NCBI GenBank assembly: GCA_029706075.1
Contig: JAINUG010000026.1
Location: forward strand, 6,342,674-6,406,673
Length of the DNA: 64,000 nt
DNA from: Aldrovandia affinis
Lineage: Eukaryota > Chordata > Actinopteri > Notacanthiformes > Halosauridae
Reading direction: 5' to 3'
The position numbers were made by a program, and so were the translations under genes. The notes under the pieces are model-generated. The model saw nothing but the letters and a program-made list of their open reading frames with translations. It was not told the origin of the DNA and searched no databases. Of this stretch, positions 1-64,000 are shown one piece after another (the first letter of the stretch is position 1; each line of letters opens with the position of its first letter).

Positions 1-500
1 CGGAGGGGTCTGGGAGGTGTGTAGGGGAGTGATGAGTGACTGGAGGTATGGGGGAGCAGTACCTCTGGCCGCTTGAAAAGCAAGCACCAGTGACTTGAAT
101 CTGATGCGTGCTGCGATGGGGAGCCAGTGCAGAGAGGAGAGTAGAGGGGTGACGTGGGTGAACTTCCCGGCTGGTTGAACACCAGACTCCGGCGGCAGCG
201 TTCTGGACTGGTTGCAGTGGCTTGATGGCGCAGGCCGGAATTGCAGTAGTCCAGACGTGAGATCACCAGGGCCTGGACCAGGAGTTGAGTGGCCTCTTGG
301 GTGAGGAACGGTCGGATCCTCCGGATGTTGTGGAGGGAGAATCGGCAGGTCCGAGTGATCGCTGCAATATGGCTCGAGAAGCACAGCTGGTTGTCCAGGG
401 TTACCCCAAGACTCCTGGCAGACTGGGACGGAGACACTATGGAGCCTTCCACGGTGATTGAAGCATCAATCATCGGGGAGCCCTTCCTTCCAAGTTTCTC
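1..500 (-). mobile_element. L2-type LINE, C-terminal reverse-transcriptase end, broken
   Basis: Read on the minus strand this encodes the part of a non-LTR retrotransposon protein that follows the reverse-transcriptase active site. A stretch equivalent to SLGVTLDNQLCFSSHI is followed by LISRLDYCNS-type residues, then in a shifted frame by an HWLPI-type motif. These are typical of the L2 (Maui-like) clade of fish LINEs. At least one frameshift sits near position 250-270, so the piece is not functional. It runs off the left edge of the window. A second member of the same broad group lies at 4623-7010. The clade call rests on motif likeness only. Confidence 0.6.
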
Positions 501-618
501 TTAACAAATCCAGAATACCCCTGGGACGTCGCCCATATAATAATTAAAATGGGGAAAACCCGGTGGAGGCTTGGGGAACCTCTCTGACGGCAAACATCAG
601 TGGATTAATTAGTTTGTC

Positions 619-1164
619 TCAATTCTTCAAATCGGTTTGAAAGAACTTCCGCATCATGGATTTCAACGTCTGATTGAACCGCTCTACCAGCCCGTCAGTT
701 TGTGGGTGGTATACGCTAGTTCTAATCGACTTGATGTCCAATAATGCGTACAGTTCCTTTAGTGTTTGTGACATAAATGAAGTGCCTTGATCAGTGAGAA
801 TCTCCTTTGGAATTCCCACCCGGGAGAAAAAGTGGAACAACTCCTCCGCAATAGTCTTTGCAGATATATTGCGGAGGGGTACAGCCTCAGGGTATCGCGT
901 TGCATAATCTACGATAACTAATACAAAGCGGTACCCTTTGGCACTCCGATCAAATGGTCCGACAAGGTCCATTCCAATTCTTTCGAACGGGACCTCTATT
1001 AACGGCAAGGGTTGCAATGGAGCTTTTGGGATTGCCGCTGGGTTTACTTTTTGGCATTCGGGGCACGCCGTACACCACCGATGGACGTTATCTTGAATGC
1101 CCGGCCAATAAAATCGAGCCAGTATCCGGAATAGTGTTTTATCCTGTCCTAAATGACCCGCCAT
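619..1164 (-). pseudogene. Ty3/gypsy integrase fragment
   Basis: This 181-residue open frame encodes a retrotransposon integrase, which inserts element cDNA into the genome. It begins inside the zinc-binding region (AGHLG, then CTACPECQ as the C-x2-C pair). The catalytic core follows, with the first Asp in GMDLVGP, the second in TDQGTSFM and the Glu in DGLVERFNQ, so the D-D-E triad is present. The frame ends soon after the core. No gag, protease or reverse transcriptase of the same element is adjacent, so this is an isolated piece. It is a different family from the Gmr1-type elements at 24.5 and 43.6 kb, which it does not resemble closely in sequence. Confidence 0.8.
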
Positions 1165-2126
1165 GGGATTGCTATGAGCCTTCTTTCACTTTCTTTCTTT
1201 TTCTTTCTCCTCGGTCTCCCACGCCTTTTTATTCCTTGTTCCAGCCACCTACTGAAGAGAGCAGAGCAGTTTTAAAGCACACCAATGTGATTAGTAAACA
1301 CCAGACCGGTGCGTGCGTTGGCTGCTCTGCCAGTAGGCGTGACCGCTAATCGCCCTGATCCGCTGCCGAGACTGACGCCTTCCACAATACTGCATATGCT
1401 ATCAAGGCAAAAAACTTCACCTGTACATTTTGGAAGAAGACTACACATTCTTCTGCACTGGCCCTTTATCAATTCCCAACAAGAAATCACACACTCCCGC
1501 CAGGCATTTACAGTATGGACTCTTTCTTTGAAGGTCAGACTGAAAGCACTTGAGAAAGTAAAATTGCAGCATGCTTGAAATTTCCCTCTCTTGCTGCCGT
1601 GCTTTGGTGGACTTCTTCAGATTGTGGCCGACAGTTTCCGACAGTTGAAAACCATTGAGTCAATACACTTAATTAAAAGATAAAATGCTAGCAATATTTC
1701 AAGAGGGCCAGCTATTTTTCTTTCTTCCACTTTATTTAAGCTTGTTCCTTAAAATAAATAGTGAGAGCCCTCACCTTGCAATACTTAGTAATAGTAATAC
1801 TTAATAGTGGAATCTAAATATAATCAGCCATGCTAGTATATGCTGGTGATTCTCCTTTTGAACATGCTTTGTAACATACTAAATCAAATATGAAGTTTGT
1901 TACGACTGGCCAAAATTTGACCCCTGAAAGACTGTTAAACGGCAGGTGCTTGTTTGCCAATTGAAGCCATGCTGGGAACGCGTGAACGGCCTTTGGAGCA
2001 GTAGAACTTTCTGGGGGCAGGTTTGGCACTCTCGCAGGGTGTGAGACTGCGAGACTGTGAACTGTTGCCTGGAAGGTTGTTTCAAAGGCCATAATTGGTA
2101 ATCATTAATCAGTTAATTGGAATGGG
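1165..2126. other. no gene seen; CT-rich start and a dispersed repeat
   Basis: Positions 1180-1225 are a CT-rich low-complexity run. The remainder shows no convincing coding region except the repeat at 1985-2094, listed separately. Open frames here are short and unlike any family I recognise. Confidence 0.5.
1985..2094 (-). repeat. dispersed repeat, inverted partner of 7009-7110
   Basis: The reverse complement closely matches 7009-7110, sharing ATTATGGCCTTTG, CTCACACCCTG and GAGAGTGCCAAACCTGCCCC with scattered differences. The two copies are in opposite orientation about 5 kb apart. One sits just before the LTR-like sequence at 2127 and the other abuts the 5' break of the L2 LINE at about 7010. 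The family is unknown to me. Confidence 0.65.
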
Positions 2127-2396
2127 TGTCAAGTGAGGAATTCACTTGACTGATTGTGTTTGTCTGTGAGAATGTGAGTGGGTGTGGTGGATGTGAATTG
2201 TTTACTGTTGAGTGATTGTGTGTGTGAATGATATACAGGTGATTGCCTCACGAGTCCCGCCAGGCAGAAAGTAAGCCTATTTAAGAGCAGGTGGGGCGAG
2301 TGGGGAATCAGATTTTGTGTGTGTTCCTCGCAAGGCGATTTCCATGTTGGAGGACGCGGAGTCTGTGTGCGTTTGTCTGAGTGACTGAGTAGAGTG

Positions 2397-3070
2397 TAGG
2401 GATGGCAAGCTTGAAACTTTTAAAACAATTGTTTCGAAACAAAAAATAGTTTTGCATCTAAAAAAGCTTCCCGTACATCACAATATATAAGACGAAAGAC
2501 AGAGCAATCCATATAACAACGCATCTATACATATATTGCACAAATCCATAACAAGGTTGCTCTTGTGGTTGTCCTTAACTCATTTACCGTTGACTCCCTT
2601 GCTGGTTCAATATCTTAAGTGAATAGGGTACAAAGGCGTTTTTAAATGTGAAAGGGGGTATACAAATTTATATTCTCTAGTGGTTCTGTGTGGCTCAATA
2701 GGTAGAGCATGTCACTGACAACACTTAGGTTGTGGGTTTGATTCCCATTGGGACCACATATACTGAAAAATGTATGCATTCACTACTGTGAATTGCTTTG
2801 GATAACAGCGTCTGCTAAATGGCGTATATTATTATTCAGAAACAATATATTTTTTAAAGATTTTTATTTGGTCTCTTGATGCCTCTAGCCTTCATAATCT
2901 AGGATATATCGGTCTATTTGATCTAACTCACTAATATATCTCTCACAATTTCGAATTAATTATCAAATACTCTCATATCTGCGTAATCTTCGCAATACAT
3001 TGTATCGAATCTGCAAGTGCTGAAACGATCTAGACAGTTTCGAGCTTCGGTGTCGAAATTGCCATCCCTA
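2397..3070. mobile_element. non-autonomous hAT-type DNA transposon
   Basis: The 674-bp insertion begins TAGGGATGGCAA and ends with the exact complement TTGCCATCCCTA. It is flanked by 8-bp sequences GTAGAGTG (2389-2396) and GTAGAACG (3071-3078), a target duplication with two differences. The undamaged partner at 3568-4607 has GTAGAGTGCTTC at the matching place, which confirms the insertion point. Eight-base duplications and short inverted ends are hallmarks of the hAT superfamily. No transposase frame is present. A SINE lies inside it. Confidence 0.8.
2686..2830 (+). mobile_element. tRNA-derived SINE nested in the hAT-type element
   Basis: An A-box-like stretch GTGGCTCAATAGGTAGAGC (about 2698) and a B-box-like GGTTTGATTCCC (about 2733) give the internal RNA polymerase III promoter layout. 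They are followed by the tail GCTTTGGATAACAGCGTCTG, a 3' module shared by many fish SINEs and their partner LINEs. The element ends in ATT repeats. It is not a functional tRNA gene. Confidence 0.8.
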
Positions 3071-3567
3071 GTAGAACGCTTCCTGTTTGTATGGGAAAGC
3101 AAGAGAGAGAGAGTGAGGGCGCACTGAAATAGTGTCTGTACCTCTCTCTGTGTGATTGTGAAGAGAGAGGGAGGGCTCACATGGAAGAGTGGGGAGTCTC
3201 TCTCTCTCTGTGTGCTGGCGGATGAGAACTCGCACTAAATCATCGAAATAAAGATTAGATCCGGAGACAGGCAAACCCCACTCCTCTGCCACTCCTTACT
3301 ATCTGCTGCATTGGTCACATCTGGGGATTTGTCACGTGGCATATGACAAGTTTATTTATTATATTGAATCTGGGAACAAAATGATACTTTGCAATGATCT
3401 GTGCATGAAAACAAGCAAAACTGTAATGCAGTGCATGAAGGAAGATGGTTGATTATGAATTATTAAGCTGGGAAATTCTGAACAATTATTAACAGTAAAT
3501 TAATATAAAATGTATTTTGTATATACAGTATATATATTACACGTTATCTCTGTTATGAAAAGGGAGG

Positions 3568-4607
3568 TGTCACACACCACGTGACAAACACTGGATGGGA
3601 ACAGAGCAGTCTGGAGACGGAGTGGAGTTTGTCGGTCTACGGACCGGATTTTTATTTCTTTTTTATTGTCTCTCCCCCCAGACATGGGGAAGAGACAGTG
3701 GGAGTAGCAGGTTAACATATAACAAAGACAAACACAAACACAAAATCTTCACCCTACTTGCCGCGAAGCTTTCGGGTAAAAACAATGAACTAAAATAACA
3801 AACTAAAATAATCATAACTTACGGGACACCGCGCCTGGAACCTCCCAGGCACACACATATCCAGTGACCTTTCAAGTGCTTCCCACCCCTGCATACTGAG
3901 ACACTGACTTTGCAGTCCGAGTTCTTCAACCATGCACACAGAGACACTGGAACTTTGCAGTTCGAGTTCTCTTTTCAACCCATTCATACAGAGACACTCG
4001 CCACTCCCCACAGTGAGAGTTTTCTGGCAACCAGCCCTGAGACACTCTCCACTCTTCCAGTGAGAGTTCTTGGGCTGTTGCCCAGAAACACTCCACTGCC
4101 CGAGTTCTCTTTCAATCACACAAATAAAACCGAGGGCGAGAGGCGGACCCTCTTTCAGGGAGCCCTCTCGCTCTCTATCACGTTCACACCGAGGGAGAGA
4201 GGCGGACACTCTTAGTGCGCCCCCTCTCCCTCTTTCCCACACACACAAGAAGCACTCTACTCAGTCACTTTCGACAAATGCACACAAAACTCCACAAACA
4301 TCAAACATCACACATCCAACATCCAACAACAATCCACAACACAACACAACACAACATACGTGCACGCGCACGCGCACACCCATCAAAACAAAGACAAAAG
4401 ACTCACTCAACACTCACACATAATGACATGACAAGACTAACTGATTCCCCACTCGCCCCACCTGCTCTTAAATAGGCTTACTTTCTGCCTGGCTCAGGTG
4501 GGACTCGTGAGGCAATCACCCAATCACAATCATTCAACACTAAACTCACATTCTCACACAGACACCCAATCAGCCAATTGACTTCCATATCAATTGACTG
4601 ATTGACA
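3568..4607 (-). mobile_element. LTR-like sequence, minus copy
   Basis: On the minus strand it starts TGTCA (4607-4603), has a TATTTAAG box (complement of 4467-4474), a CAATAAAA polyadenylation-type signal (complement of 3661-3668) and ends TGACA (3572-3568). It is about 1040 bases, related to 2127-3348 but longer. Several internal units with AGAACTC and GTGTCTC words recur between 3890 and 4100, suggesting local expansion. The promoter-then-poly(A) order supports an LTR. Neither an internal region nor a target duplication is visible, and the two copies face each other across a 219-base spacer. Confidence 0.5.
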
Positions 4608-4991
4608 CCAATTAAATAATCATTATTAATAATAATAATAAACGTTATTTATATAGCACCTTTCATACAAAATTGCAGCCCAAAGTGCTTTACAGCAGAG
4701 AAATGACATGTACAGAGATCTTCACATAAAATACAGTAAAATAGACATAAAATAAACATAAAATATAAATAAAATAAAATAAAATGAATATAAAAACAAT
4801 GAAGATAAAACCCACATGATAATAACAATAAAAGTAGATAAATTAAGATAGAAATAGGGTACATTAAATGCATAATTAGCAAAAGGCTAAAGTGAAGAGA
4901 TACGTTTTTAGCTTACTTTTGAAAATATTTAGCGAGCTAGCTCCCCTAATATCTATAGGTAAGGTGTTCCATAGCTTTGGGCCGTAATTGA

Positions 4992-6127
4992 CCCTTCGCT
5001 AAACCACGCCCCAAAATGCAAACTGGCCAATCACAGCGCCGTGTTTTACATACTCCGACAGAGAGTCCGACAGTCTTTTGCTGCCTTCCATTGACTTTCA
5101 CGCAAAAATTAGAATTTTTCTTCATTTTCGAGCTGGTTTTGCGGATTTTTAGCAAATTATGGTTAAACGTTGTGCCTGGGGCACGTGTAACAGTGACACT
5201 CATTACCCAGAGGGGTTTGAAGGAGATTTAAGTTTTTTTCCCTTTACAAAACCTAAATCAAATCCTGAAAAGTGTATAAGTGTGACTGTGGATAAAGCTA
5301 TGTGGACGTCCTCATGCCCAGTTGAACACCTCCAAGATCAACAAGCACAGCTTTGTCTGCTCCAAGGTAAGTAATTACTCTTATCAACCGTAAAATAATG
5401 TTATGCTGTTGTTATCAGATGTTAGCTGGTTAACCTAAATTATCGTAAGGTTCGTAGCTATCCGTGACGCTAGCAAGCTTAGCCAGCGAAGCTACGGTCT
5501 GGATATACAGCTCCGGGTTGCAACGTTGGTAAAGTTAGACTAAATGTTAGCTTTGTTATTCGTGATCCAGCCAGCTTGCTAACGTTAAGATGTTACTATC
5601 ATTACTATTTCAGCACTTTGTCAATGGGCAGAAACCTGTGGAGCTAACCAGAGTAATGTCGTTTACAGCACAGGCTACTAATGTTACGTTAGTTAGCTAA
5701 TGCTAGCTAACTTACTACTGAATGTAACGTTATATAGGCCTACTGCTTTTGCTTTTTAATGATTGTAATAGTGAATAAAGTGAATAAAGACCTACCCAGC
5801 TTTACAGGAACAGTGTTGCTCCTTAATGTCGTTGTCCTCTGTCTGAATCGCCAGGTGATTCACTTTTACTTTGTGATCTGTAGGCTATCCCTTCTATCCT
5901 AATTTTTTTTGCGTAATTTTTTTGCAGAGTAATTGTGATATCCTGGATATAACCTTCGAAAGCATACTGTAGGCTCTTCTGTCTGGTTCTATCGGAAATC
6001 TCTTTGTCTATTTTCCAAAAATTGGATCAAATTTCTCCAGGGAGAGCAGTTAGCGACAGCCATGCTGGCTCCGAAAGCTTGACGTACTTAGCAACAATAA
6101 CTAAGGGGGGCGTGGTTTAGCGAAGGG
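4992..6127 (+). mobile_element. P-superfamily-like (THAP) DNA transposon remnant
   Basis: A 1.1-kb insertion in the L2 LINE has perfect 21-bp terminal inverted repeats at 4992-5012 and 6107-6127, beginning CCCTTCGCTAAACC. A 7-bp duplication AATTGAC lies at 4986-4992 and 6130-6136; the exact element end is ambiguous by a base or two. The left third carries a THAP-domain exon. THAP domains are the DNA-binding part of P-element transposases, which makes P superfamily the best guess. The rest has no transposase core, so it would depend on a partner to move. Confidence 0.65.
5159..5366 (+). pseudogene. THAP zinc-finger exon, frameshifted, with splice donor
   Basis: Translation from the ATG begins MVKRCAWGTC, giving the first Cys pair (C5, C10) of a C2CH THAP finger, followed by a FFPFTKPKSNPEKC stretch. 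The frame is then lost around 5280-5290. Shifting frame restores WIKLCGRPHAQL and ends HSFVCSK, exactly where an AAG/GTAAGT splice donor occurs (5366/5367). In THAP proteins the final His follows directly after CSK, so it would come from a missing next exon. This is a transposase DNA-binding exon, disabled by a small insertion. Confidence 0.75.
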
Positions 6128-6202
6128 TCAATTGACAAAGGCTGCATCCCCGATCTTTCTTTGACTGTTGCTGGGAACTTTCAATAAACCAGCTGCAGAT
6201 GA

Positions 6203-7010
6203 TCATAGTGCTCTTGAGGGCACGTAGTTGACAAGAGAGTTTGCAATATAGCTTGGTCCTGTTCCATTTAGGGCTTTGTATATAAGGAGCAAGACCTTAA
6301 ACTCAATTCTAGATGTTACCGGAAGCCAGTGCAGGGTAACTAACACTGGACTAATGTGCTCTCTTCTCTTGGTTCTAGTTAGTAGCCGAGCTGCAGAGTT
6401 TTGAATGAGCTGAAGTCTCTCCATGGTTTTTTTCGGGAGGCCAGTAAAAAGTGCATTACAGTAATCGAGTCGGCTTGAAATAACGGCATGGATACGTTTT
6501 TCGGCGTCCTTTTGATTTATAAATGGTCGTACTTTAGCTATGTTTCTAAGGTGGAAAAATTATGTTTTTGTCACCTTGTTAATGTGGGACTTGAAGCTTA
6601 GATCTGAATCTATGATAACACTGAGACTTGTAACCTCAGGTTTAATCCAAGGAGTAAATTTCCCCAGATTATTCGACAGCATTTCTCTTTTTGTTTTAGG
6701 GCCGACTAGTAGGATTTCAGTTTTGCTCTCGTTTAATTTTAAGAAATTGTTGCTCATCCATTTGCTTATTGCTATAAGACAGGTAGTAATGGAGTTTATA
6801 GCTGCAGCATAATTTGGTTAAGCAGAGATGTACAGTTGTGTGTCATCCGCATAGCTATGGAAGCATACATTGTGCTCTCTAATGATGTCACCAAGTGGCA
6901 GCATATATAGCAAAAATAGTAATGGACCGAGGCAGCTCCCTTGTGGAACCCCAAAACATGTGTGATGTTTCTCAGACACATGATCTCCAAGCCTGACGTA
7001 ATTAAACCAA
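6203..7010 (-). pseudogene. LINE reverse transcriptase, palm to C-terminus, frameshifted
   Basis: Reading leftward from 7010, the segment encodes [20 protein letters not shown] and then YADDTQLY, the metal-binding YADD motif of reverse transcriptase. Next come LKLNESKTEILLVGP and, in another frame, ERLQLIQNSAARLL plus LHWLPV. This order is diagnostic for L2/CR1-group LINEs. Frame changes near 6815 and 6530 break it. The fingers region upstream of GVPQG is mostly absent because the copy is 5'-truncated, the usual outcome of target-primed reverse transcription. Confidence 0.85.
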
Positions 7011-7110
7011 TTATGGCCTTTGGAGCAACCCTCCGGGCGACAGTTCACTCTCACACCCTGTGAGAGTGCCAAACCTGCCCCCGGAAAGTCTCCCTACTCC
7101 AAAGGCCTCC
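7009..7110 (+). repeat. dispersed repeat, inverted partner of 1985-2094
   Basis: It matches the complement of 1985-2094, including CTCACACCCTG and GAGTGCCAAACCTGCCCCC. It directly abuts the 5' break of the LINE, so it may mark the LINE's insertion target or a later rearrangement. Confidence 0.65.
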
Positions 7111-7620
7111 ACCACATGTAACATAGGCAACCATGCCACTCCCATGTCGACGTCCTCCACAGGAGGGAAAAATCTTCAAATAACTTGGAGAAAATTGTGC
7201 ATTAATGCTTTCAATGATAAATGAGGTTCAATAAATCCTAATGCAAAATTGTCAACTGATAATGTAAGACTGGTTCTTAAAATAAAGAATGTGTCATTGT
7301 ATTTTGCACAGCAGAGAGAAAGGTACAGGGGAAAAAGTATGCAAATTAACGTTGTTACTTACCATCACTAATTACTGCAGATGTGCCAATTAATCCAGGA
7401 ACATATAACTATTATATTATATGAAACATTCTGGCATGTTATGGTATCTTGTAATTGCCATCTACTTCATTAGTTTCATTAAGCAACACAATGGGAACAA
7501 AAAGACATGTGGCCAGCATAATCTACCAACAAGGTCTGATGGGAGGCATAAATATGCAATCGAATGTGACATGCATAACTATGAAAGCCAAAATGCTATT
7601 TGGCATAAAATGTAGCTGGC
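7111..7620. other. no gene seen
   Basis: This AT-rich sequence shows no coding motif, no inverted ends and no repeat partner I could find in the window. Confidence 0.4.
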
Positions 7621-8483
7621 AGGCTCTGCTGCCCCGCCCCTATCGCTCTTTCGGCCTCTTTCCTGGCTCCCGCTGCTCTGTTAGTGACTTATTATTTTAC
7701 TTTCCCTTTGACCAGCATCCAGCGTCAACTATCCAACCATCCTACACCAACCCTTTACCTGACACGGCTGTTTCCCTGTCTGTTAATCCTGACCATACTG
7801 TTCCCCCTGTTTCTGATGGGTTTTCCATCAAGTGTCTGGCCCTGGTCTGCTACCCTCAATTTCCTTTCCTTCTCCTACCCTTATTCCTGGCATCCTACCC
7901 AGAGCTGGCATGCGCCACCCTGCTACCACGCAGTCGGCTGCAACGCCCCCTACAGCCCTTTTCATTGCCACATCCTTACCATATTCATTTGACCAGCATC
8001 AAGGCAGGCTTGATGCAGCCCACTCCCGTGCTACTGGCGCTGTGCTCCCTTCCCCGGTTTGCTGCAGTGTTCGACCTGCCCCCGTGTCTGCTTCTCTGTG
8101 GGCCCAGATCCAACAAGGTGCCAACGTTAATTCCCCCCCCCCCTGGCATCAAAGTTTGTACCCATGAATGTGATAATGTGTACTGTTTTGCTCAAAGCCC
8201 TTCCTCGTCTACAGTCCTTATGCTTCCTGAGTTCTGCATTGCTTTTAGTCTTTACACCAAAGTAATTTGCTGTTTATTCGCACCACTGCAAGGAATTAGG
8301 TGATTATTTAAACCTAATGGCAGATCTAGCTGTTTTATTCAGGGTTCGCACTTTTATACATATCACAAACTATTTTAAGCCAAATGTGCAGCTCATGTTC
8401 GTCAATAGAACTAATGTTGTTACTGGGGTGCTTTAGATAGCTTTAGTTGGCCTGCATAATCAACTTTCAGTTTTAGAGCTACT

Positions 8484-8792
8484 ATGTGCAATGTGTGCAG
8501 TTCTATCAAACACACCACCCATTTGTGTTCCATGGTTTCCTCTGTCTTGCCCTTCCCTACGACTTATAACCTGTCACTGCACCCGGTGTCTGAAAAACGT
8601 GCTATAAGACATTATGACCAGTGTGGTCAACCTATGGTATTGAATGGGGGAAATGAAGTGTGCAATAACTTTAATTTAAATGTCTGCACGTTTAAGGGTT
8701 GTATATTCCTCCACATATGCAATTACTGCGGCAGCATGGACTCCTGCCTGGGGTTTCCCTCCAAAAGTCGCCTACCCACTCCCACCTCATAA
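8484..8792 (+). pseudogene. DIRS-like gag, CCCH zinc-finger region
   Basis: The 102-residue frame ends in a cysteine-rich block: GNEVCNNFNLNVC, then TFKGC, then IFLHICNYCGS. This is a C-x7-C-x4-C-x3-H finger followed by a C-x2-C pair, the pattern seen in DIRS-type gag proteins, where it probably binds element RNA. Upstream residues are not conserved enough to place. An alternative is an unrelated CCCH protein, but the reverse-transcriptase motif 250 bases downstream argues for the retroelement. Confidence 0.6.
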
Positions 8793-8989
8793 CTAAAACA
8801 GTATCTATCCACCCCCTATCAACACTGCTGCACTGAAACATGAACTATGTAACCGTCCTGACCCTGTTTTTGTATCCTATCTCACAACTGGTCTTTGTAA
8901 TGGTTTCTCCCCCAGTTTGACTACACCCTGTCAAATCCATAATTTGCAATAACCTTAATTCTGTCATCGATTAACCTGAAGCTGTTGAC

Positions 8990-9290
8990 AACCTGCTAGT
9001 AAAGGAGGTTGAATCCAGGTTCATGTTCGCACCCTTCAATTACCCACCATTTCCTACGTTCCGAATGAACCCCATTGGATTCACTACTCATACATTTTAT
9101 GGTAAATTGGTGGATTATTGTCAATTTATCAGCCCCCTGCGACAGTTCCCAGTACCAATATTGAAGATTTTTCCATGAATTACTCTATTGTCAATCATGC
9201 TATCAAACTAATTAAAATAGCCAGTCTTCCCAAAGGAGAAGCTGGATTGTATTTCAAGCCTGCTCTCAGGCTATATAGCATACTCCCTTA
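8990..9290 (+). pseudogene. DIRS-like reverse transcriptase, N-terminal part
   Basis: The translation contains KEVESRFMFAP and FNYPPFPTFRMNPIG, then in another frame EDFSMNYSIVNHAIKLIKIA. Both match the opening of DIRS-group reverse transcriptases, including the segment just before the first catalytic Asp. The catalytic KTDIxSAF region that should follow is replaced by unrelated residues, so the enzyme is destroyed. Confidence 0.6.
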
Positions 9291-9860
9291 TGGTCAATTG
9301 TTTGTCTCCTACCTCCTGTCATGGGCATTGTCTGCCCTGTCCCTATGTGACTCCGTGGAGCTGGATTCATTTTGCCGAGAGGAGTTCGACCTCTGACACC
9401 ACCTTCTTGAACATTGGAAAGGTGTATTTCTACAACGATTATGTGTTGCTGCATGGACCTGCAGCAGTTCACCGAAAATGCTTCCTTCATGGGTTTTACA
9501 AAGGGTGTTTGGTTTTCCGCCCCATGGCCCAAGCAGTTGTCCTTCCTCCCTCCATCTGTTGAATCTCATCTCACCACCTCGTCTTAATGGCCCGGTCGTT
9601 AAATGTCACCTCCTCGTCCTGATGGCTAGGCAGTCTTTGGGGGTCAACAACCCTGTCCTAATGGCCAGGTGTGATCCCACCTCCGGATTCCATGCCCGGG
9701 ATCAAATACATAAAATGTTCCTAATGCAATGTACAACATTAATAAAAACCACTTTACCTTTTAATATCCGTTGTATGAAAATGTATTCTACTGAATTTCT
9801 AATTAATGAAGAAGGCATTGCTATCAGCTATTTTCTATTCAAACATGAGGTATTCAAGTG

Positions 9861-10237
9861 ACCGCCTTTATCTGATAAAGACCAAATGGTCAAAATAGTT
9901 ACTACCTTTAAATGGGACTAATAATCCACTATTCGTTGTAATGAACACTGATTCGAAATAAAATACCATCACATAAGCACCTTATGAATTCTTTATTTTA
10001 ATGGAGGTTAAATGTAGGCTGAGTTACTTTTAAATCAGTGTGTTTGTATTTGTATTCATCCATTACATATGTGCTTAATAATCTGGCATAACTGGTGAAA
10101 ATGTGCAATTTCTCTAGGTATACCAACAGTATCTATCACTTCCTGTGGTTACTGACTCTTGTGGCTTTCGCATTATGGTGTACATCTCATTCGACTGGCA
10201 TTTGTGTTGTGTATTCCTTTGAGGAAGAAAATACATC
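9861..10237. other. no gene seen
   Basis: AT-rich sequence between the DIRS-like remnant and a LINE endonuclease fragment. Nothing assignable. Confidence 0.4.
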
Positions 10238-10640
10238 CTTGTCCGCAGGACTTTAAAATGCAGAGTGGTCTGGGTCTCATGTATTTGATTGTCAGGAGTC
10301 TGGTCCCCAAACTAAGCCCCCCAACGTGCTATATTGAGGTAGTTGGATTATTTTCCTGTAAAATGTTTTGCTATTTTGCTGCAGTACCTTATAACACTAA
10401 GCAAGATAACTACTATGACAAGACAGGCAAATGTAATGTGCTACCTGTACCTTCTTTATTGTCATTTCAGTTTTTCAGTACAAAAGAACAAGTGAAGCAA
10501 ATACCTTTATAAACATTGTTGGGATGTACAGGCCCCCTTCTGCCCTTTTTGTGCACTTATTTATTATTGCAGTTATTGCAGATAGTGTGGCCTCTTATAT
10601 GGAATCTGAAGTAGTAGTTTTAGGGGATTTTAAACATAAC
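10238..10640 (+). pseudogene. LINE apurinic endonuclease fragments
   Basis: Two short stretches belong to the AP-endonuclease domain that LINEs use to nick target DNA. One reads LIVRSLVPKL (about 10286-10315), the usual N-terminal NxRSL motif. The other reads IVGMYRPPSA (about 10515-10545) followed by VVVLGDFKHN (about 10610-10640), matching the YRPPS and GDFN motifs. The roughly 200 bases between them are not recognisable, so the domain is interrupted or decayed. The last metal-binding residues are absent. Confidence 0.55.
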
Positions 10641-10689
10641 TGTCTCCTCAGCCTCGGATGAACTCCAACAAAGCCACCTTTATTGACTA

Positions 10690-11170
10690 AATTCTTACTA
10701 ATAAGAATACATATTTACAACAACGGGCCGTTCAGCCCATCTCGGCTCGTCATGTCCTAATCTAAAGAGTATCTAGTACTGCATCTAGCCTGGACTTTAG
10801 TACTGCATCTAGCCCAAGTGTTTCTGCCTCTACTAACTGACCTGGCAAGCTGTTTGAAGCATTGACAACTCTGTGTAAATAAAAACGTCCTAATATCCAT
10901 GCGGAATTTGCCTTGAACTAATTTCCACCTGCGCCTTGTTCTGCTAACCAAACATATCTTACAAAATCTTTGGTCGTTCACTTTGTTAATCTCTTTTAGG
11001 AATTAAAAAAACACAATCAAGTTCCCCCTAAATCTCTGTTTGTTAAGCTTGAATAGATTGAGTGCCTTAAGTCTATCCTCATGAATTGTACCTTTCATAC
11101 TAGGTACCAATTTAGTTGCCCTTCTTTGAAGAGCGTGTACTGTATATCTTTGCTGTAGTGTAGTGCCTTT
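10690..11170 (-). mobile_element. CR1-like LINE 3' end
   Basis: On the minus strand the segment runs from GCTCTTCAAAGAAGGGCAAC through a reading frame with VNDQRFCKICL and CQCFKQLARS to a tail GACGAGCCGAGATGGGCTGA. It is the same family as 22020-22255 (plus strand), with which it shares the AAAGTGAACGAC words. It represents the very C-terminus and 3' end of the LINE protein. A direct duplication of about 25 bases containing AGTACTGCATCTAGCC (about 10768-10813) has altered it. Confidence 0.65.
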
Positions 11171-11837
11171 CTTGTAGTGTGGTTATTGTAAATATGCATT
11201 TGTTTTCAAACTATGAAAGCAGAAATGTTTATAAAACGAATGCAGAAAATTGTTTATTCCACCCATTCCTTGTAGAACCAAGACCAAACAACTCTTCTCA
11301 TTAAGACAAGGCAATGCAAACTTGGTCCACTGAACAACATCCTTTCTGGAGAAGATGCAAGACTCCCAAAAACATGTGGATGCAACAACAACAATGAACG
11401 CATCATAGGGCGGCTCTTCCAGGGCCAAAGAGGTATCTTTCCCCAAACTCCTCAGGCAGAACCATACATACCATACCATACATACCATACCATACACCAG
11501 GAATGAACTCCAGCATTCCACTATGCTTCTCAGCAGTCCCAGAGTGCTTTTTATGTCACTTTCACATCTATAGTCCGATAGATTTGGTCCGATTCAAGAG
11601 CAAGTTGCTACTTTGTTGCATTTTTCATTAGGTCCGGTTAATGTTCACAAGGTCTTGTGTTAAGCGAATCAAAATTTGTAAACAAATGACACGCGGTCAT
11701 ACAGGTCGTTCATCTATTGGACAGAAAATGACTTTCTGGTCACGGACAACATGGAGCAACAGCAGCGTATTGCGATTGCGATCAGAGTGTGTGACCTTTG
11801 AAAGTTTGGAAGTGAAAGTGTATGGTTAAGTTTGTTT
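11171..11837. other. no gene seen; short ATACC-type repeat
   Basis: Positions 11463-11503 contain a run of CATAC/CATAC-like units. The rest has only short, unconvincing frames. Confidence 0.45.
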
Positions 11838-12299
11838 GTTCCCACTTAGGCCTTGGGATAGGTAAGAGGGAGGCCTCCATACATTTTCATCGATAGGTCA
11901 ATCCTGTGTATAGAGACATTAGGAAAGGGGTGGTTGCCATCTGTGTACCTTTGTTTACGGGTAGCTAGTGTAGATTAGATAGGTAGACTTTTATTTCGTA
12001 TAAAGGTTTAGATAGTCAGCCTATCTTAGTTTTTGTTTGTAGCTAGCCTGTTCTGTTTTACTAAGTTCATTTCTTTGGCAACACCCGTGTCCCTTGGCCT
12101 TGTGTCTTTGTGTTTGTATTTCACCTTTGTAAATAGCCTCACTATTGTCTTTTAATTTATGTATATAAACACCGACTGCACCTTCCCCTCTTGCCTTGTC
12201 TTTATTATTTACCCTCATTTTTCGTTCATGACCCGATCCAATTAAGACTAATATGTTACGGTCTCCCCCGTACCCCTAAAAGCCGTCAGGGTCGTAACA
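11838..12299 (+). mobile_element. possible solo LTR
   Basis: The segment has a TATATAAAC box (about 12164), CT-rich downstream sequence and ends GGGTCGTAACA, the kind of LTR layout seen in fish gypsy elements. The proposed start near 11838 (TGTTCCC) is weak and no clear target duplication was found. Treat as tentative. Confidence 0.3.
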
Positions 12300-12684
12300 A
12301 GCCCTCACCTCATCGTTCCCCCACGTTTGTCCTCGACTCATTTTGCTACTAGCTAGTTACCGGTAGTTAGTTAATCATTTCATCCCTTGCGCGGCTGTCT
12401 CTGACAAGTGTCAACATCTGCTTTCAACCCACAATGCACTGTATTTTGGTTTGCTTCCTATATTAGGTCTTACATTAAGTCTGATTACGTTCACACATGT
12501 AACGAACCAAACCGTGGTTCACTTGGAACCGGACCGAGTCCCGACTTTTTGGGAGGAATATGGTTCAATTGTTTGGTCCACACCAGAGTTCGAATGCGTA
12601 TTCTAACCTCACCAAATGAACCGGACTAACAGAGTAAACGCACCATGGTTCGATTAAAACGGACCAAACAGGGTAGGTGTGAAA

Positions 12685-12924
12685 GGGACGTGAGTTCAGG
12701 TAATGTGGGACATAAGGTAAAGTGGGACAGCTATGCATTGTAGTGATTTGATATGTGCAAAATCAACAGCCAATCACCAAAGCTGATCTTGAATTGTTGC
12801 TACAACACTTCTTGCCACTAAACAATGGTTTGTTATATATACATTTGTATATATTTGTAGTAATATACTACAATGCACAGCTGTCCCACTTTACCTGATG
12901 TCCAACATTACCTGAACTTACCCC
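12685..12924. mobile_element. MITE with long terminal inverted repeats
   Basis: The two ends are inverted copies over about 60 bases. The left (from about 12690) contains GTTCAGGTAATG, GGTAAAGTGGGACAGC and GCATTGTAGT. The right carries the complements ACTACAATGC, GCTGTCCCACTTTACC and CATTACCTGAAC up to about 12921, with few mismatches. The roughly 240-bp length and lack of coding capacity fit a miniature inverted-repeat transposable element. The superfamily is undetermined because the target duplication is unclear. Confidence 0.7.
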
Positions 12925-13215
12925 TATTGCTTTTCAAATATGAGATTCTACACAAGAAAGAATAAAGTAGGCTTTTATAGTTATGTTTGAACTTCGGTCC
13001 TTTGGGATGTGTTGTGTCCACACGGTATGTTAAGGAGCCTATTTGCTCTTTTGTGAAATTATTTAAAGATGCACAATATTAATGTTTATAGAATGTGAAA
13101 TATGTTTTACCAACCATGCATATTGGTACTTTTTGTTAAGGGAGACCTATCCCTATTTGAGTCTTTGAAAGTTGTTTTCTACAATAACATTTATTGTGCT
13201 CCTGTGCTTCTCTAT
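12925..13215. other. no gene seen
   Basis: Short AT-rich spacer with no recognised feature. Confidence 0.4.
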
Positions 13216-13620
13216 TTTATTGATTTAGTGTAGATGGCCACTGTGGAGGGGGGAGTAGGTGGCTAAATAGTTGGTCAGCACCTCCCTTGCACTGCTACCA
13301 CTGGCACAGCAGATGATGTTTGCTGGAGAGTTGGGCTGAGGGAAGTGGGTGTTTCTGACCTCCTCCAACCAGTTGCTGTGAGCATAGTCCCACAGTCCAA
13401 CAGGTTTAAATGATTGTTGGCGTGAAGGTGAAGTGAAAGTTACTCCTTTTCAGAAGTACTCTCCATTTGGACTCCAAAGGTCTGCTCTAACCCCATCCTG
13501 ACTGAGCTGAGGTACATTGAATGACTGCTGCTCTGGAGTGAGTTGTGGGGAGTAGATGTGTCCCTTGATCAGCCAGTCAAGGAGAGGGTAGGCAGGATGT
13601 CCAAAAATTAGGTAATGTTT
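13216..13620 (-). pseudogene. PIF/Harbinger transposase C-terminal fragment
   Basis: Read on the minus strand from about 13615, the translation gives FGHPAYPLLDWLIKG, then LTPEQQSFNV, then in a shifted frame LSSVRMGLEQTFG. This matches the end of the DDE_Tnp_4 domain of Harbinger transposases, where a GDxxYPL motif precedes a helix with a conserved R...ER.FG. A later stretch WLEEVRNTHFPQP and AREVLTNYLA resembles their C-terminal tail. Several frameshifts separate the pieces. The catalytic residues upstream are not present. Confidence 0.55.
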
Positions 13621-14080
13621 TACTCCCTAAAAAAAGGAAATACACGCAAATAAAAAATATATCCATAGTGCCCTCCAATTTGATTCCCACCCTCGATAAA
13701 GATTAGCAAAAGAGATTGTATAAAATAAACAGTGTAAACACGTACTAAGCAAAATTTTAAGCTTAATAGTTCTGATCTTTCTATTATACCTGAAAATTAG
13801 ATTGTTGCTTCTGCATGAGTAGGCTTACTAAGTGGTTCATCATCAACTCACCTTGGGAAGCATATGAGCCTTCTAAAAAAAAATCATATTGCCACATATG
13901 AGGATAAATTATTTTACAACAGATTTAACCATGCCCTTACAAAACATATAGCCCCATTTTTTAATCGTGGTTTTGTCCCTCTCCTAATAGGTATGCTGCC
14001 ATAGCTTACACCTGTTGAGGCTATCTGTATATTTCCTATGCTTGTGCTCCCCTGCTCTTACATAATGCTACTGGCTATAG
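13621..14080. other. no gene seen
   Basis: AT-rich sequence with no recognised coding or repeat structure. Confidence 0.4.
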
Positions 14081-14535
14081 CACTGCCTTTTTTGTGACTG
14101 CATGTTCTCTTCTCTGCCTCGGCCTCTGACTCGGGGGCACCTGCCCCCAAGCCCTAGATCCTGCGAGAAGTGTGAGCTGCCCCCATCAACCCTCACCCCC
14201 ACGCCAACCCCAGTTCCAGGATCTGGACCCTCTCCGCGTGGTTTAGCCCCCCGCTGACTACCTAACTCAGGAGGGGCAAAGTCCTTCAGCCCTGAGCCAC
14301 CTTGGACTGACCATGACATGGTCTTTTTTTGGACATACCCTGTGCTGGCCAGAAGAGGATGGGCTCCCCCCCTTTTTAGTCTGGTTCCTCCCAACCAAGG
14401 GAGTTTTTCCTTGCCACTGTTGCCGTTAGGCTTGCTTTTGGGGGGGTCTAGGCCTGGGTTCCCCCTCTGTTAAGCGTTTTGTGACAATTCTATTGTGAAA
14501 AGCGCTATACAAATAAACTTGATTTGATTTGAAAA
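14081..14535 (+). mobile_element. L2-type LINE 3' untranslated region
   Basis: The segment closely matches the complement of 53600-53990, sharing GTTTAGCCCCCCGCTGAC, AGGAGGGGCAAAGTC, CTGGCCAGAAGAGGATGGG and GTCTAGGCCTGGGTTCC. It ends in AAAGCGCTATACAAATAAAC and a short TTGAT run. This is only the 3' end of a LINE, a severely 5'-truncated insertion. Confidence 0.75.
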
Positions 14536-14598
14536 AGAGACCTCGGTCTCAATGGGTTTTTATTTCTGGTTAAATAAAGGTTTGATTGATTGATTGAG
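14536..14598 (+). mobile_element. 3' tail of a second LINE family
   Basis: GACCTCGGTCTCAATGGG and GGTTAAATAAAGG followed by TTGAT repeats match the complement of the tail at 41120-41180, so a second tiny LINE end lies directly after the first. Confidence 0.55.
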
Positions 14599-14599
14599 T

Positions 14600-14722
14600 A
14601 CTAACGACATTTTTTAAGTACCTGTGCCTGCTGTGTATTACCTAGTGTTAGCTAGCTAGTACTAATGACATTTTTAAAGTACCTGTGCCTGCTGTCTATT
14701 ACCTAGCGTTAGCGTTAGCTGG
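14600..14722. repeat. 61-bp tandem duplication
   Basis: Unit 1 (14600-14660) and unit 2 (from 14661) share ACTAA(C/T)GACATTTTT, AAGTACCTGTGCCTGCTGT and ATTACCTAG(T/C)GTTAGC with a few differences. Confidence 0.85.
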
Positions 14723-15439
14723 TCGGTTGCTCAATAACAGTTACCTATGTAGATCTTTTCAGCAGTGTCAAACAGAGACAGAATGCCTGCCGATGTTCAC
14801 ATCAGGGCAGCCTGTCACAGGTCTATGCGAAAGAGCGAGAAGCCCCACAGCCTGAGAGTAGGGTTGGTTCGCATAAGGTTGATCTGTTCGCGTTCACCAT
14901 CAGTTCCAGTTCAAGGATGGTAACGCTATGTCAAATTTCTCAAGGTATAAAGGCTAATCTGGCAATACGATCAGGACCCTCTTGACTATCTTATCTATCT
15001 AATCATCATGATTTAAAAGGCACGACTTATACCAGCATTCCCATTTTGAGAAGTTTGATAAAGGCATCAGTCCAAAATAACAGCTGTTCAAGTTCAGTGT
15101 TGTTGGTTCAGTCTAATACATTTCAGCTGAAAAATGAGTATAGGCAAGGTTATTGGGGTAACAGTATTATAGTTTCTTGTAAATCATTGATTATCTAGTG
15201 GCATAATAGTATGTTATTCATCAGGTCTCTCAAAATAAAATTGATCACTATAAGGTACAGTATTAACAACCCGTGCTATTGTTTTTATTTAATTATCACA
15301 TTGACCTTGTTGACTGGCGGAAGTGAGTAAGCACGTTTTCCGGTTTGGTCACGTGATGCTCGACATATACCCTATTGGGCTTTATAACTCAATATTCTAC
15401 TAGTTATTGTGATCTTTTTATGAAACTCCCGAAAAGATA
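14723..15439. other. no gene seen
   Basis: No family recognised. The sequence precedes the retroviral LTR, and no retroviral gene remnant was seen in it. Confidence 0.4.
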
Positions 15440-15628
15440 TGTGGAAGCCGAATTAAATAAAATCCCATTAGTATGCATGCGATATTATATGCACATGTAA
15501 TAGCTGGAAAAGTACTGCGGAAAACATCTATCTGTGGCCTGATACAGAGGATGTTGATTAGCTTGCTTTGCTATCAACATGTTTGTCTGGTCAGCGTTCC
15601 AGCGGTCAAGTTCCAACTTAGCAGTTGT
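15440..15628 (+). repeat. 5' LTR, part homologous to the 3' LTR
   Basis: It aligns with 23208-23398 from TGTGGAAG onward. The LTR may extend further right (up to about 15690), but the 3' copy is truncated there, so the true end cannot be set. Confidence 0.7.
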
Positions 15629-15697
15629 CCTGTTTTCATATTATTTGCAACTGCTCACTTACTCAGTTTATTTACTGTTTATTGAAGAGCTTAGAGG

Positions 15698-17753
15698 CGC
15701 TTACCGCAGGGCTATACGGAGTCACCATAATTTTTCTCTCAAGCATTGCAAAGTGATTTGGCCAGAATAGTCTTTACAGGGGGCTCTGTATTGGTGCAGT
15801 ATGTTGATGATCTATTATTAGCATCCCCTTCACTGCAGGCTTGTCAGGAAGATTCACTAATCCTGTTGAAAGTGCTGGCTGACAAAGGTCATAAGGCAAG
15901 TAAAGATAAATTGCAGTTTTGCCAGGAGAAAATTACTTATTTAAGCCATGACATTTCCCACGGACACAAACATCTCTCTATAAAGAGGGTTCAAGCAGTG
16001 TGTTCTGTGCCTCAGCCTGTAAGCATTACACAGATGGGTGCTTTCCTGGGTATGGCAGGATATTTCAGACAATGGGTTTCTAATTTTCTAATAATGAGGG
16101 CCTTGTGGGATATGACAACAGTGGTCTGAAGAAGCCTTGCTTTCCTTCACGGAGCTAAAACAGCTCTTACTTCTGCACCTGCCCTACAACTCCCAGATTA
16201 CACGAAACCTTTTTCTCTTTACTGTTGTGAAAAAGGGGGTTTCACTCTTGCTGTTCTTACTTAGAAACAGGGTGGTAAACAGCGTCCTGTTGCTTATTTT
16301 AGTAAACAGCTTGACGCTGTGGGCGCAGCTCTCCCACCTTGTTTGCAAGCCGTAGCTGCAGCTGACATTGTAGTTGAAGTTTCTGCTTCACTAGTTCTCG
16401 GAAACCAACTCACACTTCTAGTCCCTCATGCTGTTGAAGCACTCCTGCTCAGTGCTAAGACTCAACATTTCTCTACTACACGATATGAGATCCTTCTCCT
16501 TTGCTCTCTTCATATCACTATACGACGTTGTTCTGTTCTCAACCCTGCAACAACACAACTGTGAAGATGCTGTTGATGCTGTCACTAAGCCACGCCAAGA
16601 TCTAGCTGACACCCCTTTGTCTAACCCGGAGCTTCTCCTATACATTGATGGATCCTGTTATCACACTGCAGGTGGCCGATTGGTCTCAGGCTAAGTTGTT
16701 TGTTCACAACATGATTGTGTAGAGGCACATCCCCTTCCACCCTCCTGTTTAGCTCAAATGGCTGAGCTTTATGCACTCACACACATATGTGTTTTGGCAA
16801 CAGCTACAATATATACTGATTCTTGCTTTGCATTTGGTGTAGCACACAATTATGGTACCCTTTGGAAACAGTAAGGTTTCCTCACAGCAGCAGGTCTTCC
16901 TATTAAAAATAATTTTCTTGTATATAACCTGTTACAAGCCATTTCCCTGCCCAAAAATGTGGCCATTGTAAAATGTGCAGCACACACACAATACACAGAT
17001 GACATCAGTAAAAGCAAAGCTCTGGCTGGTAATGCTGCCAAAGTTGTTGCAGCCCTGTGTTGCCCTCCTCTGCAATCCTCCAAGCATTGTCCAAGGTCTC
17101 TCACATTTCTACCCATAATGATGTCACTGCCTTACAAGCGTGCACTGATGATGTGGAGAAACAGACTTGGACCTCTTTTAAATGTTCTCTTCGTGATGGT
17201 GTCTGGCGCTTCCTGGACAGCCGCCAGGTCGCACCGATCGCTCTCTTGTCCCATCTTGCTCGCATGTCCCACGGAGATGCACGTGAGCAAAGGCAGGATG
17301 ATAGCAGCAATACATAAAGAGTGGTATGCTCCAGGCTTTTCCAAGGCTGCAAGTCTATATTGTGATAGCTGCCTAATTTGTCAACAGTATAATGTGGGAA
17401 AAGTGCAAAAGACTAAGCAAGCTGCACATCCGCCCCCTTGGGGACCTTTTGTAAATATAGAGATTCTCATGGGACAATCATTGAGGTTCACGCCACCAGT
17501 GGCCGTATCAAAGTTAAATTGACAAATGATGGACGATGTGGTCTTAGATTTCTGTAGAATGTTAACTAAAAACATACGATCTATACATTCACAGGTAAAA
17601 GTCATGCAGCAGAGGGAGCTCAGCACACCCTGCCACTCTCTCCTACCCGACTGTGTCCAGATAAAGGTTCACCAGCGGAAAACCTCACTGGCACCCAGGT
17701 GGAAGGGTCCGTTCCAGGTCCTGCTGGTCACCAACACTGCTGTTAAGTGCTAA
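15698..17753 (+). pseudogene. retroviral pol remnant: reverse transcriptase, RNase H, integrase ends
   Basis: The first recognisable motif is RLPQGY followed by ESP-type residues (15698-15728). Then comes YVDD (about 15799-15810), the reverse-transcriptase active site, then FLGMAGYFRQW of the thumb (about 16040). An RNase H start (YIDGS, about 16640), its Glu motif (AELYAL, about 16760) and YTDS (about 16815) follow. The integrase zinc region (C-x2-C in CDSCLIC, about 17360) and a C-terminal stretch (RWKGPFQVLL, about 17700) come last. The integrase catalytic core is deleted. At least six frame changes or stops are present. Motifs resemble gamma/epsilon-type rather than foamy or gypsy pol, but the genus is not settled. 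Confidence 0.75.
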
Positions 17754-17814
17754 GGACGTGACAGTTCGGTTCACGCCTCCCTAAAAATGATGACTTTATT
17801 CTACGTTATGTTAA

Positions 17815-18026
17815 ACTGTCCAATGAATTATGGTGCTTGAAAATGGGGGGAGGACTATGTACAAAAGGTTCTATAATTTCTAAACGGTTTATTTGATATG
17901 GATGAAAATACCCTCAAATTAAAGATGGCAACCTCATTGTCATTGTATCCTTTCAATCTAGTGCTAGAGTACAGAACCAAAATAACAAAAAATGTGTCAT
18001 TGTCTAATGAATTATGGTGCTCACTG
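17815..18026. mobile_element. Tc1-like transposon terminal fragment
   Basis: ATTATGGTGCT occurs near both ends (about 17826 and 18010). Between them is TTCTAAACGGTTTATTTGATATGG and GATGAAAATACCCTCAAATT, the familiar sub-terminal region of a fish Tc1-like family. It ends GCTCACTG next to TA (18027-18028), the Tc1 target dinucleotide. Only one terminal region is present. Confidence 0.55.
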
Positions 18027-18118
18027 TATATCCCAGAGTACTCAAATAACTTGGGGAAATCATATATAAACCAATTCCAATATATGAGAAGGGGGACCGT
18101 GCTGACCCAGGGAACTAT

Positions 18119-18828
18119 AGACCTGTCAGTTTAACTTGCATCGCATGTAAAATACTGGAATATATTATTAGGGATAACTTAAAATACTATTATTTTTCAA
18201 GAATGATTCCAAGGGAGAGCCAACATGGTTTTCTCAAAGAGAGGTCATGCCTAACAAACCTCCTGGACTTTTTTGAAGAGGCTACAAAGTGTGTTGACCT
18301 GAACCAGGCTTATTATATTATATATTTGGACTTTCAAAAAGCATTTGACAAGGTACCACATGAGAGGTTCATTGCTAAAATGAATTCAGTAGGAATTTCA
18401 GGAGTTGTCAGAGTGGGTTCAAAATTGGCTGCAAGGGCAAATACAAAGAGTGGGATTTGTACAGTAGGTGGGGCCATATCTGACCTAGGTGCTGTGGGCA
18501 GTGGAGTCCCACAGGGATCGGTGCTGGGACCTCTGCTCTTCCTTATTTACATAAATGATCTTGATAGGGATGTTAATGGCAAAATAGTTAAATTTTTACA
18601 GATGATGCTAAACTTGGGGGTTAGGCAAACAGTTTGGAATTGACTAAAGTAATCCACGATCATTTACACAAAATCCGAGAGTGGGCAGCAACATGGCAGA
18701 TGACATTCAATATTGCTAAATGTGAAGTTATGCATGTGGGAAATAAAAACACAAGACAGGACAGGAGTATTTTATGGGAGGAGAAAAGTTAGGTGTTCAA
18801 TTTGAAAAAGACTCAGACTTAATCCTAT
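18119..18828 (+). pseudogene. CR1-like LINE reverse transcriptase, middle part
   Basis: The frame contains RESQHGFLKERSCLTNLLDF, DFQKAFDKVPHERF (first catalytic Asp region) and GVPQGSVLGPLLFLIYINDL. The YADD-type active site should follow about 12 residues later. Instead the frame gives KFLQMMLNLG, consistent with a frameshift in the sequence AATTTTTACAGATGATGCT, where a shifted reading contains ADD-like codons. Downstream REWAATWQMTFNIAKCEVMH continues in another frame. The order matches CR1/jockey-group LINEs. Confidence 0.8.
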
Positions 18829-18853
18829 ATATTCCTATAATTTACCTATCAAG

Positions 18854-19906
18854 ATGGCGGCACGTGCACATCGCAAGGCCCAGCGTCTACCCAGATTGTG
18901 CGAATTAGCAGTTATTTACCTATTAGTTGTAAATCTGTTTATCCAAAACAGTCTTGCACTAATATCGTACACCCGAGAACATCTTTTGGACCTTGGATTA
19001 CAACAATCCCACGACGTTATAGCCGTTCTTCCGCTACCCAGCGAGATCGCTCGCACACCCGGGACTACTACTGCAGTGAGGCCGGCCGGCCGTGCTCCTC
19101 GACCGCGCAGAGAGCATAAACAAAGACGGGGTAAGCGGGGAGGCCTAAGGGCTAAGCTAAAGCTAACACCACACCAGCAGGCGCTCCCTAGCTTATTCCT
19201 CGCCAATGTTCGCTCTCTGGTGAACAAGATGGATGATCTACGGCTGTGGATTATCAACCACCATTGGATTAAGGACTGCAACGTCATGATATTGACGGAA
19301 TCCTGGCTCAATAGCGAAATTCCCAACAGTGCTGTTGAGCTAGCAGGACGCGAGCTACACAGAGTGGACAGATCAGCTGATTCGGGCAAATCACGGGGAG
19401 GAGGTCTGTGCATTTATGTAAACAAAGCTTGGTGCACAGACAATTCCACTGTTGAGAGTCACTGCTCTGTTAATCTGGAATATCTTGTAGTTAAATGCAG
19501 ACCTTTTTATCAGCCTAGGGAATTCACAGCTACCCTAGTGATTGCAGCCTACATACCCCCAGATGCTAATGCTAAGGTAGCAATGAAAGAGCTCCATGCT
19601 GCCATTAGCAAGTATCAGAGAACGCATCCGGAGGCAGCCTTTATCGTTGCAGGAGATTTCAATCACTCCAGCCTGAAGACTGTGCTCCCCAAGTTTTATC
19701 AGCATGTCTCTTGTCCCACAAGAGGCAACAAAACTTTAGACCATGTTTACACGAAAATAAAGGAGGCATACAGAGCTGTTCCCCTCCCCCACCCGGGACA
19801 GTCTGATCACCTCTCTTTGTTCCTACTACCCAAGTACACCCCACTCATCAAACGGATTAAGCCCCTGACCAGATCTGTGAAGATATGGCCTGAGGGGGCA
19901 GACTGA
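18854..19906 (+). CDS. LINE protein, N-terminal and AP-endonuclease part
   Basis: The 350-residue frame has a hydrophobic N-terminal stretch (LAVIYLLVVNLFIQN), an Arg/Lys-rich linker (residues about 85-100) and then the endonuclease. Its motifs are ANVRSLVNKMDD, LTESWLN (metal-binding Glu), RGGGLCIYVN, AAYIPPDAN, VAGDFNHSS and SDHLSLFL (Asp-His near the C-terminus). All catalytic motifs look intact. It ends in a stop at 19904-19906. A two-base loss near 19903 probably put the continuing reverse-transcriptase frame out of phase, so this is the first half of one protein. The start was chosen because it is the first ATG, 15 bases into the element. Confidence 0.85.
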   Translation: MAARAHRKAQRLPRLCELAVIYLLVVNLFIQNSLALISYTREHLLDLGLQQSHDVIAVLPLPSEIARTPGTTTAVRPAGRAPRPRREHKQRRGKRGGLRAKLKLTPHQQALPSLFLANVRSLVNKMDDLRLWIINHHWIKDCNVMILTESWLNSEIPNSAVELAGRELHRVDRSADSGKSRGGGLCIYVNKAWCTDNSTVESHCSVNLEYLVVKCRPFYQPREFTATLVIAAYIPPDANAKVAMKELHAAISKYQRTHPEAAFIVAGDFNHSSLKTVLPKFYQHVSCPTRGNKTLDHVYTKIKEAYRAVPLPHPGQSDHLSLFLLPKYTPLIKRIKPLTRSVKIWPEGAD

Positions 19907-21128
19907 GCTACAGCGCCGGCTACAACCCACGGACTGGAGCCTGTTTGCCACCCAGGCCACCACAGACTCCCACATAGACATTCACTCCTACACCTCCTCT
20001 GTTTTGGACCGTATCAGCTCCAACATCGACAGTGTCACCACCATCAAACGGATTACCACTTTCCCCAATCAGAAGCCGTGGATGAACAGAGAGGTCCGCT
20101 TACAGCTGAAAGCACGTGACACCGCTTTTAGATCTGGTGACAAGCGGGCCTACTGCTCAGCCAGGGCTGATCTGAACAGGGCAATCAAGCAGGTCAAGCA
20201 CAGCCACAAGCTCAAGGTTGAGGATCACTTCAACACTAATGATCCCCGACGCATGTGGCAGGGCATCCAGGCCATGACGGACTACAAACCCTCCAACAAC
20301 TCCCCCCCCGCAACTGACCCCTCCCTCCCTGATGAACTCAATAACTTCTATGCCCGCTTTGATAGAGACAACCGGGAGACGCCCACCAGGGCTGCTCTCC
20401 CTGCTGATCTCCAACCCCTCACTCTCTCCTCTACGGATGTGTTCGCCGCACTGAACAGGACTAATGCACGTAAGGCAGCTGGGCCTGATGGCATCCCCGG
20501 CCGGGTGCTCAGGAACTGTGCTGAGCAGCTGACGGAGGTGTTCACTGACATTTTCAACCTGTCTCTAGCCCAGGCAACTGTCCCAGCGTGCTTCAAGACC
20601 ACCTCCATCGTGCCTGTGCCGAAACACTCCTCCGCGACGAGCCACAACGACTTCCGCCCTGTTGCACTCACCTCCACCATCATGAAGTGCTTCAAGAGGC
20701 TGGTCCTCAAATCTGGCCTCTCACCATCTCTCGACAAACATCAATTTGCCTATCGTGAGAACAGGAACACGGACGACGCCATCTCCTCCGCGCTACACTC
20801 GGCCCTCACCCACCTGGACGAGAGCAACACTCACGTGCGAATGCGGTTCATCGACTTCAGCTCAGCATTCAACACCATCATCCCCTCCAAACTCATCTCC
20901 AAGCTTGGTGACCTTGTGGTAACCAAGGACCTGGACATCATCCCCTCCGTCTGCAACTGGATCCTCGACTTCCTGACCAACAGACCCCAGTCTGTTAGGA
21001 TAGGCAACCTCACCTCCTCCACCCTAACCCTGAACACCGGCGTCCCACAAGGCTGCGTGCTGAGCCCCCTTCTCTACTCCCTCTTTGAGGAAGGCTCACA
21101 GCATCATCAGAGACTCCTCTCACCCTAA
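19907..21128 (+). pseudogene. LINE reverse transcriptase lacking its active site
   Basis: The frame continues from the endonuclease part after a frameshift. It shows NQKPWMNREVRLQLKARD, RRMWQGIQAMTDYKPS, ARKAAGPDGIPGRVLRNC, NDFRPVALTSTIMKCF, FIDFSSAFNTIIPSKL (first catalytic Asp) and NTGVPQGCVLSPLLYSLF. Immediately after YSLF the sequence jumps to the C-terminal end (HSIIRDSSHPNHGLFALLPS in the next frame, 21094-21153). The FADD-type active site and the segment after it are gone. The protein could not synthesise DNA. Confidence 0.85.
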
Positions 21129-21928
21129 CCACGGACTGTTTGCCCTCCTCCCCTCCGGGAGGCGCTACAGGAATCTACATTCCAAGTCCAGCAGACTCAG
21201 GAACAGCTTCTTCCCCTCCGCTGTCATCTCCCTGAACTCCTCATCCCCTCCAGTGACTGCCCCTCTCCACCTCCCCGTAGTATCTTGACCTTAGACTCTG
21301 GATCACTCCGGATTACTCTTCATGTAGTAACTCTGTTCATTGACTCTGGATACCCCCCTGACTACCCGCACTAGCTCTGTCATACCTACATTCTGCACAT
21401 ATCCATGTACAATACTGTAATATAGCCTTGTATAATTCTGTATAATTTTGCTGTATAATACTGCTGCACTATACTGCTGTATAATACTGCTGTCCACATC
21501 CTATAGCCTACATATATATCCCATACTTATATTTATCCCATACTTATATTTATATCCTGCTCTTCATATCCTGTAAAAAATATACCGTATATTATACTTA
21601 TATTCACCAGCACTGTTACTTACCTACACATATATTTATATATTTATACTCACCTGTACCCTTATTGCCATATGTACATACCTGCATATACTTACCTGTA
21701 CATAACTGCACTAGCCTGTATATACATTATAGCAAGTATACTTTTTCACTACCTTATTTATAGTAATAATTCAATACTGTGCCTGTTAGCATTATACCTA
21801 CTGCTTATAGTACTGTATTGTAGCACTTACTGACATGTTTGCACTCTGGTTAGATACTAAACTTATTTTCGCTGTACTGTACCTGTACTGTACAATGACA
21901 ATACATTTGAATCTAATCTAATCTAATA
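21129..21928 (+). other. LINE C-terminal remnant and 3' untranslated region
   Basis: The first 100 bases still encode LLPSGRRYRNLHSKSSRLRN in the frame shifted by the deletion. The remainder is AT-rich with many TACT/TATA words and ends with the (AATCT)n tail. No other gene is present. Confidence 0.75.
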
Positions 21929-22399
21929 ATTCCTATCTACATCTAAGCAGTGTGCTGCAGCAGTGAAAAAGGTCAACAGGATTCTGGGATACATAAGCAA
22001 AAAGTATTGAGTATAAATCAAAGGAGGTTATATTAATGTTATATAATGCATTTGTCAGACCTCACTTAGAGTACTGTGTGCAGTTCTGGGCACCGCTCTT
22101 TAAAAAGTTCAAAGAAGAGCAATTAAATTGGTATGTGGTATGGAAGGTACAAATTATAAGGATAGACATACTTCAAGTTTAGCAAACAGAGACAGGGGGG
22201 ATTTGATTGTTAATCCCTCAAAGTGAACGACTAAAGATTTTTTAATATAGTTATTAGTAATTTAATATATGTATCATTATGTTCTCCCTCATTTTAACAC
22301 CAAATAGGACTCTTTAGCTCAATTATGAACCCCACCAGAGTTGTTATAGAGTACTGCCTAAATGAATGAGTGGAGACAGAAAGAAGGATACCATCACCT

Positions 22400-23190
22400 G
22401 GTAAATTTTTCCCTCTGAAAGATGTGCAAAATGACAACATATATACTTATCCAGCACCACATGGTTTGTGGCCAAGGCCTATTCCAGTCTTCCAGTCCCA
22501 TGGGTAGGAATTGTGGGGTGGGTTATGTCCTACCAGCTATGAGAGTGACCCAGACCCTACCAAAAGTCAAGCGCAATAAGCGCAAGAGGGGAACTAGTAA
22601 TTTCTTAGGTACACACCACCAGTCTTGACTTAAAAATGCTTTGGGGACCATATTTCCTAGCTATGGGGTAATGATGGCAATGGATCAACTATCAGACCTC
22701 CAACGGCCATGGAAGTAGTGGCAAATGATACGTCCCTAGCTGTGGCTGAGCTATCATCAGAAGTGACTGGTTTTAGAATGGTGGCACTGCAAAATCAAGC
22801 AGCTTTGGACTACTTACTGATTGTCCAAGGTGGTGTCTGTACGATCATAGGAACTTAATGTTGTACGTATATTCCAGATTATAATTCCTCTCTGATTGAC
22901 ATAGCTAATCACCTGCTGGAGGAAGGGAATAAGGTGCATCCTGATGAGGAAAAGGGAAGGGGTGTGGTGGAATGGTTGGAATAGGTAATGGGAGCATGGG
23001 GGGCTAGGATTGCTCAATTTGTGCTTTAGGGTCTAGCTCTATTTGTTATCTTGCTTATTATAATGTTGTTTAAGAGTGACTTGCCCAGCAAGTCCCACAC
23101 CTTGCCGAACACCCTGATGATAAGGATACAGATGAAGCTTTTATTGCACTCTGTGAAATGAGGCTGAAGTTCTTAAAATGTTGTCCTTAG
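22400..23190 (+). pseudogene. retroviral env remnant, surface/transmembrane junction and TM
   Basis: A polybasic stretch KRNKRKRG (about 22567-22590) marks the likely surface/transmembrane cleavage region. About 200 bases later the heptad-rich ectodomain and a C-x6-CC cysteine pattern (about 22838-22864) of a gamma-type TM appear. A stop codon lies inside the six-residue spacer of that pattern. A hydrophobic run (about 23030-23070) fits the membrane anchor. Most of the surface subunit is missing, probably lost where the CR1-like LINE sits. The gene cannot make a protein. Confidence 0.65.
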
Positions 23191-23195
23191 AAGGA

Positions 23196-23207
23196 CAAAA
23201 GGGGGAA
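23196..23207 (+). other. polypurine tract before the 3' LTR
   Basis: CAAAAGGGGGAA directly precedes the LTR start TGTGGAAG, the position where plus-strand DNA synthesis is primed in retroviruses. Confidence 0.75.
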
Positions 23208-23398
23208 TGTGGAAGTTGAATTAAATGAAATGCCTTTAGTATGCATGGGATATTATATGCACATGTAAAAGCTGGAAAAGTACTGAGAAAAACATACATT
23301 GTATCTGTGGCCTGATACAGAGGATGTTGAATTGCTTGTTTTGCTATCAAGGTCATGTTGACATGTCCAGCCAGTTGAAGTTCCAACGTGGCAGTTGG
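23208..23398 (+). repeat. 3' LTR, truncated
   Basis: It aligns with the 5' LTR for about 190 bases and then gives way abruptly to L1-type LINE sequence at about 23399, so its right part is lost. Confidence 0.7.
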
Positions 23399-24480
23399 GG
23401 CAAGGAGTACCAGTCTTTATCCTGTAGAGACTTTAATTTGGTGCTTGACCCAATTTTCGATAAATCAACTATGAAGTCTTACACACCAACTACCACTGCA
23501 ACAGCATTAAGGGAAGGTATGCTTGATATCGGACTCATTGATGTTTGGAGGTCACGCAACCCAAAAGACAGGACTCCTTTTATTCAACAGTACATGAGTC
23601 TTATTCCAGAATAGATTTGATATTGCTAACTAAATCCTTAAGTATTTATATAATTGAATGTAAATACCTAGCTGCTACCCGATCTGATCATTAGCCTCTT
23701 AAAATTATATTTCAGCATAACCCTCGACTTCCAAAGAAAATAGACGGAGATTCAAGCCATATCTTTTAAATGATCCTGAATTTGTTTCAAATATAGAAAA
23801 ATACATAGAGCAATTTTTTCAGTTGAATAAGAACTCCCCAAGTGTTATTTGGGAATCTCTAAAAGGTTTAAGAAATAATTTAATATAGCTCTAACAAACA
23901 AAAAGAAAGCAGAAGACATCTCTACGCACTGGAAGAAGAAATTCATAAGCTTGAAAATGAACAATTACTGAAAAGCAAAAAACTAAAAAAAGACTTGAAT
24001 ATAACAATTTGACAACCAGATGGGCACAATCAGATATAACTAGGACTCATCACTAATATGAAAAGGGGGAAATTATTAAGGTGACAAATTAAGGACAGTG
24101 CAAAAATAATACATTCAATAAAAACTAAAGGAAATATTGTATATTACCCAAAATAAATTAATAATTGCTTTGAAATATTTTACCATGATCTTTATAAATC
24201 AGGAGGATACTTTAATAGCACTTTATTTGATAATCTACCTTTACCTAAATTGTCAGATACATCAAAAGAAAAACTTGATATTTGTATAACAAAAAATGAA
24301 ATTCCAAAGGCAGCTAATTCATTACAGGTAGGGAAAGCACCAGGACCTGATGGGTTTTACCATTGAGTTTGTAAGACATTTATGAACAAATTAATTGACC
24401 CACTCAGACATGCTCAATGAATTTCTCCAAAATGGCCAGCTCCCACCAACACTAGAACTTGCAACAAATCATATTTTCCT
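23399..24480 (+). mobile_element. L1-type (L1/Tx1-group) LINE fragment
   Basis: Recognisable pieces in order are DFNLVLDPIFDKST and LIDVWRSRNPKDRT of the L1 endonuclease (23430-23580), WRFKPYLLNDPEFVSNIEKY of the linker (about 23750), and KAANSLQVGKAPGPDGFYH at the start of reverse transcriptase (about 24305-24363). LNEFLQNGQLPPTL follows (about 24417). Stops and frameshifts separate them. It begins exactly where the retroviral LTR is cut and ends where the gypsy element begins, so both junctions are insertion or deletion breakpoints. Confidence 0.75.
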
Positions 24481-24504
24481 AACAGGTTATGCTGAGGCGT
24501 GTCC

Positions 24505-24852
24505 TTAAGCCACTGATCCCTCAACAGGGCCAGAGGACCACGCACCGTGGCCAAACACTAATTCCGCAGGACTGAATCCTGAAGACTCCTGTACTACCTC
24601 TCGGGATGCAAAAACCAACCATGGAATTGGGTAAAAGGGTGCAGGAGGAATAATCTGGTTAGGTTTCCCAATAACCTGACAGACATGACACGTTCTACAG
24701 AATTTCACATCTCGCTTTAAGCCGGGCCAAAAGAAATGCCGAAGGATGCGATCATATGTCTTATTGATCCCTAGATGTCCAGCCAAACCATCGTGAGCAA
24801 CACTTAAAACCTTGTTTCTGTAGTTAGATGGAATCACCATCTGAGAAATCAC
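24505..24852 (-). pseudogene. gypsy integrase with deleted core, copy 1
   Basis: The zinc-binding region is complete (HDGLAGHLGINKT for the His pair, CRTCHVCQ for the Cys pair). After PPAPFYPIP the reading jumps to WLVFASREVVQESSGFSPAE, which in copy 2 lies after the catalytic core. All three catalytic residues are therefore missing. The junction is a TGGAAT repeat (24622-24627). Confidence 0.85.
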
Positions 24853-25355
24853 CCTCCCCCATCAGGAACATCATGTGGCCTCCATTTCCTCATCAACACA
24901 TCATCTTTAAGGAAATATCCTTGGGGCATGGCATCAATCTCCTGATCAGGAGAGACACTCAGAGACACAAGGGTTGGATCGGCCTTCTGAGCAGAGATTA
25001 ATTTTGCTCGGGATAGTGGCATGTCGCAAATGGTGGTCTTCACCATAACATTCACAGTATCAGCCTTCTCTGGAACAAAGTCTTCAGATGTCTTGACAGT
25101 AGAGAGATAGACTGAGTCAGACATTTCAGGGTGCCCAAAAAACATGTCACGAAGGTCTACAAAACCCTCTTCCTGCAAACAGTCACTAGCATTGTGTTGC
25201 TTTGCCATAGCACGAGTGACAGCACATGTAGGGAAAACATTGGGATATTTCTGTTGCAGCTCATCTGGACCCTCACACACAAATGGCACAAACACAACCT
25301 CAGGTGGAGTGTCAGACTGTCTCCAAACATTTCTACCTGCCAGATCATTTCCCAA
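24849..25355 (-). pseudogene. gypsy protease-integrase linker, copy 1
   Basis: The frame runs from GNDLAGRNVWRQSDTPPEVV through CAVTRAMAKQ to FLKDDVLMRKWRPHDVP and matches copy 2. It leads into the integrase zinc region. No catalytic motif of its own is visible. Confidence 0.65.
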
Positions 25356-25767
25356 AATGAATGAAACACGGCACAGGGAGGGACGGTCGCACTCCCACTA
25401 CGACACTGCCAGTCACTAGGTCAGAGGTGAAATCAACCCGATGTAAAGGCAAGTCAACAAAACCCATCTCAAACCCTCGGATTAAGACACTAGTGCCAGT
25501 GGAGATCTGCTCAGACAGGGGTAAAACTCCTAGCAAGGAGGACTGAGCAGCGCCTGTATCTCTGAGAATACAGACGGGTGCTTTTCCACCCTGGCCAGGC
25601 ATTGACACAGAGCCACTCATGATGAATGGCGTGTAATCCATTCGATTACTGGGGCATTTAGATGGTGAGACATGGAATTGAGGTTCAGCAGAGTCACAAG
25701 AAGCCAAAGAAGCTACCAGGCCGACAGATTTAGCACCCTGCAGTTTTTTTTCCTGAGAATAAGGCAA
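25345..25767 (-). pseudogene. gypsy protease region, copy 1
   Basis: The frame contains CILRDTGAAQSSLLGVLPL, where DTGA is the active-site motif of retroviral-type aspartic proteases. It is followed by VLIRGFEMGFVDLPLHRVDF. The region is frameshifted from gag and from the following segment. Confidence 0.75.
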
Positions 25768-25776
25768 TTGGAAATC

Positions 25777-26427
25777 CTATGTCCTGGCTTTTTGCAGTAA
25801 AAACAGACTATCAGGGTATTTACCCACAGGGCTGCTAGACTTCTCAGCCAGCGGCACAGATCCAGTGGAAGTGGGCTTTGAGGAACAAAAACCCCTTTGG
25901 TGTTGGTCTTTGCCCTCATTACGAGGTTTTTCATCAAACACAACCTTATGGGTCAACACAAATTCATCAGCAAGGATGGCAGCATCTGATACATTGGTTA
26001 CTTTTTGTTCATTAAGATAAGTGGCAATGGCCTCAGGCAGACAATTCTTAAACTCCTCCATAACCATCATCTCACGGAGGTGTTCCCTAGTCTCAACCTT
26101 CTGAGTTCGACACCACCTATCAAACAACTGCCCCTTCTCCCTTGCAAACTCCACATAAGTGTGTTTATCCTGCTTAGCATAGCGTCGGAACTTCTGCCGG
26201 TATGCCTCAGGTACCAGTTCGTATGTACGCAAGATTGCAGCCCGGACTAAATCATAATTAGCACTGTCATCAAACGATAAAGAGGAATATGCCTCTTGGG
26301 CCTTACCAGTAAGGACACATTGCAGCAGCAAAGTCCAAATGTCCTTGGGCCAATTTAAAGAGGTGGCCACCCTCTCAAAATGAGAAAAGTACTTCTCTAC
26401 TTCCTTTTCTGAAAACGGAGGGACCAT
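25777..26427 (-). pseudogene. gypsy gag with complete SCAN-like region, copy 1
   Basis: The frame starts MVPPFSEKEVEKYFSHFERV, a capsid-like N-terminal helix set. It continues with REHLREMMVMEEFKNCLP and NEQKVTNVSDAAILADEFVL, which strongly resembles the SCAN dimerisation domain of vertebrate zinc-finger proteins. This copy keeps the 24 residues (QDKHTY to WCRTQ) that copy 2 lacks. The frame fails just before the CCHC zinc knuckle, which continues in another frame (25713-25943, CFYCKKPGHRISNC). Confidence 0.8.
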
Positions 26428-26561
26428 GCGAATATGCTTACCTACCTCAAATGCAACAGGAGAGGTAATCTTCTTACTTTCAACATCTAACCTCTTTTGC
26501 TGCTAATTCCAACCTTTTTATTTCCAATTCACGATCAAGTAACTGCAATTTCAATAAAACC

Positions 26562-26789
26562 TCAGACTATGAGTCGCGAGGGAGACTCATGCGTCTCACT
26601 CAAACTGGGCGACTCATCTTTAACTTTAAACACCCTCATGTCAGTCAAAATTGCCTTCAAGGTCTTAACGTTGGCCCTAAGTCGTTTATCACTACTAGTA
26701 ATCTCAATTTGGTAGTGTTCTGCAATTTTAAACAACTGATCTTTGGTAAACTCACCTAGCAAGTCCTCAGAGGGATCATCAAAAAACAT
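26562..26789 (-). pseudogene. gypsy gag N-terminal part, copy 1
   Basis: The 75-residue frame starts MFFDDPSEDLLGEFTKDQLF and matches copy 2. It is mostly alpha-helix-like with charged residues. It ends before the coiled-coil region and is out of frame with the next gag segment. Confidence 0.65.
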
Positions 26790-26819
26790 CTTAAGAGATA
26801 ATACAGACTAAATGCAGTC

Positions 26820-28017
26820 ACGAATTAGAACCACCTACCTAATAAAGCACAATAATACACGAGGCAAAAGAGAAAATTGGATCAACAGTGCACCAGCACC
26901 GCAAATAGCAGTAATAGTGTAGTAAACACTAACCACTGCCAATACCATAGGTTACACAAAAGGCTATAGTAAGGTAAAACAAGTACCATTAACCTAATCA
27001 CTACACTTCGTGTAGTATCACAGCCCAGGGAAACTGCGTGACAGTACAATAATGAACAATAACAGTATCACCATAAGTAACCATTTACAGCGATGCACAA
27101 AATTACACTAATGTGACGTGACTAGCGCTACGAAAACGAACATTAGGCTACTAAGTGACAATGGTAGCATCAAAACCATCCCATATAACATGGGAATGAA
27201 TTACGAAAGTAGCACATAGATTTACTTACTTTCGCGCTCTCAGAAAAGCACACAGAAGTAATTCTATCACAGCTCACAGCCACCACGGCTTGAAAGACAC
27301 GCGTCACAGTTCACGAAGCAAATTGCAATGTGGACGCGCCAAGTTTGCTACACTCAAAAGCATGAACAAACAAACAGCCATGAACATAGAAATGGAAATG
27401 GCTCTAAAGAACGTGCAAAAACACAGCTACCGATTGCATTATCGAAAGCAACAAACTGCAAATGTAAAAATGTAGCGAATTTCCACACTTACCCAAAGAC
27501 AACCGCACGCGCTCTCATCACAGTGTCCTCCGCCTCAGCAAAATCACAAGTGATACTAATCACACTAATTGCAACGATAAACAGAGTCATTGTGCGTTAA
27601 TTTGCCTGGTGTATGCGTAGGTTGCCAAGGCTTCCCCCCAGGTCCTAACTGCCTAATAGAAACAAAATCTAACTAACAAACCTAATCTAGTCTTCAGTGC
27701 ATTTACTGGACTCGAGGCGGCTTTTAAACGCAAAACCCGTGAACGCTAAAGAAGACCAATTGAATAGCCAACCACAGCGAACCGGAGCGTACCCCCATCC
27801 AGGATTAACACCAAAAAATAAAAAAGGCAAAATAACAAAATGACAAGCCCACAGGGCATGCCCGGCGACTACAATTATCTGAGGGAGTCACGGCAAACCA
27901 CGCACGGTAAACCAAAACTACGCAAAACAAGAAAGAAAGAAAGCATGAAAGCTGGCAACAGCTATGGCTCAAAAACACAAAACAAAAATCTAGGGGCAAA
28001 TCAAAACCGGATCAGAT
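26820..28017. other. gypsy leader region, copy 1, no gene
   Basis: About 1.2 kb of untranslated leader between primer site and gag start, closely matching 49500-50650 in copy 2. No open frame is shared by both copies with convincing protein character. Confidence 0.6.
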
Positions 28018-28035
28018 CTCCCGGACGAGTGCCCA
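28018..28035 (-). other. tRNA primer-binding site, copy 1
   Basis: The minus strand reads TGGGCACTCGTCCGGGAG four bases after the LTR end. A TGG start just inside the 5' LTR is the standard place where a tRNA 3' CCA end primes reverse transcription. Copy 2 has the same site at 50651-50668. Confidence 0.8.
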
Positions 28036-28039
28036 ATTA

Positions 28040-28333
28040 TGTTACGACCAGCCCCTGGCCAGTTGCAACATAAAAGAGAGCACACAAAGTTGGTTCAATT
28101 CAAAAATGTTTTAAATTAAAGGAACCTAATAAATAGGGGAAAAAAGAATAAGTAGCGTAGCCAGACTGCAGGTTGCCCTCTGAATGGAGAGAGAGAGAGA
28201 GAGAGCATCAGCCAGAGGGCCTCCTAAGTAGACCCCCTCCAGGTGACTCCAATTTCCTATTAGGAAGACAATCAGGACAATTAAGGCAACACCACAAGCG
28301 GCCATTAGGGCACAAGGGGTAGGGGCCATAACA
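28040..28333 (-). repeat. gypsy 5' LTR, copy 1
   Basis: In plus coordinates it runs from TGTTACGACC to GGCCATAACA. It is about 294 bases and near-identical to 50673-50952. The internal GA run is short here (about 28191-28206). Confidence 0.9.
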
Positions 28334-29865
28334 GAAAGTATTAGATATTACCCTGACTGAATAATGTGAGCCTTTCCTTGACTTTTGTGTTTTCACAACT
28401 CAGAGAAATGTCATCTTTCATAATCGACAGATTAAAAATAATAGTAAAAAGTTATTTTTTCAGCCTTTACATCATAAAGTTATTGTAATAATCTACCTGA
28501 AAACAAAATATTCCTTTAACAAGCCAAAGACATTTGAAAATGTTACTGAAAGTTTTATACTGAACCACCAAGAACTGAACCTAACCTGCTTGAGTGCTTC
28601 TCGGTTTTGAAAACCTCTAAGTTCGCACTGATAAAAATGACAGCATACCAGTCATGGGTAGCCTTCGTAAAATGCCTCAACAGAAATACATTATCAATGT
28701 AAATGCAGCATGAGGTTTGTCTTTTATTCTTGGCACAGAGCCCCATGTCAGCCCATCAGGGACACAGAAGAAGGAAGCTCACTGTCTCATTGCTAAAATG
28801 TAATCCACCCCCAGAATGTAATCCATTCACCTACTCTCCCAAGACTCAAATCTGTCAGATATGCACTGCAGAAACGTTTTCTGTGAGTCGTGGTTGTTTT
28901 TATGAACCGCACTCCTACTGGCCCGTTAACTTTGCCACTCAGTCTTGATCTGCTGTTTTGGGCTCCACTCCCATCAGCCTCATCGTTGAATCATAGCCAT
29001 CTTGGACAATGGCATCCTTGGGTGGAATAAATGATCATACTCACAACAAAATGGGTCATTCAATTAGTGAGTCCATTTGCTTGGCTGTTTCTCACTTGAA
29101 AAACCTTTGTAACTGTGCGTCACTGGTTCAAATGAAAGAATATTTGACACTGTGGGTTGTTAGTCATTGGAGACCTACTAGACATTTATAAGAACTTATT
29201 AAGAATAATATGTTGAGCACATCCCATCTGTCGTTAAAATTCCTGATATCAAGACATGAGGACCTTCTCCTATTAAAAAAAACCAAAAACATTTGGACTG
29301 TCTGACTGCTCTCTACCGAGCAGGTTCAATGCCAAAGGGGCCATTTTCTCCAAAATCAATACGTTTCAAATGTATGGTCCTTTTTGATCTTGGCTGCTCG
29401 TGATGAAGCTAATGACTGTTGTCTTGTAAATGAAATGTCCGACAAGACAATGTGCCTTCTACTTCACTGTCAAAAGATAGTTTTTTTTCCTCACATGCAC
29501 AAGTTAAGACACCAGGTAATGTATCCAGGTGGAATTCTAAGGCACATGGAATTTGCCTATGTATCGATGGTTCAACAATTCATAGTTAATAACTGTGTTG
29601 CTAAGTAATACTTACAATGTTTTCAATATCTTGGGGTCCTCTTGAGATTTTTACAGACAGCTGCTATTTTTACTTGGCCTACTTAAATATTAATATTATT
29701 CTTGTACAAATGTGGTATCACAGTACTTTTTTTTTTTTGCTAACGTTCTCAGTTATTTTTCTCTGGCCAAAAAAGTCCAACATGATTTGTGAATTTCTGA
29801 CATTCTCAGTAGTTTTAGTTATGTTTGAATTGACATCCAAGTGATTTTAGCCCATGCCTGACATT
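28334..29865. other. no gene seen
   Basis: AT-rich sequence to the right of the gypsy LTR. Several open frames of 60-80 codons exist but none has motif support or codon character. Confidence 0.4.
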
Positions 29866-29957
29866 TCACAGAAACTTTCTCTGAATCAGAGCAGCTTGAG
29901 CTCACATGCTTTCGGCAGAAAATGGTGGCATAGCAAAAGCTTTGTGTATTTATAACC
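29866..29957 (+). repeat. dispersed direct repeat, copy 1
   Basis: It shares TCTGAATCAGAGCAGCTTG, ATGCTTT(C/A)GGCAGAAA and TGGTGGCAT with 31843-31925 in the same orientation about 2 kb away. Family unknown. Confidence 0.7.
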
Positions 29958-30780
29958 ACAAATGTGTTCTCTATTACCCAGCAGAGAAATATACTTGTTT
30001 GTAATTCACCGGGAAGCCTTATTGAATATTAAAAACGTTGTTACTAAAATGCAAGAAGCTGGGTACTGCTTTGGGTTTGTATCACACCTGTTGCCTGGGA
30101 ATTCTCTACCAAACATTGCAGGTCAGTTTTGGTTGTAACAATTAAAATTTGGACAAATTCTGATTGTTACATGCATTTGAAATTAGGACAAACAGCTAGA
30201 AGTATCACAATGTTTATCTGTTGACAGTTTACGAGGAAGGTAGGTTTATTTCTATAATCTATAGCAATTGAACTTCAGCCAGAGTGTGTAAGTGGATAGC
30301 TACCTTATTTATTGTTCTGTTGTTGGTTTTTATTCCGATAGGCTGCTGTTTTCTGAAGTCATTCATGCAGGTTTTGCATTTTTATATCTTATCAGCATTA
30401 CGGCATGGCAGGAAATTTCTATGAAAAAAATTATTCAAATAACCCCTCGTGGTTTCTTGTGAGAATTAATCCAAGAGAAAGAAAGAAAGTGACTCAGAAC
30501 AACTGATCAAAGAGAAAGCTTCAAAGACCCCATTTAGTTACAAGCTGGCCCAGCAGGATATTATAAATCAGTATTTACAAACGTGGGTGTATGGAATCTT
30601 CACATGTATTGTATTCATGAAATGTTTTTTCATCAAATGTTAACTTAACATCACAACCACCATTAGGAATTCTCTGTCATTTTTTCAGTATGTCAACATA
30701 AACATCCAAAAATCTACAGTAGCAATATACATTTTTTTTACATGTTTATAGGCCTACAAAATTGTGTGATTTTGTGTGTA

Positions 30781-30784
<4 letters not shown>
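29958..30784. other. no gene seen
   Basis: AT-rich unassigned sequence. Confidence 0.4.

Positions 30785-30868
<84 letters not shown>
30785..30868. repeat. (GA)n microsatellite
   Basis: An uninterrupted AG/GA run of about 80 bases, preceded by a short TG run and followed by AAAGAAAGACAGAG. Confidence 0.95.
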
Positions 30869-30871
<3 letters not shown>

Positions 30872-31842
30872 AAGACAGAGGCATAAGGTAATATGATTGG
30901 TATTTTGGGCTCAGTCAGATTTAGAAAATAAGCCTTGCTTCATCCTAATGAAAATATATCTGTTTATTGAATACAGTAAACTGGGTAGAGAGAGATCGGG
31001 AGGAAATGGTGATTGGCCATTCAAGCACTAAATCTGGCCCTTAACAACATAAATATTTGATCTTATGAAGGTAAAATTAACCCAACACATCCTCCTATAT
31101 CTAAGTGATGGAAACAGTATCAGTTTTTCTTGTAGAGCGGATGTTACATTATGGATTCAGGCCCTATCGCCTGGTATAAAAATATGAATTGAGCCTAATG
31201 TAGTATTCAAAAGAACCTGATTTTAAATTTCATGGATTATTTAAAAGAGTTGTCTCCTCTGTGATAATGTCATATCATTTTATATTAGGACATTTGAATC
31301 ATTCACTATTTCCAAGTGGAGCAGGCTGCACTCTTTCGTAAAAAAAGAAGAAAGGAATTGGAAAACTTTGGGGCAGTATATCAAACGCTCTTTGCTCGCA
31401 CATAAGCCATCTTTTAAAACATTGCAATATCAGAGCTGGAATAATGTTAAAGGAGACATACCCTTTGATGTACCACAGTAGGGCCTTATATCTCGCTCTA
31501 GATGAGGATCTAGGACCTACAGGTTTCAGCTGACTGGTAGACAAATTAACCAATCCGCCTGCAATTTCAAGTCTAAACAATGAAAAGTGTAAGATTCAAA
31601 AATCTTGATGAGATGAGTTAAGCATTTTATTGTGTTTGTCATGTGATCTTAGATGTATTAATGCTTATTCCTTCACATTCAAAGGGGTTGCTAAACATAC
31701 ACAGACCTACAAAGATTACATTTCAAAAGAAAGAAGAAGAGGAAGGCTTTTAATAATGATGATTATAGTAATAACAAAAAGTTGTGTGTAACTTGAAATC
31801 TGGGAGATTGTCACCGACATTTGGCATTTAACAGCAACTCTT
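30869..31842. other. no gene seen
   Basis: Unassigned. A minus-strand frame at 31299-31580 has no recognisable domain. Confidence 0.4.
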
Positions 31843-31925
31843 CAGTTTTGTCTGAATCAGAGCAGCTTGGACTCAAATGCTTTAGGCAGAAATTGGTGGC
31901 ATCGGAAACATTCTTTGTATCTATA
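31843..31925 (+). repeat. dispersed direct repeat, copy 2
   Basis: Partner of 29866-29957; see that entry for the shared words. Confidence 0.7.
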
Positions 31926-32070
31926 AGCAAGTTATACAACCCGGCATAGAATGTTTGTGAAACAATATGAAGCGCAATTGAATGTAAAAGTGAAGAGAGA
32001 AAGCTCTAACAGCTACAGAGGATATCCACACAGGTGAAAGCAACACCTGTCAATCTACCTTCCTGCGGAC

Positions 32071-32226
32071 ATTTTAACTTTTACATTTTACATTTTAAGC
32101 ATTTAGCAGAGCGACTTACAAGATGTGCATAAATACATGATAGGAACAATCAGAGTTTGTGCAAGAGATCAGCGCAGTAATACAGCGATAGACATCATTG
32201 CAGGCAGCTGCGTACCATACCTGTGA
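32071..32226 (-). repeat. fish SINE/LINE-tail repeat, uninterrupted copy
   Basis: On the minus strand it ends AAGTCGCTCTGCTAAATGC, a degraded form of the GGATAAGAGCGTCTGCTAAATG tail module. Its body matches 37105-37245 plus 37620-37626, sharing CAGTAATACAGCGATAGACAT and GGCAGCTGC(A/G)TACCATACCTG. This copy is not split, so it shows what the other looked like before a SINE landed in it. Confidence 0.75.
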
Positions 32227-32426
32227 CACTGGGAAGGAAAAGGTTATTAATATATATATATATATTTTTTTTAAATGTGGAGTAAGTGAGGATACATAGT
32301 GTTGAGCAAGTAGGCAGTGGTGATGACAATTAGCTAGATGTACAGAATTCAGTGGTAGTCTGAAAGGGTGGGTTTTGAGTCTCTTACTTACAGTGCGACG
32401 AGCACTCCCTATCTGGCCTCCCTCGG

Positions 32427-32512
32427 TGGACTCCTGCAGGTAGACTCCTTTGTTTTTGTCCGCCGAGTCTTGACTCCTGCAGGTAGACTCCTTTGTCTTT
32501 GTCCGCCGAGTC
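32427..32512. repeat. 43-bp tandem duplication
   Basis: Two consecutive units share GACTCCTGCAGGTAGACTCC and TTTGTCCGCCGAGTCT with one or two differences. Confidence 0.9.
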
Positions 32513-33699
32513 TCCGCACGGGGAGGCTGCCGCAAAAAGCTGCCACTTTCCAGAACTAACGTTACTTATAAAGCTGATTGGTGCTAGGCACTAAGTGGCA
32601 AATGCCAGCTGATAACAATCAAGACTCATTTACAACTCACTGGTCCCTCCCGCTACTCAGGGAATGCTCAACTACAGAGACAGACGTTACACCTGAAATA
32701 ATTAAACCGATTGAAAGCAGCTAAGTACCGATCAACTTTGAAATAAAACTTCTAAGCAGCGATAAATACTAACAAACACTGGAACATCAGCAACAAGGTA
32801 ATAATTAAGATAACTAAGTAGCGTTAACTGCCACTGCAACCAGTGAACAGGTAGCCAACGCAGTAGCTAAACACAAAATCTAACGCCGGGTAACTTATGA
32901 TTACTAGCATGCAACGTGACGATTCCAACCACGATAGAATGCACACTGGATGATGGACACTGAGGGCCAGATTTACTAAGATAGTAGCAGCATAGGAAAA
33001 CAACACCAATAGAGAAGAAAAACATTTTAAGTGACATCATGAAACAAATTAATTAATTTGGCATGACAAAATGAACAGTAAATGATGTAAAGAAAACAAA
33101 CAACTGATGATGTAAGGAAAATATGACATGACATTAGGAGGCATTCAACAGAAAAACTTGGTGGTCCAACCGAGGAAAGAATATTAGAATAATAAGGAAT
33201 AGAACTGACTAAACTTGTGATGCGAGATGGCCACAGAGCGTCTGAAAGTAAATCTGTATTCACAATTCATTATATATACCCTCCTGACCGCATACGCACA
33301 ATAAGATAATTGTTAAAATTCAGAACAGATTTTTTATACTGACTGCTTTTTTTTGTTTTGCATCAATTTGCATAATTTTACTAGCACCTTGGAAAGCACA
33401 ATACAAAGTTGTGAAATACCTAGGCAATATCAGTGCTCATAAAATACAGCCTGGTTTCAAGAGTTCTTAACATTCTCACTCAAAGTGGAGTCACAATTAA
33501 GTCATGCTTTAATAAATCAAATGGAATACTTAATCGACTTAATTTACCAAATCTCTAGCCTGTTTTAGCACATTCACCCCATGTATGCATATGCATGAAC
33601 AGATTTAACTATTCATCTTAAACCCCGCAAATTACATCCTAATAGCGATTTTGGCCCCAAGACTCATCCCCCTTGATCTATATCTCTAACTCAAGAATT
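32513..33699. other. no gene seen
   Basis: Unassigned AT-rich sequence without motif-bearing frames. Confidence 0.4.
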
Positions 33700-34440
33700 T
33701 GTAACTTCAGACGAGCTGACTTAAATAAAATGATAGAGAATTTAGGTAATATAGATTGGGTAAAACTTCTAGATTGCATAACTGTGAATGAAAATGGACT
33801 ACATTTAAAATGGTTATTGCAGTACAGTGTAAATTCATCCCAAAAGTAAGGAAAAATAGGATAAAAAAACAGTCTCCACAGTGGATGAATAAATCTTTAC
33901 AGGAGATTTTGAGGCAAAAGAAGCGACTGTACAGAGTATATAAAAAGTAAAACTCAGTGAAACAAGGTTGATTATTGTAATATGTGGGCTAAAGCTAAGA
34001 AGAAAATAAGAGCAGCTAAGGCGGTTTGAAATAAAAATTTCCCAAAATGCAAAAAAGAAGGAAGGAACTTTGGTTTATAATAATAAGGATATTGCTAACA
34101 CTAAACAGTTACTTTGTTGAGAGCTTTACTAGAGAAGAGGTTGTAAATGTGTCTAAATATATAGTCAATATACAGAATGCTTTGGGAGGACTTTGAGATA
34201 AGGGATGTGGAAGTACTACAAAAACATAAGACAAATAAGGCAGCAGGCCCTGATCGCATATATCCCAGAGTACTCAAAGAACTTGGCGAAATTATATATA
34301 AACCATTGACAGATATTTTTATGCAATCCATAAACACTGGAGAAATACCAAATGACTGGAAGTACTGGTTGTATAATTCCATTATATAAGAAGGGGACTG
34401 TACTGACCCAGGGAACTATAGGCCTGTCCAACACTTTCTC
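33700..34440 (+). mobile_element. CR1-like LINE fragment, linker and start of reverse transcriptase
   Basis: Encoded pieces include YCNMWAKAKKKIRAAKAV (about 33972-34025), then DVEVLQKHKTNKAAGPDRI and PRVLKELGEIIYKPLTDIF (34205-34317). A frame break occurs around NDWK and then LYKKGTVLTQGTIGLS. The words TATCCCAGAGTACTCAAA and ACTGACCCAGGGAACTATAG match 18029-18120, showing the same family. It is 5'- and 3'-truncated. Confidence 0.7.
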
Positions 34441-34656
34441 ATTCCCAACTCGTCAGATATTGCAGCTTCTGCAAGGGCCCCTTGTCATCCCCTGGAGATG
34501 TGCCAGGAAGCCTTTGGCTTCACTTAATGATGACCTGGGTCCGATTCCCACTTAGGCGGATTTTGACGCCAAGGGCAGACCGTCAAACTGTTGTGACTTA
34601 TTCCAATTTAATTAATTAAAATCACATACACATATACCAAAATATACCAGAAATTA
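34441..34656. other. no gene seen
   Basis: Short unassigned spacer before the Tc1-like element. Confidence 0.4.
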
Positions 34657-34659
34657 CAC

Positions 34660-36049
34660 TGCCCATCCAAAAAAACAGTCACACACTCTAATATTTCGTT
34701 GGACCGCCTTTCGCATTCGCCGTGGCATCGTTTCGATAAGCTTCTGCAATGTCACAACATTTATTTCCGTCCAGAGTTGCATACATTTTTCGCCAAGATC
34801 GTGCATTGATGATGGGAGAGTCGGACCGCTGCGCAAAGTCTTCTCCAGCACATCCCAAAGATTCTCAATGGGGTTAAGGTCTGGACTCTGTGGTGGCCAA
34901 TCCATGTGTGAAAATTATGTCTCATGCTCCCTGAACCAGTCTTTCACAATTTGAGCCCGATGAATCGTGGCATTGTCATCTTGAATATGCCCGTGCCATC
35001 AGGGAAGAAAAATCCATTGATGGAAAAACCTGGTCATTCAGTATATTCAGGTAGTCAGCTGACCTCATTCTTTGGGCACATAACGTTGCTGAACCTAGAC
35101 CTGACCAACTGCAGCAACCCCAGATCATAACACTGCCCCCACAGGCTTGTACGGTAGGCACTAGGCATGATGGGTGCATCACTTCATCCGCCTCTCTTCT
35201 TACCCTGATGCACCCATTGTTATGGATAGAAATCAACATGCGTTGTAATAACCAGGCGTACAATATCGGACGTAACACTAAGCCACTTAATCAATAACCA
35301 CAACCCGTAAGGAGTACCAGTGAAACAGTGGTATAGAAAAGTTAAACATATATTTATTAATATGTATACTGTACATTTAATGATTGTTCTCTCTATTTAT
35401 AACATGAAAGTCCTTTAAAAGACAAAAAAAACAGGTTGTAAGGTCTCACCGGACATCCAGCTAGTGGTTCCAGACCCTCGAAGATGATAGGGGAGGTCTT
35501 CTCCTCGGAGTTCCCAAAATTGTATTACGAATAGCAATTATTTATTAATTAGCAACTAAGCGGATAATCAGAGTAACGCAATCACCAAGCTGTAATTAAC
35601 AATGTCGTAAAGGGAATTGATGACATTCAGGTGGCAACCACTATATATTGTCCCGCATCTTTTTAAAAGTCTCCTCAGTGATGTAGCCAAGCGATGTCCA
35701 GCCGCATCTTCTGACGTCACATTGCTTGGAGGGTTCCCCTGGAAACCATGTGCGTCCTCAAGCAGGTCCCAGCAGGGCAGTGACGTCATCTCCACCTAAA
35801 GGGGATAAATCAAGGAAACACAGCAGCACGCAAATCCAAAAGGAAACACAAAGTAGTGCTAATACAAAGTAAAGGGACGTAACACCCATCACTCTGGAAC
35901 AGGGTAAATCTGGACTCTTCAGACGACATGACCTTCTTCCATTGCTCCAGAGTCCAATCTTTATGCTCCCTATCAAATTGAAGCCTTTTTTTCCGATTAG
36001 CCTCACTGACAAGTGGTTTTCTTAAGGCTACACAGCAGTTTAGTCCCAA
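34660..36049 (-). pseudogene. Tc1-like transposase, catalytic part, broken
   Basis: After VALRKPLVSEANRKKRLQF (36027-35970) comes WKKVMSSEESRFTLF (about 35935-35893). In Tc1 the first catalytic Asp lies in an SDE motif; here it reads SEE. The solo LTR interrupts next. The frame resumes at 35212 with GCIRVRREADEVMHPSCLVP and GGSVMIWGCCSWSGLG. The second Asp motif (QDDNATIHRA) is readable in another frame at about 34985. The third (WPPQSPDLNPIENLWDVLEK, Glu present) lies at 34902-34843. Confidence 0.8.
35218..35884. mobile_element. solo LTR, copy 1, inside the Tc1-like element
   Basis: The 667-bp sequence from TGTTATGG to GACGTAACA is flanked by perfect 5-bp duplications CCCAT (35213-35217 and 35885-35889). 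It closely matches 45003-45670. No internal retroelement sequence is attached, so it is a recombination product of a complete element. Orientation is uncertain from the LTR alone. Confidence 0.9.
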
Positions 36050-36064
36050 TCCCTTGAGTTCTCT

Positions 36065-36397
36065 TCACATTGTGCGTGTGGAAATGCTCTTACTTTCATT
36101 ATTAAACATAGCCGTGAGTTCTACTGTTGATTTTTTACGATATGATTTCACCAAACGTTTAAGTGATCGCCGATCACGATCATTCAAGATTTTTTTCCGA
36201 CCACATTTCTTCCTCGAAGATGATGGTTCACCACTATCCTTCCAGGTTTTAATAATGCGTTGGACAGTTCTTAACTCAATTTTAGTAGTTTCAGCAATCT
36301 CCTTAGTTGTTTTCTTTGCTTGATGCAGGCCAATAATTTGACCCTTCTGAAACAGATTAACATCTTTTCCACGACCACAGGATATGTCTTCCGACAT
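36065..36397 (-). pseudogene. Tc1-like transposase, DNA-binding part
   Basis: The frame starts MSEDISCGRGKDVNLFQKGQ and shows two helix-turn-helix regions: QIIGLHQAKKTTKEIAETT (first) and DRDRRSLKRLVKSYRKK (second), with the basic GRKKILN-type linker between them. This is the paired-like domain that binds the terminal repeats. The frame is lost after STRTM. Confidence 0.85.
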
Positions 36398-36560
36398 GGT
36401 TGTTTAAGAAATGAGAAGCTACTCACTGCATCAGTTAGGGTTAAATAACTTGTTGCCAGCTAAAACATATTAATCACTGCAGTAATTATCCAATGGAAGG
36501 CTCTTACCTATTTGCTTAGTTAAATCCAGGTGGTGACTTTTTTGGGGGCCAGGCAGTGTA

Positions 36561-37104
36561 TTTCATTTACTATACACGGAAAATGATTTTAAAAATATTG
36601 AATAGCAACCAACAATATAGATGCTGGGTGACATAGTTTATTTGGAGTGTGTAATTAATATTTTTAAAAAGCATGACATGGGCCTCCCGTGTGGTCCAGT
36701 GGTTACAACATTCGATGCTTATACATTCTATGCTTATATATTTCCCTTAATATATTAACATTATTTTCTGAGTCGTTAGAGTCCTCTGCTGGTTCCTTTG
36801 TCCCATGTGAAATTACTCTATTATTTTAATGCTATAAAGGTGAGTTGACAGGTATACTTGCTTTTTTACAAAGGTTTTAAAGTCTATTGTACTGACAGTA
36901 CATCAAACTCCGTTGTTTGCGGAGATTCTGCAAACAACGAAGGATTGACTGTGGACTGTGGTCATTCTAAATGATATATTTAAGGTTGCAAATATCCAGA
37001 TGTTTTGTGTTGTGCTTTAGATTACATATAAATGTAACATGTCACTACAACACCTTAATGCGCAGAATATTCAACTAACAAAACAAAGAGCAGGGTGCAC
37101 ATAC
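36561..37104. other. no gene; possible SINE head
   Basis: GGGCCTCCCGTGTGGTCCAGTG at about 36682 resembles the 5' A-box end of a tRNA-derived SINE, but the B box and tail are not seen. The rest is AT-rich. Confidence 0.35.
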
Positions 37105-37626
37105 ATTTTTTAAGCATATAGCAGACGCTCTTATCCCGAGCGACTTATGAGATGTGCATTAATACATTAAGAACAATCATAGTTCGCACAAGAGTTCAGT
37201 GCAGTAATACAGCGATAGACATTGTTGTTGGCAGCTGCATACCATCCATCCATCCATTGTCTAAGCCGCTTATTCCTGGTCAGGGTCGCGGGGGGGGGCT
37301 GGAGCCTATCCCAGCATGCGTTCCGGGCGAGAGGCAGGAATACACCCTGGACAGGTCGCCAATCCATCGCAGGGCACACACACCATTCACTCACACACTC
37401 ATACCTACGGGCAATTTAGACTCTCCAATTAGCCCAACGTGCATGTCTTTGGACTGTGGGAGGAAACCGGAGTACCCGGAGGAAACCCACACGGACACGG
37501 GGAGAACATGCAAACTCCACACAGAAAGGCCCCCGGCCTGGATTCGAACCCGAGACCTTCTTGCTGTGAGGCGACAGTGCTATCCACTGCACCACCGTGC
37601 CGCCCCAGCTGCATACCATACCTGTA
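37105..37626 (-). repeat. fish SINE/LINE-tail repeat, split by a SINE
   Basis: The minus strand ends AAGAGCGTCTGCTATATGC, the tail module. The body (to 37245, continuing at 37620) matches 32071-32226. The insertion at 37246-37606 divides it. Confidence 0.8.
37246..37606 (-). mobile_element. tRNA-derived SINE, copy 1
   Basis: On the minus strand it starts GGGGCGGCACGGTGGTGCAG (A-box region), has the B-box GGGTTCGAATCCAG and runs through CCTTTCTGTGTGGAGTTTGC and TTTGGACTGTGGGAGG-complement words to a GATGG repeat tail. A 13-bp duplication AGCTGCATACCAT lies at 37233-37245 and 37607-37619. It is very similar to 59356-59720. RNA polymerase III would read it from the right. Confidence 0.9.
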
Positions 37627-38755
37627 TATATCCATGTCAACGTTAGCTAAGCCAAACTATTGATATCTATTGATGCTAGCTAGCTAGCAACCTGGTATCA
37701 CGGCCAAATAAAGCTATATAGATAGCTAGCATCATTTGTTTGACACAGTATAAAATTAACCAGCTTCAGGAAAGATTGGCTGAAGAAGTTTGAAGGTACA
37801 GGAATTTCCCTGTTTTCATGAAAACTTTACCGACCTTGTTCAATACATTTACGCCTACTAGTGTACAGAAGTGTAAGGACACCATGTCGCATAGGTTGCG
37901 CAGAAGTATAAATTGCCGAGTGTTTACGACATGTTGCATTGTGCGAACCGCGAAGATGCCACACAGAGTGAACAGAGAAAACAACACAGAGGAGAGAGTG
38001 GCAATGTACACCACCATAAAGCAATTTTCAGGTGTTCAGCTGGCTGTGAGAGTATAATCAAGCCTCTATTCCCCTGCTGCCATCTCTGTTATTGTTTTTC
38101 TAAAGTAAAGTCTTCCCTGGTCCCTGGGATGGCTCCAATAAATTTCCACTGTGAGGTGTCAAGTCAATTTTAGAAATGATTGGCTGAAACACAACAACCC
38201 CCAAACACCCACCATATCCCCTTCCCATTCCGCATTGTCAAAAAAGAAAACAAATATCTGTAAAAAGCAGCCTAAAACCCTGTTTGTAAGTATGACCATG
38301 GCTTTCAGAATCTTTGTTTCAAAACCTGAGCTCTCTCTATTGGAGGCAAACATGGACAAGGCACAGTATTAATCACAGATAGAACTTGTTGTAGACTGTA
38401 GTAGAAAAACAACTTGTTTTTCACACATGAATTTCAGTGTCATTTAATGGTTGATGCAAATCGACAGTTAAATTGAAGGAACAGCTGAATTTGGCATACT
38501 TTATGTACCGTTCCGTACACCCTACATGAGGATTTATTTCGAGTTTGAATTGCACATCGCACCAGGTGCTGTTTATTGGATTTCCCCCCACCCATATTGC
38601 TCTGAGGAATGCCTCTCTCTCTCACCCTCTCTGCAAGTGGACTGTGTGATAATAACAAACTGACACCAGGAGTTATTGCGTTATTATTGTATTGCGTGAA
38701 TAATGTGCATTTTCCATCATGTACACCTATTTTACGAGATGAAGCGAGCTAAACT
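37627..38755. other. no gene seen
   Basis: No recognised family. A frame at 37818-38057 has no domain signal. Confidence 0.4.
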
Positions 38756-38935
38756 CTATAATGATGCACCTTTCTTTGAGCCGCCAGGAATGCGAGCACC
38801 GCCGCTACATTTGATTGAGAGAAAGAGTGCACGAGAGAGAGAGATAATGGAGGCTTTATGCTCGTAGCCACCGTGTCCACTCTTAGCTTGAAAATTGACA
38901 GGAGCAGAAACGACAGCCTCGCAGCCTGCTTGGAG
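38756..38935 (+). other. candidate untranslated first exon with splice donor
   Basis: This stretch is less AT-rich than its neighbours, has several CpGs (GAGCCGCC, AATGCGAGCACCGCCGC) and ends TTGGAG/GTAAGC, a good splice donor. An ATG at about 38847 opens a six-codon frame ending in TAG, like an upstream open frame. I do not recognise the gene and no repeat partner is in the window. It could equally be non-genic. Confidence 0.25.
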
Positions 38936-39189
38936 GTAAGCGGCAATCTTACCAGAAATGATGTGTTTTATTTGTAAAAACAAGAAAGGCTGGGATTGGA
39001 AGCGGGGCACCCTGCTGGCCTAGTACACATTCAGGCAATAAACACAGTGCAGAAGGATGACACTACGTAGGGGCTTGCTCTCTTTTGATGGCTTATTTCT
39101 ACTTAATTCCAGTCTCCTCACCGTAGAGACGGAATAAACACCTTTAACTACTCTAGACTGGTCAGACTGCAATTGACTGAAAATTACAG
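38936..39189. other. no gene seen
   Basis: Unassigned spacer. Confidence 0.4.
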
Positions 39190-39870
39190 ACTTGTCAGCT
39201 ATCTATGAAGTGAAGATTACTGATAAAAAGCTACAGATTTTTAACACCAACATACAAACTGCCCTTGATGTATGTATGCCCATTCTAAGGGGGGGGGGGA
39301 AACAACAGCACTAGACAAGCCATGGATAACAAAATAATTAAAAACGGCTAAAGGCAGAACATCTTCGATAGATGGGGAAAACAGAAATAGAAGAGATTCA
39401 GAAAGTTTAAAGGCTCATTTGAAGAGCAGAGAAAAATGAATAAAAAATGAATAAGAAATGTAATTCAAGCCCTCAAAAACAAATACCCAAAGAAATGGTG
39501 GGACTTCATAAACAAAGTGCTGGGTCAATGAAAATCATCATGATCAAAATCACCAGGAGGGATGATACAGATTGATGGCATGGAAAATTATGATGTAGGA
39601 TCATTATTTGTTGAGGCATGGACATCACCTTTCTGTGCAATCTTTCCTCTTCCTATGCCTGTTGGGGAGGAAGGACTATGCAACATTGATTGAATGAAAC
39701 AAGCTGTCAAAGCTTGGCAAAGTCCAGAAATGTTTTAGAATGAGAACTCATGCCAACAGTCCAATAAGAATACAAAAAATCAGTATGCATTCATACCAAA
39801 ACGCAGTACAACTAATGTATTTGTCAGAGCCACACACCCCCAAAAAATCTAGGTAAAGCAACCAACTATG
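39190..39870 (+). mobile_element. degraded LINE, linker and reverse-transcriptase start
   Basis: Pieces in order are ITDKKLQIFNTNIQTALDV (about 39218-39275), LDKPWITK (about 39312), a frame with a KNKYPKKWWDFINKVLGQ-like reading (about 39477-39530), and QYAFIPKRSTTNVFV (about 39780-39825). The last is the conserved motif in which LINE reverse transcriptases read QxxFxxxRST. Frameshifts and stops are frequent. A G-run interrupts it at 39290-39298. Confidence 0.55.
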
Positions 39871-40131
39871 ATCAAGCTGGGATCTGGTGTGAGATACGGC
39901 TAAGGCAGGGGTCTTCAACCGAGGGAGCATAGTGGCACTGCATGGGGTCCCTGACAGGGCTTAATACATATACACAGTACCCTCGAAAATTATTCACACC
40001 AGTATAAAAGAATATCATTTCCCCATTTTTTTGGAGAATACAATATAGCTCATTATATTGTATTGTTTATTTCATACAACCTTTTCTGCGAATATTTATC
40101 AAGGGTGCAAACACTGTTGTGTTTGTGAGAC

Positions 40132-40168
40132 GACTGTGTGTGTCTGTGTGTCTGTGTGTGTGTGTGTA
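40132..40168. repeat. (TG)n microsatellite
   Basis: A TG-rich run with TC interruptions, directly left of the Tc1-like end at 40171. Confidence 0.9.
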
Positions 40169-40170
40169 TA

Positions 40171-40870
40171 CAATGGGTATAAAAAGTATTCACCATCTTT
40201 GGCATGTTTAATTTCTTATTTCATTGAATCAAAATTGATTTAATTGGGATTTCTTGCTACTGATCAACACAAAATACTCTAATGTCTATGTGAAAAAAAA
40301 AATACTTCCAAGCTTTTTCCAAATAATGTATCAATAAAAAACATAATTGATTCCATAACTATTCACACCCCTTGGCTTAATACTTAGTAGAAGCACCTTT
40401 AGCTGCAGTTACAGCTTTGAGTCTATTTGGGGTAAGTCTTTACTAGTTTTGCATGTCTGGACACAGCAATTTTTGCCCAATCTTCTTTACAAAATTGCTC
40501 AGGCTCCATCAGGTTGGATGGGGACAGTTGGTGAACAGCAATTTTCAAATATTTCCACAGATTATCAATGGGATTGAGGTCTGGGCTTTGTCTGGGCCAC
40601 TCCAGGACATTGGCTGTTATTTTTAAACCACTACAATGTCATTGTCCTGCTGGAATATAAATCTTACCCCAAGTCCTAGGTCTCAGCAGTGTTAGGCTTG
40701 CGCCTAATGTTGAGGCCAAAAGTTAAATCTTGGTCTCATCAGACCATAGAATCTTCCTCCACTTGGTTTGAGAGTCTCCCACATGCCTTCTGGCAAAGTG
40801 CTGAACTTGAATAAAAAGCACACTATTAAACCTGCACAGACAAGAAATTCCCTCCTGAAAGAAAATAAGT
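40171..40870 (-). mobile_element. second Tc1-like transposon, 3' half
   Basis: The left end CAATGGGTATAAAAAGTATT follows TA (40169-40170). On the minus strand KWRKILWSDETKI (about 40758-40720) gives the first catalytic Asp. Later ECPRQSPDLNPIDNLWKYLK-like residues (about 40612-40550) give the third catalytic position as Asp rather than the usual Glu. The second Asp region lies in the poorly conserved gap. The N-terminal DNA-binding half and right end are missing. Confidence 0.75.
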
Positions 40871-40890
40871 AAATGGAATAGAAGTGAATT

Positions 40891-40962
40891 GCTGTGTCGC
40901 ACAATGGTTAAGAGGCTAGAACTAAACAAGAGGTTCAAATCCTGGGTGAGGCAAATGCCACT
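40891..40962 (+). mobile_element. tRNA-derived SINE head
   Basis: GCTGTGTCGCACAATGGTTA (A-box region) and GAGGTTCAAATCCTGGG (B box) are spaced as in a SINE promoter. The body and tail beyond about 40962 are not identified. Confidence 0.5.
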
Positions 40963-41340
40963 AATGCTAAGCTGGTTTTTACACATTTATTTTTCTCAGG
41001 TACCCAACCTGAACATTTTCAGTCAATATCTGGCTTTACAGAGGACAATGCATATGCTCTGTAAATTTCTCAGGAAATGGGTGGCAGAAGTTGGGGGAAA
41101 TTGCTTACTAGACCTAGCTTATTTTATTTTATTTTATTTAGCCTTTATTTAACCAGGTCGGTCCCATTGAGACACAATGATCTCTTTTCCAAGGGAAGCC
41201 TGGCCAAGACAGCAGCTTTAAAACATTGAGTTTCAACAGTTAAAACAAACAGTGCAAAATTACATAAAACACCAAGTCAAACAACAAAAAATAAACCAAA
41301 TATAATCTGATCAAATCAATAGAGCTAGATAATGGGGCTT

Positions 41341-41700
41341 TCATGAACAAGAACAAGAACGGTATGAGGCCGATTCTATGTTACTCATAACATTTTTGAA
41401 TGTTCCTAAAGAAATAAGATCCTTCAAGTTCAGGGTGCTCTGCAGTGAATTCCAGGCAGAAGGTGCGAAGTACATGAAAGAGTGCTTGCCGAATTCAGTG
41501 CGAACCCTGGGGACACTTAACAGATAACAATCGTTGGAACGTAGGGAGTAAGTGCTCTGGGTTCTCGAAATATAACCACACAAATATTGGGGGAGTACAC
41601 CTAAAATGGCTTTATACACAAGAATGTGCAGCCAATGAGGGCCACTCAACTCTGCCATATAGGGTACAATGGTGAGTGAGGGCTTTACAACCTGTAACAA
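41341..41700 (-). pseudogene. LINE C-terminal region
   Basis: The frame includes AELSGPHWLHILVYKAILG, YSLRSNDCYLLSVPRVRTEF and FMYFAPSAWNSLQSTLNLKD, the typical C-terminus of fish LINEs. It ends 200 bases before the 3' tail. Confidence 0.8.
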
Positions 41701-41965
41701 ACCTCAGGGCACCGTGATACACAGAGTCCAGAGATTGCAGACATTTGGCAGGGGCATGCATATAAAGAAGGTCGCCATAATCCAGTAGGGAAGAAAGGTG
41801 GCACCAACCAACTTCTTCCTGGCAGCAAATGTAAAGGATGTTCTGTGGCGATAAAAGAAACCCAGCTTAAGCTTTAATTTCTTGATCAGGTTCTCTATAT
41901 GAGATTTAAAAGAAACCGATCATCAATTAAAACACCCAGATACTTGTAGCAAGGCACAAAATCAA

Positions 41966-42656
41966 TCACATTTCCTTGTAGGGAGAATACACTGGGAGGG
42001 GCTCAGGTATCTTCCTGCCATTTGAAAAGATCATGCAATTGGTTTTGGAAACGTTTAAAACAAGTTTCAGTTCTACAAGCTGACGTTCCACAGAGTTAAA
42101 AGCAGCCTGTAGGTAGCCAAGGGCCTCAGCAAGGGTGGAACCACAACAGTAAATGACAGTATCGTCAGCATAGAAATGGAAATTGGCATCAGGGACATTT
42201 CTGCCAAGTACATCCACATAAATAGTAAACAAAATTGGACCCAAAACAGAGCCCTGGGGCACACCAGAGGAGACATTTAACATTGTAGAAGAACTACCAT
42301 TAAAATGTGTACATTGCATTCTGTCTGACAGATAGTTATCAAACCAACCAACTGCTTGTTTTGACAGACCAATATTCAACAATCTTTGTTTCAGGATGGA
42401 ATGATCCACAGTGTCAAAGGCCTTGGAGAGGTCAACAAAGAGGGCTGTGCAGAATTTGTTGTTGTCCAGTCACTCTATTAGGTCGTTTGTGACTTTTAAG
42501 GAGGCTGTGATGGTACTGTGTTGCTTCCTGAAACCAGATTGATATGGGGGAGAGAATATTGTTTGTTTGGAGAAAGTCCTTCAACTGATCATTTATCAAC
42601 CTTTCAAGGACCTTTGACAGAATGCACAACTTCGAGATTGGCCGATAGTTATTCAA
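41966..42656 (-). pseudogene. LINE reverse transcriptase with YADD
   Basis: The upstream frame gives NNYRPISKLCILSKVLERL and IWFQEATQYHHSLLK. The first catalytic Asp region lies in the frame break. The next frame gives SGVPQGSVLGPILFTIYVDV and FYADDTVIYC, the active site. It continues with LKLVLNVSKTNCMIF. The order is normal for an L2/CR1-group LINE. Confidence 0.85.
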
Positions 42657-42788
42657 ACAGGTAGGATCCCCTCCTTTTAAAAGAGGAAGAACATGAGCAA
42701 CCTTCCAAATCGCAGGAATGCAATTGTTAGTGATGGTAAGGTTGAAAATACATTGGATAGGTTTAGCAATGAAATCAGCAGCTAACTT

Positions 42789-43373
42789 TTAAAAACGAGG
42801 TTCTAACCCATCTGGGCCTGCGGATTTCGTAATATCCAAAGAAAGGAGAGCTCTATGGACTTCTTCCACTGTGAACAATGTAAAACAAAAAGAATGACCA
42901 GCAGGTATGTGACCAGCACCTGTAGCAGAAGGCACTGAACCTGCGGCTGGTGAGTCAATTTGGGGAGAAGAACGAGAGAACAGAGAGCCAGAGGCAATAA
43001 AATGCTTATTAAAGCAGTCAAGCATGGAAGCCCTATCAGATATAGTAATGTCATTGTAAACAATGCTGGATGGGAGGTCACTATGATTCTCATGTGCTGA
43101 AATGGATTTAATCACCTTCCAAAATGTTTTGGGGTCATTTAAATTTTCCGTTGTTGCTGAGAGATAGAAGTTGGATTTGGCTTTTTTGATCAGAAAAGTA
43201 AAGCGATTTCTGAGTTGCCTGAAAGTAAGCCAATCAGCCTCGGACCCGGTGTTTCTGGCTGTGGCCCAAGCCAGATTTCTATTTTGCAGAAGGTCAGATA
43301 GCTCAGGTGTGAACCAAGGGTTGTCTCTCCCTTTTATTTTATACCTTAGCATCTGTGTAAATAATAAAAGCAA
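42789..43373 (-). pseudogene. LINE linker and start of reverse transcriptase
   Basis: The 194-residue frame contains KGRDNPWFTPELSDLLQNRN, WLTFRQLRNRFTFLIKKAKS, NDPKTFWKVIKSIS and SLDITKSAGPDGLEPRF. These are the region between endonuclease and reverse transcriptase and the first reverse-transcriptase block. It is interrupted by a stop after EPRF. Confidence 0.85.
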
Positions 43374-43375
43374 AT

Positions 43376-43558
43376 TTTAATAAATATATATATGAAATAT
43401 TTACAATGAAACTTTCCTGCTGTGTGGGCACTTTATTCTGTGGTTGGTTGTTTCTTTCAGTTGAGTCAGTTATCGGCTTCAACACTTTTTGGTGTGAGGC
43501 AAGGCATATTACCATGGTAACCCCAGCCTAAAAAAAGTGTTTGAAACTTTGGCAAGGA
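43376..43558. other. spacer, no gene
   Basis: Short AT-rich stretch left of the gypsy element. Confidence 0.5.
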
Positions 43559-43563
43559 GTTGG

Positions 43564-43698
43564 TGTTACGACCAGCCCCTGGCCAGTTGCAACATAAGAG
43601 AACACACAAAGTTGGTTCAAAAATGTTTTTAATTAAAGGAACCTAATAAATAGGGAAAAAAGAATAAGTAGCGTAGCCAGACTGCAGGTTGCCCTCTG

Positions 43699-43794
<96 letters not shown>

Positions 43795-43913
43795 ATCAGC
43801 TAGAGGGCCTCCTAAGTAGACCCCCTCCAGGTGACACCAATTTCCTATTAGGAAAACAATCAAGACAATTAAGGCAACACCACAAGCGGCCACTAGGGGT
43901 AGGGGCCATAACA
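43564..43913 (-). repeat. gypsy 3' LTR with expanded GA run
   Basis: It matches the 5' LTR except for a GA microsatellite of about 90 bases (43703-43793), where the other two LTRs have 14-16 bases, and a few small differences. Confidence 0.95.
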
Positions 43914-44169
43914 CAAAAATGGTCACATAATTATACAGGATAATAATTCCACAAGATACACCAAAATAGACAGAGACCCTAATACTACCCACCAAGCAGT
44001 GTCCACTCACCGACCCGCAACTCCACTCCATCAGCTCCAATGACCCCGGCGCCTGGGAAAATCGAAGTAGGAGGGAGAAGCGTGGCCTAGAGAGCAGCCC
44101 GGAGATGGAGAGCACAGGAGACCCCCCCAATAAAAATTGTCGCCCTACATCCTCGACAACGCATCAGCT
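43914..44169. other. gypsy 3' untranslated region
   Basis: Untranslated sequence between RNase H and the 3' LTR. A G-run (complement of 44126-44132) could serve as a purine tract but lies far from the LTR, so I do not call it. Confidence 0.4.
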
Positions 44170-45002
44170 ATCACGTTGTCTTTCCCCTGAATGGGATTAA
44201 TTTTGAGATTGAAGGCCTGTAGTATGAGGCTCCAGCGCATCAACCTCTGATTTTAATTATGCATGCGGTTCAAGAAAACCAATGGATTATGGTCCGTATA
44301 TACAAGAACAGGGCATGAAGAGGAGCCAACATAAACCTTGAAGTGTTGGACAGCGAGAACCAGGGCGAGTGCCTCCTTCTCCACGGTTGAGTATCCACGC
44401 TGCTGCGGACTAAACTTCTTGGAGAAGTAGCAGACTGGATGTTCAACGCAATCAGGAGCAACCTGGAGAAGGACGGCACCCGCCCCGAAGTCACTTGCAT
44501 CCACAGCGAGACGGAAAGGCTTTGAGAAGTCTGGAGCCGCTAATACTGCGGCATTAACTAACAGGGCTTTGGCGTTCTCAAACGCACACTGGCTGGAGTC
44601 AGACCGACGACGCGACGACAGTAGAGACATTTTTACAGAAATTCCTGTAGTATCCAGCCATAGCTAAGAATCGACGTACTTTTCGGCGGTTGGTTGGTAC
44701 AGGAAATTGACAGATAGCCTCGACCTTTGCTCCTACCGGACGCACTTGCCCCCTTCCAACGACCTTACCCAAGTAGGTTACAGTAGCTCTACCAAACTCA
44801 CTTGGCTAGGTTAATGGTGAGGTTAGCAACCAACAAACGGTCAAAAAGCTCCCGTATATGACCTAAATGCTTGGATCACGAGGAGCGAAACACCACCACA
44901 TCATCGAGATATGCCTCACAGCTGGAAAGACCGGACAAAACGTAGTTAACGAGACGTTGGAATGTGGCAGGCGCATTTCTCATGCCAAATGGCATTACCT
45001 TG
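44170..45002 (-). pseudogene. gypsy reverse-transcriptase end and RNase H
   Basis: Left of the solo LTR the frame resumes with MPFGMRNAPATFQRLVNYVL and the active site AYLDDVVVF (YLDD at 44911-44900). A frameshift precedes RNase H: FSKPFRLAVDASDFGAGAVL (first Asp), STVEKEALALVLAVQHFKVY (Glu), VYTDHNPLVFLNRM (second Asp), then KDNVIADALSR at the end. The order matches standard Ty3/gypsy reverse transcriptase and RNase H. Confidence 0.85.
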
Positions 45003-45670
45003 TGTTACGTATAGAAATCAACCTGCGTTGTAATAACCAGGCGTACAATATCGGACGTAACACTAAGCCACTTAATCAATAACCACAACCCGTAAGGAGT
45101 ACCAGTGAAACAGTGGTATAGAAAAGTTAGACATATATTTATTAATATGAACACATTTGATGATTGTTCTCTGTATTTATAACATGGAAGTCCTTGAAAA
45201 GACAAAAACAGGTTGCAAGGTCTCACCGGATAGCTAGCTAGCGGTTCCAGACCCTCGAAGATGATAGGGGAGGTCTTCTCCTCGGAGTTCCCAAAATGGT
45301 ATTACGAATAGCAATATTTATTAATGAGCAACTAGGCGGGTAATCAGAGTAACGCAATCACCAAGCTGTAATTAACAATGTCGTAAAGGGAACTTTGATA
45401 TATATAGCGGCATTCCGGTGGTAACCACTATATATAGTCCCGCGTCTTTTTAAAAAGTCTCCTCCGTGATGTAGTCAAGCGATGTCCGGCCGCATCTTCT
45501 CTCGTCACGTTGCTTGGAAGGTTCCCCTGGAAACCATGTGCGTCCTCACGCAGGTCCCAGCAGGGCAGTGACGTCATCTCCACCTAGGGGAGAAATCAAG
45601 GAAACACAGCAGCAGGCAAATCCAAAAGGAAACACAAAGTAATGGCAACACAAAGTAAAGGGACGTAACA
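45003..45670. mobile_element. solo LTR, copy 2, inside the gypsy element
   Basis: The 668-bp sequence from TGTTACGT to GACGTAACA has perfect 5-bp duplications CCTTG (44998-45002 and 45671-45675). It is closely related to 35218-35884. It splits the reverse transcriptase just before GMPFGM and therefore arrived after the gypsy element. Confidence 0.92.
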
Positions 45671-46928
45671 CCTTGTACTGAAGGAAAGAGTCTGGCGTGA
45701 CAAATGCAGATATCTCCATAGCACGAGTGGACAATGGAACCTGCCAGTAGCCTTTCAGAAGATTGAACTTACTGACAAATCTGGCAGATCCCACCCTATC
45801 GACACAATCGTCCATTCGTGGTAGGGGATAACAATCAGGTGTGGTGACAGAATTAACCCTTCGATAATCGGTACAAAAATGATATGAACCATCTGGTTTG
45901 TTTACCAACAAACATGGAGAACTCCATGGACTTGAGCTTGGTTCAGCAATATCGTGAGTCAGCATATAATCAACCTCCTTTCGCAAGAGCTCACGCTTCA
46001 AGGGGTTGACACGATAAGCATGTTGCTTAATGGGGAGTGCAGAACCCACATCAATGTCATGTTCCATAACAGATGTACGACTGGGCACATCAGGAAAAAG
46101 AGAAGGGTAAGACTGAACTAGGTCAACAATGTCAGCCTTCTCAGCACCTGAAAGGTGAGGGAGGTGCTCAGAAAAAGAGGAAAATATCTCAGAATTTTGT
46201 AAGCGACCCTCTATCACACACCGAGATGGAGAAGTCACACCCTCCTCACTCTCCTCCGGGAGTGAGGACGACGCAACATTCCTATCCCGGGAATAAACAG
46301 TCACATCCCCCACACTCCTCTCCAGGAGTGGAGACGAGGCAACAGTCAACCCTGGGAAGGTGAAGAAAGGCGAAGGTGAAGGTTGAAGCACAGCAGAGTG
46401 CAATACAGGCTGTACAGTAGGCCCCCTCACATGGTAGGGCTTTAACATGTTGATATGACACAATTGCGTAGGCCATCGCCTATCAGGGGTGATGATAACA
46501 TAATCACGTTCGGAAACCCTACGTTCAACCACATAATGACCACTATACCGTGCCTGCATAACAGAACCAGCAATGGGCAGCAGAACCAACACCTTATCAC
46601 CGGGGTCAAACTTGCGGACCTGAGCTTTACGGTCAAACCAGTGTTTAATTTTCCCCTGAGCAACTTCAAGGTTCTGGTTTGCCAAGTCACGGGCTCGGTT
46701 TAACCGAGAGCGAAATTTGCTGACGTACTCCAACAGGTTATGCTGAGTCGTGTCCTTAAGCCACTGATCCCTCAACAGGGCCAGAGGATCAGGCACCGTG
46801 TGGCCAAACACTAATTCCGCAGGACTGAATCCTAAAGACTCCTGCACTACCTCTCGGGACGCAAAAACCAACCATGGAATGCCCTCCTCCCAATCCTTCC
46901 CCAGCTCCAAACAGTAAGTGCGAAGCAT
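45671..46928 (-). CDS. gypsy integrase C-terminus and reverse-transcriptase start
   Basis: The frame opens MLRTYCLELGKDWEEGIPWL of the integrase end, passes SPAELVFGHTVPDPL, a basic stretch and the GPY/F-like VLVLLPIAGSVMQARYSGHY (about residues 120-139). It then enters reverse transcriptase with DVGSALPIKQHAYRVNPLK, SSSPWSSPCLLVNKPDG, FCTDYRRVNSVTTPDCYPLP and FNLLKGYWQVPLS (first Asp position reads N in KFN). The original codons end at 45671 where the solo LTR begins; the open frame runs on into the LTR to 45546 by chance. Integrase and reverse transcriptase share one frame here, direct evidence for the unusual gene order. Confidence 0.85.
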
Positions 46929-47024
46929 AGTCTTAAGGGTTTGGTGAAACCTTGCTAAGGGCCCTTGGCTCTCAGCATGATAAGCACTGGAGACATTATG
47001 CTTGATTTGGAGCTGTTGAAGGAC

Positions 47025-47399
47025 TTATGCAAAGACACGTGACATGAAGTTGGTTCCCTGGTCGCTTTGAATGACCCTAGGGAGGCCAAAAACAGAGAAG
47101 AACTTTACTAAGGCTTTGATGACTGCTTTTGCAGTAATCTTCCACAGAGGGACAGCCTCTGGGAAGCGAGTACCAGCACACATGATTCTTAAGTACTGAT
47201 AGCCCCGTTTTGACCGTGGAGTAGGCCCAACACAATCCCAAATTATATGGTCAAAGGGCTCTCCAACTACTGGAATTGGGTAAAGGGGTGCAGGAGGAAT
47301 GGTCTGGTTAGGTTTCCCGATAACCTGACAGACATGACATGTTCTACAGAATTTCACCACATCTAGCCGGGCCAAAAAAATGCCGAAGGATGCGATCAC
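47025..47399 (-). pseudogene. gypsy integrase catalytic core
   Basis: The frame includes CRTCHVCQVIGKPNQ, FDHIIWDCVGPTPRSKRGY (first catalytic Asp in WDCVG), RFPEAVPLWKITAKAV and VIQSDQGTNFMSRVF (second Asp). The third acidic position lies in the next stretch (about 46953) and reads LARFHQ instead of the family's LERFHQ, so the catalytic Glu is Ala. Integration activity would be lost even without the frameshifts. Confidence 0.85.
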
Positions 47400-47793
47400 A
47401 TGTTTTATTGATCCCTAGATGTCCGGCCAAACCATCGTGAGCAACACTTAAAACCTTGTTTCTGTAGTTAGATGGAATCACCATCTGAGAAATCACCCTC
47501 CACCCATAAGGAACATCATGCGGCCTCCATTTCCTCATCAACACACCACCTTTAAGGAAATATCCTTGGGGCATGGCATCAATCTGCTGATCAGGAGAGA
47601 CAGACTCAAACAGAGACACAAGGGTTGGATCGGCCTTCTGAGCAGAGATTAATTTTGCTCGGGATAGTGGCATGTCATAAATGGTGGTCTTCACCATAAC
47701 ATTCACAGTATCAGCCTTCTCTGGAACAAAGTCTTCAGATGTCTTGACAGTAAAGAGAGAGATAGACTGAGTCAGACATTTCAGGGTGCCCAA
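47344..47793 (-). pseudogene. gypsy integrase N-terminal zinc region
   Basis: After the linker (QIDAMPQGYFLKGGVLMRKW) the frame gives VAHDGLAGHLGINKT, with the two His of the HHCC zinc site, and ILRHFFGPARC. The Cys pair CRTCHVCQ follows in the next frame, so a small indel near 47370 separates them. Confidence 0.85.
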
Positions 47794-49022
47794 AAAACGT
47801 CACGAAGGTCTACAAAACCCTCTTCCTGCAAACAGTCACTAGCATTGCGTTGCTTTGCCATAGCACGAGTGACAGCACATGTAGGGAAAACATTGGGATA
47901 TTTCCGTTCCAACTCATCTGGACCCTCACACACCAATGGCACAGACACAACCTCGGGTGGAGTGTCAGACTGTCTCCAAACATTTCCACCTGCCAGATCG
48001 TTTCCCAAAATGAATGTAACACCAGGCACAGGGAGGGACGGTCGCACTCCCACTACGACACTGCCAGTCACTAGGTCAGAGGTGAAATCAACCCAATGTA
48101 AAAGCACGTCAACAAAACCCATCTCAAACCCTCGGATTAAGACACTAGTGCCAGTGGAGGTCTGCTCAGACAGGGGTAAAACTCCTTCTAGCAAGAAGGA
48201 CTGAGCAGCGCCTGTATCTCTGAGAATACAGACGGGTGCTTTTCCACCCTGGCCAGGCATTGACACAGAGCCACTCATGAGGAATGGCGTGTAATCCATT
48301 CGATTACTGGGGCATTTAGATGGTGAGACATGGAATTGAGGTTCAGCAGAGTCACAAGAAGCCAAAGAAGCTACCAGGCTGACAGATTGAGCACCCTGCT
48401 GTTTTTTCCTGAGAACAGGGCAATTGGAAATCCTATGTCCTGGCTTTTTGCAGTAAAAACAGACTCCATCAGGGTATTTACCCACAGGGCTGCTAGACTT
48501 CTCAGCCAGCGGCACAGATGGCACAAGGCCAGTGGAAGTGGGCTTTGAGGAACAAAAACCCCTTTGGTGTTTGTCTTTGCCCTCATTATGAGGTTTTTCA
48601 CCAAACACAACCTTATGGGTCAACACAAATTCATCAGCAAGGATGGCAGCATCTGACACATTGGTTACTTTTTGTTCATTAAGATAAGTGGCAATGGCCT
48701 CAGGCAGACAATTCTTAAACTCCTCCATAACCATCATCTCATGGAGGTGTTCCCTAGTCTCAACCTTCTTAGCATAGTGTCGGAACTTCTGCCGGTATGC
48801 CTCAGGTACCAGTTCGTATGTACGCAAGATGGCAGCCTGGACTAAATCATAATCAGCACTGTCATCAAACGATAAAGAGGAATATGCCTCTTGGGCCTTA
48901 CCAGTAAGGACACATTGCAGCAGCAAAGTCCAAATGTCCTTGGGCCAATTTAAAGAGGTGGCCACCCTCTCAAAATGAGAAAAGTACTTCTCTACTTCCT
49001 TTTCCGAAAACGGAGGGACCAT
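47781..49022 (-). CDS. gypsy gag-protease frame: SCAN-like, CCHC, aspartic protease
   Basis: The 413-residue frame has, in order: a capsid-like region (VEKYFSHFERVATSLNWPKD, about residues 9-28); a shortened SCAN-like region (MMVMEEFKNCLPEAIATYLN, about 97-116); a CCHC zinc knuckle CFYCKKPGHRISNC (about 190-203) that binds RNA; and the protease motif LRDTGAAQ (about 268-275). It ends at a stop after VFWAP, just before integrase. The SCAN-like part lacks 24 residues present in copy 1, an in-frame loss. The upstream N-terminal gag is out of frame, so the true start is at 49466. Confidence 0.85.
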   Translation of the reverse strand: MVPPFSEKEVEKYFSHFERVATSLNWPKDIWTLLLQCVLTGKAQEAYSSLSFDDSADYDLVQAAILRTYELVPEAYRQKFRHYAKKVETREHLHEMMVMEEFKNCLPEAIATYLNEQKVTNVSDAAILADEFVLTHKVVFGEKPHNEGKDKHQRGFCSSKPTSTGLVPSVPLAEKSSSPVGKYPDGVCFYCKKPGHRISNCPVLRKKQQGAQSVSLVASLASCDSAEPQFHVSPSKCPSNRMDYTPFLMSGSVSMPGQGGKAPVCILRDTGAAQSFLLEGVLPLSEQTSTGTSVLIRGFEMGFVDVLLHWVDFTSDLVTGSVVVGVRPSLPVPGVTFILGNDLAGGNVWRQSDTPPEVVSVPLVCEGPDELERKYPNVFPTCAVTRAMAKQRNASDCLQEEGFVDLRDVFWAP

Positions 49023-49084
49023 GCGAATATGCTTACCTACCTCAAATGCAACAGGAGAGGTAGTCTTCTTACTTTCAACATCTA

Positions 49085-49205
49085 ACCTCTATTTCCAAAT
49101 CTGCCTCTTTTGCTGCTAATTCCAACCTTTTCATTTCCAATTCTGCCTCTTTTGCTGGTAATTCCAACCTTTTTATTTCCAATTCACGATCAAGTGACTG
49201 CAATT
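49085..49205 (-). repeat. gag coiled-coil repeat units
   Basis: On the minus strand a 39-45 base unit coding for residues like LEIKRLELPAKEAELEMKRL recurs about three times. The Leu and Glu/Lys spacing fits a heptad coiled coil, probably for gag multimerisation. Copy 1 (about 26490-26540) has about one unit. Confidence 0.65.
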
Positions 49206-49250
49206 TCAATAAAACCTCAGACTATGAGTCGTGAGGGAGACTCATGCGTC

Positions 49251-49466
49251 TCACTCAAACTGGGTGACTCCTCTAACTTTAAACACCCTCATGTCAGTCA
49301 AAATTGCCTTCAAGGTGTTAACAACGTTGGCCCTAAGTCGTTTATCACTACTAGTAATTTCAATTTGGTAGTGTTCTGCAATTTTAAACAGCTGATCTTT
49401 GGTAAACTCATCTAGCAAGTCCTCAGAGGGATCATCAAAAAACATCTGAAGGTCAACTGTAGCCAT
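49251..49466 (-). pseudogene. gypsy gag N-terminal part, copy 2
   Basis: The start ATG was placed at 49466 (MATVDLQMFFDDPSEDLLDE) because it is the first ATG after the leader and in frame with the copy 1 match. The protein is helical and acidic. It stops at VRGVTQFE, where copy 1 reads further, so there is a local frame break before the coiled-coil region. Confidence 0.7.
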
Positions 49467-50650
49467 CTTAAGAGATAATACAGACCAAATGCAGTCAAGA
49501 ATCCTAGAACACAATTAGAACCACCTACCTAAGAACACAATAATACATGAGGCAAAAGAGAAAATTGGATCAACAGTGCACCAGCACCGCAAATAGCAGT
49601 AATACAGTGTAGTAAACACTAACAACTGCCAATACCATAGGTTACACAAAAGGCTATAGGAAGGCAAAACAAGTACCATTAACCTAATCACTACACTTCG
49701 TGAAGTATCACAGCCCAGGAAAACTGCGTGACAGTACAATAATTAATTTACAGCGATGCACAAAATTTGTACACTAATGTTATGTGACTAGCGCTACGAA
49801 AACAAACATTAGCCTACTAAGACACAATGGTAGCATCAAAACCATCCCATATAACACGGGAATGAATCAGGAAAGTAGCACATAGAATTACTTTCGCTCT
49901 CTCAGAAAAGCACACAGAAGTAATTCTATCACAGCTCACAGCCACCACGGCTTGAAGCAGTTCACGAAGCAAGTTGCAATGTGGACGCGCCAAGTTTGCT
50001 ACACTCAAAAGCACAAACAAACAAACAGCCATGAACATAGAAATGGAAATGGCTCTAAAGAGCGTGCAAAAACACAGCTACCGATTGCATTATCAAAAGC
50101 AAAAAACAAACTGCAAATGTAAAAATGTAGCGAATTTCCACTTACCAAAAGACAACCGCACGCTCTCTCATCATAGCGTCCTCCGCCTCAGCAAAATCAC
50201 AAGTGATACTAATCACACTAATTACAATGATAAGCGGAGTCACTGTGCGTTAATTTGCCTGGTGTGTGCGTAGGTTGCCAAGGCTTCCCCACAGGTCCTA
50301 ACTGCCTCATAGAAACAAAAATCTAACTAACAAACCTAATCTAGTCTTCAGTGCATTTACTGGACTCGAGGCGGCTTTTAAACGCAAAACCCGTGAACGC
50401 TAAAGAAGACTAATTGAATAGCCAACCACAGCGAACCGGAGCGTACGCCCATCCAGGATTAACACCGAAAAACTAAAAAGCCCACAAGGCATGCCCGACG
50501 ACTACAATTATCTGAGGGAGTCACGGCAAACCACGCACGGTAAACCAAAACTACGCAAAACAAGAAAGAAAGAAAGCATGAAAGCTGGCAACAGCTATGG
50601 CTCAAAAACACAAAAGAAAAATCTAGGGGCAAATCAAAACCGGATCAGAT
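49467..50650. other. gypsy leader region, no gene
   Basis: About 1.2 kb between primer site and gag start, matching 26820-28017. No shared coding frame was recognised. Confidence 0.6.
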
Positions 50651-50668
50651 CTCCCGGACGAGTGCCCA
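50651..50668 (-). other. tRNA primer-binding site, copy 2
   Basis: The minus strand reads TGGGCACTCGTCCGGGAG four bases inside the LTR, identical to copy 1. Confidence 0.85.
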
Positions 50669-50672
50669 ATTA

Positions 50673-50952
50673 TGTTACGACCAGCCCCTGGCCAGTTGCA
50701 ACATAAGAGAACACACAAAGTTGGTTCAATTCAAAAATGTTTTAAATTAAAGGAACCTAATAAATAGGGGAAAAAAGAATAAGTAGCGTAGCCAGACTGC
50801 AGGTTGCCCTCTGAATGGAGAGAGAGAGAGAGCATCAGCCAGAGGGCCTCCTAAGTAGACCCCCTCCAGGTGACACCAATTTCCTATTAGGAAAACAATC
50901 AAGACAATTAAGGTAACACCACAAGCGGCCACTAGGGGTAGGGGCCATAACA
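50673..50952 (-). repeat. gypsy 5' LTR, copy 2
   Basis: In plus coordinates it runs TGTTACGACC to GGCCATAACA, 280 bases, near-identical to 28040-28333. The GA run is short (about 50820-50833). Confidence 0.95.
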
Positions 50953-50957
50953 GTTGG

Positions 50958-51225
50958 TCACAAAGCCCTTATTCACTATGACTTCATGAGAATGTCAAAT
51001 ATTTACATAAAATGTTACATATTGCATTTTTTTCCATTTTCCTATCCATCTATCTGGATAGACACATTATTTTTTATAGAACAGGCAGATCTTGTCCTAC
51101 TTGCTGACTAATCAATAAGTATTTTATCCATGTGTACATTTTTGGTACAGTATATCATGGCTAAAAAATATTTTACAGTTTATAGGCGCATGAATACATT
51201 TAATACTGTTCCCAGTCTTACATAC
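50958..51225. other. no gene seen
   Basis: AT-rich right flank of the gypsy element. Confidence 0.4.
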
Positions 51226-52055
51226 ACGCAGGAAGTGGGGGTGCTGCAGCACCTGTTGTCATGAACAATTTGTAGCTATATCATATTTACAATAAAGACA
51301 AAAATGAGTGTGCGTCTGTGTCTGTGTGTCATAATTGGCGTGAACCTGCAGGAGGTGCTGAATGGAGTTGCGGGAGGTGCTGAAAGAACGTTAAAATTTC
51401 ATAAGAAAAAAACATTTGATGACCAATTAACTGATAGGCGCACAAAAAAAATTATCTAGCAACTTAGCTAGCAACGCAAGCAGGCGAGTTAGCTAGCTAG
51501 CTATCAGAAGTAACTATTAATATATATATATATATATATAACCATTTTTATTTAAAAAATCTCAACAACGAATTAGCGAATTCTTCCAAAAGCCTGCAAC
51601 AACAACAAAAAACAAACACCACCGATGGAGGTGCCAGCATGTCCTAGTCGCCGCTACCTCTATCCTCAACCTCAGAGGCATAGACACCCGCAAGCAGCAG
51701 CTCGTTAGCTGCGAAGCAATTATTGCAGTTGCAATTAATGCAATTTTAAAGAACATTGTAGCTATTGTAGCTAGCTCGCCATGAAGCGACTGTTTCTATG
51801 TGTGCCTCAATGTTTGTTTATGTATCACTAATGTGCTGTTAGTGTGTTATCTTTATTGGTGTTTTTATGTACTAGCCATGTCCTTCTACTCATCACTACA
51901 ATTTAAATATGTATTTAATAACTTGAAACTAAATACATGACAAATTGCATGTCAGGGAACTGAATCCTGCCATCCAATCCCCATTGCGTTATTATAACGT
52001 TATATTTTTCCATTTCCGATTTCAGCACCCCTAAGTCAAAACACCTTCCTGCGCC
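51226..52055. mobile_element. possible terminal-inverted-repeat element
   Basis: The left end (CGCAGGAAG, then GGGGGTGCTG) and right end (CAGCACCCCTAAG, then CTTCCTGCG) are inverted relative to each other, with 8-10 extra bases in the right copy. Between them are a TA microsatellite (51520-51540) and no transposase. The target duplication is unclear. Confidence 0.35.
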
Positions 52056-53344
52056 TGCAATCTTCAGAGTACAAGCATGGTGATAGCAATATGATTCACT
52101 GACTAGTCAGTGTGTAAAAACCTGTGTTAGTTTGGTACCTGCTAAGAGGTATGCATACCCATACCAAAATTATTCTGGTAAATAGTCAAGAGATGCATCA
52201 CCAGACACAGAGATGTAATTTTACAATATACCTTTTATTGATGCATATTAATGCTTAAAAACAGATGATTTTGGAACTTGCCTCAACCTACAGATGGATA
52301 CTGAAGGACAGTAAACTTAGTGTGGCAGTTTTCTATAAGCTGCTAATCCTCTCAGAACCAGAGAGTCAATGAAGGCTTGAATAAGCTTTTAAAGTACCTG
52401 GCTGGGATGGCATTAAATTGACCTGGGTTGACAAGTATGCGGACAAACTGCACACAATTAGGTCCACCCAGATCCTAAGCGAGTCAAATGGAAAAAGGTC
52501 TGTGTATCCTTTATAAAATACCATAGCCAAATATTGGTCAGATGCTAGCATTAACTCAGCATTGCATTAAGGTTCAGGCGCATTAAGGCATGTTCATTCA
52601 GGTGCATTAAGGCTGTCAAGCATTACTCTGTCCTTCTACAATTAAAATCTGGGTTGTAGCTTATCCAATATCTACATAATTGCATATTTATGTTTAACAA
52701 TTATAATTATAGCACTGATGTTATCATTATTGCATAATTATTATTATTGTTACCATTAATAATATATAAGAATGATTAAAATCATTGTATCATAAATTAC
52801 TCTGTCATTATAGCATTATTAAGCTGCTACCGATGTGATTAGTATTTGCTGTAATGCCAATTTATTTTTATTTATATAAATTCGTATTCCCATAATACTT
52901 ATGTATCTGTCTGCTGTAACTTAATATGCTTCTTTCTGTCAATTTTCCCCTTATGATAGTAAGCTAGTTTTATTGCTCTGTGCTGTTAGTTTCTTTGGAC
53001 TAGTGTTCTTTGTTTAACCCCTCCCCCCTTTTCTGTTAATCCACCCACCCTCTTGTATTTACAAAATAAAAAGGTTGATCACCAAGTACATAAAAACCAA
53101 TTTCTGTAGCAAAATGCAGTTAAAAAGCAATTTTGATGGTTAGTATCACTGATAGTATCAGTGAGAATATACTGTATGTTATGATTGATGATGACAGACT
53201 TTCCTTAAGCCATATTCAGAATTTTGAGGTGTAATTGGAAAAACTACTGCATCTCCTAATATCAGTTAGTAGTGAGACTTTTATAGAAAATGCTGATTGA
53301 CCAAATTTTGTAATGCATTTGGATATATCTCCTCTAGAGGTTTC
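52056..53344. other. no gene seen
   Basis: Strongly AT-rich sequence with no recognised element or coding motif. Confidence 0.45.
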
Positions 53345-53583
53345 AATATGAAATCAAATCAAATCAACTCAAATGTATTTGTATAGCGCTTTTCACAAAT
53401 GCATTGTCACAAAATGCTTAACAGAAGGGAACCCAGGCCTAGACCCCCCCAAAAGCAAGCCCAAGGCAACAGTGGCAAGGGAAAACTTCCTTGATCGGGA
53501 GAAACCTTGGGAGGAACCAGACTTAAAGGGGGGTAGCCCATCCTCTTCTGGCCGGCACAGGGTGTGTCCAAAAAAGACTGTAT
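53345..53583 (-). mobile_element. second L2-type LINE 3' end, tandem
   Basis: It repeats the last 240 bases of the 3' region at 53584-53990 (GTCTAGGCCTGGGTTCCC, AAAGCGCTATACAAATAC) and has its own AAATC-rich tail at 53345-53372. Either a new truncated copy inserted into the tail of the older one or a tandem duplication occurred. Confidence 0.8.
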
Positions 53584-54063
53584 CAAATCAAATCAAATCA
53601 AATCAAATTTATTTGTATGGCGCTTTTCACAATTGAATTGTCACAAAACGCTTAACAGAGGGGGAACCCAGGCCTAGACCCCCCGAAAAGCAAGCCTAAA
53701 GGCAACAGTGGCAAGGAAAAAATCCCTTGGTAGGGAGAAACCAGACTAAAAGGGGGGGAGCCCATCCTCTTCTGGCCGGCACAGGGTGTGTCCAAAAAAT
53801 ACCATATCATGGTCAGTCCAAGGTGACTCAGGGCTGAAAGACTTTGCCCCTCCTGAGTTAGATAGTCAGCGGGGGGCTAAACCACGTGAAGGGGGTCCAG
53901 ATACAGGAGCTGGGGGTCAAGGGTCTCTACGCAACCCTGCTCCTGATAGCCCTGTGCCATCTCGAGAGTTGGAGTGCTAGATATTGGAGTCATTTTCATA
54001 ATTTGTTCTCTGATTGTCTCAATCTTATCAGTAAATGAGTTCATGAAGTCATTAGAATTATAG

Positions 54064-54723
54064 TTAGAAGGATAACTGATGCAATCTTGAAGACAGATTT
54101 TTTGTAAGTTTAGCTACCGTGTTAAATAGAAATCTTGGGTTGTTTTTATTCTGGTCAATTAATTTTGAGAAGTACGATGACCTAGCTGTAGTAAGGGCAT
54201 GCTTGTATTCTATGAGGCTGTCCTTCCAAGCAGAACGAAAAACCTCTAAATTGGTAGAGCGCCATCTGCGTTCTAATTTCTTGGAAACTTGTTTAAGGAC
54301 ACGGGTATGGTCAGTAAACCAGGGTGCAAGTTTCTTCTGACTGCATTTTTTCCTCTTGAGGGGTGCGACAGCATCAAGTGTATTCTGTAAAATATGATTT
54401 ACCGCATCTGTTTGATGATCAATTGACAAAAAGCTGTTTGGGTCCTGACTTGATACTAACGATTCGGGAAGTATGTTTATACATTTTGAAGCCGTCAATG
54501 AATTTATAGAGCGGCTGGAATAGTATCTAGGTTCCGATTTAATAGGAATATTTACCTGAATTTCAAAAGCAATCAAAAAGTGATCCGATAGTAAAGGATT
54601 ATGGGGAGACACAATTATATTCTCGACATCAATACCATAGGATAACACTAAATCAAAGGTTGTGGCAGTGAGTTGGTTCAGATATATTTTGAATAAAACC
54701 AACAGAGTCAATAATAGCTGCAA
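54064..54723 (-). pseudogene. LINE endonuclease end and linker
   Basis: The 219-residue frame starts in the endonuclease end (TATTFDLVLSYGIDVENI, then LLSDHFLIAF) and continues through KKCSQKKLAPWFTDHTRVLK, LERRWRSTNLEVFRSAWKD and NPRFLFNTVAKLTKN. This is the linker before reverse transcriptase. It goes out of frame at about 54090 and reverse transcriptase never starts. Confidence 0.8.
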
Positions 54724-55375
54724 AAGCCAGTCCTAAATGGTCACTGTCATTATCAACATGTATGTTGAAATCTCCAACAATCACAACTTTATCTGCTATA
54801 GTTGCCAAGCTTGATAAAAACTCTGCAAACTCAGAAAGAAAGACAGTATACGGTCCAGGTGGTCTATAAATTGTTACTAAGAGGAAGGATTGCACTGAGG
54901 TAACTTTATCTTTTGACCGTCCAGAAAGCATAACAAGCGATTCAAAAGAGGAGAACTTATCCCCACATTTAGGTGTGAAACTACATTTTGTCGCAAAAAT
55001 CACAGCAACACCGCCCCCTCTACCGGACAGATGCGGCGCTTGACAGCTAGCATAACCATCAGGAGATGCCTCATTAAGTGCACTGTATTCGTCAGGCCTA
55101 AGCCAGATTTCAGTGAAACTAATCAGGTCAAAACTATGGTCCGAGATTAGTTTGTTCATAAGAACTGCCTTGGGGGAAAGTGATCTAACATTTAACAATC
55201 CACATTTAAGATATGTCTTATTACAGGCAACACTTACAGCAGGCTGTGAGGTTTTAATATAAATAAGATTATGTACACAAATGCCACGACAGCCAGTGTG
55301 CTCAGATAGCTTTTTATTTCTAAAACCATTTCCAAAACGAGGGACAGACACAGTCTCAATAGCTAAGCTAGTCAC
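54653..55375 (-). CDS. LINE AP endonuclease
   Basis: The 240-residue frame contains CGLLNVRSLSPKAVLMNKLI, FTEIWL (metal-binding Glu), SGRGGGVAVIF, VTIYRPPGPY and IVGDFNIHVDND. The remaining motif SDHFLIAF continues in the next frame (54723-54064), where LSDHFLIAFEIQ appears. A one-base shift near 54690 separates them. All endonuclease motifs are present across the two frames. Confidence 0.85.
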   Translation of the reverse strand: MTSLAIETVSVPRFGNGFRNKKLSEHTGCRGICVHNLIYIKTSQPAVSVACNKTYLKCGLLNVRSLSPKAVLMNKLISDHSFDLISFTEIWLRPDEYSALNEASPDGYASCQAPHLSGRGGGVAVIFATKCSFTPKCGDKFSSFESLVMLSGRSKDKVTSVQSFLLVTIYRPPGPYTVFLSEFAEFLSSLATIADKVVIVGDFNIHVDNDSDHLGLAFAAIIDSVGFIQNISEPTHCHNL

Positions 55376-55444
55376 GGGTTTTTGGAAGCTAGCAGACAGT
55401 AGTTTAGGACCAGAAGTCTGCTGCCTGGCTAGCGCTCTGAGAGG

Positions 55445-55756
55445 TCATAAATTTAGCGAGATTAGACTACGGGAAAAATTTATAGATAATAGAAGATAAT
55501 AGAAGAGCACCTCTCCAGCTCTCCACCGCACCTCTCCAGCTCTCCACCTCTCCTCTCTCAGCCCTCTCTTCAGTAAGCCAGGCTTTCCCCAAAAAGTAGG
55601 CCAATTGTTTATGAAGCCCAAGTAGTTGTCAGTACACCAGTTAGCCAGCCAGCGATTTAGCGACGTGAGTCTACTGTAGACTTTGTCACTCCTACGGGCT
55701 GGGATAGGGCCAGAGATAATTACTTCCCGACTGAGTGTTTCAGCGAGCTTACACAC
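55445..55756 (-). pseudogene. LINE ORF1, SGNH/GDSL esterase-like C-terminal part
   Basis: The frame shows VIISGPIPARRSDKVYSRL, NRWLANWCTDNYLGFINNW and WPTFWGKPGLLKRG. These match the second half of the SGNH-type esterase domain that many CR1/L2-group LINEs carry in ORF1. The catalytic DGLHP-type Asp-His motif expected next is replaced by an Arg/Glu-rich duplication (REERWRAGEVRWRAGEV), produced by a short tandem repeat at 55505-55550. The N-terminal half with the catalytic Ser is absent. Confidence 0.65.
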
Positions 55757-55770
55757 CGAAACAATTTTTT

Positions 55771-56030
55771 TTTTTTTCTTTAATGATACTACATTGCAAG
55801 ATGTTTAAATTATGACTTTTAGGTGGTTTAACTAGTGGTTTAACTAACAGTAGAGTGGCTCTAGCTATTAGTGAACACAGTGTTTTTAGATTGTTGCTGC
55901 TGTCAACAAACCTTGGTAGCTGGTTATTTTACCGCTGGGTTATGCACCCCCCTTTGGTCAGGTAGGTGTTAAAAATGTAATGGAAGGATCAGTTTGGATA
56001 GAACATGGTTCCTAAGAACGTGAAAAGCGA
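55771..56030. other. junction spacer, no gene
   Basis: A T-run (55767-55779) and unassigned sequence between the LINE and the gag remnant. Confidence 0.4.
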
Positions 56031-56033
56031 CCG

Positions 56034-58400
56034 CTAGCTTTTCAGTCGGAAGCTTCTCTTGATTCGTGGCTTGGGGCTGTCAAGCTCTGAGTAGCCACAA
56101 TCAGAATCAGAAATGTAGTCAGAGACGTCTTTATCATCATCTGACGAAGTTCTAGAATGTTCGGGCAAAGGTTGGTGAAAATCACGTTCGTGTGTCATCT
56201 GGGCCGAGATGTTGGAATCTGGCCGCCTTCGCAAGCTTTTGAGCCTATGATCATTGGTTGTGACCAAGGCGTTTAGATTGGGCGTTCGTTCGTGAGCGGC
56301 TCTCACCCTTCTTGGTTGTTTTGAGATGCAAAGGGTGGTCTTGTGAAGCATGCGAACTGGTGGTTTTCGCAGCAAAGTTACTTGAGCCTGTGGGCTCCAA
56401 GTGGACAGTCTTGTCTTCCTCCTTTTCCACGCTGGGATGGACAACAATCTCCCAAGCCATCTGTGTTATTTTGCGGATTTCCCGCATTGAAAGTTTGCTC
56501 TGATGGGACTGGAGTGCGACATGTATACGTACACAAGGATGAAGATTGTATATGAAGAGGGACTTGAAGGCTCGGTCTTCCTCTAGACCAGGTCCATTCC
56601 TGCTCTGAAAGAATGCATGCTTCAAGCATTTATAAAACTCTCGAGGATGCTCAGAACGGTTGTGCTTTATGTGGATGGCTGCAATTGTTGTCTCATTGGT
56701 GTCTCATCAGCAAAAGGAGAATATTCTTTTATCAATGCTCTACAAAGCTGACCATAGTTTTGTCTGATGCTGGAAGGTTGCGACTCTATAAATGTGTGGA
56801 CAGACATAGAGTTATTCTTCCAAATAATTCAAGTCAGAGAGGCTGTGTTCTATCTCTCGTAGATAGTTATGATCATGGTTGTCGGGATCAAAACGATCTA
56901 TGTCCTGCGATAAAAAGTCAAGCTGGTTTCGTTTTCCTGTTGTAGGGAAGAACGAGAAGCTGGATGTCTCTAATGAGACATGCGGTCGGGTTCTCCGATC
57001 TCTTCATCAGAGGAAGGAAGGAAAGTCAGAAAGTAGTTGTTCTGATCTCTCTGTGGAGGTGTTAAACATCTTTCCTCTTTGGAGGAAGATGTTTGAAAAT
57101 TGTTGAGTGGCTGTTGCGCGCTAGGCTTGTAATGATGCCGGTCATTGCTAAAGCAGAATTCATCATCAGTGAGCCTGTGGGTCACCTGATGAGATAGGAG
57201 CCTTAAATGTGTTGGACAGTGATCTGGAGATCTGGAGGCTTCTTGTCCGGTGGTGAAAATGTCTTGACTGACTTATTTCTCTGCAACGTGTTGTTGCAGG
57301 TGGATTGTTCATGGAACGATAAGCATCTGAGTCAGGCATCTGTTTTGCTCTGTATTAGCCAAAAGCTGAAACAGGAAGTGCTTCTGCTTGGTGAGCAGAG
57401 ATGGGGCTTGGCGAAAGGCTATTTGTCTTGTGGGGGTCCCTGTGGATCCGTTCACTTTCTCCTCTGTGTCGTGGAGGAAAATAAGTTGTGGGATGTGCTT
57501 CATCGGTGTCCTGTTGAGGACGGGAAGCGACATGACCGTGACGTTCATCTGTCTGCCTTCTGTAGCCTGGGTCCGAGGCTGGAGCATAGCTCCTCTCCTC
57601 TCGGCTTTGAGGAGACCAGACAGATGAACTGGTAGATTATTCAGACACAGCTGAATAACCTGGGAAGTCATGGTCCGAATAAGCAGGCGAATGTCGATCA
57701 GATAGTCACAATTGGACCCCCCTTTCCCATTTTTATGTGAAGAAGAATGTGTTGTGTCGATAATAGGTTGATGGTGGTCGTGTTTCTATTAATCATCCTT
57801 GCTGATGTGAGCTAAGTGTGACTGTGCAAGTTCACAGGAGGAGCTCACAGCAACAGATGGAACATGAGATGACACATGATAGGATGGGTTTTCCAAAGTG
57901 AAACGAGATGAGTGGTTTCTCTTTGTCGGCCCGCCATTGTCTCCTTGTGGAGGTGAAGCGTTGTACGATGGTGGTAGCATGAGTTGTTCACTTCGAAGTT
58001 TTAATAGCTCCTCCCTTTAGGAGCAGAGATTTGATTCGGCAGAATGCAAATCATCTAAATAGTGTATAGTTTTTTTTATTAGAGGTCAGGACCTCATGGA
58101 GGAGACTGGCATTTTGTGCTCTAAGCATAGTTATCTCATCTGCTAGCTCTGCATTGCTTTGGAGGGTAAGGCTGGTCTGCCTGTGGAAGTTCAAGAGCAA
58201 GCAGGGGAGCAGTGGGCCTTTGGACACGGTGTGTGGGTCACTCTTGTTAATTAAGGCAGCTATTTCTTTCCTACAGTTGCTGAAGCTAAACTTGTTTATA
58301 AACTCAAGGTAGCCGGGGCTAGGTCTTGGGCTAAAGAAGAAATATACTGTTCCGTTATGGGGCGCTCCATCTCTGTGTTTGGAATGGAGGGCAGTGTACC
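56034..58400 (-). pseudogene. LTR-retroelement gag, multiply broken
   Basis: The N-terminal part (58390-58030) reads GTVYFFFSPRPSPGYLEFIN, KFSFSNCRKEIAALINKSD and a Leu/Glu-rich helix ELADEITMLRAQNASLLHEV. A central low-conservation region (57990-57000) is rich in Ser, Pro and Gln. A capsid-like part (56780-56400) has FFQSRNGPGLEEDRAFKSLF, then NLHPCVRIHV and SMREIRKITQMAWEIVV. A basic Ser/Arg-rich C-terminal tail ends at 56034. The capsid layout is that of a retroelement gag. At least four frame changes or stops occur. Confidence 0.6.
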
Positions 58401-58678
58401 TTAACGTACAAGTGTTTAATGTGGTTGTAAAGGGTACCTCTGGGGTTTACCTAAGGAGTTGCAGTGCCAAGTGCCTTGCAGTGTCACTACACTGGTTTTA
58501 AGTTAAAAGGGAGTGGATTGTTCACACTCACAAATTGAACACTTCTTGAGAGGTTCAAAAACTGCAGTATGGGGTAACTACAGCACCAGCTTGTGGCTTT
58601 AGTTACAGTAGCAGTCGTGGGAGACCACTATGATTACGCACAAGCTGATTTAGGGAAATAACAACTTGAGGGCACGTA

Positions 58679-59074
58679 CAGTGGGGAAAATAAGTATTTC
58701 ACCCCCTACTGATTTTGTGAGTTTGCCCCCTTACAAAGAAAGGAACGGTCTATAATTTTCATGGTAGGTTCATCTTAACAGTGAGAGACAGAATATTAAA
58801 AAAAATCCCAGAAAATCACATTATATGAATTTTAAACATTTGTTTGTGTTTTATTGAGGAAAATAAGTATTTCACCTCCTACCAACCAGCAAGAATTCTG
58901 GCTCCCACAGACCGGTTATGTGACCAGGAGGCACACAGATTAGTCCTCTTACTTAATTAGTACTCCTAATTAGTACTCGTTACCTGTATAAAAGACACCT
59001 GTCCACAGACCTTTCTTTGTAAGGGGGCAAACTCACAAAATCAGCAGGGGGTGAAATACTTGTTTTCCCCACTG
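58679..59074. mobile_element. Tc1/mariner-type MITE with 65-bp inverted ends
   Basis: The ends are nearly perfect inverted copies over about 65 bases: left CAGTGGGGAAAATAAGTATT..., right its complement ending CTTGTTTTCCCCACTG. TA dinucleotides flank both sides (58677-58678, 59075-59076). The 396-bp element has no transposase. It sits in the leader of the LTR retroelement. Confidence 0.9.
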
Positions 59075-59084
59075 TATGCTTAAC

Positions 59085-59205
59085 GGTTGATTGGGCGCAA
59101 GCTGAAATACGGCGTAGTAACAGCTAGGCGGCACAAAGCTTAGTGTTTAAGGGTTTATGTGAGCTGAAATACAAGGTAGTGACAGCTAGGCGACCTTGTT
59201 TAGCT
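59085..59205. repeat. degenerate tandem units in the leader
   Basis: AGCTGAAATAC followed by GTAGT(A/G)ACAGCTAGGCG occurs twice (about 59098-59135 and 59161-59193). Confidence 0.7.
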
Positions 59206-59355
59206 TCACAGGGCCGGTAGCACGCTGTCGCTTAATTAAACAAGCGGTTGAATTAACACGGTTAATCCTAATGGTTTTACTTGCACTGAATATCACTGTA
59301 TTCAAATGCAGGACAGAAACTCTTTCAGTTTTTGTTGGCTCTAAAGCAAAACTGT

Positions 59356-59720
59356 CTCATCTCATCTCATCTTATCTTCAGCCGCTTATTCCTAGTTAGG
59401 GTCGCGGGGGGGCTGGAGCCTATCCCAGCATGCATTGGGGCGAGAGGCAGGAATACACCCTGGACAGGTCGCCAATCCATCGCAGGGCACTACATACACC
59501 ATTCAGTCACACACTCATACCTACGGGCAATTTAGACTCTCCAATTAGCCTAACGTGCATGTCTTTGGACTGTGGGAAGAAACCGGAGTACCCGGAGAAA
59601 CCCACGCGGACACGGGAGAACATGCAAACTCCACACAGAAAGGCCCCCGGCCTGGATTCGAACCCGAGACCTTCTTGCTGTGAGGCGACAGTGCTATCCA
59701 CTGCACCACCGTGCCGCCCC
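59356..59720 (-). mobile_element. tRNA-derived SINE, copy 2
   Basis: It is the same family as 37246-37606 with the same A- and B-box words on the minus strand, but its tail is GATGA/GAGAT-like (59356-59377). The target duplication AAGCAAAACTGT lies at 59344-59355 and 59721-59732. A few small deletions relative to copy 1 are visible. Confidence 0.9.
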
Positions 59721-60037
59721 AAGCAAAACTGTATTAACTGTTAATTGATCCACTATTAATGAACACAAGTGATGGTTATCACTGTATTGATCTCAAAATA
59801 ATAGCTTTTAGCTAAATCAGAATTTAAATTTATTAAACAATGATCACCAGAATGCACTTGTTTGTAACCACAATTTGATTCTGCTCTGTGACCGGCTTGG
59901 TGTGGTGGAAGTGGCGCCACATAGTGGCGGGTCTGGAATTGTTCAATTCTGGTGTCCAGAATTTAAATTCTGAGATTATTCTGAAGGTATTTAGTGTTAA
60001 TATCACACAAGTATGAATAAAAAGCCAACGGTACTAT

Positions 60038-60055
60038 TCCTCACACGGGGCACCA
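60038..60055 (-). other. tRNA primer-binding site
   Basis: The minus strand reads TGGTGCCCCGTGTGAGGA four bases inside the LTR end. The TGG start fits pairing with a tRNA CCA end. I could not assign the tRNA species. Confidence 0.65.
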
Positions 60056-60059
60056 ATTA

Positions 60060-60843
60060 TGTAGGGTGCTATCCCACTAGAAGTTAGAATTCTAATATAG
60101 TTGACGGCTATAATATTAGGTTTCGTACATCAGTCTCATAAAAATATACTTAACTATCAAACTGGACTCCCAATTAGTAATTAAATTAATATTTACAATT
60201 AAATTACAATATTAATAGTTCATTCTTAATCTTAATCAGATCACAACATTATATATTTAGTTAATACCCAATTTATAATATTGATGACCTAACCAAGGGG
60301 TTGAAGGTGTCAAGGAGTTCTTTATTAGAAGCGGTTGGCTCAATTCAATACAGGTCCAACATTAAGACAGACAACAAGTAGAAAAATAATATTTGACATT
60401 GACATTTATTGAACATAACGTATGAAAATAGCAAAGCACAATTCAATACATTAATGAACAACAACTGTATGTGTGAATGCGTGTATGTATCTGTATGTGT
60501 GTGTGGCGCCTCTGTGCGCAAGCTTGATGAGGCACCTGCATGTGTATGTGTGTGTGTTCTCTAGCGTGTGCATGGGTCGCGCGCATGTGCGTCCATGCTT
60601 TAACCACGTGGGCATCGAGAACAAAAACAAGATGGCGAAACAAGATGGAGGGAAGTTTGAACCTTAGGTTGTAACCGAGGTGAAATAAAGATGCCGCTTA
60701 CCGCACACACCAGAATAACTGTGGAGTTATTGCGTATTTTGAGATGGGAATGCCGGGTTAGTAGATAACAATACATGCAAGACCTCGGTCTGGTGTATTT
60801 AATCACTAACACAGGCAGTCAGTGACCAGTTATGACAGCTACA
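60060..60843 (-). repeat. proposed 5' LTR
   Basis: In plus coordinates it runs TGTAGGGTG to CAGCTACA, giving the short inverted ends TGTAG/CTACA. The end at 60060 is well supported by the adjacent primer site; the end at 60843 is inferred only from the inverted pair. It contains a TG-rich low-complexity stretch (60466-60570). Confidence 0.45.
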
Positions 60844-60955
60844 AAAACAATGGTAAAATCTATTGTACACAGTCATGAACTATGATACATTTTATAGCAG
60901 TACAGTACCAAGTTTGTACAGTCAGTACAGAACAAACAGTTTGTTGCTAATTGTG

Positions 60956-61108
60956 CTATGCCCAGATTATTACAGCCTTACTGTTGTTTCGTTTGCTCCG
61001 CGGGCGGCGGGGTTCCATGCGTTTCGGGTTCGGAGGAGACGTGGGAATCTGGTCGCGACGTCTTCGGGTCCTTTGCGGTGTGTCTTGCAAATGTTCACAT
61101 TTTAAGTG
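60956..61108 (-). other. coding-like basic segment
   Basis: A minus-strand frame reads LQDTPQRTRRRRDQIPTSP, then PKRMEPRRPRSKRNNSK and stops at 60956-60958. It is Arg/Lys/Pro-rich like a nuclear-localisation tail. It lies in a CpG-rich island (about 60990-61075) within AT-rich surroundings. The family is not recognised; it could be an exon of a transposon-encoded or host protein. Confidence 0.3.
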
Positions 61109-61363
61109 ATGTCTCTGGGTAGTTTTCCAGAGCGCAAAGTTGATTATCGGAGATGAGTTTTTAACGAAGGGAGCTGGCCGCTTCTGTGTTCACTCAAATG
61201 TCCGATATTGTTATTTGTATTATTTCACAGCTCTTCACGAATTACCGTTGCTTGCAGCGAAATTCGTGGAATCTGCGCTCTGTGGCTCTGTGGATTGCAA
61301 CAACACCCTGGAGCACACTCAAGCCGTTCTTAGCCTCAACGTCCAGGAGCCTCATCTGACTCT

Positions 61364-61525
61364 TCATGCATGAAATCCCTGTGTAGTGGTTCTGGCTGAC
61401 TGCATCAAGTTCTCCTGCTCGGCCTGGAGGGAGGCGAGCCCGGCAGTGGCCATATCCAGCAGCTGGACCAGCGCCCGGTCGTGATCGCGGAAGAACGAAG
61501 TGGTCTCGCTGCTCATCCCCTCCAT
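61364..61525 (-). other. coding-like helical segment, 53 residues
   Basis: An ATG at 61525 opens MEGMSSETTSFFRDHDRAL, then VQLLDMATAGLASLQAEQEN, then LMQSARTTTQGFHA and a stop. The composition and GC-rich third codon positions look like real coding sequence with an amphipathic helix. It is directly preceded by AACAG, a possible splice-acceptor end. I do not recognise it. One possibility is the accessory Myb-like protein of a Harbinger transposon; this is a guess. Confidence 0.35.
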
Positions 61526-62078
61526 CTGTTCTGATGGCCAATCAGATTATCATCTTTTCCCCCCCTATAATACCTGTTATTCAATGCCAGAGCGGACTGG
61601 AAATGTTGTCATGTCTGAGGAAGGGCCAGCGCCATGGTGTGTGAAGAGCAAGTTATGAGACTTGCATTCACACCAATAAAATGGAGTACATTATTGGATG
61701 GTGTATCATGCTGCAATAAAATCTAAATAAAAAATATAAATATAAATCAAACCTGGACTTGAATACCCAAACTACCTTAGCTGTTCCGTGCATTTGCAAC
61801 TCTTTGTAAAAAAAAATACTTCCTTATTTTGACACTGATTTTCCAGTAACGTGTGGTAGTTTAATTACTTCCAAAATGTAGTAGCTTCCAAGTAGTGAAA
61901 TTATTATTTTCCTCATGTAGCGGGGTAGTGTGGACAAAAGTTACAAGTTACATCTCTCCAGCAGCAGTATTATTATATTCTTTTTTTTCACAAAAAATAT
62001 CAAATGTCATGTGACCGTTAAACCGCAGTTGTTTGATTTTGTTTTGATGAGAACGTGCAGCGGTACTGTTGGCTAATC

Positions 62079-62243
62079 ATGGACGAGGAGGTGGAACCAC
62101 CATGGCCATACCTATCGCCGTACATGAAACTAATAAAAGAAAATGAGAAAGTATACACTTTTCAGTGCTTTCTATGCCAACCAAAGCAGAGGTTGCTCAA
62201 CGCATTGAAGACACCAAGCTCGATCTTGAGAACATACATTCAG
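62079..62243 (+). pseudogene. hAT transposase first exon, BED-type finger
   Basis: From the ATG: MDEEVEPPWPYLSPYMKLIK, then FQCFLCQPKQRLLNALKTPS and LRTYIQ, ending CAG/GTGAGT, a splice donor at 62243/62244. C-x2-C (CFLC) and the aromatic WPYL fit a BED zinc finger, the DNA-binding part of hAT transposases. The first zinc-binding His, normally in LRKHI, is Tyr here (LRTYI). Later exons are missing. Confidence 0.75.
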
Positions 62244-62673
62244 GTGAGTAGCTAGCTAGCTAACATTAGGTTGCTAATTTATCTGGTGTTTTACCATGCA
62301 ATTCTGGCTAACTACGTTAGCTAAAGTGATGGCTAGATTGAATGTTGAACTTGCGTTTCGGGATTTCTGTCCACAAAACAGTTTGTGGCTTTGGTTCATT
62401 CAAGCAATTCTCTACGAGCAAACGTCCTAGCAGGGCTGCCAAGTGCCAACTTTGAGCACTTGTTTAGATTCTGTCTGTATGCCGTGGGCCTAGTGCTATT
62501 TTCTCTTGGTGGGGACAAGACACATACAAATAATATTTTCATATTATGTGACAGTTAGTTAGTTAGTTCAGTCTCTACTCCATCTTTCCATTGAAATTAA
62601 TGGAGATCAAAGCATCTTTCCCTAGCTATGTTTCAGTGTGAACAGCTACACAGGGCAGCAGCTTGGCCTAGAG

Positions 62674-62760
62674 CAGTGTTATCCAACCAGGGATACGTGT
62701 ACCCCAGGGGGTATGTGGGCAGTCTACAGGGGTACATGGGAAGATGTAAAAAATGTGTGA
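62674..62760 (+). mobile_element. terminal fragment of another hAT-like element
   Basis: CAGTGTTATCCAACCAGGGA and GTACCCCAGGGGGTATG resemble the terminus of a widespread vertebrate hAT repeat whose end reads like CAGTGGTTCCCAACCAGGGG. The opposite end was not found. Confidence 0.45.
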
Positions 62761-63385
62761 AGAAAATTGGGAAAATATTACAGAATAAAAGCTGTTGGAA
62801 CAAACAAGGGACAAAATAGGAACAAACAAGTGCTTTTGCGTCACTGCATATTGGTGTACGTTGTAAACTAAGGTTCTGGGAATGTAGAACAGGCATCTAA
62901 TCTCACCCTGGGTAGAAGCTGCAATTTGTATGACATCAAAGTGTTTACATTTTTCTTTTAAACATTCTACAAGTTTTAATTGTGTACATTATAAAGACAT
63001 ACTTATCCTGAATTTGCATTGACAGAGTTTTCTGAAAAGATTTTGTCTTCATTGTCAGAGGGAGGTGCATACTGTATTCAAAATTAAGAAATTGGATTAC
63101 ACTTTCTTTTACAATGTGTTAATTACCAGGTATATACCCAGTGCTTTGTAATTATCTGCACTTAAAGGTAATTCATTTAGAAGAGCGAAAGTAAAAGTAA
63201 GTAAAGCAATGGCCATTTATCTACACATTGTTTTTTCCCCCCATAAAGTAACTTCAATGAAGTTAGCTAGTTTTTAAAAGTAGTTTTAGTGTAGCTACCT
63301 ACTTTTCTCACCATGGTAGCTTCCAGTGTAGAGTAATTAGTAACTTAGTTAACTACATTTTCAGAGTAACTTCCCCAACACTGCC

Positions 63386-63855
63386 CAAAACCAACATGAC
63401 GTGTTTTGGTGTACAGAATACAGAAAGTGGTAGTCATTGAATTTATATTTCAGTGTAAACTGCATGCTTCCTGGAGCTCTGTTGTATGTTTAACCACGTC
63501 AACTCTCATGAGATGTCTTCAATGCCTCCAGCAGAAACACAGCCACCGTCTGATAACACATAACACTATTGTGCTACAGGGGTCCTTGTCCAAGAATGTT
63601 TAATGTTACAGATTAATTGTGAATGATTGAAAGGGAAATAATGAGGCAGTCGTGACAGATATAGTCATCTGTCACATCCAGTGCCTATGTGATCAATACC
63701 AACGCCAGTGATTACAATGTCTATTTTATGCATGGTCAGAGTGGTCACCACTTGTAATACAGGCTGTCCAACTTTCAAAACATTGCATTGTGTATTCATA
63801 TCTTTAAAGAAACCTTGCACTCACAGAATCATTGGTTCAAACTACTAATTTATCT
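63386..63855. other. no gene; small hairpin
   Basis: Unassigned sequence. A perfect 9-bp stem with a 6-base loop, GTGACAGAT-ATAGTC-ATCTGTCAC, lies at 63652-63675. Confidence 0.5.
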
Positions 63856-64000
63856 GTCACATTCCCTTTGTTCCTGTCTTATTTTTCCTTTGTCTTGTTT
63901 CTCCCGCGTGATTGTTTGTGTTAATTGTTTTATTCTTTTCTATTATTCAATTATCAACCCTCATTACTCATCATGCTCACCTGTTGCTAATTCCGTCGTC
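63856..64000 (+). mobile_element. possible LTR start at the window edge
   Basis: TGTCACATTCCC begins a TC-rich stretch with CTCACCTGTTGCTAATT, a style common in fish LTRs. The window ends before a decision is possible. Confidence 0.3.

Follow-up and report, generated by a model that had tools for sequence, protein, structure and literature searches.

A 7.4 kb LTR retrotransposon occupies positions 43559-50957 on the minus strand of the window (the whole 64,000-nucleotide stretch of DNA analysed here), with the element proper extending from 50952 down to 43564. The same window also harbours a second copy of this family (designated here as copy 2) and a further solo LTR of the family that inserted into the element. 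The features, ordered along the element strand and followed by those elsewhere in the window, are as follows.

50953..50957: 5' copy of the target-site duplication (plus strand GTTGG; element strand CCAAC)
50673..50952, minus strand: 5' LTR, 280 bp, TGTTA...TAACA
50651..50668, minus strand: primer-binding site, complementary to tRNA-Pro with 3 mismatches in 18
49251..49499, minus strand: gag N-terminal segment (frame MATVDLQMFF..., with a stop at its end), also present in siblings
48764..48772, minus strand: junction of a 72-base deletion within the SCAN-like domain, from sibling comparison
48615..48767, minus strand: remaining part of the SCAN-like capsid domain (Pfam profile positions 37-87 of 90)
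48417..48464, minus strand: nucleocapsid zinc knuckle (CCHC; Pfam, above cut-off)
47970..48230 (approximate), minus strand: protease region, DTG ... ILGNDLAG pattern
47322..47478, minus strand: integrase zinc-binding domain (H2C2; Pfam, split over two frames, one piece above cut-off)
47031..47258, minus strand: integrase core (rve; Pfam, below cut-off)
46437..46535, minus strand: integrase C-terminal domain (p58_C; Pfam, below cut-off)
45671..46178, minus strand: reverse transcriptase (RT) N-terminal piece, sharing one open frame with the integrase C-terminus (RVT_1 below cut-off)
45003..45670, minus strand: solo LTR of another family, inserted in RT, 668 bp, TGTTACG...CGTAACA
45671-45675 and 44998-45002: duplication CAAGG around the inserted solo LTR
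44664..45002, minus strand: RT C-terminal piece, carrying YLDD
44262..44600, minus strand: RNase H (Pfam, above cut-off, 105.8 bits)
43913..43914, minus strand: junction of a ~35-base loss that includes the polypurine tract, from sibling comparison
43564..43913, minus strand: 3' LTR, 350 bp, with an expanded CT array
43559..43563: 3' copy of the target-site duplication (plus strand GTTGG; element strand CCAAC)
35218-35884, minus strand: second solo LTR of the inserted-LTR family, with duplication ATGGG
24481..28333, minus strand: copy 2, a member of the family with a truncated 3' side (homology stops at 24481)
28040-28333, minus strand: 5' LTR of copy 2
25948-26211, minus strand: complete SCAN-like domain of copy 2

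Both LTRs and the GTTGG duplication had been recognised in an earlier sequence-only reading of this DNA, and were recovered at the positions listed. The extra length of the 3' LTR relative to the 5' LTR is mostly CT array, and the pair differs by 3 mismatches and 3 gaps over 274 aligned bases (K2P 0.011, or 1.1%). If 2.5e-9 to 1e-8 substitutions arise per site each year, this distance would correspond to an age of roughly 0.5 to 2 million years, an estimate based on only three changes and one that LTR conversion may have influenced. An old element, the LTRs of which were kept alike by gene conversion and therefore look young, is an unlikely alternative: frame breaks, two deletions and an insertion already reduced to a solo LTR contrast with just three LTR mismatches, but four of the five other LTR pairs tested, from among ten long loci of the same genome (L055-L064, referred to here as siblings), are young as well (K2P 0.004, 0.004, 0.018 and 0.025). 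Gene conversion is thus unnecessary, and recent activity is enough to explain the similarity. The fifth pair, which includes a broken LTR, showed a K2P of 0.11. Five-base duplications were observed around three of these five sibling pairs (L059, L060 and L063), with no such flanking duplication at the other two (L055 and L058).

The primer-binding site begins 4 bases past the 5' LTR and complements the 3' end of a tRNA-Pro gene of the same genome (L065), with 17 of 18 bases complementary in siblings L060 and L064, 16 in L055 and 15 in the element. A G-rich polypurine tract adjoins the 3' LTR in all six siblings inspected, and the element lacks ~35 bases beside its 3' LTR, this tract included. 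TG...CA ends, target duplication and primer-binding site are marks of an LTR retrotransposon carried by the element itself; the polypurine tract is present in the six siblings. Scanning the window for Rfam families and tRNA genes gave no matches.

Pfam analysis of the separate open pieces revealed, from 5' to 3', SCAN, zinc knuckle, Integrase_H2C2, rve, Integrase_p58_C, RVT_1 and RNase H, consistent with the order of gag, protease, integrase, RT and RNase H proposed in the sequence-only reading, with the protease assigned from its pattern only. The protease region yielded no Pfam match; its DTG...ILGND pattern is presumably that of a protease, and DT and LGND were nearly invariant (at least 90%) across 40 homologues aligned to the copy 2 gag frame, which in this alignment stops short of the pattern. 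The rve, p58_C and RVT_1 matches fall below their cut-offs in what is a damaged element, and homologues back all three. The integrase-RT stretch (45674-46925) matches 1265 proteins (best E 6.5e-144), the best among the matches listed showing 56% identity over the whole query and others 58-59% over 78% of it. Among solved structures, the RT N-terminal piece is best matched by Ty3 RT (4ol8, E 1.4e-23); the C-terminal piece carries YLDD, which we take to be the reverse transcriptase motif, and the RNase H is of the gypsy type (RT_RNaseH_2, E 1.3e-30). A single frame for gag and pol is broken in the element; a frame of copy 2 extends from the protease end towards the integrase, and one sibling SCAN match sits within a 948-residue open frame.

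The passage from integrase into RT without a frame break, originally placed at 45671-46928, was confirmed by a frame at 45549-47024, which holds the integrase C-terminus plus the RT N-terminus and meets the inserted solo LTR at 45671. It had also been argued that the order is no rearrangement artefact, and the siblings and listed homologues rule out such an origin, i.e. an ordinary integrase-last gypsy element in which the integrase moved ahead of RT in a single copy: such events do occur in this genome (one sibling, L062, has undergone rearrangement and carries gag on one strand and RT on the other), but a single open frame spans the join, integrase precedes RT on one strand in seven of the ten siblings (L055, L056, L058, L060, L061, L063 and L064), 118 of 120 homologues listed align across the join in one piece, and the ~350 bases separating RNase H from the 3' LTR are too few for an integrase. 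Siblings L057 and L059 have lost the RT piece.

A phylogenetic comparison of the RT N-terminal piece was performed with 46 rows, comprising the window element, four siblings, 20 homologues picked from the 118 carrying the segment, 20 other gypsy RTs from this genome, and Ty3. The window element and its siblings formed one group (support 100/99), which was joined by fish and other integrase-first rows (97/92 and 100/94) and by a wider set including sea cucumber, brittle star, mollusc and coral proteins (98/99). A second integrase-first lineage, also from this genome, was sister to that of the element. The integrase-first set was separated from four integrase-last rows (L018, L025, L027 and Ty3, the last of these presumed to be integrase-last) with 88/84, a moderate support at the deepest split of a tree with few integrase-last rows and a long-branch warning. 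Domain order was read by Pfam at ten of 30 own-genome loci, being integrase-first at L026, L029, L034, L035 and L040 and integrase-last at L018, L025 and L027, with no integrase within the stretch given to Pfam at L039 and L042. The RNase H tree, based on the region beyond the inserted LTR (49 rows, including 15 homologues picked from 42 carrying RNase H), agreed, with the own family at 100/96, the element's lineage at 100/98 and the integrase-first set at 89/57 against three integrase-last rows; the same long-branch warning, scarcity of integrase-last rows and moderate deepest support apply. The second, deeper integrase-first lineage (L026, L029, L034, L035 and L040) retains open frames of 1465 (L026), 1485 (L029) and 1443 (L034) residues.

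The label Gmr1 was absent among the 120 matches listed in the gag search and the 120 listed in the integrase-RT search. Assignment of the element to the Gmr1 type is supported by its domain order, its SCAN-type gag and its position in an integrase-first homologue clade of fish, echinoderms, one mollusc and one coral, in trees that contain no labelled Gmr1 row. The Gmr1 position suggested by the sequence-only reading agrees with the RT grouping among integrase-first elements, away from the integrase-last rows and Ty3, and with the RNase H tree.

The gag of the element matches the SCAN profile (PF02023) with 31.7 bits (curated cut-off 27, E 1.3e-7), over the C-terminal part only because 72 bases are missing inside the domain; all 34 sibling gag matches extending to the junction from its left side retain the missing segment. 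The corresponding domain of copy 2 is complete, matching profile positions 1-87 of 90 with 63.7 bits (E 1.4e-17), and by sequence it matches the solved SCAN structures of ZNF24 (E 8.2e-7) and ZNF174 (E 2.5e-6). Its predicted fold, modelled as a monomer, places solved SCAN domains first among the 189 chains listed. In the genome, all 150 scored SCAN matches (913 candidates) are above the cut-off, while SCAN and RNase H profile searches gave matches in none of 14 control genomes; an NCBIfam search returned nothing useful. The SCAN similarity noted in the sequence-only reading is hence real and withstands the profile comparison, whereas the peptide singled out there, REHLREMMVMEEFKNCLP, belongs to copy 2 (near 26040-26094), the element reading REHLHEMMVMEEFKNCLP at this position and matching only in part. 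A chance match to the short motif MEEFKNCLP might be suspected from the 51 residues matched in the element and from its single-sequence search of solved structures (ZNF174 at merely E 0.15), but is practically precluded by the element's score above the Pfam cut-off, the nearly full-length copy 2 match, the ZNF24 and ZNF174 E values, the fold list and the 150 genome matches.

Among the gag matches listed, the best showed 51% identity across most of the query, and a partial match from Anguilla anguilla showed 85% over 47% of it; all named matches listed were from fish, one sea cucumber excepted. A 42-base tandem duplication in gag (49091-49174), which lies after the N-terminal segment and before the capsid, encodes a charged, coiled-coil-like stretch.

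As lower bounds for the family, 40 places were scored for the RT piece (94 candidates), 23 of them at 90-100% identity, including the element, and 17 at 69-73%; 40 were scored for the integrase piece (63 candidates), and gag gave 78 matches in 40 scored places (160 candidates). Copy 2 has lost most of its integrase core, and the deletion junction, at which a short imperfect repeat is located, is common to copy 2 and a copy on contig C69 (L007). It is conceivable, if somewhat doubtful, that such copies, with a SCAN gag and without an integrase core, spread as non-autonomous derivatives helped by full copies. The single junction of the two copies would fit this scenario, as would the excess of gag places (40 of 40 scored, at least 91% identity) over family RT places (23 of 40 scored, at least 90%), but the imperfect repeat could produce an identical deletion twice. 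If such spread did occur, a SCAN-type gag would have been mobile without an integrase of its own, which would offer a plausible path to host-gene capture.

The solo LTR inserted in RT is absent from all eight siblings with both RT pieces, seven of which have an empty site marked by a precise 5-base overlap, and its sequence was found in 40 of 40 scored places (292 candidates). On contig C1848 (L066), RT, RNase H and a G-rich tract precede an LTR of this type, which begins ~240 bases beyond RNase H, indicating that it belongs to a separate family, one that is ~73% alike to the element in the RT piece and probably integrase-first. Elsewhere in the window, a gypsy-type integrase fragment (H2C2, rve) of another LTR element was observed at 622-1185 (minus strand), and further RT (RVT_1) fragments followed by an integrase zinc domain, matched barely at cut-off, at 15731-17519 (plus strand). 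Apparent remains of non-LTR retrotransposons, with endonuclease and RT frames (five pieces tested), are located at 18050-21125 (plus strand), 41966-43376 (minus strand) and 54064-55444 (minus strand).

Taken together, the element is very probably (approximately 0.95) a recently inserted, now defective, low-copy Gmr1-type Ty3/gypsy LTR retrotransposon in a teleost-like genome. Stops and frame breaks, the 72 bases deleted from gag, the missing polypurine tract and the insertion in RT show that it is dead. From the LTRs, the duplications (of the element and three siblings), the tRNA-Pro complementarity, the polypurine tract of the siblings, the domain order and the capsid fold prediction, we infer the following cycle for intact copies. 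RNA would be copied from LTR to LTR, and its translation would yield Gag and Pol, probably within a single polyprotein. The capsid is predicted to comprise two CA folds, of which the second corresponds to the SCAN-like domain; by analogy with retroviral capsid and SCAN structures, this lobe should form a Gag-Gag contact. Minus-strand DNA would be primed by tRNA-Pro and the plus strand by the G-rich tract beside the 3' LTR, after which the integrase would insert the DNA, giving the 5-bp duplication. The invading element, probably integrase-first, would have collapsed to a solo LTR within RT.

Compared with yeast Ty3, the family is alike in RT and in its two-lobed capsid, whereas Ty3, presumably integrase-last, lies outside the element's clade. 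Compared with vertebrate SCAN zinc-finger proteins (ZNF24, ZNF174 and PEG3), copy 2 shares nearly the full profile and the same predicted fold; in this family, however, the domain sits within a retrotransposon Gag as the second lobe of its capsid, with zinc knuckle and protease downstream. With the Gmr1 clade (cod Gmr1), the element shares an integrase upstream of RT, too little space downstream of RNase H to hold an integrase, a SCAN-type gag and a fish host, while the matches listed in the gag and integrase-RT searches set it apart as a separate family, a distinction made without direct Gmr1 comparison.

Both hallmarks invoked in the sequence-only reading are described in the literature: Gmr1 elements usually carry their integrase upstream of RT (PMC8220671, where Goodwin and Poulter 2002 and Butler 2001 are cited), and SCAN is described as derived from, or strikingly homologous to, Gmr1-like gag (PMC3424704, PMC4592553). 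In frogs, more than half of the Gmr1-like elements are reported to carry a SCAN domain (PMC4131045). The Tetraodontiformes Gmr families (PMC11117352) measure 6.1-6.5 kb, with gag and pol in one frame and LTRs of 337-518 bp, as opposed to LTRs of 280 and 350 bp in the present, disabled element. Since this order and a SCAN-like gag have already been published for Gmr1-like elements, the element represents an ordinary, well-explained new family among them.

The finding supports existing knowledge and adds one further fish family to the element group proposed as the source of SCAN, a family in which the second capsid lobe of Gag still matches solved mammalian SCAN structures, both by sequence and by predicted fold. 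Furthermore, a single genome holds two deep integrase-first lineages, with a related family nested inside the element itself.
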